The translations under genes were made by a program, and so were the position numbers. The notes below the pieces were generated by a model, which saw only the letters and a program-made list of their open reading frames with translations, was not told the origin of the DNA and did no database searches. A DNA stretch of 37,908 nucleotides from Saprospiraceae bacterium. GTDB taxonomy: Bacteria > Bacteroidota > Bacteroidia > Chitinophagales > Saprospiraceae. This document shows, one piece after another, positions 1 through 37,908 of this stretch. How positions within the stretch are numbered: the first letter of the stretch is position 1; every line of letters begins with the position of its first letter. The stretch lies in NCBI GenBank assembly GCA_020630735.1, contig JAHDIP010000031.1, positions 1-37,908 of the forward strand, read 5' to 3'.

Positions 1-840
1 TTAAGTTTTAAACTTTTTAATAAAGGTAGCATAGGTTTTTAAGTCCAATACCTTTTTCAACTCATTCCACAAAATACCGTTGAGTATTCCTTGTGGAACA
101 AAATTGGAAGCCAACCAAACTTTAAAAGAGTCGTTGCCGTAGACAATCTTTGACTTCTTTTTTTGGATGCATTGTATGACATGATCAACGATTTCTTCAG
201 GTGGAGTGGTTAAATACTTTTTCGCAAATTCTTTGCTTTCTTCTTTACGAACAATATTGGTGTCAATTCCTCCTGGATGCAAACAGTGGATGCTAATTGG
301 ACTTTCATGAAACTCTGCCATCAAAGCTTCTGTCAAACCTCTGACCGCAAATTTACTAGCAGAATAGTCAGCATTATTTGGTGGTGCAATCAATCCAAAA
401 ATACTAGAGACATTGACAATAGCACCTTCATTATTTTCTACTAATTGTGGCAAAAAGGCTTTACAGCCATAAAACACACCATAAAAATTAATATCCATCA
501 ATCGCTTATAAGCCTTTTCATCCATTAAATAAAAAGGTTTCCCCTGCCCTTCTATACCAGCATTATTGATAACGACATGTGCATTTCCAAAAACATTCTT
601 CACTTGTTCCGCAAAAGCATACATTTTCCTTTTTTCAGACACATCAAATACTTCAGCATAAAACGACTCGATACCTTCCGCTTGCAATAAAGCTTTCGTT
701 TCGTCTAATGCTTTTTCTTCATAATCATTTAATGCCACGTTTGCTCCTAAGCGACCAAAAGCAAGCGCGTAGGCACGTCCCATTCCTGAGCCTGCACCAG
801 TTATCACTACATTTTTATTCTCAAATTTTTGCATGATCAT
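1..840 (-). CDS. SDR family NAD(P)-dependent oxidoreductase
   Basis: A 279-residue classical short-chain dehydrogenase/reductase. A Rossmann cofactor motif TGAGSGMG lies at residues 14-21, NNAG at 92-95, a serine pair at 145-146, and the catalytic YxxxK as YSASK at 159-163, so the active site is complete. It should catalyse NAD(P)-dependent oxidation or reduction of an alcohol/ketone in the cytoplasm; the substrate cannot be read from sequence. The stop codon occupies bases 1-3, so the gene is complete at the window edge. ATG at 840 gives the N-terminus MIMQKF; a second in-frame ATG at 834 (MQKFENK) is an equally reasonable start. It is divergent from the secreted protein gene at 998, and the 157-nt spacer must hold both promoters. 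Confidence 0.93.
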   Translation of the reverse strand: MIMQKFENKNVVITGAGSGMGRAYALAFGRLGANVALNDYEEKALDETKALLQAEGIESFYAEVFDVSEKRKMYAFAEQVKNVFGNAHVVINNAGIEGQGKPFYLMDEKAYKRLMDINFYGVFYGCKAFLPQLVENNEGAIVNVSSIFGLIAPPNNADYSASKFAVRGLTEALMAEFHESPISIHCLHPGGIDTNIVRKEESKEFAKKYLTTPPEEIVDHVIQCIQKKKSKIVYGNDSFKVWLASNFVPQGILNGILWNELKKVLDLKTYATFIKKFKT

Positions 841-997
841 ACATTTATAGATAAACCGAATTAAACCGTTATTACAAAGATTATTAATTATTACTCTTTA
901 TCTGTCACTAACATTACAAAATTTTAACAATCATTCCATAAAATTAATATTACCTTTAATTTCTATTCTTTTTTTCACGAAATCCTAAAACTCTATA

Positions 998-3900
998 ATG
1001 AAAAAATTAGTTCTCCTTTCTCTTCCTATTTTAATCGTAGTTGGAGCATATATTACCTTTACTTCACAACAAAATCAAACACCCAATTTACCTCAACCTA
1101 CCAACGGTAAGACGACACTCAACACCCATCAAAGTGAGGATGGCGATAGCGCTGAAAAAAGACGAGGTTGGGTAGAAATGATGCACCGTGCCGCACCTGA
1201 AACCAATTGGCAATCAATAGACGATGCAACTAGGTTGGAGCAATATAAAAAGAAAAAAGCACTTCGAGAAAATCCATCTAGAAATGCTCAAGAGATTTTA
1301 GCCAATGGCAATCTCATTGGAGAATGGTTTGAGCGTGGTAGCAACAACCAATCGGGAAGTGTTCGAAAAGTAGCTTACGATAAAAACAATGATGACCTTT
1401 ATGCCATTTCCGATGGAGGTACTATTTGGAAAGGCGAAATTGATGGTTCTTCTTGGGTAGCGATGAATAAAGATTTGCGTTTTGGTCCGAAAATTTTACA
1501 ATCAACTACTAATGCATCAGGTGGTGTTCGGCTACTAGCTGCTATCGGAAAAACGGTTTATTACTCCGATGATGAAGGAGCAACTTGGAATCCCTCAACA
1601 GGGTTCAACTTTTATGATGATTGGGGAAATAACGAATACTGGAGTCATAGAGAAATGGTGGTTTTAAATGATGCTAGCAAAACAGTTTATTACTTTACCA
1701 TGACTTGGGATCCTGATCCTTGGGCAGAACGAATTTGGATATTCCGTTCTACAGATAATGGTGCTACGTTTACAAAAATACATAGCACTACTCATGGTGA
1801 ATATCGACAAGTTTCGATGTGGTCTCCTTACAATTCTTCTGAAGCATACTTCCTAGATCAAAATAGTGACCTTTACCAAATTAATGGTGCTGCGCTTACA
1901 CTTCTAAATAGTAACAACGACATTCCTGCTAATGTCAATTTACAATTGAAAGGACACCAAAATGGTTTTACGAATACCTTTTATGTCCTAGCAGAAAATA
2001 ATAAAGTGTATCGCTCAACCAATAATGGAGCAAGCTTTAATCTTCAGGGTACTACTCCTGTTGATGCCTGGAGTATGGGAATCAATGTTTCGCTCTCCGA
2101 TGCCAACGCTTTATACATGGGAGCTGTCAATAGCTATCGAAGTATAAACGGAGGCGCAAACTGGACGCTCGTCAACGAATGGTGGGAGTACTACGGTGAT
2201 GTAACAGGAAAACTACACGCCGACTTGATGGACATCACGCCTTTTCGAAAAGCAGATAATACCGAATTTACTTTAATCTCCAATCATGGTGGTTTAAGTA
2301 TTTCTTACGATAAAATGGTAACCAATACCAATATCAGTTTATCTGGTCTTAATGTCAGTCAATACTACGATGTCATCACCGATCCTTTTGATCCTAACCA
2401 CCTTTATGCAGGAGCCCAAGATCAAGGATTTCAACGTTCTGCTTTTGCAGATAATACCGATGTCGTCAATTTCGAACAACCTTGGTCGGGTGACTATGGT
2501 CATTTATCTTTAGCCAATAATGGACAAAGTATCTTTACTGTTTACCCTGGAGGTATTTTAGATTTTTATCGCTTTGCTCAAACGGAACCTTATCCTTCTA
2601 CAAGTTGGACAATGATTGGAGATGATCGAGCAGCTAATGATTGGATAATTCCTACAGCACCTACCACAAACCCTGCCTCACAAGAAGTCTATATGGCAGG
2701 TGGAAATATCAACGGTGGACCTGGTTCTTATCTCATAAAATTAACCGCTGCTAATTCGAGTCCATACACAATTACACCAGCACAATACAACTATGATTTC
2801 AAAGCAAACTCTAACACTGGAAGTGGTTTAATTGCTTCTATCGAAGCTTCTGAAATTGATGCAGGAAGATTGTATGTAGGTACAAGTGATGGTTCGTTTT
2901 TCTATAGTAATAATGATGGAAATAACTGGACGAAGTCGTCTAGTTTTACAGGACCTGGACAACATTGGTTATATGGCTCTACGATTTTAGCCTCTAAGCA
3001 AACACCAAATTTAGTTTACTTTGGTGGTAGTGGATATTCTAACCCTGCTGTCTATGTTTCTACAAATGGTGGACAAAATTTTTCGCCAATGGATAATGGA
3101 TTACCAAATACTTTGGTCTATGAATTGGCAGCTAATACTGACGAAAGTTTACTTTTCGCTGCTACAGAAGTAGGACCATTTGTATATGTTGTGGCAGAAG
3201 GTACATGGTACGATATGCGAGGACTCAATGCTCCACAGCAAGTTTATCATTCTGTAGAATTTGTTGAATCGAGTAATACCGTTCGTTATGCAACTTATGG
3301 TCGTGGTGTTTGGGATTTTGCCATTCAGCCTTTGCTCGGTTGTGAAGTTCCTAATAATGTTGCTGCAACTGTTATCAGTGGAAATGTACTTCGACTTACT
3401 TGGGATGCTGCTGCCAGTGCAGAACGATATAGAATTCGTTATAGAGAGCTAGGTGGAACTTGGACGGAGAAGCTAACAGCTTCTACCGAAACCTTCCGCT
3501 TCCTAAACGGTCTTATACCATCAACAAGCTATCAATATCAGATCAAAACACTTTGTGCTGCTAGTAATTCTGTTTGGTCACCAACTTATACTATTGCTAC
3601 GAGTGCATTCAAATGCGATTTCCCAGAAAGCTCATCCGAAACTAACCTTACTGCTTCTACCGCTACTGTAAGCTGGCCATCCGATCCTGATGATTTAAAA
3701 TATAAGTTAAAGTATCGTCCTGATTTAGGTGGTAATCCTTGGATTGAACTAAACTTTGAAGGTTCTATTAAAAACCTTAGTGGCTTAAATGCAAGTACCT
3801 TATACAAGTACAAGCTAAAAACTAAATGCGCAGGTGGCTGGACGAACTGGAATAGCAATGCTTTTTTTAGCACTAGCACTTTTGTAAATACAGATGTGAA

Positions 3901-4153
3901 TGCTCGAAAAACTGCTACAATAGATGTCAATATTTATCCGAATCCAGTTACAGACTTTTTGACAGTTGAGCTAGATAGTGATAAGGTAGAAGCAATAACT
4001 ATACATGATATCAATGGTCAGATGAAACGACGAATCATTAGCATAAATGATAGAAAAGAAATTGATGTTAGTGAATTGCCAACGAGTACGTATTATCTCA
4101 CGATTGTTATGAAGGATCATAGCTTGGTAAGCAAAAGCTTTGTCAAAAATTAA
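998..4153 (+). CDS. T9SS-sorted secreted Asp-box (VPS10/sialidase-like propeller) protein with two FN3-like domains, copy 1
   Basis: A 1051-residue secreted protein. A hydrophobic signal segment (MKKLVLLSLPILIVVGAY) starts it. The bulk carries many Asp-box motifs (SxDxGxTW/F), for example YSDDEGATW, RSTDNGATF, YRSTNNGASF, YSNNDGNNW and STNGGQNF, typical of VPS10/sortilin- or sialidase-type beta-propellers. Two fibronectin-III-like domains follow (about 781-870 and 872-966), each opening with a conserved Cys. The last ~75 residues, from IYPNPV, are a type IX sorting domain, so the protein should cross the outer membrane by T9SS and be released or attached to the surface. No hydrolase active site was recognised, and binding or adhesion is only an inference. 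Its closest relative is the next gene, with matching domains along the whole length, so the pair arose by tandem duplication. Confidence 0.85.
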   Translation: MKKLVLLSLPILIVVGAYITFTSQQNQTPNLPQPTNGKTTLNTHQSEDGDSAEKRRGWVEMMHRAAPETNWQSIDDATRLEQYKKKKALRENPSRNAQEILANGNLIGEWFERGSNNQSGSVRKVAYDKNNDDLYAISDGGTIWKGEIDGSSWVAMNKDLRFGPKILQSTTNASGGVRLLAAIGKTVYYSDDEGATWNPSTGFNFYDDWGNNEYWSHREMVVLNDASKTVYYFTMTWDPDPWAERIWIFRSTDNGATFTKIHSTTHGEYRQVSMWSPYNSSEAYFLDQNSDLYQINGAALTLLNSNNDIPANVNLQLKGHQNGFTNTFYVLAENNKVYRSTNNGASFNLQGTTPVDAWSMGINVSLSDANALYMGAVNSYRSINGGANWTLVNEWWEYYGDVTGKLHADLMDITPFRKADNTEFTLISNHGGLSISYDKMVTNTNISLSGLNVSQYYDVITDPFDPNHLYAGAQDQGFQRSAFADNTDVVNFEQPWSGDYGHLSLANNGQSIFTVYPGGILDFYRFAQTEPYPSTSWTMIGDDRAANDWIIPTAPTTNPASQEVYMAGGNINGGPGSYLIKLTAANSSPYTITPAQYNYDFKANSNTGSGLIASIEASEIDAGRLYVGTSDGSFFYSNNDGNNWTKSSSFTGPGQHWLYGSTILASKQTPNLVYFGGSGYSNPAVYVSTNGGQNFSPMDNGLPNTLVYELAANTDESLLFAATEVGPFVYVVAEGTWYDMRGLNAPQQVYHSVEFVESSNTVRYATYGRGVWDFAIQPLLGCEVPNNVAATVISGNVLRLTWDAAASAERYRIRYRELGGTWTEKLTASTETFRFLNGLIPSTSYQYQIKTLCAASNSVWSPTYTIATSAFKCDFPESSSETNLTASTATVSWPSDPDDLKYKLKYRPDLGGNPWIELNFEGSIKNLSGLNASTLYKYKLKTKCAGGWTNWNSNAFFSTSTFVNTDVNARKTATIDVNIYPNPVTDFLTVELDSDKVEAITIHDINGQMKRRIISINDRKEIDVSELPTSTYYLTIVMKDHSLVSKSFVKN

Positions 4154-4196
4154 AGTACTATTGCCATCTTTCTATTTTGAAAATAGAGAATAAAGG

Positions 4197-4240
4197 AGCT
4201 AAGAGGGAATGTTTTCATTGAAAAGCATTCCCTCTTAGCT
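4197..4240 (+). terminator. Hairpin after the first Asp-box gene, probable terminator
   Basis: Perfect 15-bp arms (4197-4211 and 4226-4240, agctaagagggaatg and its complement) start 44 nt after the stop codon. Complementary TTTT and AAAA runs inside the loop extend the stem. The tract after the hairpin is only moderately T-rich, so termination is likely but may be leaky into the paralogue downstream. Confidence 0.6.
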
Positions 4241-4320
4241 TTACAAATGTTTTCCTATCTTTACATAGCTCTTATCCGAACATAAAAAATAACAATTCAA
4301 TTTTTATCAAAACTAAAACA

Positions 4321-7300
4321 ATGAAAAATATAGGTATCCTATCTTTTTGCATCCTAATTATGCTAGCATTATGTTTTGTTTACTGTCAACAACAGGATAA
4401 AAAAATTGAATTAGCCCAACCAAAATCTTATCAAGTAGAAGAAGGAGACAATACAGAAAATCGAGAAAATTGGTTAGAAACAATTCATCGTGCAGCTCCT
4501 GGTACAAACTGGCAAGCTATCGACAATACCACTCGACTTGAACAATACGAACGAAAAAAAACACTTAGAGGAAACTCTTCTAGAAATGCCCAAGAAGTTT
4601 TAGCCAATGGAAATTTAGTCGGAAAATGGTTTGAGCGAGGAAGTAATAACCTATCTGGTAGCATTCGAAAAGTAGCTTACGATAAAGATAAGAATATCGT
4701 CTATGCCATATCGGATGGAGGTACTATTTGGCAAGGTAATTTAGATGGTTCTTCTTGGACGCCCAAAAACGAAGACTTGCGTTTTGGTCCTAAAATTTTA
4801 AAGCTTACTACTAACGCTGCTGGTACAAAACGCTTACTTGCGGCAATTGGTAAAACAGTTTATTATTCCGATGATGAAGGCCTAACTTGGGATGCTTCGA
4901 CTGGTTTCAATTTCACTACAACTTGGGGAGATAACGAAAATGCAAGTAAAAGAGATATGGTCATTCTTAATGATGCCAACAAAACGATTTACTACTATAC
5001 CAATTATTCGGAAGGTAGTAGTGGAGGCGAACGAGTTCAGCTATTCCGTTCTATAGATAATGGAACAACTTTTACAAAAATATTTGGCACAACACATAAT
5101 AAGTATAACCAAGTTTCGATGTGGTCTCCTCATAATTCTTCAGAAGCTTACTTCCTAGATCGAAATAGTGATCTTTACCAAATCAATGGTGCATCACTTA
5201 CACTCTTAAACAGTAATGATGATATATCTGCTGGCTTTAATCAACAGCTCGAAGGTCATAAAAGCGATTCGATTACAACCTTCTATGTTTTAACAGCTCA
5301 ACATAAATTATATCGCTCAACTGACAATGGAGCAAACTTCGACTTTATAGGCACTACTCCTAATACCACATTTAGAGTCGGTATAGGTGTTTCACTTTCT
5401 GATGCCAATACACTTTACACGGGTGAAGTCTATAGCTATCGCAGTACGGATGGTGGACTTAGCTGGACAGTAGTTAACGATTGGCGTGATTACTATGATG
5501 ATCCGTTACATAAAATTCACGCTGACATCATGGATTTTAGTTCTTTCAAAAAAGCTGATGGTACAGAATTCACCCTAATCTCCAATCATGGTGGTTTGAG
5601 TATTTCGTATGATAAAATGCTTACAAATACCAATATTGGTTTAGCTGATCTTAATGTTAGTCAGTACTACAATTCTATAACCTCACCTTCAAATCCTGAT
5701 ATGTTATATGCTGGCTCACAAGACCAAGGATGGCAACGTTCTTTTGCTGCTAATAATTCTACAGTTCTAGATTTAGAACAAGCTAGGCGAGGTGACTATG
5801 GTTATCTAACTTTAGTCAATAATGGGCAAAGCCTTTTCATGGTATATCCTGGTGGCACTTTAAATTTTTACCAATATCCAACATCTCAAGTCTATCCGTC
5901 ATCTAGTTGGGAATTACCAGGTCTTGATCGTCCCGCGGGAGATTGGATTATCCCTATCGAAGCGACTACTAATACAGCGTCTCTAGAAGTCTACATGGCT
6001 GGTGGAAATATAAGTGGCAATTCGGGTTCTTATTTAATAAAATTAACCGCATCTATTGATCCAGATACCATTACACCTTTTCAATATAATTATAATTTTA
6101 AAACAAACTCTACTACGGGTACTGGTTTAATTGCCTCTATCGAAGCATCCGAAATAGATGTAGGTAGGCTTTATGTTGGTGCAAGTGATGGTTCTTTTTT
6201 TTATAGTAATGATAATGGCAATAGTTGGACAAAGTCGTCAAGCTTTGACGATCCCAGCCAAAGTTGGTTATACGGAGCTACTATAGTTGCTTCAAAACTA
6301 ACACCTGATTTAGTTTACTACGGAGGGAGTGGGTATTCCAATCCCGGTGTGTATGTTTCTACCAATGGAGGTCAAACATTTACGCCTATGACTAATGGTT
6401 TACCAAGCACCGTCGTATACGATTTAGCAACTAACAATGACGAAAGTTTACTCTTTGCAGCGACTGATGTTGGTCCTTATGTCTATGTCTTTGCAGAGGA
6501 TACTTGGTACGATATGCGTGGGCTCAATGCTCCCCAACAAGTTTACCGTTCAGTAGAATTTGTTGACTCTAGTAATACGGTACGTTTTACTACCTTTGGT
6601 CGAGGTATTTGGGATTTTGCGATTCAAACTTTACTGGGTTGTGCCGAGCCTTGCAATATTTCAGCTTCTGTTATTAGTGGAAATGTACTTCGACTTTCTT
6701 GGGATGCTGCCGCTAGTGCAGAACGATACAGAATTCGATATAGAACAATAGGTGGAACTTGGATAGAAAAATTAACAGCTAGAGACGAAACATACCGTTT
6801 CCTTAATGGACTAACAGAATCGACAACTTATGAATACCAAATCAAAACACTTTGTGTTGCTGCTAACTCTGTTTGGTCTCCTATATTTACCATTAGCACG
6901 AGCACTTACAAATGCGATTTCCCCGAAAGCTCTACAGCCGATAATCTTAGTGCCACTACTGCAAGCATAAGTTGGTCACCTGATCCTGATGATTTAAAAT
7001 ACAAACTAAAGTACAAAGCTGATGAAGGACAAAATGCTTGGATCGAATTAAATTTTGTAGGTCCAAACAAAAATATTTCAGGCTTAAATGCAGGTACTTT
7101 ATATAAATACAAACTAAAAACCAAATGTGCTGGCGGCTGGACAAACTGGAATAGCAATGCCTTTTTTAGTACCAGTAACTTTGTAAATACAGATATAAAT
7201 GCTCGTGCGACCAATTTCACAAACATCAAGACTTATCCAAACCCTGTAAATGATCTATTGACGATAGAGCTAGATAGTGAAAAAGTAGCAGCAATCACCA

Positions 7301-7452
7301 TCCATGATATCAATGGTCAACTGAAAAAACAAATCATTACGATAAATGATACCCAACAAATTGATGTAAGTATGTTACCACCAAATACTTATTATCTAAG
7401 TATTGTCATGAAAGATCATAGTTTAGTTAGCAAAAACTTTATCAAAAAATAA
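4321..7452 (+). CDS. T9SS-sorted secreted Asp-box propeller protein with two FN3-like domains, copy 2
   Basis: A 1043-residue paralogue of the preceding gene with the same order: signal peptide, a conserved region around HRAAPGTNWQAIDNTTRLEQ, Asp-box propeller repeats (YSDDEGLTW, RSIDNGTTF, YRSTDNGANF, YRSTDGGLSW, YSNDNGNSW), two Cys-initiated FN3-like domains, and a C-terminal sorting domain starting at TYPNPV. The export route should be T9SS. Identity to copy 1 is high across the whole chain and highest in the FN3 and sorting parts; differences cluster in the first ~50 residues and in loops between blades. A TATCTTTA box (4256-4263) resembles the Bacteroidota -7 element, which suggests independent transcription. 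Ligand and activity are unknown. Confidence 0.85.
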   Translation: MKNIGILSFCILIMLALCFVYCQQQDKKIELAQPKSYQVEEGDNTENRENWLETIHRAAPGTNWQAIDNTTRLEQYERKKTLRGNSSRNAQEVLANGNLVGKWFERGSNNLSGSIRKVAYDKDKNIVYAISDGGTIWQGNLDGSSWTPKNEDLRFGPKILKLTTNAAGTKRLLAAIGKTVYYSDDEGLTWDASTGFNFTTTWGDNENASKRDMVILNDANKTIYYYTNYSEGSSGGERVQLFRSIDNGTTFTKIFGTTHNKYNQVSMWSPHNSSEAYFLDRNSDLYQINGASLTLLNSNDDISAGFNQQLEGHKSDSITTFYVLTAQHKLYRSTDNGANFDFIGTTPNTTFRVGIGVSLSDANTLYTGEVYSYRSTDGGLSWTVVNDWRDYYDDPLHKIHADIMDFSSFKKADGTEFTLISNHGGLSISYDKMLTNTNIGLADLNVSQYYNSITSPSNPDMLYAGSQDQGWQRSFAANNSTVLDLEQARRGDYGYLTLVNNGQSLFMVYPGGTLNFYQYPTSQVYPSSSWELPGLDRPAGDWIIPIEATTNTASLEVYMAGGNISGNSGSYLIKLTASIDPDTITPFQYNYNFKTNSTTGTGLIASIEASEIDVGRLYVGASDGSFFYSNDNGNSWTKSSSFDDPSQSWLYGATIVASKLTPDLVYYGGSGYSNPGVYVSTNGGQTFTPMTNGLPSTVVYDLATNNDESLLFAATDVGPYVYVFAEDTWYDMRGLNAPQQVYRSVEFVDSSNTVRFTTFGRGIWDFAIQTLLGCAEPCNISASVISGNVLRLSWDAAASAERYRIRYRTIGGTWIEKLTARDETYRFLNGLTESTTYEYQIKTLCVAANSVWSPIFTISTSTYKCDFPESSTADNLSATTASISWSPDPDDLKYKLKYKADEGQNAWIELNFVGPNKNISGLNAGTLYKYKLKTKCAGGWTNWNSNAFFSTSNFVNTDINARATNFTNIKTYPNPVNDLLTIELDSEKVAAITIHDINGQLKKQIITINDTQQIDVSMLPPNTYYLSIVMKDHSLVSKNFIKK

Positions 7453-7474
7453 AACATAGTAACATTTTATTTAC

Positions 7475-7482
7475 TATTTTTG
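7475..7482 (+). promoter_or_regulatory. TAnnTTTG-type -7 box upstream of the patatin gene
   Basis: TATTTTTG matches the Bacteroidota -7 consensus TAnnTTTG exactly and lies 84 nt before the start codon at 7567. No TTG is seen at the usual -33 distance, so this is a half-match only. Confidence 0.35.
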
Positions 7483-7566
7483 ATTTTCAAGTATCTACTA
7501 CTTACCGAAATTCGGTTTAAGGATAGTAGACCTGCTCTAGCAATTATTAATCGGTAATAAGATAGT

Positions 7567-9339
7567 ATGAACTTAGAATACTTCACAGAAAACAAGCGCA
7601 TTCTTAGTATAATTGAAGATCTAAACGATTATAAAGAACGAAATGGTTTAGTCGTTTCTGATATTATTGATGATAAGGGCTTCCAATATGTAGACCTTGT
7701 GCAAGAAGGGGGCGGTATGCTTGGTATCGCACTGATGGGCTATACTTATGTGATGGAACAAATGGGCATCCGTTTCCTTAGTTTGGCAGGGACTTCGGCT
7801 GGAGCAATCAATACTGTACTTATGGCTGCTGCGGATAAACCTGGTGAAGTTCGATCTACCAAGATCATCGAGCTACTGGCTAAAACTGATTTGGGTCAAT
7901 TTATAGATGGCGATGATGATGTAAAAGACTTTATCGATGTATTCAACCAGAAAGAAAATGAATATAACGACCTAATCAGACCTTTTTATTTAGCTTTAAA
8001 AGGAGGACAAGTAGTTGATAATTTAAAAGAGGACATGGGGTTAAACCCTGGGACCGTTTTTCAAGAGTGGTTAGAAAAAAGCCTCGCTGGTTTTAATGTG
8101 ACCAATATCAATCAGTTAGAAAGTAAAATGAATAGCTTTGTTCCTTCTATAAGAATAAGGAATGGTGCACACAAAAATAGTCGATTCATTCAAGCAAAAT
8201 TAGCCATCATTGCTGCCGATTTGACAACCGAAACTAAAGTCGAATTTCCCGATATGGGGCACCTCTATTTTAGAGATCCTAGAAGTGTAAACCCTGCATA
8301 TTATGTTCGGGCGTCGATGTCGATTCCTGTTTTTTTTCACCCTATTATACTTAGCGATTTACCAGACGACAAAGAAACCAAAATAGAATGGGAAAAAGAT
8401 CCACGTTCACGCTACAAAGGTCCTCACCCTGATGAAGTTATTTTTGTAGATGGAGGCGTCATGTCCAATTTCCCAATAGACGTTTTTCATAAACATGATT
8501 CGATTCCTAACCGCCCTACTTTTGGTGTAAAAATAGGCTTAGATAGAGATCATAAAAATGATATACATACCTTTACTAACTTATTATTTTCGACTTTCAA
8601 TGCTGCTCGCCAAATGCGAGATACCGACTTTATTTTAAAGAATCCTGACTACGAAAAACTGGTGTGTAATATTGACTTTGGTAATCATCATTGGTTAGAC
8701 TTCAATATGTCTTTTGAAGATAAATTAGATCTATTTTATAGAGGTGCTAAAACCGCAGCGAACTTTCTGAAAAATTTTAAATGGGATGAGTATAAAAGTA
8801 TTCGCAAACGCCGATTACGTGATATTGCTGATATGATTATGGGACGCCCAACAGATTATTATGAAAGTACGCTTGATCGTGCAGCCAAAGTTCGTAAACT
8901 TGAAATTAGTACCAATGAATATAATTCCTTGATCAAGCGTCTTCGTTCGATGGAAAATTATGATATGGATTATAATTTACTTTGGGTCGATGATAAAGAT
9001 GGAAACGATCTGAAGGAAAAAGAAATACTCCGTTCCATTGGTGTCAAAATTGATTTAGCGATGAACTCTGCTGAAGCCTTAACTAAAATGAAAGCGAAAG
9101 AATATGATCTCCTTATTTCAGATATCCGACGAGAAGGTAATGATAAAGAAGGTTTAGATTTTCATAAAAAACTTATCGAACTAAAAAACACGATTCCTCT
9201 TATTTTTTACATCAGTGATTTTGACAAAGAAAGAGGAACCCCACCCCAAGCATTTGGCATCACCAATTCTCCATATGACTTAATTCATTTAGTGATTGAT
9301 ATTTTGCAACGCTGTACACCAAAGAAGAAAACCGTTTAA
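7567..9339 (+). CDS. Patatin-like phospholipase with C-terminal receiver-like domain
   Basis: A 590-residue protein without a signal peptide, so cytoplasmic. Residues ~40-400 form a patatin lipase domain: glycine-rich oxyanion motif EGGGMLG (47-53), nucleophile elbow GTSAG with Ser77, and the dyad Asp295 in DGG. It should hydrolyse acyl esters of phospholipids or related lipids. The usual Arg of GGGxRG is Leu52 here. Residues ~467-583 look like a response-regulator receiver domain: acidic pair Asp475-Asp476 (LLWVDD), candidate phospho-acceptor Asp519 (LLISDI) and Ser550 at the switch position. The conserved Lys before Pro is apparently Ser568 (NSPY), so phosphorylation may be altered or lost. 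A charged linker (410-460) joins the domains. The layout suggests a lipase gated by a signalling input. No sensor kinase gene is nearby. Confidence 0.88.
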   Translation: MNLEYFTENKRILSIIEDLNDYKERNGLVVSDIIDDKGFQYVDLVQEGGGMLGIALMGYTYVMEQMGIRFLSLAGTSAGAINTVLMAAADKPGEVRSTKIIELLAKTDLGQFIDGDDDVKDFIDVFNQKENEYNDLIRPFYLALKGGQVVDNLKEDMGLNPGTVFQEWLEKSLAGFNVTNINQLESKMNSFVPSIRIRNGAHKNSRFIQAKLAIIAADLTTETKVEFPDMGHLYFRDPRSVNPAYYVRASMSIPVFFHPIILSDLPDDKETKIEWEKDPRSRYKGPHPDEVIFVDGGVMSNFPIDVFHKHDSIPNRPTFGVKIGLDRDHKNDIHTFTNLLFSTFNAARQMRDTDFILKNPDYEKLVCNIDFGNHHWLDFNMSFEDKLDLFYRGAKTAANFLKNFKWDEYKSIRKRRLRDIADMIMGRPTDYYESTLDRAAKVRKLEISTNEYNSLIKRLRSMENYDMDYNLLWVDDKDGNDLKEKEILRSIGVKIDLAMNSAEALTKMKAKEYDLLISDIRREGNDKEGLDFHKKLIELKNTIPLIFYISDFDKERGTPPQAFGITNSPYDLIHLVIDILQRCTPKKKTV

Positions 9340-9390
9340 GTATAAGTAATTTGGAGTAATTCTATTTTCACTCCAAGTAAAACTATTACA

Positions 9391-9693
9391 ATGAACTTAA
9401 TAGAACAACTCAATGCTGGAAATATAAAATTAGTTTTAGATCAAATACTAGGATTTTCTTTGGATCAAGATTTATTAAACCATGCAAAAGCATTACGATC
9501 AAGACATCTATTGGCTAAAAGTAAGCTTGAAAAAGGAAAGATTGACAGAAATAAATGCAGCTTGGTACGAAAAAGTAAAAGACTATCTACGATACACTCC
9601 TCAACCAAATATGGATTAAGTTTTACAGAAATTAAACGAATAATAGCTTGTATCTATTCTGATGTTTACCTTCTTGACTTAAACTTAGAGTAG
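9391..9693 (+). CDS. Small protein of unknown function, possibly frameshifted; N-terminus resembles effector-associated domains
   Basis: A 100-residue reading frame 51 nt after the patatin gene and ending before a strong terminator, so probably in the same transcript. The first ~50 residues (MNLIEQLNAGNIKLVLDQIL, then ALRSRHLLAKSKLEKG) are helical and loosely recall small effector-associated adaptor domains with an R-x(n)-G-x-I core; this is pattern memory only. After the run gaaaaagg near 9529 the frame becomes rich in Lys/Ser/Ile, whereas the alternative frame reads ERLTEINAAWYEKVKDYL before a stop at 9617-9619 and looks more protein-like. A one-base indel, or a shorter second gene starting at ATG 9482 (45 codons), would both explain this. 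The C-terminal half should be treated as unreliable. Confidence 0.45.
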   Translation: MNLIEQLNAGNIKLVLDQILGFSLDQDLLNHAKALRSRHLLAKSKLEKGKIDRNKCSLVRKSKRLSTIHSSTKYGLSFTEIKRIIACIYSDVYLLDLNLE

Positions 9694-9717
9694 TATTGTT
9701 TAATATTTTACGAATTA

Positions 9718-9753
9718 CCAAAAAAGGATTAGCTTTTGCTAATCCTTTTTTGG
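9718..9753. terminator. Bidirectional terminator between convergent genes
   Basis: Perfect 16-bp arms (9718-9733 and 9738-9753) with a TTTT loop. The outer stem has A6/T6 runs, and on the + strand the hairpin is followed by a T-rich tract (ggtttgttttttctttttt). It sits between the convergent genes ending at 9693 (+) and 9739 (-), and the last codons of the minus-strand gene lie inside the right arm. It should stop transcription from both sides. Confidence 0.85.
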
Positions 9754-9981
9754 TTTGTTTTTTCTTTTTTGGCCTTGTTCATTTCGATGCACTTGCTTCA
9801 TATTTTTTATGCCCATAAAAACCCACACCACAAACCATTGTAAAAAATAAACCAAAGCACCGAATACCATTAAGGCTACAAAAATATAAAGATAATAATT
9901 ATCATATTCAGTTTTAGCAGCAAGCAATAATTGAGGTAAGCAAACTAAAACAATCATCCATCGAATACTTGTATTCTTCAT
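9739..9981 (-). CDS. Small two-helix membrane protein
   Basis: An 80-residue protein with two hydrophobic segments (about residues 8-22 and 31-57) and a strongly basic cytoplasmic tail (QGQKRKNKPKKD). It is the last gene of the four-gene minus-strand operon, 13 nt after the AlkD-like gene, and its final codons lie in the bidirectional terminator. No family was recognised. Its coding status rests on operon spacing, the amphipathic layout and the matching terminator. Confidence 0.65.
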   Translation of the reverse strand: MKNTSIRWMIVLVCLPQLLLAAKTEYDNYYLYIFVALMVFGALVYFLQWFVVWVFMGIKNMKQVHRNEQGQKRKNKPKKD

Positions 9982-9994
9982 TACTTAACTTTAG

Positions 9995-10690
9995 TTACAA
10001 TAAATTTCGATTTTTCAACCACTTTAAGCCTTCCTTCTTGGTCAATGGAGCAAGGTCATTTTTTTGAATAAAACCAACGACTTCATCAGCTGCTCGTTTA
10101 GAGTATTCTCGCAATGCCCAACCACTTGCCTTTTGTACAAAGAATTCTTTTGAGTCGGCTCTTTCCAAAATATAACGAGTCAATAAATCGAAGTCTGTTT
10201 TTTCTTTATACTTTAATTGGAATAAAATGGCAGAACGTTGCAGCCAGATATTATCCGAAACTATCCAACGATTAGTATTCCGCAACATTAAATCAGGAAA
10301 CTTCAAAAATAGTTTTCCCATTCCATTAGGTGCCAACCAATCGACTGTGTCCCACCAAGATTTTTTCAGAATTAATTCTTCAAAGAAAGGAATAAAAGAA
10401 GTATCTAAATGTTTAAGTTTTTTTCCTATCGTTTCCATTGCAGTATACTGGTGTTCTCGTTGTGGTGCTGCCCAGGCTAAACGAACATAAGCCTTTAAAT
10501 CTTCTCCTTCTAAATAAGCATTCATTTTCCAAAATGCTCGTAATAGCTCTTTTCGCAGAGGAGATTTGATGCCATAAAATTGAAACTGATTGCGCATATA
10601 TTTCTCCATCGGAGCTGCATCAGCTTCTATCCTATTCGTTTCAAAAATCTGTTCTAAAGAATTGAAATAATCTGTCGCCTTTTTTGACAT
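9995..10690 (-). CDS. AlkD-type DNA alkylation repair protein (HEAT-like glycosylase)
   Basis: A 231-residue protein of the AlkC/AlkD family. AlkD enzymes use HEAT-like helical repeats to remove N3- and N7-alkylated purines by base excision without flipping the base. Key signatures are present: WWDTVD at 112-117, where the family has its catalytic Asp and DNA-facing Trp, and KASGWALREYSK around Trp191, matching the family's C-terminal motif. The length is typical. ATG at 10690 is one base from the stop codon of the cytochrome gene upstream, so translation is probably coupled. Its place in an envelope-cytochrome operon is unexpected. Confidence 0.92.
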   Translation of the reverse strand: MSKKATDYFNSLEQIFETNRIEADAAPMEKYMRNQFQFYGIKSPLRKELLRAFWKMNAYLEGEDLKAYVRLAWAAPQREHQYTAMETIGKKLKHLDTSFIPFFEELILKKSWWDTVDWLAPNGMGKLFLKFPDLMLRNTNRWIVSDNIWLQRSAILFQLKYKEKTDFDLLTRYILERADSKEFFVQKASGWALREYSKRAADEVVGFIQKNDLAPLTKKEGLKWLKNRNLL

Positions 10691-10691
10691 C

Positions 10692-11774
10692 CTAATATTC
10701 AGGTTTTGGAATTGCTTCCATTTCGTTAATCCAATCTCTAATTAGTTCGACCCCTGCATCGTGTACAAGTCGGCGACCAAGTTCAGGCATCATCGCTGCA
10801 GGATCATCCGATTGCATTCTATAAACCATGATCGACTTGTCAGCATTCCCAGGAATGATGCTATACGAGTGCCCTCCAGAACCTCTACCCGTTGCTACAG
10901 GTGACTTATAAATACCTAGTGTCATATCAGCTTTTTGATCGTAGTTCAAGGTAAGCCCCGAAGTATTAGCGGGACCGTGCGGATTGTGGCAATGCGCACA
11001 ATTAATATCGAGATAAGCCATCGCTCGTTCGTGTAATGTACCACTTTTTTCATTGTCCCATTGGGCAACTTTTGGATGATCGGCAGTAGGATCATAGGCA
11101 TCAAGATAACCAATAGTTGCCCATTTTTCGAGTTGATTCATGTTGCCTTCTGCATAAGAAATGTTTGTATTTAGATTACGTACTTTCGGGCCAATAGGTT
11201 GTAATTTTTGATCGTACGAATGGCAGCCTTTACATTGGTTTTTGTTGGGAATAATGTAATCGAATTTCATCGTTTCCCCTTCTGGGTTTATCCAACTTAC
11301 TTCTTTTATTCCACCTACTACTTCGAGCGAAGCTTCTGTTTGTTCCTCATTCCAAATATAAGAAAGAGCATCCCACTTATCTTTTCGTTTTACCAATAAA
11401 CGAGTTTCTACATGTAATTTTTCAGAATTAGGATTGCGTTCATCTAAATCGTAGTAGAAATTTTTAATCAAAACTGTTCCAACAGGAAAATCTAAAACAC
11501 CATCTGTAGTATAGTTAGCACTTTTGCCTTCAGGCATATACACGAAGCGTGCTTTTTTAGCAAAGTCAGAAAACAAAGGGCTGATCAATTCGTAAGGCAA
11601 TACCTTTTCGGTAGGGTTAAAGGCTTTTAAATCCCCTTCAAAAAATTGATAGCTTGAAAGTTTTTCAAAAGGTTCTGCTGTAATGTCTATTACAACTTTA
11701 TTGGTAGAGCTACTACAAAACTCTAATAAAAAGATACAAGCTATTAGACCAACAACATAAATCGTTCTCTTCAT
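10692..11774 (-). CDS. SO2930 family diheme c-type cytochrome, lipoprotein
   Basis: A 360-residue exported protein with two heme c attachment motifs, CKGCH (181-185) and CAHCH (259-263). The N-terminus (MKRTIYVVGLIACIFLLEFC) carries a lipobox ending at Cys20, so it is probably lipid-anchored and faces the periplasm or cell surface. The region LISPLFSDFAKKARFVYMP and the C-terminal PGNADKSIMVYRM segment match the family named after Shewanella SO2930, whose genes usually sit beside a parallel beta-helix protein, as here. The electron partner and substrate of this family are not established. The gene starts 10 nt after the beta-helix gene. Confidence 0.9.
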   Translation of the reverse strand: MKRTIYVVGLIACIFLLEFCSSSTNKVVIDITAEPFEKLSSYQFFEGDLKAFNPTEKVLPYELISPLFSDFAKKARFVYMPEGKSANYTTDGVLDFPVGTVLIKNFYYDLDERNPNSEKLHVETRLLVKRKDKWDALSYIWNEEQTEASLEVVGGIKEVSWINPEGETMKFDYIIPNKNQCKGCHSYDQKLQPIGPKVRNLNTNISYAEGNMNQLEKWATIGYLDAYDPTADHPKVAQWDNEKSGTLHERAMAYLDINCAHCHNPHGPANTSGLTLNYDQKADMTLGIYKSPVATGRGSGGHSYSIIPGNADKSIMVYRMQSDDPAAMMPELGRRLVHDAGVELIRDWINEMEAIPKPEY

Positions 11775-11784
11775 CTACTATTTA

Positions 11785-13101
11785 TTATTTTGCCATTGTC
11801 AACCAAGAATCATGACCTTTGGTATCCAAGGGTTGAATAGTACAATCAAAGATAGACATATTATCATCCATATTTTTAATCATTTGTTCAGGCTTTCCAC
11901 CTTTTCCAGCATTTAAGTTTGCAAATTTCACTTCACCATTATTACGTAAGCAAACTTTTTTGCCATCTATTAGTTGACCATCTTTACCAAAATGAGCAGG
12001 ATTAAAAATGCCATCTGTTACCACATCAATTGCTTCGCCTTTGAAAAGAGCCGTAAATAATTTTCCAAAATCGGTCGTGTTATCCATAGGCCCTTTAGTA
12101 TCTAAAATTTTGTTGTCGTAAATATTTAGATTAGAACAAAATGGATCAAAATTTTTATTCTTAAATGGTCGTTGGGTAAATAACCAACTCGTTATCCCCA
12201 TACCAAAACTTTTATGTCCTTTGATGGTATTGTTATATACTTCAAGATCTCGAAAAGCCATCAAAAGCATCCCTGTTCCAGGAGGAAGAATATTGACAAC
12301 AATACCTTCTGCTGAAAAATTTGGTTCATTATTATTTTCTACAATGTTATCGTAAATTTTAAAATTAGAACCATTCAATTGCGGCAAGTCAGGCATATCA
12401 AAAATTAACAAACCACCTGTATTGTTTTCCATTTTATTATTGTACACCTCACCATTGATCGAGTTTTCAATTTCGATGCCAGCCACATTATTATGCGCAT
12501 AACAATTTCTGACGATCACATTATTGGATTGGCCAACATAGATTCCTGCATCCATTGCATAAGAGGCTTCACACTTTTCCATCAATACATTGGTACAAGT
12601 TACAGGGTATAATCCATAGGCACCATTGGTAGATAATTTTCCACCTGTCCATGTTACATTGAGGCCACGCATCGTGACATTTTCACAGCCTTGAATTTTA
12701 ATCGCATCTCCCTTCGTATCTTGTACTGTAAAATCTTCGAGCTTGATGTTTTTAGCACCTTTTATAATTAAACCCTCAGCCCCTTCTATCTGATCTTTGA
12801 AAGAAAGTATCGTCTTATCTTTGCCTTGTCCTTTAATGTGAATGTTTGGTGTATCATTTAAAGAGAGTGCACGCTTAAATGAAAATGTTCCCGCAGGTAG
12901 TTGAATGATGTCTCCATCTTTTGCTTTAATGAGTATCGCTTGAAGTTGGTCTTGCACACTTTCAGGAGTGAGTTTCAACACATTTTTGACAGGTTCTTTT
13001 GTATTGGATGTTGTACTTGAATTTTCGGTAGCTTGCTGACATGCGTTGAATAAAAAACAAACGCAAAGGCAAAAGATTGAAAAGGTTGTCTTTTGTATCA
13101 T
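11785..13101 (-). CDS. Parallel beta-helix domain lipoprotein, partner of SO2930-type cytochrome
   Basis: A 438-residue protein, first in its operon. The N-terminus MIQKTTFSIFCLCVCFLFNA leads to lipobox Cys21, indicating an outer-membrane lipoprotein. Residues ~60-330 are right-handed parallel beta-helix repeats rich in N/G ladders (NIHIKGQGKDKTILSF, NIKLEDFTVQDTKGDAIKIQ, VIVRNCYAHNNVAGIEIENS), as in pectate-lyase-like and carbohydrate-processing folds. The C-terminal ~100 residues are distinct, including EAIDVVTDGIFNPAHFG. The pairing with a diheme cytochrome is a known conserved neighbourhood, but the reaction is unknown. A strong promoter match lies ~70 nt upstream. Confidence 0.85.
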   Translation of the reverse strand: MIQKTTFSIFCLCVCFLFNACQQATENSSTTSNTKEPVKNVLKLTPESVQDQLQAILIKAKDGDIIQLPAGTFSFKRALSLNDTPNIHIKGQGKDKTILSFKDQIEGAEGLIIKGAKNIKLEDFTVQDTKGDAIKIQGCENVTMRGLNVTWTGGKLSTNGAYGLYPVTCTNVLMEKCEASYAMDAGIYVGQSNNVIVRNCYAHNNVAGIEIENSINGEVYNNKMENNTGGLLIFDMPDLPQLNGSNFKIYDNIVENNNEPNFSAEGIVVNILPPGTGMLLMAFRDLEVYNNTIKGHKSFGMGITSWLFTQRPFKNKNFDPFCSNLNIYDNKILDTKGPMDNTTDFGKLFTALFKGEAIDVVTDGIFNPAHFGKDGQLIDGKKVCLRNNGEVKFANLNAGKGGKPEQMIKNMDDNMSIFDCTIQPLDTKGHDSWLTMAK

Positions 13102-13168
13102 TAGTTTAGTGTTTTAGAATCAACAATATAAAAAACTTTATACACATTACAAACATTAAGTGACCAAT

Positions 13169-13199
13169 CAAAATTAGAATGTAACTTATTTCTACCCAA
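13169..13199 (-). promoter_or_regulatory. Bacteroidota-type promoter for the beta-helix/cytochrome/AlkD operon
   Basis: Read on the minus strand: TTG (13199-13197), 20 nt, then TAATTTTG (13176-13169). This fits the Bacteroidota TTG-N17-23-TAnnTTTG consensus in both boxes. Transcription would start near 13162, giving a leader of about 60 nt before the ATG at 13101. Confidence 0.6.
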
Positions 13200-13217
13200 G
13201 CACTTTCTAAGAGAAAA

Positions 13218-13252
13218 AACAAAGGGCGTATCTTTCCGATACGCCCTTTGTT
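13218..13252 (-). terminator. Rho-independent terminator of the 13296-14204 gene
   Basis: A 15-bp perfect stem (core aaagggcgtatc / gatacgcccttt) around a 5-nt loop at 13233-13237. On the minus strand the GC-rich stem is followed by a T-rich tract (complement of gagaaaaaac), 43 nt after the stop codon of the lipoprotein gene. It is immediately upstream of the promoter of the next operon, so it insulates the two units. Confidence 0.85.
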
Positions 13253-13295
13253 AATGCTAGATATTAAAAGTACAATTTCAAAATTGTAAAAAAGG

Positions 13296-14204
13296 TTACA
13301 ACTGATTAAGTAAATTAATTACTTCTTCTTCGGTATATATTTTCATTAAAGGGTCGATATCGACATCTTCAGCTAAAGAGACTTCCTCTATCGCTAAATA
13401 AAATTTATTTAAGTTATTGATCGCTAAAATAACCACCTTTGCATTTAAATCATTTGGCAAGGAATTTTTAAGAAATTTATTAACCCCTTCTTCCATATTT
13501 ATGACACTATTGATTTCGTCAAAAACTAAAAAAGAAGTCGTATAAACTAATTCCGTTTCAGTATCTGGACGAGCAATAACCTTTACCGTTTCGGACTCTG
13601 TGGTTTCGTAAAGATCAGCACAAGTCATCCAACCATCATGATTAGTAGAATAAGTATAAGTATTTTGATCGGTATCTAAATTGACCGTTACTTCTTCTTC
13701 TAATGACCAATTGATTTCACCACCTGTTCCTTCCTCATCAATAAAAAGATTCATACCATCCATTTGACTAATTGTATTATTGACAGGTATGCTAACTTCG
13801 TAGGTTAAATCTGTAAAAAGTTGTTCTCCATTCTGAAAAGCTTGAACATAAATCAAGGTATTTGTTTCTAATGCATAATCATCAGAACTACACGTTACAT
13901 TCGATTTTACCATTTCCTTTTTATCAAAAATCTCTCTTAGTTCAATTTGTATATTCCCATCCATCTGATTCAAAAAAGCATTAGCAGGATAACTGATAAC
14001 TGTTCCGAGCTCTCCTTCTATCGTAAATGCTTCACTCGGATCACGTTCAAATGTTTGCACTGCCGCTCCAATATCATTATGAAACTGAAAAAGATTATCA
14101 TAAAGAGTGGCAGGAATAGGATCTGCCGTCGTATCATCTGTCGTACAAGAATGTAAAAGAATAGATACAATAAAAAGTAATAAAAAAGGCTTAAAATTAT
14201 TCAT
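13296..14204 (-). CDS. Secreted lipoprotein of unknown function
   Basis: A 302-residue protein with a clear lipobox (MNNFKPFLLLFIVSILLHSC, Cys20) followed by an acidic Asp/Thr-rich spacer, so an exported lipoprotein. Residues ~60-130 (TIEGELGTVISYPANAFL ... QIELREIFDKKEMV ... LETNTLIYVQAFQNGEQL) follow a pattern recurrent in secreted Bacteroidota proteins, where the block often precedes other extracellular modules. This is a recollection, not a confirmed domain. No catalytic motif was seen. It has its own terminator at 13218-13252. Its upstream region is the 562-nt gap with the palindromic element, and no clear promoter box was found. Confidence 0.75.
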   Translation of the reverse strand: MNNFKPFLLLFIVSILLHSCTTDDTTADPIPATLYDNLFQFHNDIGAAVQTFERDPSEAFTIEGELGTVISYPANAFLNQMDGNIQIELREIFDKKEMVKSNVTCSSDDYALETNTLIYVQAFQNGEQLFTDLTYEVSIPVNNTISQMDGMNLFIDEEGTGGEINWSLEEEVTVNLDTDQNTYTYSTNHDGWMTCADLYETTESETVKVIARPDTETELVYTTSFLVFDEINSVINMEEGVNKFLKNSLPNDLNAKVVILAINNLNKFYLAIEEVSLAEDVDIDPLMKIYTEEEVINLLNQL

Positions 14205-14766
14205 AAAGTATTTATTTGTCTTTTGTTTAAGGGAGTTAAATCAGGAAAATGACGCAGGATTTTTTCTTTTAACAATAGAAGTTGTTTAAAAAGTATGTTG
14301 ATAATTGAAGGTAAAAGCTTGGATGTCAGGACAAAGCTCTTTTTGAGTTTCGTAGCCATAGCTACGGGACGAAAAAAAGCTGAAGGACCTGGCTGCCAAT
14401 GATTTGCCTGTAGATATTAAGATACTTTTTAAACAACTTCATAAAGAAAGAACAACGTTAGGTTTGGATTCTTGTTTTCTAATTCCCTAAACAGCTTCTT
14501 TAACGTTGGTTAGATGGGTTTGATACAAAAATAAGGACATTTCTTGATTTTTTCATCAGATTTCTTGTTTATCCATTTTTTATCTAAAAGATGATAGAAG
14601 GGAAGGTATGTAAACACAATACGACAGAACGACAATTTTCCTATATCTATGTCTTCGATTATGTTTTAATTTTCAAAACACAATCGGATTTTCATTAAGT
14701 AATTGCTAGGACAAAATCTGTGTTTATCCTTTTTCTTCTAGTAATTAACAATCTACCAAATCTGTA
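14205..14766. other. 562-nt non-coding gap with several inverted repeats
   Basis: No credible coding frame. It contains the 163-bp palindromic element (14278-14440), an 8-bp inverted pair caacgtta/taacgttg (14453-14460, 14501-14508), and a 12-bp near-perfect hairpin (14656-14667 with 14675-14686, one G-T pair, 7-nt loop). The hairpin has no adjoining T-tract, so it is not a standard terminator for the gene ending at 14767. The rest (14520-14640) shows nothing recognisable. Confidence 0.6.
14278..14440. repeat. 163-bp palindromic (MITE-like) element
   Basis: The ends are a perfect 19-bp inverted repeat: gaagttgtttaaaaagtat at 14278-14296 and its complement at 14422-14440. Inside, about two thirds of the remaining positions also pair, with one single-base offset, and the apex is cgtagc-cata-gctacg (14351-14366). 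The whole stretch can therefore fold into one long hairpin. The trinucleotide ata flanks both ends (14275-14277 and 14441-14443), compatible with a short target duplication but too short to prove insertion. It encodes nothing. Confidence 0.75.
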
Positions 14767-15909
14767 TCACGGGTAAGATACTGCAATGGTCGCTATACCA
14801 TCTGAAATTTGGATGCTTTCGCCATTTTCAGCAACTAGTGTACAATTGAAAATAATATCAAGTTGTCTTGTTTTTTGTCCTTGTTCATTTAGGTCATAAT
14901 CTGACGAAGAAAGCACTTCAAAGTAAGCTTCACTATTTTGCGTCGCTAAGTCGGATTGGTAACGTGTTCCATTATTATCAACATAACTTATTTTGATACG
15001 ACCGTTAATTATCGTTGTAGAGTCTATTCCCCCTACAAGGATAGATTCGAATGTATTACTGCAATAAGGTACTGATACTCCAAGAGGATCAGTCGTTATA
15101 TAGTTGATACAAGAGCTAGCTGTACATCCTGCATTCATAATATTTACACAATACTCCCCTCCTTGAAAAATTTGGATGGCATTACCTGTGTCACCATTAC
15201 TCCAAGTTATAGCAGCATTTGGAGATGCATCTACGCTTAAATAAGTAGAATCAAATGTATTCGCTGCAACCGATTCGATTACCATGATGGAAGCATCACA
15301 AGTACTTCCATCCTCTTTTATGCTTTTAGTATGCGTACTCACACATTCTGCGGAATCTGTAGTTTTAAGTGTGATATCTATTGGAAAAGATTGATTAGAG
15401 ATATCAAATGTTACTACTTCGCCAGTTATAAAATCTGTATCACCAACGCTAGTTGTCCATTCATACTCAAAAGGAGGAGTGCCAAAGGCATTAGCAATAA
15501 GCGTTAAATTTAAAGCACCAGGATTAGTTATGCTTACTTCTTGAACATAATCATAAGAACCTATTGCTAATACAGAATCGATGTTACCTTCCCATTCTGA
15601 AGTATTGGTAGACGCTGTCATTATATCTTGAATCTCAAATTTTATACTTTCGCTACAGTTAGTCAAACAGTTGGCTTCTTTTAGTTCTCCGATAAACGAA
15701 TACCCCGTTGAATCTTCTGTAAAATCAGTATACATATAATAGTCATCTAATCCTGTAATTATTGATCTTAAGTCTCCATCTATTTTAAAAGAAGAAATAA
15801 AAACAGGTTCTGTACTTTCGTCAGGAGGGAAGACATCAGGAGGGGGTTCTTGACTACAACCAAGTACAAAAGAAATTAAAAAGAGTATAATATATTGTGA
15901 TGACTTCAT
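14767..15909 (-). CDS. Secreted lipoprotein with SprB/PKD-like repeats, in sigma-factor operon
   Basis: A 380-residue exported protein. The N-terminus MKSSQYIILFLISFVLGC gives lipobox Cys18, followed by a Pro/Glu-rich spacer. The middle has Ig-like modules related to SprB repeats: GTPPFEYEWTTSVG, and AAITWSNGDTGNAIQIFQGG followed by YCVNIMNAGC, the same W-x-x-G...Y-C-V...GC pattern as the large protein at 18211-22299. It starts 29 nt after the barrel protein gene and completes the sigma operon, so it may be a surface component co-expressed with that signalling pair. There is no sorting domain; the C-terminus is a beta-rich module. Confidence 0.75.
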   Translation of the reverse strand: MKSSQYIILFLISFVLGCSQEPPPDVFPPDESTEPVFISSFKIDGDLRSIITGLDDYYMYTDFTEDSTGYSFIGELKEANCLTNCSESIKFEIQDIMTASTNTSEWEGNIDSVLAIGSYDYVQEVSITNPGALNLTLIANAFGTPPFEYEWTTSVGDTDFITGEVVTFDISNQSFPIDITLKTTDSAECVSTHTKSIKEDGSTCDASIMVIESVAANTFDSTYLSVDASPNAAITWSNGDTGNAIQIFQGGEYCVNIMNAGCTASSCINYITTDPLGVSVPYCSNTFESILVGGIDSTTIINGRIKISYVDNNGTRYQSDLATQNSEAYFEVLSSSDYDLNEQGQKTRQLDIIFNCTLVAENGESIQISDGIATIAVSYP

Positions 15910-15938
15910 GCGTCTATAAATTTATTTTAGAAGCTCTT

Positions 15939-17426
15939 TTAAAAAGTATACTGTAATAAAGCTCTAAAATGTAATTTGTCTGCTTCCAATAATTTTCGAT
16001 CAAGCTCTCCATCTTCACTCATGATTGGACTCAGATTGTAATGTGCTCTTATTCCTACCTGAAACTTTCTTCCAAATTGAAAACGATAGCCAATAAAAGC
16101 TGTCGAAAAATTTTGATTGAAGATAGTTGATTCAAACCAATCTGTAGAGGAGTTTCCATCAACAGGTTCAGGATTTAGCGTAGAACTAGAGCGTTCAGTA
16201 ATCGTTCCTTTAGTACCTAACAAATAATTGTAAGCATAACCGAGATCTAATAAATGTGCCTTGTGTTTTAGCTGAACATAAATCGGCACTTCCAAATAGT
16301 GAAGGCTACTCGCTTTAAATACCGTCTCACTTTTTTCGAAACCAAAACGATAAATTGTTTGGCTAGTCATATCGGTATCTGTAAATGTTCCCGTTCGTTT
16401 TTGATACAAGAGATCTGTATTAATCGAAAGTTTTCGGGTAATTCTATATTGAGCAGTTATACCCAAGGCATAACCGATAAATGATTTTTCATCAGCATTA
16501 GCAGGATAAAGTAAACTACTTACCTGAAGACCGACTTGAACCCGTTTAAAGCCTGTTTTATTCAGTGGCTTTATCAGGTTCAAGTCGTCAACATTTTCTT
16601 TTTGATCTGGACTTTGTACCTCAGATCGTGTAATCGTAGGTAATTGTTCAACTACACTAAAGGTTGGCTGCATTGCATCTTCTTTTCCTATTGCTGCTTG
16701 CTCATTACCTTTTGTTTGTTGAGAGCGTTTATTTGTAGTTTCATCTACGGGTAGTGTAATAGTTTCCATAGCTGGTACTTGAACATTACCCTTGTCAGAC
16801 TCAAACGCATTATTATTAGAGCTTGATTTTTTTTCTAATGTATGGACAACTTGTTCATCTTCTGAATAAATAGGTAAAGATGAAGTTGGTATCCTATCAT
16901 TAGATGATTTGTGTTGTTGATTATTTGTTTGAGTTGTTGTTTCTTGTAATTTTTTTTCTGCGATCTTTTGTAAATTTGTTTTCGTTGTACGAGTCGTTGT
17001 TTGTTCTGTTTTTTCAATAGATGATTTAGCTGAAGTAGCTAAATCTTGATCAGTTCCTATATTCGTATTTTTTTGTTGTTTTAAATTTTTAGATGTTGAC
17101 CGTTCAGTTGTTTCTGAACTTGGTGTTGTTTTTTGTTCATTTGCAAAGGTAGAAGATGAAGCTGATGGTAACATAGATTGTTGTACATCGTTTTCATTAA
17201 GCATATTGTTTGTAGATAAAGAAGTAGCACCAAACTGCCCCCATCCATAAAGTAGACCAGCTAAAAGTAATATTCCTCCAAGTAAGAAAACACCTTTTTT
17301 CCACCAGTCATCTCTCTTATCTTGTACATCCAACATCTGAGCTGCACCTTCCCAGTGCTCAGGATTAAATTCGAACGTACGTTGTTCGATTTTTTGTTGA
17401 ATAAATTTATCAAGTTTATTTTCCAT
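15939..17426 (-). CDS. Single-TM protein with long Gln/Thr/Ser linker and C-terminal outer-membrane beta-barrel, next to a sigma factor
   Basis: A 495-residue protein. Residues 1-42 are polar, with EFNPEHWEGAAQMLD (19-33), a motif common at the start of sigma-factor-associated proteins of Bacteroidota. A single transmembrane segment follows (about 45-61, VFLLGGILLLAGLLYGW), preceded by RDDWWKK, which predicts the N-terminus inside the cytoplasm. Residues ~70-285 are a low-complexity Q/T/S/N/K linker. Residues ~290-495 look like an outer-membrane barrel (alternating strands, VQVGLQVSSLLY ... FQVGIRAHYNL) ending in LLQYTF with a terminal aromatic. ATG at 17426 is one base from the sigma stop codon, so the two are translationally coupled. 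A role as sigma regulator spanning the envelope is inferred. Confidence 0.75.
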   Translation of the reverse strand: MENKLDKFIQQKIEQRTFEFNPEHWEGAAQMLDVQDKRDDWWKKGVFLLGGILLLAGLLYGWGQFGATSLSTNNMLNENDVQQSMLPSASSSTFANEQKTTPSSETTERSTSKNLKQQKNTNIGTDQDLATSAKSSIEKTEQTTTRTTKTNLQKIAEKKLQETTTQTNNQQHKSSNDRIPTSSLPIYSEDEQVVHTLEKKSSSNNNAFESDKGNVQVPAMETITLPVDETTNKRSQQTKGNEQAAIGKEDAMQPTFSVVEQLPTITRSEVQSPDQKENVDDLNLIKPLNKTGFKRVQVGLQVSSLLYPANADEKSFIGYALGITAQYRITRKLSINTDLLYQKRTGTFTDTDMTSQTIYRFGFEKSETVFKASSLHYLEVPIYVQLKHKAHLLDLGYAYNYLLGTKGTITERSSSTLNPEPVDGNSSTDWFESTIFNQNFSTAFIGYRFQFGRKFQVGIRAHYNLSPIMSEDGELDRKLLEADKLHFRALLQYTF

Positions 17427-17427
17427 A

Positions 17428-17991
17428 TTATATTACTTTTGACGAGTTGATCGCTTGTTTGATCATCTCTTGCAAACGTTTTCTAGCAAATGACAAATGC
17501 CATTTTGAAGTACCATCACTAATGCCTAATAGTTCTCCTATTTCTTTATGTCGGTAGCCATCAATTGCATAAAGGTTGAATACTTTCTGGCTAACTGGTG
17601 GTAATTGTTTGATCAGATATTCTAATTGTTCAGCACTCAATGCCGCATCAGCAGTGCCGTAATCAATTAGATCGTGATACTCTTCTTCTCTTGAAAAACT
17701 CGTATATTCAATAAGTTCTTTTACTTTTCTATTCTTTCTAAATTCGTCAATGATCGTATTAATCATAATTCGCTTTATCCATGCCTGGAAGGGAACTTCT
17801 GGTCGATACTTATTGATGTTATTGAGTATCTTCAAAAAGCCTGTATTTAAAACGGCTGCTGCTTCTTGTTCATCTTTTTTATACCGAAAACAAACCCCCA
17901 TTAGGATGTTATAACAGCGTTTGTATAGCTGAAACTGTGCCTTGCGATCACCTTTTGCACAATCATCTAATAGCTGTTGGTCTATTTTCAT
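17428..17991 (-). CDS. Sigma-70 family (ECF-type) RNA polymerase sigma factor
   Basis: A 187-residue sigma factor with region 2 (about 20-90: FRYKKDEQEAAAVLNTGFLK, then FQAWIKRIMINTIIDEFRKN) and region 4 (about 122-178: QLPPVSQKVFNLYAIDGYRH, then a helix-turn-helix at 147-172 with GISDGTSKWHLSFARKRL). There is no region 1 or 3, as in ECF factors. It should direct RNA polymerase to promoters controlled by an envelope signal. It is the first gene of the operon with the barrel protein and the lipoprotein. A 72-bp repeated sequence lies 55 nt upstream of its start codon (18046-18117). Confidence 0.93.
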   Translation of the reverse strand: MKIDQQLLDDCAKGDRKAQFQLYKRCYNILMGVCFRYKKDEQEAAAVLNTGFLKILNNINKYRPEVPFQAWIKRIMINTIIDEFRKNRKVKELIEYTSFSREEEYHDLIDYGTADAALSAEQLEYLIKQLPPVSQKVFNLYAIDGYRHKEIGELLGISDGTSKWHLSFARKRLQEMIKQAINSSKVI

Positions 17992-18045
17992 ATTTTTTAC
18001 AAAAAAGAGTTATTTCTTAAAAAAACTGTTTTTAAGTAAAGAGCA

Positions 18046-18117
18046 ACCAAAGTGGTTTTCGGATTGTCAAACGAATAAAGTTACTAAAAATCAAATGATA
18101 GCTATTCGTAATGATCC
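18046..18117 (+). repeat. Copy A of a 72-bp dispersed repeat
   Basis: Aligned without gaps to the reverse complement of 29829-29900, 59 of 72 positions agree (about 82%). The strongest part is tggttttcggattg, followed by caaacga and later aaaatcaaa; both copies end in tgatcc. It lies in the intergenic space upstream of the sigma gene and downstream of the SprB-type gene's terminator. It has no coding potential. Confidence 0.75.
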
Positions 18118-18150
18118 TTGCACTTATAACTGAACATTAATCTTTTAAAA

Positions 18151-18178
18151 AAAGCTGAGGTCTTCCAACCTCAGCTTT
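18151..18178 (-). terminator. Rho-independent terminator of the SprB-repeat gene
   Basis: Perfect 11-bp arms aaagctgaggt (18151-18161) and its complement (18168-18178) with a 6-nt loop. On the minus strand the stem is followed by a T-tract (complement of ttttaaaa). It lies 33 nt beyond the stop codon at 18211. Confidence 0.85.
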
Positions 18179-18210
18179 GTACATTATCTATAATCTTAAT
18201 AAAAAATCAT

Positions 18211-21200
18211 TTATTGCTTTACCATCTTCTTCGTAATCACCTCTTTGCCATTCGATATCGTTAGGAAGTAAAGACCACTTGTCAATCTTGTAGCATCCAA
18301 TCTCAATGTTTGAACACCTCTATTGATCGATTGTGTTTCTTGGTGTAATAACTGACCATTAACATTTAGAATGCTAAACTGAGCATCAATAAGCGCATTG
18401 CTTTCGATTTGGATATAGGCAACTTCTCCTACTGGATTCGGGAATATAGCAACACCATCTTCTTCTATCACATCAGCAATAGCGACAGTAGAAGCTATTT
18501 CAAATTCGATATCATCAGCGATAGGATTATCAGGTCCAATGGTAATGATTTGGAAAATTGGTTCTCCACCTATAATCTCAATATACACTTTGTATGTTCC
18601 CCAAGGAAGGTCATTAAATTCAAAGCGCCCTTCTTCGTCTGTTAAGCGATGTGTGAATGGATTGTCATTTACATCCAATAATAAAACAGAAACATTTGGT
18701 AGTGGTGTTCCATTTCTATCTTCAATATTTCCATCCCATAAACCATTTCCATCCGTTACGATACCATTGATACCACCTGGGCCAGTAAGTCCATCACCAG
18801 GAATCAGGTTGATATCAAAAGATGATATTCCACCATAAGGTATATTGATGACTTCAGCATCTGACCAGAATAAAACATCGCCATAATAGGTAGGTAAGAA
18901 ATCTTCAAAGCCAGCCATTGTGGAAAATAATTCTGCTTTTACAAAATATTGCCCAACAGGTACATCACCAAAATTGTAAAAACCTCCAAAACTATTTGGA
19001 CTTAAAAGAATCTCTGTTGTATCACAAACAATTGCTTGTCCAGTATCGTCTACTTTTACTAAATAGGCATAGCCCATAACAGCAGCAGCAGGGTCCATTA
19101 TTGGATAAACATAACCCGTAATATTCCAGTACTCAGGTAAATCCGTTGTAATGTAACAGGCTTCAGCAACGCAGTTGTTTGCATCTGTTATCGTTACACA
19201 ATATTCATTGCCTATTATTGGATTAATTTCGGTATAGTTTGATGTAGAACCATTGTTCCATTCATAAGTATAAGGTGCAATACCAGATGGGTATGCTTCT
19301 AAAATATTGACACCTGCAGAGTCAGCAGGAAAAATCGTAACCGAACAATCATCAGGATTTGGAAACTCAATATCTACACAAGCGAAGTTGGTACAACCAG
19401 TAGCATCTACCATTTCTACGCAGTAAGTACCTGCTCCATTTACAAAAATATTTTCTCCTGTATTTCCATTATTCCAATAATACTCAATTGGTTCTGTACC
19501 TTCTCCATTAGCAGAAACGATAAACTCTGTACCACTATTATTAATAGCTTCGAAAGTAGGATTTAAGAAGCATGGTCCTGAACCGATAAAAACATCTTCA
19601 CACCATTCGGCTTCACAACCTGTGGCATCCGTAACTGTTACACAATATACACCATCTTCTTCTACAAATATTTCCGAAGTTGTTTCACCCGTATTCCATT
19701 CATAAGTGAACGGTCCTTGTCCCCAAGTAGCAGCGATTAATATTGCCCCACCAGCATCAGGCGCAGGATTAACACCTATTTCTACTCCACATTCATTCGG
19801 GAATGGTTCGTAGCAAGCAGTAGAAACACATCCTGTCGTTACACTTATAGCTTCTACACAATAGATATCTGAATTATTACCCATGACAATTTGTTGGGTA
19901 GTTTCGCCCGTATTCCAGTAGTATTCAAACGGCCCTTCTCCTTCAGCATAAGCGATTAACATATTAGCTGAATCGAGAGGTTCTATGAATACAAAACAGT
20001 CAGGGTCTATTTGACCAACATCAATACAAGCAAAGTTTGAGCAACCCATGGCGTCGATCATTTCTACGCAGTAGGTACCAGCCTCAGCAACCACGATTGA
20101 CTCTCCTACATCTCCATTATCCCAAATGTATTCAATTGGTAATACACCAATACCATTTGTATAAAGTACATACTCTCCCGATGCCAATTGATCATAAGAA
20201 GGTTGTAATTCACATTGATCAATAATATCTATAATCACATCTTGGCACCATTCGGCTTCACAACCTGTGGCATCCGTAACTGTTACACAATATACACCAT
20301 CTTCTTCTACAAATATTTCCGAAGTCGTTTCGCCAGTACTCCATTGGTAAGTAAATGGTTCTTCTCCCCATGTATTGGTCATCAAAATCAGACCGCCACC
20401 TGGTGCAGGATCACATAAAAATTCTATGCCGCAATCTGGAATATTTTCATAGCAGTTGTAAGCGCCACAACCTGTCGTAACACTTGTTACTTCTACACAA
20501 TAACTATCTTGATTGTTATCCATCACGATATATTGTGTTGTTTCGCCTGTATTCCAAATGTATTCAAATGGTCCTTCTCCTTCTACATTTGCAAAAAGAA
20601 TATTTACACCAGTAGAATCTGCGGACTCAACTATTACGGAACAATCAGGGTTAGGATTACCAATATCAAAACAGCTTGAAGACAAACACCCCATTGCATC
20701 AATTACATCGACACAATACGTACCATTTTCCGTTACGAAAATAACTTCTGTTTCTTCGCCAGTACTCCAAAAATATTGAAATGGTTCTACACCAAAAGCA
20801 TCTGCAAAAAGTGCAAGACCTGTATTTAAAGAATCTAATTCGATATTGACAAAACAAATATTTTCGATGTCTACTTGCTGGCAATGATCAGAAGTACAGC
20901 CTACTGCATCGGTAATTGTTACACAATAAAAGCCCGAATCTGTAATTGTAATTTCGGAAGTTGTCTGACCTGTACTCCATTCATACGTAATCGGTTCTAC
21001 TCCCCAGCCAAAAGCGGATAAGAACAATCCACCAGCAGGATCAGGATCACAAGACCATTCTAAACCACAATCTTGATTTTCTTCAAGATCATAGCAAGAT
21101 TCAGAAACACAACCAATAGCATCCGTTACTGTTACACAGAAAAAACCTGGTCCCTGTACAAAAATCTCTGAACCAGTTTGTCCATCATTCCATTGATAAG

Positions 21201-22299
21201 TAAAAGGAGCCATGCCTTGCGCATCAGCTATTAGCATATTTAAGCCTGTCGGAGAAATTCCTTCATCAATAATATTCACAAAGCAAAAAGTATCTACCAC
21301 TATCTCTGGTATAACCTCGATACATGCAGAAGCGGTACAACCTGTTTGGTCGATCATTTCTACACAGTATATACCTGGTAATTCAGCATAAAATTCTTGA
21401 CCAAATTCATTGGTACTCCAAACATATTCAATAGCTCCTGTACCTTGTCCTTCAGCAAATAATATTGCTGGTGCTATTACTTGGTCAACATTTGGATTAC
21501 TTGGGTTAGCCCAAATAGTTACAATACAATCGCTACCGTTATTTTGGCAAGCTTCGGCTGTACAGCCATTTGCATCTGTAATCGTTACACAATAAAATTG
21601 AGCATCTATTGCAGCTATGACTTGAGTCGTTTCACCATTATTCCATTGAAAAGTAAAAGGTGGTGTACCATCAGCAAATGCCTGTAGACCTCCTATATCA
21701 TTCCAATCGACATAAGCACTACAATCTGGATTTCCGCTCAATTGTACATCAGTACAAGCTACATTAGCCCCATCAGGACAAGAAGCAGAAGTAATCGTTA
21801 CACAATAAATTCCTGATTGTTCAGCTACAGTTTCAGGTCCTTCGTCACCCGTACTCCAATAAAACATATAGTCGTCAGTAACAACTGTGGTATGGGCAAA
21901 TAAGTATGCTTCAGATCCTATGGGATCAAAATATTCGGTTTCAATCCATAACTCGCAATTATCACCACCGCTTCCATTTTCACAATAGACCAAAGTAGTC
22001 GTTATATCTGCCAAGTTAGGTGTATACTCAAACTCTTGTGTGTATAAACTGCTATCGCAATCGACCATCTGCACGTAAATAGTACCTACGACATTTGGTT
22101 CTACTCCTACGTCAAGACCAAAAAAGCCATTTGCATCTGTTTGTACCGTTTCCATCGATAAATTAGTACCAATAAAAATATCTATACCCGAAACAGGTGC
22201 ACCATCTGGTGTAATAACATAGCCAGTGAGATTGACCGCTTGAGCAAATAGACCCAAGGAATAACATAGGATAGTAAGGGATAATAAAAATTTCTTCAT
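18211..22299 (-). CDS. Large secreted adhesin-like protein with 13 SprB-type repeats and T9SS sorting domain
   Basis: A 1362-residue protein. ATG at 22299 is chosen because it opens directly on a signal peptide (MKKFLLSLTILCYSLGLFAQ); an upstream in-frame ATG at 22344 would add 15 unlikely residues. After an N-terminal carboxypeptidase-regulatory-like domain (VNLTGYVITPDGAPVSGIDI) come 13 tandem ~65-residue units of the SprB type. Each starts with Cys, has PFxYxWxxGxTT in the middle, and ends YCVxxxDAxGCxxxxC. Units 5-13 form three copies of a three-unit super-repeat. A further carboxypeptidase-like domain (NGIVTDGNGLWDGN ... GRFEFNDLPWGTYKVYIE) precedes the sorting domain from FPNPVGEV. SprB is the gliding adhesin of Flavobacterium, so surface adhesion is likely, though motility is not shown. 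Each unit's paired Cys suggest disulfides. Confidence 0.85.
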   Translation of the reverse strand: MKKFLLSLTILCYSLGLFAQAVNLTGYVITPDGAPVSGIDIFIGTNLSMETVQTDANGFFGLDVGVEPNVVGTIYVQMVDCDSSLYTQEFEYTPNLADITTTLVYCENGSGGDNCELWIETEYFDPIGSEAYLFAHTTVVTDDYMFYWSTGDEGPETVAEQSGIYCVTITSASCPDGANVACTDVQLSGNPDCSAYVDWNDIGGLQAFADGTPPFTFQWNNGETTQVIAAIDAQFYCVTITDANGCTAEACQNNGSDCIVTIWANPSNPNVDQVIAPAILFAEGQGTGAIEYVWSTNEFGQEFYAELPGIYCVEMIDQTGCTASACIEVIPEIVVDTFCFVNIIDEGISPTGLNMLIADAQGMAPFTYQWNDGQTGSEIFVQGPGFFCVTVTDAIGCVSESCYDLEENQDCGLEWSCDPDPAGGLFLSAFGWGVEPITYEWSTGQTTSEITITDSGFYCVTITDAVGCTSDHCQQVDIENICFVNIELDSLNTGLALFADAFGVEPFQYFWSTGEETEVIFVTENGTYCVDVIDAMGCLSSSCFDIGNPNPDCSVIVESADSTGVNILFANVEGEGPFEYIWNTGETTQYIVMDNNQDSYCVEVTSVTTGCGAYNCYENIPDCGIEFLCDPAPGGGLILMTNTWGEEPFTYQWSTGETTSEIFVEEDGVYCVTVTDATGCEAEWCQDVIIDIIDQCELQPSYDQLASGEYVLYTNGIGVLPIEYIWDNGDVGESIVVAEAGTYCVEMIDAMGCSNFACIDVGQIDPDCFVFIEPLDSANMLIAYAEGEGPFEYYWNTGETTQQIVMGNNSDIYCVEAISVTTGCVSTACYEPFPNECGVEIGVNPAPDAGGAILIAATWGQGPFTYEWNTGETTSEIFVEEDGVYCVTVTDATGCEAEWCEDVFIGSGPCFLNPTFEAINNSGTEFIVSANGEGTEPIEYYWNNGNTGENIFVNGAGTYCVEMVDATGCTNFACVDIEFPNPDDCSVTIFPADSAGVNILEAYPSGIAPYTYEWNNGSTSNYTEINPIIGNEYCVTITDANNCVAEACYITTDLPEYWNITGYVYPIMDPAAAVMGYAYLVKVDDTGQAIVCDTTEILLSPNSFGGFYNFGDVPVGQYFVKAELFSTMAGFEDFLPTYYGDVLFWSDAEVINIPYGGISSFDINLIPGDGLTGPGGINGIVTDGNGLWDGNIEDRNGTPLPNVSVLLLDVNDNPFTHRLTDEEGRFEFNDLPWGTYKVYIEIIGGEPIFQIITIGPDNPIADDIEFEIASTVAIADVIEEDGVAIFPNPVGEVAYIQIESNALIDAQFSILNVNGQLLHQETQSINRGVQTLRLDATRLTSGLYFLTISNGKEVITKKMVKQ
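19601..19680. repeat. 80-bp exact direct repeat, copy 1 (within SprB-type gene)
   Basis: Bases 19601-19680 are identical to 20246-20325. They encode the end of repeat unit 11 (TSEIFVEEDGVYCVTVTDAT onward). The spacing of 645 nt equals 215 codons, the length of the three-unit super-repeat. Confidence 0.9.
20246..20325. repeat. 80-bp exact direct repeat, copy 2 (within SprB-type gene)
   Basis: Identical to 19601-19680 and encoding the same part of repeat unit 8. Silent sites are also unchanged, whereas the rest of units 8 and 11 differs, which points to recent duplication or gene conversion. Confidence 0.9.
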
Positions 22300-22416
22300 T
22301 ATTAGATTTATTAGATTGTGATTTTTCCTTTCGACCTCATACACGCATGTATTTTTTGAAAGGTTGGGTTGTTTCTATATTTTTTTTATTTTTTTATCAA
22401 AGCCTTGAATATTTAG

Positions 22417-22424
22417 TATTTTTG
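22417..22424 (+). promoter_or_regulatory. -7 box of rarA
   Basis: TATTTTTG (TAnnTTTG consensus) 64 nt before the rarA start, followed by GTGG exactly as in front of the acyl-CoA dehydrogenase gene (34397-34404). No TTG is found at the -33 distance. Confidence 0.4.
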
Positions 22425-22431
22425 TGGAGTC

Positions 22432-22439
22432 CAAATTTA
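22432..22439 (-). promoter_or_regulatory. Possible -7 box for the SprB-type gene
   Basis: Read on the minus strand this is TAAATTTG, an exact TAnnTTTG match. A TTG lies only 14 nt upstream, closer than usual. It would place the start just beside the divergent rarA box and give a leader of ~125 nt. Confidence 0.25.
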
Positions 22440-22488
22440 CGATAATTCCTATTCAAAAGGTTGATTTTCAATAAAAAAACCCACAAAA

Positions 22489-23760
22489 ATGAGACCATTA
22501 GCAGAACGAATGCGCCCACAAACGCTTGATGAGTATATCGGTCAGAAACATTTAGTGGGCAAAGGTGCTGTTTTGAGGCAGGCTATTGAATCTGGTAAAA
22601 TTCCTTCTTTTATTCTTTGGGGTCCTCCAGGTGTAGGAAAAACAACACTTGCGAGCATTATTGCCAAGCAATTAGACCGACCTTTTTATACCTTGAGCGC
22701 CATTAATTCAGGCGTGAAAGATATACGAGAAACGATCCAAAAAGCAAAGGGACAACAGTTTTTTAATCGCCCTAATCCGATCTTATTTATTGATGAAATC
22801 CATCGTTTTAGCAAATCACAACAAGACTCCTTGCTTGGTGCTGTGGAGAAAGGAATTATTACTCTTATTGGAGCCACAACAGAAAATCCTTCTTTCGAAG
22901 TGATCGCTGCCCTACTCTCTCGGTCGCAGGTTTATATTTTGCAACATCTTACCAAAGAGGAACTCATTCAATTAGTTGATACGGCTATTAAACAAGACGA
23001 GTATCTAAAAGAGAAAAACATTAGCATTAAGGAGTATGATGCACTGCTAAAATTTTCGGGAGGTGATGGTCGAAAACTATACAATATCTTAGAATTAATC
23101 TGTAATTACGATGATAATAATGCAGTAGAGATTACCAATGATTTAGTGGCTCAAAAAATTCAACAAAATATAGCGATCTATGATAAAGGTGGCGAACAGC
23201 ATTATGATATTGCTTCGGCATTAATCAAATCGATTAGAGGGAGCGATCCTAATGCTGCTGTGTATTGGCTTGCTCGAATGCTAGAAGGCGGTGAAGATAT
23301 CAAATTCATTGCCCGACGATTACTCATCGCTGCATCCGAAGATATTGGTTTGGCTAACCCCAATGCTCTGCTGATGGCAACGACTTGCTTTCAGGCAGTT
23401 CAGATGATTGGTCTACCTGAAGCACGAATTATATTGTCTCAGGCAACTGTTTATTTGGCGACTTCTCCTAAAAGCAATTCGGCCTACATGGCCATCAATA
23501 AAGCACAAAAACTAGTTCGAGAAACAGGTAATCTTTCTGTTCCTCTTCCGATTCGAAATGCCCCCACTGATTTGATGAAAAAATTAGATTATGGCAAAAA
23601 CTATAAGTATGCACACGATTTTGAAAACAATTTCGTCAGTCAAGAATTTCTTCCAGATGAAATAAGTGGTACTAAATTATTTGAACCACAACAAAATCCA
23701 CCAGAGCAAAAAATCCGTCAACGCCTTCAACAGTTTTGGAAAGAAAAATACAATTATTAG
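22489..23760 (+). CDS. rarA: Replication-associated recombination protein A (RarA/MgsA AAA+ ATPase)
   Basis: A 423-residue AAA+ ATPase of the RarA/MgsA/WRNIP1 family, a cytoplasmic clamp-loader-like tetramer that acts at stalled replication forks and DNA ends. The family N-terminal signature PLAERMRPQTLDEYIGQKHL is intact. Walker A is GPPGVGKTT (45-53), Walker B LFIDEIHRF with Asp102-Glu103, sensor 1 GATTENPSF (128-136), and the C-terminal MgsA domain includes RGSDPNAAVYWLARMLEGGE. The length is normal. It is divergent from the SprB-type gene and followed by its own terminator, so it is a single-gene unit. Confidence 0.97.
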   Translation: MRPLAERMRPQTLDEYIGQKHLVGKGAVLRQAIESGKIPSFILWGPPGVGKTTLASIIAKQLDRPFYTLSAINSGVKDIRETIQKAKGQQFFNRPNPILFIDEIHRFSKSQQDSLLGAVEKGIITLIGATTENPSFEVIAALLSRSQVYILQHLTKEELIQLVDTAIKQDEYLKEKNISIKEYDALLKFSGGDGRKLYNILELICNYDDNNAVEITNDLVAQKIQQNIAIYDKGGEQHYDIASALIKSIRGSDPNAAVYWLARMLEGGEDIKFIARRLLIAASEDIGLANPNALLMATTCFQAVQMIGLPEARIILSQATVYLATSPKSNSAYMAINKAQKLVRETGNLSVPLPIRNAPTDLMKKLDYGKNYKYAHDFENNFVSQEFLPDEISGTKLFEPQQNPPEQKIRQRLQQFWKEKYNY

Positions 23761-23782
23761 AGGAGTACTTCTTCTCTTTTTT
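23759..23782 (+). terminator. Terminator after rarA
   Basis: A 7-bp stem agaggag/cttctct (23759-23765, 23771-23777, one G-T pair) overlaps the rarA stop codon and runs directly into T6. Short but with a good T-tract. Confidence 0.55.
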
Positions 23783-23847
23783 AAATACAGAGAAAAAGCA
23801 TTATTTTGGAAGCAAGAAAAATTAAAATCTTAATCAAACACATCAAT

Positions 23848-26352
23848 ATGAAAAAGATAACGTTTCTCCTTCTATTCGTAAGCAGCATTTTTACTATAAG
23901 TAAGGCTCAAAATTTTGGTCTACTAATAGATGGTGTAGAAGAACAATTGGTAGTACCTCACAAAGATGTCTTTAATATATCGACTGCCTTTACGATAGAA
24001 GCTTGGATATATGCTAATAGTTGGCAACCTAATATCTGGCAAGGTAGTATTGTCAACAAAGATATTCCTGGACCAGATAGAGGATATGGATTTAGATGTG
24101 GAGATAATGGTAAGCTTTCTTTCGTTATGGCTGCGGATAATACTTGGAATGAAGTCTTCACTTCTTCTATTATGAATAGCGAACAATGGCACCATGTAGC
24201 AGTCGTTGTATCTGGTACCAACATGACTTTATATATCGATGGTCAAGCTGTCGCTACAGAAAGTTATACTGGCACTATTTCTAGTAATACTGAAGACCTA
24301 ACAATAGGGGCTTCAACTGGTTTTGGCGACCGCCATTTTGATGGTGTCTTGGATGAAATAAGAATTTGGAATGTAGCTCGTACACAAACTGAATTAGCCG
24401 ATAATAGCTCTACTGTCTTCACAGGAAATGAAGCTGGACTTGTTGCTTATTTTCCAATGAATGATGGTTCAGGTACAACTGCTGAAAATCTTGTAGATGC
24501 CGCTTGCTCAGCTACACTTTCTAATATGGATGATTCGAATTGGGTAGAAGGTTTTGCGATTCCCGATTATGACATTTCGGTTCAACCTATCAGTGGTATT
24601 GATGTATTCAATATGAAATACCGCCCTATCTTAATGAATACGAATCTATCTAATTTGGGTAATGAAAATTTGACGGATGTCGAAGTAACTATAAGTGTCA
24701 ATGGTTCTGAAGTTGTTACTGAAACTATTGCTACACCAATTCCTTCTGGTTCACTTTTCAATTACCAATTTATAACGCCTATTGATTTGACTGATTTAGA
24801 TAATCCTACTATCGAAATTAGTGCTTATCATCCTGATGATCAAAATACATTAAACAATGTAAAAGATATTACTCTTAGTACTCAGACTGGAAATATTATC
24901 CGTCTTTTTGACGGAAAGCAGCATAACTTTGGAAGTGCTGGGCAAAATCATTTCAACAATGTAGTCTTACCAGCAAGTCTTGAAGAGTTTGAACAATTAT
25001 TATTACACATCAACTTGTCTTGTCCTTCTGGTGGATGCGATCCTTGGGATCAACCTGCAAAAGTAAATGCTATTACAGATGAAGGCAACTTCGAAATTGC
25101 TAGATATGTCACTCCTTATGGTATCGCTTGTGGCCCTTGGACAGTAGATGTTACAGATTTCAAAAGTATATTAACAGGCTCTGTTAGCTTCCATTCTTAT
25201 GTACAAGTATGGGGAGGTAATGGTTGGCTCGTCACTATTGATCTTGAATTGATTGAAGGCAATGACTCTTATCCTTTTTATAACCTTCATTCACTTTGGG
25301 AAACAGATTATCAAGTCTATGGTGATCCTTCTTTTAGCTATGATTTAGCTGAACAAAACATAGCTGTAGATGCAATAACAGAAGCTTCGCACATTCGAAT
25401 GACAATGTCTGGGCATGGGCAAGGAAATACTGATAACGCTGCAGAGTTTTCTAACATGACTCACCAATTTTTAGTAGATGGTACTTCTGTAAATGATCAT
25501 AATTTATGGAAAGCTGATTGTGCAGAAAACGATTGCGCAGATCAAGCAGGTAGTTGGTTATTTGCTCGTGCAGGTTGGTGCCCAGGTCAGGCAGTTGATC
25601 CTTATATTGTCAATACGACAACTAATGTAAGTGCTGGTTCGACTGTTGCTATTGATTATGAATTAGAAGCCTACACCAACTTACTAAATACTGGATATAA
25701 CGAAACATCGCACACCGAACCTCACTACCGAATTTGGTCGTACTTCGTTGAGCAAAGTAGCCAACGTTATGTCGATTATTCTAATCTCCTGACGACTGCT
25801 ATTACACCAACTATTGGAGCTGGTGATTCATTCGATGGGCTTACACTTGACATTACGAATAATGGAAGTGTTGCAATGTCCAATTTTGAGCTTAGCTATT
25901 TTATCAATAATGAATTAATTGCCACAGAGACAGTTGCTGGTCCACTTGCTCCTAATGAATCTATGACACATAATTTCACAACTATTGATGGCTATCAGGC
26001 TGGATTTCAAAATATTTTTTATGGCGTAGTGAGTCACCCAGATGATGAAAACCTTGGTGATAATGTGATTGATTATTTGATTGAAGGAATGGTAGCTGTT
26101 GATGAGATCGAACAAGCTTTGACGAGTATTAAAGTTTATCCAAATCCTGTTCAATACGAATTTAACATCGAATTAGATCCTATCTTAAAAGGAAGTACGT
26201 TAGATATTTTAACGAGTGATGGGCGTTTGGTAAAACGTACAATTGCAACGAATCAATTGCTTAATATCAATATCAAAGATGCAGGAGTTTATTTCATACA
26301 CTTGACACATCCTGATGGTTATGTGGTTAATAAAAAGATTGTCGTGCTTTAG
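23848..26352 (+). CDS. T9SS-sorted LamG and peptide-N-glycosidase F-related protein
   Basis: An 834-residue secreted protein. ATG 23848 is chosen because MKKITFLLLFVSSIFTISKA is a signal peptide; an in-frame start at 23806 would put 14 polar residues before it. Residues ~25-230 are a LamG/jellyroll carbohydrate-binding domain (AFTIEAWIYANSW ... WHHVAVVVSGTNMTLYIDG ... GVLDEIRIWNVART). Residues ~350-600 resemble the PNGase F two-domain fold (CDPWDQ, VDVTDFKSILTG, RAGWCPG). By alignment from memory, Asp60 of PNGase F corresponds to Asp401 (WD) and Glu206 to Glu533 (AAEF), but Glu118 corresponds to Gln453 (YVQVW). A beta-sandwich and a sorting domain (VYPNPVQYE) complete it. It probably binds glycoproteins and may remove N-glycans; the Gln change leaves activity uncertain. 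Confidence 0.85.
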   Translation: MKKITFLLLFVSSIFTISKAQNFGLLIDGVEEQLVVPHKDVFNISTAFTIEAWIYANSWQPNIWQGSIVNKDIPGPDRGYGFRCGDNGKLSFVMAADNTWNEVFTSSIMNSEQWHHVAVVVSGTNMTLYIDGQAVATESYTGTISSNTEDLTIGASTGFGDRHFDGVLDEIRIWNVARTQTELADNSSTVFTGNEAGLVAYFPMNDGSGTTAENLVDAACSATLSNMDDSNWVEGFAIPDYDISVQPISGIDVFNMKYRPILMNTNLSNLGNENLTDVEVTISVNGSEVVTETIATPIPSGSLFNYQFITPIDLTDLDNPTIEISAYHPDDQNTLNNVKDITLSTQTGNIIRLFDGKQHNFGSAGQNHFNNVVLPASLEEFEQLLLHINLSCPSGGCDPWDQPAKVNAITDEGNFEIARYVTPYGIACGPWTVDVTDFKSILTGSVSFHSYVQVWGGNGWLVTIDLELIEGNDSYPFYNLHSLWETDYQVYGDPSFSYDLAEQNIAVDAITEASHIRMTMSGHGQGNTDNAAEFSNMTHQFLVDGTSVNDHNLWKADCAENDCADQAGSWLFARAGWCPGQAVDPYIVNTTTNVSAGSTVAIDYELEAYTNLLNTGYNETSHTEPHYRIWSYFVEQSSQRYVDYSNLLTTAITPTIGAGDSFDGLTLDITNNGSVAMSNFELSYFINNELIATETVAGPLAPNESMTHNFTTIDGYQAGFQNIFYGVVSHPDDENLGDNVIDYLIEGMVAVDEIEQALTSIKVYPNPVQYEFNIELDPILKGSTLDILTSDGRLVKRTIATNQLLNINIKDAGVYFIHLTHPDGYVVNKKIVVL

Positions 26353-26381
26353 GTATTCAGTTCAAAAAAAATTAAGAATCG

Positions 26382-26428
26382 AAGATAAGTCAGAACATTT
26401 TATTCAAAATATTCTGACTTATCTTTTA
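26382..26428 (+). terminator. Terminator after the PNGase F-like gene
   Basis: Perfect 14-bp arms aagataagtcagaa (26382-26395) and complement (26412-26425), plus an inner atttt/aaaat stem separated by a bulge, followed by TTTA. It starts 30 nt after the stop codon and separates this gene from susC. Confidence 0.7.
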
Positions 26429-26481
26429 CTTTGAAATGTAATATAAAATTAGTTGACATTTACACAAAATAAAGGAAACAG

Positions 26482-29400
26482 ATGAAACAATTAATCAACC
26501 AATTCTTGTTTATAATATTGTTCATCAACGCCATTCAAGCTCAACAGCTCTTAATAGGGACCGTCACCGATGGAGATAGTGCAGAAGCACTTATTGGTGC
26601 TACGATACTAGAAGTGGGTACGACTAATGGTACAACATCAGATATTGATGGTTCGTATTCGATTACACTTTCCAGTGCAGATGCTTCTATTGAAATCACT
26701 TATGTTGGTTATGAAAAACAAATCATTGCAGTAGCAGGTCAAAAAGTAATTGATGTACAACTTTTGGTTGGTGGTATTAATATGGACGAAGTAGTCGTTA
26801 CTGGTCTTGGTATCAAACGTCAAAAAAGAGAACTCGGCTACTCTACCGAAAAATTTAAAGGTGCGGACATTGCACGATCAAATGCTCCTAATCTCGTCAA
26901 TGCACTTAGTGGAAAATCGGCTGGTGTCAATGTCGTTAGTCCAAATGGCGTTGGTGGTGGAACAAGTCGAATTACCATTCGGGGAAATAATAATATCGAA
27001 GGAAATAACCAACCACTCATTATTGTAGATGGCGTGCCTTTAGAAAACGAACCTGGTTCGACAAGTATTGGTAGAGGAAAAGATTGGGGTTCTGCCATTA
27101 ATAACATCAACTCAGAAGATATTGAAAGTATCAATATTTTGAAAGGACCTACTGCCGCTGCCAAATACGGAACAAGAGGCGCTAATGGGGTTATTCTAAT
27201 CACGACAAAAAAAGGAAGTCCTAAAAAAGGATCTGGTGTAGAATATACCGTCACCTACAACTTAGCCAACCCATATCGTTATCGAGATGTTCAGAACACC
27301 TTTGGTGCAGGCGGACCGCTCAATCTTTTAGAACCAACGTTCAAAACAAATTCGGATGGAGAGTTCGTTTATCCTGCAAGTGTACATACGAGTAATGGAC
27401 CATATGGCAGACCTACTACTGAACAATTTGGTTTTTACTCAACAGGAATGTCTTGGGGACCAAAAATGGAAGGTCAAATGGTCAGATGGTGGGATGGTCA
27501 ATTACGCTCTTTCGATCCTCAACCTGATAATCTTAAACAGTTTTTTAGTAATGGTTCTACCTTAACAAATAATGTAAGTTTTACTAGAGGAAATGACCAA
27601 GGCTCTATTCGAGTTTCTTTAACAGCTCAAAACCATGACGCAGTAATTCCCAATTCTAACTTTCATCAATATACTGCAAACATTGGATCAACTTATAAAA
27701 TCAATGAAAAAATAAGCACAACTATTTCGATGTCTTATGTCAATTATAATCGAAAAAATAGTCCCTCTTTAGGCGATGATAATAATGCTTCTTTTGGTAA
27801 AGGAATTTTGTATAGCTGGCCACGGTCATATAAAGGCCTCGAAGAGACGTTGAACATCAATCCAGATGGAACCCGTTTTGAATATGATGGCAACTATCCT
27901 TTTACCTACACACCGAATCATCTTTGGTGGAACACCTATCATCAAAACACCTATCAAACCAAGAATAAAATGATCGGTAGTTTGGGCTTACAATATCAGC
28001 CTTTTGCTTGGCTAAACATTACAGGAAGAACAGGTATGGATTTTAATATCAATGAATTTGAAGAGCGTTTTGATCCAACTGATCTGACAGGCGTTAATGG
28101 TGCGAAATATAGCAATGAATTAGTGAGGGATCGAGTGCTCAATAATGAAGTATTGGTAACTGCTTTTAAAGATGGTATCTTCCATTCCAATTTTGATGTG
28201 AGCTTTTCTGTAGGAGGCAACCAATGGTCGAGAAGTCAATACGGCATAAAAGCTGAGGCTTCTAACTGGCAAAATCCGTCTTTATATACCTTCAATAATT
28301 ATGAAGAAATTAGAGAAGGAAATCTACCGTCAGAAATTCGTTTTGACAAAAAAATAAATTCCGTTTTTTCCTTTTTGAATCTTTCGTTTAGCGATTTTAT
28401 TTTTCTAGAATTATCAGGAAGAAATGATTGGTCTTCCTCTTTGCCCACAGAGAGCAATTCTTATTTTTACCCATCTGCTTCGCTTAGTTATATCTTGACG
28501 GAATCGTTTGATCTCGGAAAAACCCCGATCAGTTTTTTGAAGCTTCGTGCAGCTTATGCTCAAACAGCAAATGATACTGACCCTTTTTTACTCGACTTTA
28601 TTTATGAAACAGGCACTTTTGGAGGACAACAAACGGCCAGTTACCCAAATACGAAACCGCCAGTTTCTCTAAAACCTCAAACAGCTAATTCCTATGAAGT
28701 AGGTTTAACCGCTGGTCTGTTTAATGATAAACTCAACTTTGATTTCACTTATTATTACATCAAATCATTTGATCAAATTTTAGATTCACCTGTACCCACT
28801 TCTTCGGGGGTCAATGAAGTACGAATCAATAGTGGCATTTTAGAAAACTATGGTTTCGAATTAGGTATTAATGCTACTATTGTACAAAAACCAAGTTTCA
28901 GCATACAGACTGGCTTAAATTTAAGCCGTAATAGGAACTTTGTCCTTAGCCTTGGCGAAGGGGCAAAGACCTTAGAGTTAGATAATATTTGGGGATTGTT
29001 TGGACCCAATATTTCAGTTCAAGAAGGGCAAGAATATGGCACCATTTACGGCTACGATTATGTATACCACGAAGGTACAGGACAACCTATTTTGAATGAT
29101 GAAGGAACACATTATTTAGTCAGTAGTAATTTGATGCCTGTAGGAAACTCTTCACCTGATTTTATGGGAGGTTGGACATTGAGTGTTCGTTACAAACGTT
29201 TTTCCTTAAACACGTTAGTCGATGCAAAAATTGGTGGCGATATTTATGCTGGTTCCTATGTTATTGGTTTGCAAACAGGGCAAAGTCCCGAAACCTTAGT
29301 AGAGCGAACAGGTGGTGGACTACCTTACGAAGACCCAAGTGGCGAAGTCCGAAATATAGGAGTCATTTTACCTGGAGTATATAGCGACGGAACAGAAAAC

Positions 29401-29730
29401 AATACCGTTGTTCACCACTATTACAAATATATTCCGAATGCTGGTGGCTGGGGACAATTGTTAACGACGCCTGGGATTTTAGATAACACATGGGTAAAGA
29501 TGAGAGAGATTGCTTTTACTTATGACATCCCAACAAACATTACTAAAAAGCAACTCTTTCAAAAATTACAACTTTCTTTAGTAGGGCGTGATCTTTTTTA
29601 TTTCTACACTTCCCTACCCGACCGTATTAATCCTGAGGGGACAAATGGCGCAGGTAATGCACAAGGTCTCGAATGGGCTTCTTATCCTGGAATCAGAAGT
29701 TTTAGTTTACGTTTGTCAATTGGTTTGTAA
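26482..29730 (+). CDS. SusC/RagA family TonB-linked outer membrane transporter
   Basis: A 1082-residue TonB-dependent outer-membrane protein. A signal peptide (MKQLINQFLFIILFINAIQA) is followed by a carboxypeptidase-regulatory-like N-domain (GTVTDGDSAEALIGATIL), a TonB-box-like segment (DEVVVTGLGIKRQKRELGYS), the plug (NVVSPNGVGGGTSRITIRGN, INILKGPTAAAKYGTRGANG) and a 22-strand-type barrel ending SFSLRLSIGL. It should import a ligand bound by the adjacent SusD lipoprotein, using TonB energy. An AAAGGA sequence sits ~8 nt before the ATG. The SusD gene follows after an unusually long 246-nt spacer holding a repeat. No glycoside hydrolase or SusR/anti-sigma regulator is next to it, so the substrate cannot be assigned; peptides or glycans are both possible. 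Confidence 0.96.
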   Translation: MKQLINQFLFIILFINAIQAQQLLIGTVTDGDSAEALIGATILEVGTTNGTTSDIDGSYSITLSSADASIEITYVGYEKQIIAVAGQKVIDVQLLVGGINMDEVVVTGLGIKRQKRELGYSTEKFKGADIARSNAPNLVNALSGKSAGVNVVSPNGVGGGTSRITIRGNNNIEGNNQPLIIVDGVPLENEPGSTSIGRGKDWGSAINNINSEDIESINILKGPTAAAKYGTRGANGVILITTKKGSPKKGSGVEYTVTYNLANPYRYRDVQNTFGAGGPLNLLEPTFKTNSDGEFVYPASVHTSNGPYGRPTTEQFGFYSTGMSWGPKMEGQMVRWWDGQLRSFDPQPDNLKQFFSNGSTLTNNVSFTRGNDQGSIRVSLTAQNHDAVIPNSNFHQYTANIGSTYKINEKISTTISMSYVNYNRKNSPSLGDDNNASFGKGILYSWPRSYKGLEETLNINPDGTRFEYDGNYPFTYTPNHLWWNTYHQNTYQTKNKMIGSLGLQYQPFAWLNITGRTGMDFNINEFEERFDPTDLTGVNGAKYSNELVRDRVLNNEVLVTAFKDGIFHSNFDVSFSVGGNQWSRSQYGIKAEASNWQNPSLYTFNNYEEIREGNLPSEIRFDKKINSVFSFLNLSFSDFIFLELSGRNDWSSSLPTESNSYFYPSASLSYILTESFDLGKTPISFLKLRAAYAQTANDTDPFLLDFIYETGTFGGQQTASYPNTKPPVSLKPQTANSYEVGLTAGLFNDKLNFDFTYYYIKSFDQILDSPVPTSSGVNEVRINSGILENYGFELGINATIVQKPSFSIQTGLNLSRNRNFVLSLGEGAKTLELDNIWGLFGPNISVQEGQEYGTIYGYDYVYHEGTGQPILNDEGTHYLVSSNLMPVGNSSPDFMGGWTLSVRYKRFSLNTLVDAKIGGDIYAGSYVIGLQTGQSPETLVERTGGGLPYEDPSGEVRNIGVILPGVYSDGTENNTVVHHYYKYIPNAGGWGQLLTTPGILDNTWVKMREIAFTYDIPTNITKKQLFQKLQLSLVGRDLFYFYTSLPDRINPEGTNGAGNAQGLEWASYPGIRSFSLRLSIGL

Positions 29731-29828
29731 AAATATTTCATGCTAAAAAAGAGTACGTTATCGAAAACTATTCGGTGTAAGCTAATGAGTTAAAGTGACG
29801 AAGATATACCTACCGGTATTCGGTTTTC

Positions 29829-29900
29829 GGATCATCATAGGTAGCTAACGTTTGATTTTCAGTAGCTTTAATCGTTTGGCAATCCGAAAACCATTTTGGG
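29829..29900 (-). repeat. Copy B of a 72-bp dispersed repeat, between susC and susD
   Basis: Its reverse complement matches 18046-18117 at 59 of 72 positions with no gaps. In this copy the left flank adds a perfect 11-bp inverted repeat, ggttttcggat (29822-29832) against atccgaaaacc (29882-29892), with a 49-nt loop, so the mRNA between susC and susD could fold here. Copy A lacks that pairing. Confidence 0.75.
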
Positions 29901-29976
29901 TTCTGTATAGTTAAACAAAACAAAAATTTTAAACACACGAAACGTCCATCTGGTCTTGACTTAAAATAAAAAACAC

Positions 29977-31560
29977 ATGAAGTTTTTAAAATATAGCTAC
30001 CTTCTATTCCTTTTATGCCTTACTCAAAGTTGTGATAAAGGCTTCGAAGAACTCAATGTCGATCCTTTGTCTCCGACAGAAGCACAAGATGGTCCTATTT
30101 TCAATAGCATTGTAGAATCACTAAAGTTAGGTTGGAATAGACAACTGTTTTTACACAACGAAAAGTTGTATGACGTGACCGAATTAGCAGTTGTAACTGC
30201 TGCAACTTTTGGCAATGAAGAAAGTGGTGCTGAAGATGTTTGGTCAAATTATTATACCGCTTTAAGAAATGCAAGAGATTTGGAAAATCGCTTCGCTAAT
30301 TATTCTGGTGACTTTGATGCTACTAATATTGTCCGTGCACAATTAAAAATTCTAATGGCTTACAAAACGTTTCAAATCACAGATTTGTTTGGTTCTATCC
30401 CATACACAGAAGCAGGAAGAGCCTACGATGGAGATTTTATTCTTCGCCCTAAGTATGATGATCATGAATTGATTTACAAATCATTAATCGACGATCTTTT
30501 TTGGGCAGTTGATATTCTGAATAACAGTGGTACAACTACTTCCTCAGGAGAATCTTATTTAAGCTACGGATCTTTTGAAACGCTTTTTGGGAATAACTTG
30601 GGGCAATGGTCTACTTTTGCCAATTCTTTATTACTTCGATATTTAGTTCGCATTTATGATGTTGCTCCCGACTATGTTGCGCCAAAGGTAAAAGGTCTGA
30701 TTGATAACGGTGCAAATTTTATTACAGAAGGAGGAGATATTGTCATGTTACCTTCGGCACAAGGATGGTCAAATGAAGGAGTCAACTGGTCTTTTAGAGA
30801 GCATAACAAAGTACGAATGGGAAGTACAATTTGGAAGCTCATGACAGCCGATGATTCTGACGAAATCCTTGACCCTCGTTTAGCAATTTTCTATGAACCT
30901 AATAATGCTGGCGAATGGAAAGCCTTTCCTCAAATTCCCAACGAAGATACACCGCAATCTGGAGGCACTCCGTACTCTAATGCTAGAGATCAAAACTATG
31001 ACGATAAAGGTGCAGGCAATATCTATGCCTCTGTCAATTATTATTTAATTCGAGATGAAGACCATATTCCAGAAATATTGATGACTTCTGCCGAAGTACG
31101 ATTTTTATTATCAGAAATATTTTTACGTGGTATTGGGGTTGCTGCAGATGCTTCCAATGCTGATTTCAATTATCAATTAGGTATGTTAGAATCAATGAAA
31201 TTTTGGACAAATATTGTCGAGAATTCACAGATATGGGTCAATCGTCCATTCTTACCAACGATAGCAGAAATGTATGCAATTGTCACTCATCCAAAATATA
31301 GTTTAGCAGAAGTAGACGACGAAGCGAGCAAACTAGAACGTATTTATACCCAACGTTGGGTGGATACTTTTCGTCAACCTTGGGAAGCCTTTTCTTTACT
31401 TCGACGTACCAATAAGGTTCCAAGAGAAAAAACACAAAATACTTTTAATCGGTTCAAGTATCCACCTTCTGAATTAAACTTTAATGCCGAAAATTATAAT
31501 GCCCAACTTAGTAAAATGGGGGGTGATCTTAATACCGTTAAATTATGGTGGATGGACTAA
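29977..31560 (+). CDS. SusD/RagB family nutrient-binding outer membrane lipoprotein
   Basis: A 527-residue lipoprotein (MKFLKYSYLLFLLCLTQSC, lipobox Cys19) of the SusD-like group 2 type. The mature N-terminus CDKGFEELNVDPLSPTEAQD is characteristic of this group. It also has the TPR-type helical core (ILMAYKTFQITDLFGSIPYT, TFANSLLLRYLVRIYDVAPD) and the conserved end (RRTNKVPREKTQNTFNRFKY, PPSELNFNAENYNAQL). It caps the SusC barrel at the cell surface and delivers ligand to it. The length is typical. No terminator with a T-tract was found after it. Confidence 0.94.
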   Translation: MKFLKYSYLLFLLCLTQSCDKGFEELNVDPLSPTEAQDGPIFNSIVESLKLGWNRQLFLHNEKLYDVTELAVVTAATFGNEESGAEDVWSNYYTALRNARDLENRFANYSGDFDATNIVRAQLKILMAYKTFQITDLFGSIPYTEAGRAYDGDFILRPKYDDHELIYKSLIDDLFWAVDILNNSGTTTSSGESYLSYGSFETLFGNNLGQWSTFANSLLLRYLVRIYDVAPDYVAPKVKGLIDNGANFITEGGDIVMLPSAQGWSNEGVNWSFREHNKVRMGSTIWKLMTADDSDEILDPRLAIFYEPNNAGEWKAFPQIPNEDTPQSGGTPYSNARDQNYDDKGAGNIYASVNYYLIRDEDHIPEILMTSAEVRFLLSEIFLRGIGVAADASNADFNYQLGMLESMKFWTNIVENSQIWVNRPFLPTIAEMYAIVTHPKYSLAEVDDEASKLERIYTQRWVDTFRQPWEAFSLLRRTNKVPREKTQNTFNRFKYPPSELNFNAENYNAQLSKMGGDLNTVKLWWMD

Positions 31561-31904
31561 AAACGAATTCAATATATTGTTATTGAAATACCAACTTTTT
31601 CAGGAATCAATGCAAAAATCCAATTTTTGTGCTCTTTTTGAGTTTAGAACAACCTCATCTTTATATTTCAAAATTTATGTTTTAGTCCACTAGGCAAAAC
31701 GTTTACGATGCAGAGCGTCAGTCAAGGTTTTCGCAATAATTACATTCAACTAAGATTTTAGTTCGAAATTAATCAAGTAGTATTCAAACAACTTCTATAT
31801 GAAATATACGCTTAAAAAATTGAAGCCTACCTTTTTTTTACTTATTTTAGATATCACATGAAAAATAAGTAAAAAACGATTTAGTTTATTAATTTCATAA
31901 ACCG
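31561..31904. other. 344-nt gap between SusD and FG-GAP genes
   Basis: No supported gene. A weak 7-bp hairpin (ttcaata/tattgaa) lies just after the susD stop without a T-tract. A 20-codon frame at 31799-31861 begins like a signal peptide (MKYTLKKLKPTFFLLILDIT) but is probably chance or a remnant. The main structure is the AT-rich inverted repeat at 31834-31876. Confidence 0.5.
31834..31876. repeat. AT-rich 15-bp inverted repeat upstream of the FG-GAP gene
   Basis: Perfect arms ttttttacttatttt (31834-31848) and complement (31862-31876) around a 13-nt loop, ending 28 nt before the ATG at 31905. With T-runs on one side and A-runs on the other it could be a weak terminator in either direction or a leader structure. 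Confidence 0.5.
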
Positions 31905-34316
31905 ATGAAAAAAAATAAATTAAAAATATGGTCATGCTTTAAAGTTGCATCATTAGTTGTATGCCTCTTTACACTTTTTGTACATACAACTTATGCTCAA
32001 GGCTTTACTAATATCAGCAATGCATTGGATCTACCTCAGGCATTTAGAAATGGAGGTGGAGGTATTGGTGGTTATGGTGCAGGAATAAGTTTTGTAGACT
32101 TCAACCAAGATGGTTTAGATGACTTAACTATCCCTACAGGAAAAAACCAGCCGATTCTTTTTCTCTTAAATAATGGTAATGGATTTGATGAAATTCCTTC
32201 TTTAGTAGATGATTCGACTGAAATAAAACAAGTACTTTGGATTGACTATGACAACGATAGTGATCTCGATTTATATATTACCTCTAAATTTACCAATAAA
32301 CTTTACAAAAACACTGGTAATCTCAACCTAGTAGATATCACTGCTACTTGTGGATTTAACGATCCCGAAGCCATCTCTTATTGTGGATCATGGTTTGATT
32401 ATGACAGAGATGGATTACTTGATCTTTGCATTTCTCATCGTATCAATATCCTTGAAGGACATACTAAACTTTATAAAAACTTAGGCAATGACCAATTTCT
32501 AGATATTACTCCTGCAGTAGGACTTTCAAACATTGGAGTTAGTGTGTTATCTATGGCAGTTTTCGATATGAATAACGATGGCTGGGAAGATATTTTCCTC
32601 GGACAAGATTTTAGTATTGGTTGCATCTTAATGAAAAATAAAGGAGATGGCACCTTTGAAAATATATCTTATTCGAGCAACACAAATATCCAAAACGATT
32701 GCATGACAGTAACAGTTGGTGATTACAATAATGATGGTTGGATGGATCTTTACTTAACAGATACTAGTCAAGGAAATTCTTCCTTATTAGAAAATCAAGG
32801 CGATGAAACTTTCATCGAAAAAGCTGCGTTGAAAGGCGTTGACCTCGCTGGTAATTTTTGCTGGGGAAGTATTTTTATTGATGCAGATAATGATATGGAC
32901 CTCGATCTACATGTTTCGACTATAAGTCAAAGTTATTTTTTCGATAACCAAAATAATGGTCAAACATTTATAGATGCGACTACAATATGGGGCTTAGGTG
33001 ATGATGATAATTATAGCGTAGGTGCTGCTATAGGTGATCATAACAATGATGGTAAAACTGATTTTGTTGAAAACAATTACTTTCCTATTTCGCTTGTTAA
33101 TCCTTATCCTTATCAAGATTCATTAACTAGCTTTTGGCAAAATAATTTTACAGAAAACAACTATATCAATATAAATCTAGAAGGTACCGAGTCGAACAAA
33201 AAAGCTGTTGGTACAGTAACACATGTTTATGTTGAGGAAGTACATCAGATGCGGCGAGTAGGTTGTGGCGAAGGTTTCAGTTCACAAAATTCGTATACTC
33301 AATTTTTTGGTTTAGGTACCTTTACTCTTATAGATAGTATCATCGTAGAATGGCCTAGCGGATTAAAAACGACGCTTTCAAATATTGAAGGCAATCAACT
33401 ATTGTCTATCACAGAACCTAGTTTTGTACTTGGTTGTATTGATAGTTCTTCTTGCAATTACAATCCTTCAGCAAATATCGATGATGGTTCATGTTGGTAT
33501 CCTGATGCATATCTTGACTGTTTCGGAAATTGCTTAAATGATGTTGATGCTGATGGTATTTGTGATGAATTGGAAATTGCAGGTTGTACAGATTCTACTT
33601 CTTGCAACTACAATCCCAATGCTACTGATGATGACAACTCTTGCACCTACGCCCTACTTTATTATGACTGTAATGGCACCTGTATAAATGATACAGACGC
33701 TGATAACGTTTGCGATGAATTGGAAATTGCAGGTTGTATGGATACTACTGCTTGTAATTATAACAACCTTGCTACCGATGACGCTACCTGTTTTTATTTT
33801 GAAAACCATTCTATAGATGGCACACAAGAAGCTTTAAACTTAACACCTTATATTTATAACTATCCTTCTAATCCCTCAAGCGATTACTATTGGGAAATAA
33901 GTGGCGCAGATGGTAATATCATCAGTGGACAAGGAACGACAAGTATTGAAGTCATCTGGGATGGTATTGGTGAAAGCATTGTTAAAGTAACAGAAACAAA
34001 TGAAGGCTTGTGTGAAAATTCTAATGAACTTAACGTTACTATTTCAGAACTAGTAAATCAAAATACAGCCACAAATCCAAACGTTCTACTATATCCCAAC
34101 CCTGTAGAAAATCTATTACAGATTGACCTCAGTAGACGAACAGATGAAACGATTAATCTTCTCCTTTATGATATCAATGGACGCATACATTTGCAAAAAA
34201 CGTACTCATCAACTCCTATCTTTTTGGATATAAATCCCTTTGATAATGGTATTTACCAACTCCAATTAATCAACGGAACAGAGCAATATAGAGCCCAAGT
34301 GATTATTATTCATTAA
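31905..34316 (+). CDS. T9SS-sorted FG-GAP/VCBS and UnbV (ASPIC) domain protein with Cys-rich repeats
   Basis: An 803-residue secreted protein with a signal peptide (VASLVVCLFTLFVHTTYAQ). Residues ~45-400 hold seven FG-GAP/VCBS-type repeats with calcium-binding loops (DFNQDGLDD, DYDNDSDLD, DYDRDGLLD, DMNNDGWED, DYNNDGWMD, DADNDMDLD, DHNNDGKTD), a predicted seven-bladed propeller. A UnbV/ASPIC module follows (RRVGCGEGFSSQNSYTQFFG, DSIIVEWPSGLKTTL). Next are Cys-rich repeats GC-x-D-S-x-x-CNYNPxA with DADGICDELEIAGC linkers; the linker DNA repeats exactly over 25 bp (33564-33588 and 33714-33738). A PKD-like region and a sorting domain (LYPNPVENL) close it. Probably a surface binding protein; the ligand is unknown. 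Confidence 0.88.
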   Translation: MKKNKLKIWSCFKVASLVVCLFTLFVHTTYAQGFTNISNALDLPQAFRNGGGGIGGYGAGISFVDFNQDGLDDLTIPTGKNQPILFLLNNGNGFDEIPSLVDDSTEIKQVLWIDYDNDSDLDLYITSKFTNKLYKNTGNLNLVDITATCGFNDPEAISYCGSWFDYDRDGLLDLCISHRINILEGHTKLYKNLGNDQFLDITPAVGLSNIGVSVLSMAVFDMNNDGWEDIFLGQDFSIGCILMKNKGDGTFENISYSSNTNIQNDCMTVTVGDYNNDGWMDLYLTDTSQGNSSLLENQGDETFIEKAALKGVDLAGNFCWGSIFIDADNDMDLDLHVSTISQSYFFDNQNNGQTFIDATTIWGLGDDDNYSVGAAIGDHNNDGKTDFVENNYFPISLVNPYPYQDSLTSFWQNNFTENNYININLEGTESNKKAVGTVTHVYVEEVHQMRRVGCGEGFSSQNSYTQFFGLGTFTLIDSIIVEWPSGLKTTLSNIEGNQLLSITEPSFVLGCIDSSSCNYNPSANIDDGSCWYPDAYLDCFGNCLNDVDADGICDELEIAGCTDSTSCNYNPNATDDDNSCTYALLYYDCNGTCINDTDADNVCDELEIAGCMDTTACNYNNLATDDATCFYFENHSIDGTQEALNLTPYIYNYPSNPSSDYYWEISGADGNIISGQGTTSIEVIWDGIGESIVKVTETNEGLCENSNELNVTISELVNQNTATNPNVLLYPNPVENLLQIDLSRRTDETINLLLYDINGRIHLQKTYSSTPIFLDINPFDNGIYQLQLINGTEQYRAQVIIIH

Positions 34317-34396
34317 AAAAGAGCGGTTTTTCTTGAAAAAAGAATATTTATGCTGCATTATTTGCTTCAATAAGCTCCAAAATCTGTGTTTTTACG

Positions 34397-34404
34397 TATT
34401 TTTG
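34397..34404 (+). promoter_or_regulatory. -7 box of the acyl-CoA dehydrogenase gene
   Basis: TATTTTTG, an exact TAnnTTTG match, followed by GTGG as before rarA (22417-22424). It lies 73 nt before the ATG at 34478. No correctly spaced TTG. Confidence 0.4.
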
Positions 34405-34477
34405 TGGGCAATTTTGGAATGATATTTTCATATATAACTTATTTGCAATATTACTAACAACTTTAATTTCATTGAAT

Positions 34478-35626
34478 ATGACTGTTGCAGCAATAGAAAA
34501 TTTACAAATGATTGAGCAATCTGCAAAAGACTTTGCAGAACAACACATCCGCCCAGATATGATGGAATGGGATGAGAAACAACATTTTCCTGTTGACCTT
34601 ATGCACAAACTAGGAGAACAAGGCTTTTTGGGTGTGTTAGTTCCTGAAGAATATGGCGGTGCTGGTTTAGGCTATCAGGAGTATATCTCTGTTATTGTTG
34701 AAATCGCAAAAGTTTGTAGCTCTATTGGTTTATCTGTTGCAGCACACAATTCTCTTTGTACTGGTCATATTCTAGCCTTCGGAAACGAAGAACAAAAGAA
34801 AAAATACTTACCTCTTTTAGCAACTGGTGAATGGATCGGTGCTTGGGGACTGACAGAACCTAATACTGGTAGCGATGCTGGTCGTATGAAATGTGTAGCG
34901 GAAAAAGATGGTGATCACTATGTATTAAATGGTGCTAAAAACTGGATTACTCATGGTAAATCTGGAAATGTTGCTGTCGTTATTGCTCGTACTGGAGAAT
35001 TGCTAGATAGCCATGGTATGACCGCATTTATTGTAGAGCGTGGTACACCAGGTTTTTCTGCTGGTAAGAAAGAAAATAAATTAGGGATGCGTGCTTCTGA
35101 AACGGCTGAAATGATTTTTGATAATTGCCGCATACACGAAAGCCAGATGCTAGGAAAAGAAGGCGATGGTTTTATTCAAGCCATGAAAGTTTTAGATGGT
35201 GGCCGTATCTCTATTGCTGCTTTATCTTTAGGAATTGCAAAAGGTGCATACGAGGCTTCTGTAAAATATGCAAAAGAGCGTCACCAATTCGGAAAACCAA
35301 TCGCAAGTTTCCAAGGTATCAGTTTCAAAATTGCAGACATGGCTACTAAAATTCAAGCTGCTGAATTGTTGACTCGTCAAGCTGCTGATATGAAAAACAA
35401 AGGTCAGAAAATGACGAAAGAATCAGCTATTGCAAAATATTATGCTTCTGAAATTTGTGTTGAAATCTCAACCGATGCAGTACAAATTCATGGAGGTTAT
35501 GGATATACAAAAGATTTTCCTGTAGAAAAATTCTACCGTGATTCTAAACTTTGTACTATTGGTGAAGGAACATCAGAAATTCAAAAATTAGTCATCTCTA
35601 GAGAAATCCTAAAAGGAAATATCTAA
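34478..35626 (+). CDS. Acyl-CoA dehydrogenase (FAD, beta-oxidation or branched-chain type)
   Basis: A 382-residue flavoenzyme that introduces the alpha-beta double bond in an acyl-CoA and passes electrons to an electron-transfer flavoprotein, acting in the cytoplasm. Signatures are GAWGLTEPNTGSDAGRMK for flavin/substrate binding, GNVAVVIARTG, RHQFGKPIASFQGISFKIAD, and VQIHGGYGYTKDFPVEKFYR. The catalytic base is Glu363 in GEGTSEIQK, at the C-terminal position used by short/medium-chain enzymes. ATG 34478 is preferred over an in-frame TTG at 34472. Neighbours give no pathway clue. It is followed by a strong terminator, so it is monocistronic. Chain-length preference cannot be read. Confidence 0.95.
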   Translation: MTVAAIENLQMIEQSAKDFAEQHIRPDMMEWDEKQHFPVDLMHKLGEQGFLGVLVPEEYGGAGLGYQEYISVIVEIAKVCSSIGLSVAAHNSLCTGHILAFGNEEQKKKYLPLLATGEWIGAWGLTEPNTGSDAGRMKCVAEKDGDHYVLNGAKNWITHGKSGNVAVVIARTGELLDSHGMTAFIVERGTPGFSAGKKENKLGMRASETAEMIFDNCRIHESQMLGKEGDGFIQAMKVLDGGRISIAALSLGIAKGAYEASVKYAKERHQFGKPIASFQGISFKIADMATKIQAAELLTRQAADMKNKGQKMTKESAIAKYYASEICVEISTDAVQIHGGYGYTKDFPVEKFYRDSKLCTIGEGTSEIQKLVISREILKGNI

Positions 35627-35647
35627 GACCTGATATATAGAACTTTA

Positions 35648-35681
35648 AAAATCCTCTTGCACTTGCAAGGGGATTTTTTTT
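35648..35681 (+). terminator. Strong terminator after acyl-CoA dehydrogenase
   Basis: A 13-bp stem aaaatcctcttgc (35648-35660) with gcaaggggatttt (35665-35677, one G-T pair), a 4-nt loop and an 8-T run at 35674-35681. It begins 22 nt after the stop codon. Confidence 0.9.
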
Positions 35682-35744
35682 GACCCCTCCCCTATTTATT
35701 CGCCTCTCACCAAAAATGGTTATAAGGAAATACTAAAAATAGTA

Positions 35745-35775
35745 TTGGATCAATTATCAGCTTGCTCTATCTTTG
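35745..35775 (+). promoter_or_regulatory. Bacteroidota-type promoter upstream of the protease operon
   Basis: TTG (35745-35747), exactly 20 nt, then TATCTTTG (35768-35775): a full match to TTG-N17-23-TAnnTTTG. Transcription would begin near 35782, leaving a ~205-nt leader before the protease ATG at 35988. Confidence 0.6.
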
Positions 35776-35987
35776 TATTGTCAATAGAGTAGAAGAAAAA
35801 CGATAAATAAAAGTAAGTAATAGTAGTCAAAAAAGAAACTGCATTATCCCAATAGTATTTTTAAAAGAAAATGTTATCTTTAATTAAGCTCTACTTTTAC
35901 ACTACCCAACTCATCTACCAACAACTACTTTTTTATCTACGTTTTTTTGTCTAATTCTACCCTTTTTATCATAAAAAATGAAACCAA

Positions 35988-37103
35988 ATGAAACGAACGA
36001 TCAAAAAGTCCGACAACCCTATTTCTGCTTTAGCACAATTTCTTAATATCGATTATGATCCTACGAATAAAGATCATTTTTATGGAAATTGTGAGACTTG
36101 CAAAACAGGAACATGCAACAAGGCACATTGCGACAACCCAATCTGTCGAACAAGATTAAAGAAAGATAATCGAGAAGATGTCAATAAATTTATACGGCAA
36201 TTTAATGATCCTCAGCTAGCCAACAACATTGATAGTATCGTTATGATTGTTCGAAAAGATGATTTAGAAGCATACAAATATAGCGACCAAATTTATGTTC
36301 TTCGTTCTGAAGAATTGAGTGAGCGACCTTTTTTCCAGTTAGGTGCCGATCAAAATGGTAATGGGCGACGATTGAATAAAGAAACCAAATTTCTTTCCCA
36401 AATTTCAGCGGATGCTTTAGGTACAGGTTTCTTTGTACGAGAAAATTTGATCGCTACTTCTGCACATGTTTTCTATCCTCCTTTTCATTCATTAGACTTA
36501 ACTGATGACATTCGATTTGTTAGAGGTTTTCAAGTTTTTGATGAAGATGATCACACATTGGGCAGTAAAATAATTATTCCTCAATCAAACATTTTTAAGC
36601 CTAAGCTAAAAAAAGATGCTGACGGCAAAAACGTACTCTCCTATTACAGGTATGCTTTATCAAGTCGTCATTTGGATTGGGCATTGATAGAAGTTGAAAG
36701 CGAACGTCCTACTACTGCAAAACCTATAATATCGATTGTCGATGTATGTCAAGTAGAACTTAAAATGGGCGACCAATTATATGGTGTAGGACATGGTTTA
36801 GGACTCCCACTAAAAATTTCATTTTGTGGTGAAGTAAAAGAAATTGAGAATGATCTTTTTCATTGTAGTTTAAGTTTTTTCTCTGGCAATTCTGGCTCTC
36901 CAGTCTTTAATGCTAAAAACCAAGTGGTCGGTATTTTAGCACGAGGTGAAAGTGACTTCGAACTCAATGACGGAAATCAATTTATGATTCGTGAGGAGAG
37001 CTTTGAGGAGTGTCAAAGTATGCTTCCCTTACTTAACTCTATGAAGGAATACGACCAATTAAACAATATTGAGTCAAAACCATATCCAATAGAAATGGTT
37101 TAA
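35988..37103 (+). CDS. Trypsin-like (V8/S1-type) serine protease without signal peptide, N-terminal Cys cluster
   Basis: A 371-residue protein whose C-terminal ~230 residues are a trypsin-like fold with an intact triad: His160 (IATSAHVF), Asp230 (HLDWALIEV) and Ser302 (GNSGSPV). The oxyanion GNSG and following strand VVGILARGES are normal. The N-terminus (MKRTIKKSDNPISALAQFLN) has no signal peptide, so it appears cytosolic, unlike most family members. Residues 35-53 hold five cysteines spaced CX2CX4CX4CX4C with one His, suggesting a metal or redox site. Residues ~60-135 are a mixed domain not recognised. It heads an apparent operon with two further genes. Cytosolic trypsin-like peptidases occur as effectors in bacterial conflict systems, which is one hypothesis; housekeeping proteolysis is another. 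Confidence 0.85.
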   Translation: MKRTIKKSDNPISALAQFLNIDYDPTNKDHFYGNCETCKTGTCNKAHCDNPICRTRLKKDNREDVNKFIRQFNDPQLANNIDSIVMIVRKDDLEAYKYSDQIYVLRSEELSERPFFQLGADQNGNGRRLNKETKFLSQISADALGTGFFVRENLIATSAHVFYPPFHSLDLTDDIRFVRGFQVFDEDDHTLGSKIIIPQSNIFKPKLKKDADGKNVLSYYRYALSSRHLDWALIEVESERPTTAKPIISIVDVCQVELKMGDQLYGVGHGLGLPLKISFCGEVKEIENDLFHCSLSFFSGNSGSPVFNAKNQVVGILARGESDFELNDGNQFMIREESFEECQSMLPLLNSMKEYDQLNNIESKPYPIEMV

Positions 37104-37152
37104 AAACAAATCTTATTGCCTCAATTTTAACAACCAAATTAAAACAATAATC

Positions 37153-37869
37153 ATGACCAATAATAATCGTTCTAATAAAATTTTACAGGTGCCTTATTGC
37201 TACTTGTGCAAAAATGAGGATTCAAATTTACATAATTTATTTATCCACATCCCTACAGAAAACGATAAAGGAGTACTGTTCCATAAGCCTAAACAAGAAG
37301 GCTGTATTACCGTAATTGAATGCGAAATCGTAGACAATAAAAAAGACACTTCTTTTCTGTACACTATAGACCTAGATAAGCAAAAACAATTAATAAAAGC
37401 TGACGAACATTGCGTCACAGATAGAGATACTGAAGAAGACCTAAGCATAGAAATAAGAGTTGGTTGGAATAATGAATATTATGTATTCAATCAGTCTATC
37501 CTTTTTTATAAAAACTGCGATATCGCTAACACTCAAGTAAAAAATAATCAGGCAATCAATTGTCCTTATATGTATTCCAATAGAGCTAAAAACAAAGCCT
37601 TACTAGCACATCTTATGTTGACAAAAAATGGACAAGACCATCAGTTTGGCAGTTATGAAGTTGGAGAAAAAACTCTAAATCCTATTCCACCTGTCATGGA
37701 AATAACAGCAGCTATGAACAGCTCTATTGTTGGTAAAGGTATAGCTATAGAAGTAGGTGTAGATAGTGTCAAAAAAACGGGTATTGTACAAAGTACAGAC
37801 AGCGATTCGCAACCTGGTCGTTTTCTAAGAAGGAATAGTAAAGTAGATGAAAAATTTAAAATAGTTTAA
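37153..37869 (+). CDS. Protein of unknown function, operon partner of the cytosolic protease
   Basis: A 238-residue protein starting 49 nt after the protease stop codon. There is no signal peptide or transmembrane segment. It begins polar (MTNNNRSNKILQVPYCYLCK), with CYLC near residues 16-19, then a beta-rich central part (CITVIECEIVDNK, IEIRVGWNNEYYVFNQSILF) and a C-terminal tail rich in polar residues (STDSDSQPGRFLRRNSKVDE). I do not recognise a family. It could be a substrate, an inhibitor or a scaffold for the protease upstream. Composition is similar to its neighbours, so there is no sign of recent transfer. Confidence 0.7.
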   Translation: MTNNNRSNKILQVPYCYLCKNEDSNLHNLFIHIPTENDKGVLFHKPKQEGCITVIECEIVDNKKDTSFLYTIDLDKQKQLIKADEHCVTDRDTEEDLSIEIRVGWNNEYYVFNQSILFYKNCDIANTQVKNNQAINCPYMYSNRAKNKALLAHLMLTKNGQDHQFGSYEVGEKTLNPIPPVMEITAAMNSSIVGKGIAIEVGVDSVKKTGIVQSTDSDSQPGRFLRRNSKVDEKFKIV

Positions 37870-37872
37870 ATC

Positions 37873-37908
37873 ATGATCAAACCAAGATTACTCTTTCATT
37901 ATATTTAT
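37873..37908 (+). CDS. Start of a third gene in the protease operon (partial)
   Basis: ATG at 37873, three bases after the preceding stop codon, opens a frame MIKPRLLFHYIY that runs without a stop to the window end (12 codons). The tight spacing suggests a coupled gene, but the evidence is short. Confidence 0.45.
   Translation, partial: MIKPRLLFHYIY

Follow-up and report, generated by a model that had tools for sequence, protein, structure and literature searches.

A dispersed 105-bp repeat in a Saprospiraceae genome, very probably a non-autonomous transposable element inserted at TA

The locus and its two copies

The window, by which is meant the whole stretch of 37,908 nucleotides analysed here, holds a gene for an ECF sigma factor on the minus strand (17428-17991) and, on the plus strand, a TonB receptor/SusC-type gene (26482-29730) followed by a SusD-like gene (29977-31560); its phylum signal lies in SusC/SusD and in Por secretion domains. 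At 18211-22344 a protein of 1377 aa is encoded that combines SprB repeats with a Por secretion tail; internal direct repeats are abundant there, with a spacing of about 210-220 and 640 bp. The adjoining long ORFs at 998-4153 and 4321-7452 resemble a tandem duplication, with 300-bp blocks that share 73-76% identity at a distance of 3.3 kb, and repeat units recur every 150 bp at 33432-33792, inside the ORF at 31905-34316.

A similarity between two intergenic sites of this window had been pointed out in a preliminary description. The ungapped match of 18046-18117 to the reverse complement of 29829-29900 is identical at 59 of 72 positions, and the runner-up ungapped places elsewhere in the window score no better than 36/72 on this strand and 35/72 on the opposite one, which confirms that the similarity goes beyond chance; the gene positions likewise bear out the neighbours that had been named, the sigma gene and the susC-susD spacer. 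A repeat finder lengthened the pair to 87 bp at 80% identity (18031-18117 and 29829-29915). When 30 host-genome matches were aligned with their loci and with the 18-kb copy, the unit was seen to end in TATACC...GTATA, with flanks that are unrelated between copies, and the full unit by alignment with other copies is 105 bp (29805-29909), longer than the matched 72 bp.

The copy in the susC-susD spacer (29805-29909, plus strand; 113 bits by profile) is intact, its boundaries being set by alignment with other copies, and it starts 75 bp past the susC stop and ends 68 bp before the susD start. Its left terminal repeat (29805-29832, plus strand) consists of an outer block, TATAC, and an inner block, GGTTTTCGGAT, and its right terminal repeat (29882-29909, minus strand) carries the same two blocks inverted, each being an exact match to the end pattern. 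The TA at 29805-29806, with its partner at 29908-29909, presumably represents a target duplication, to judge from occupied and unoccupied pairs of other copies. The copy in the upstream region of the sigma gene (18037-18143 by profile envelope, minus strand) lies 46 bp upstream of the gene start and was also found by a profile built without it, aligned over 18042-18123 at 56 bits (E 7.6e-16). Segment by segment, its identity to the consensus is 64/74 in the core, 7/23 at the left end and 4/8 at the right end, and by this comparison it is a truncated, decayed remnant whose left end is lost and whose right end is partly lost.

A dispersed family and its relatives

The host genome is a draft assembly of 6.6 Mb in 434 contigs, in which a first DNA search gave at least 41 matches, with 40 of 293 candidates scored. 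A sequence-only profile was built from 29 copies, the 18-kb copy included, and with it the family was found at a minimum of 153 places (150 of 6,249 candidates scored). A genome-wide profile search had been proposed together with the suggestion of a small dispersed repeat family; it did not come back empty, further copies being abundant, and the suggestion held. The end pattern TATAC-N12-GGTTTTCGGAT, with at most one mismatch, occurs 220 times in the host genome, against 0 for the reversed control. Around exact end matches, 20 further copies or pieces lie beyond the profile list, each with a profile score of at least 33 bits. From the 100 listed among the 220 occurrences, in the rest of which an autonomous element's end could have escaped, 23 exact end matches outside the profile list were picked by eye and 21 were read (C393:2691 and C432:49386 being left out); these are full, internally deleted or truncated copies. 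The copy on contig C310 scores poorly with the profile (8.5 and 6.2 bits); it was accepted on two ends recognised by eye.

For comparison between copies, a set of 102 was assembled from distinct profile hits at E ≤0.01 that fall in the window or in one of 90 retrieved loci, after ten duplicate loci had been dropped; the loci were taken from the profile list in batches and are thus non-random, and the set includes four weak partial hits (18-53 bits) absent from that list. Four main subfamilies account for 35, 26, 12 and 12 of these copies, with a mean identity of 92-96% to their own consensus, and the remaining 17 form small groups outside them. The copy in the susC-susD spacer is 97% identical to the consensus of the young subfamily, so that the earlier view of both copies as old stands for the 18-kb copy and fails for this one. 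Individual copies have also been altered in other ways: that of locus L016 (contig C349) has a left end lengthened by short tandem units (GAATACT-like) in the manner of slippage, and that of L105 (contig C95, 26474-26541 and 26680-26736) is apparently interrupted by an insert of about 138 bp.

Outside the host, a DNA search with the consensus matched none of 59 relatives (36 of the same family and 23 of the same order), and a profile search at E 1e-5 matched two of 397 other genomes of the taxonomic family, here called G124 and G348, with diverged copies in both. G348, which belongs to another genus, has 9 copies at this threshold (9 scored), of which five span the full length, carry TATA at both ends and have diverged in the middle; the remaining copies are shorter or cut by contig ends. 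G124 has a single full-length copy, which lacks TATA ends; five further matches in it are pieces of 16-28 bases (E 0.01-0.6). This full-length copy (L123, 1500-1604) ends about 42 bp before a gene start, and may reflect an old insertion or a transfer, possibly co-opted. A looser profile search (E up to 0.01) matched 20 other genomes, only G124 strongly; eight loci from these were checked by profile, and the other weak matches count as unproven. Exact-pattern scans of genome-contig and viral-contig collections, which miss diverged copies and may exclude host-genome records, gave no match. Because G348 holds its own diverged set, amplification seems, on these sequences, to have taken place separately in at least two genera.

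Insertion at TA

The joined flanks of the 102 copies were compared by BLAST with loci L001-L121 and the window, which gave 28 rows spanning a junction, many of them self-matches or neighbouring copies and two of them 72% matches to the other arm of a palindrome. Five insertions have an unoccupied counterpart elsewhere in the host genome. The closest pair is the insertion at C68:155, whose empty counterpart lies in the window at 14440-14335 with 99% identity over 106 bp; it is followed by those at C268:23183 (91-93% over 44-45 bp), C139:3919 (84-88% over 50-57 bp), C386:7248 (77-78%) and C319:11153 (77%). A single TA in the unoccupied site stands against TA-element-TA in the occupied one in 7/9 comparisons; the unoccupied site has TG (L080 for C68) or AA (L104 for C386) in the other two, and every one of the five insertions has at least one TA counterpart. 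Checked letter by letter, the C68 insertion reads CTTAATATCTACAGG when empty and CTTAATATACC...CAGTATATCTA when occupied. TATA is found at both ends in 69/102 copies, with no fixed base outside, and on C111 two copies stand head to tail with a common TA. A possible sixth unoccupied site, for C87:4426 (78% identity to a 64-bp stretch of its own locus, with TA standing at the junction), was left uncounted. Each of the five insertions fits duplication of TA.

The gain of the element plus TA could also be described as insertion on the 3' side of a TA that is not duplicated and, since the unit can form a hairpin, a REP-type or IS200/IS605-type element moved through a single strand (HUH) might be proposed in place of a MITE of a DDE transposase. 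Such an origin is very improbable: the inverted terminal blocks and the lack of a conserved target beyond TA fit a TA-duplicating DDE enzyme better, and REP units are only 20-40 bp long in the available part of their description (PMC3733652).

The empty counterpart of the C68 insertion belongs to a different repeat, a 163-bp near-palindrome at 14278-14440 (no strand assigned) with ends GAAGTTGTTTAAA, which recurs in the genome at 11 near-complete places (90-100% identity) as well as at weaker ones; the 99% identity over 106 bp runs across the junction. An arm-like match to it is also found at 31767-31798. Another dispersed sequence, L045 1284-1366 on contig C245, is related to L104 and is interrupted by the 105-bp element on both C386 and C319, each time at another TA site.

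Placement, folding and coding potential

Among the 102 copies, 89 are clear of any ORF of 80 codons or more, 12 overlap an ORF edge by 4-58 bp and one lies inside a 93-codon ORF, while random 105-bp placements are ORF-free in 8.8% of cases in the same loci minus the copies (24,990 of 283,196) and in 4.3% in the window. In the orientation of the element, the neighbouring genes are arranged as ++ in 27 cases, -- in 28, -+ in 18 and +- in 12, with one neighbour unseen in 17, and no rule of orientation or arrangement relative to genes emerges from these 102 copies. A terminator family was rejected in view of the convergent pairs being the rarest arrangement (12/102), and an integron attC site in view of the lack of a fixed orientation to genes.

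It had been suggested that the two sites share a regulatory module, that is, cis-regulatory DNA or RNA lying upstream of genes and serving their co-regulation. The placement of the 18-kb copy close upstream of the sigma gene and of the other copy in the susC-susD spacer would agree with this, as would the G124 copy shortly before a gene start, and the intact 29.8-kb copy has a better predicted fold than shuffled sequences on either strand (z -2.3 and -3.7). However, the family occurs in both orientations and in all arrangements, the 18-kb copy has a fold only slightly better than that of shuffled sequences (z -1.9 and -0.6), promoter-like sites around it number 1 against 1.7 in shuffles, and the TA insertion pairs show mobility. 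Covariance, which had been named as a way to recognise RNA structure, gave no two-sided change at any of 11 predicted pairs in the alignment of 29 copies, and the inner-block pairs 18-88, 23-83 and 24-82 form in only 54%, 50% and 43% of the 102 copies. A module of this kind is thus left without support and is very improbable indeed, and a structured RNA or riboswitch was rejected on the lack of compensatory change, the broken inner pairs and the lack of any Rfam family at gathering score in the window. The terminal repeats themselves are imperfect: positions 1-5 and most of 18-28 pair, and the linker is unpaired, positions 6, 7, 9-13 and 15-17 pairing in at most 12% of copies. Inverted ends of this form would fit recognition by a transposase rather than an RNA fold.

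That the repeat is part of a protein-coding gene, or a gene for a small peptide, has a negligible probability. The minus-strand frame of the 29.8-kb copy stays open for some 32 codons until a stop close to the end and has a slight excess of variability at the third position (0.128, 0.101, 0.141), but it is open in only 6 of the 89 copies of 103-107 bp, the last codon being ignored; the frame most often open, plus/2 (43/89), is not most variable at its third position (0.138, 0.101, 0.128). No reading frame is conserved across these 89 copies, and a coding origin was rejected on this ground.

A MITE and its mobiliser

The repeat is best explained as a non-autonomous transposable element (MITE) of 105 bp that lacks a transposase gene of its own, a reading to which a probability of roughly nine in ten is given. 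It is short, multicopy and dispersed, has imperfect terminal inverted repeats, duplicates its target and carries no transposase gene; a related autonomous element with the same ends, which is often absent in MITEs, was not found with three Pfam transposase families in the draft genome. The element has nothing but imperfect terminal inverted repeats, two in number and each about 28 bp long, that enclose a short non-coding middle. A transposase provided in trans is envisaged as binding the inner block GGTTTTCGGAT and cutting at the outer block TATAC, and the unit would insert at TA, which is thereby duplicated. Spread in several waves would have given rise to the four main subfamilies, and selfish spread of this sort may be the cause of the abundance. 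Other insertions were presumably lost to selection, leaving copies almost only between genes, where they would decay in place, the 18-kb copy being such a remnant.

TA duplication is typical of IS630/Tc1-mariner-type transposases, and it is because TA is duplicated that a mobiliser of this type is considered likeliest, RUP offering a precedent (PMC2229807). PF13358 and PF13340 have no match in the host draft genome, and PF01609 has one host gene, cut by a contig end, whose readable part is without an element end, so that an autonomous element with matching ends was not found with these three Pfam transposase families in the draft assembly. The IS630 remnants of G348 have different ends or no recognisable ones. 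The transposase may have been lost, may have escaped assembly or may belong to a family outside these three. Contigs end at or inside copies (C219, C137, C259, C89, C160, C237 and the start of C2), and therefore a gap in the assembly is plausible; the repeat itself is a probable cause of assembly breaks as well. A bolder and rather unlikely extension is that an undescribed TA-targeting transposase, supplied from outside the assembled genome or lost, reads a split repeat (TATAC, an unpaired asymmetric linker, GGTTTTCGGAT), and that some copies, such as that in the susC-susD spacer, now set the expression of their neighbours.

Several small repeats of other bacteria are comparable, as far as the available parts of their descriptions go. 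The Correia/NEMIS element of Neisseria has a form of about 107 bp with TA termini, terminal inverted repeats, target duplication and a dispersed distribution (PMC2229807), and by this description the 105-bp element resembles it in size, TA ends, terminal repeats, target duplication and dispersal. Correia has 24 contiguous paired end bases, and a 155-bp form with an IHF site (PMC2229807), unlike the 105-bp element, in which pairing of the ends is confined to two short blocks separated by an unpaired linker. RUP of Streptococcus pneumoniae (107 bp, about 108-110 copies) has a TA target, terminal repeats and an intergenic location (PMC2229807, PMC3049150), its ends resemble those of the resident IS630-Spn1 (PMC2229807), and it is over-represented between convergent genes (PMC3049150). 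Size, copy number, TA, terminal repeats and intergenic placement are all shared with RUP, and duplication of a TA target agrees with a RUP-type, IS630-derived element; in contrast to RUP, no partner IS came to light in the host with PF13358 and PF13340, and the convergent arrangement is the rarest for the 105-bp element. ERIC of enterobacteria, an intergenic repeat of 127 bp that has TA ends and terminal repeats and for which an orientation-dependent effect on mRNA is reported (PMC2229807), is alike in these three features and unlike in length. Within the phylum Bacteroidota, non-autonomous repeats are likewise described from Cardinium, whose MITE has a parental IS982 element (PMC9769881), and from Porphyromonas gingivalis, whose MITE contains a minisatellite (PMC4596501). 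No earlier description of the 105-bp family was recognised in the available portions of the literature searched, and the repeat is most fittingly classed as a new family within a kind of element that is well known, set beside Correia and RUP by description.

Significance

Recognition of this family explains the repeat in the window and guards against mistaking it for a regulatory module. The genome carries MITEs in numbers comparable to those given for RUP (about 110 copies). Separate bursts in no fewer than two genera of a single taxonomic family make a search for the mobiliser feasible, and the insertions at TA would be usable as markers for the comparison of strains.
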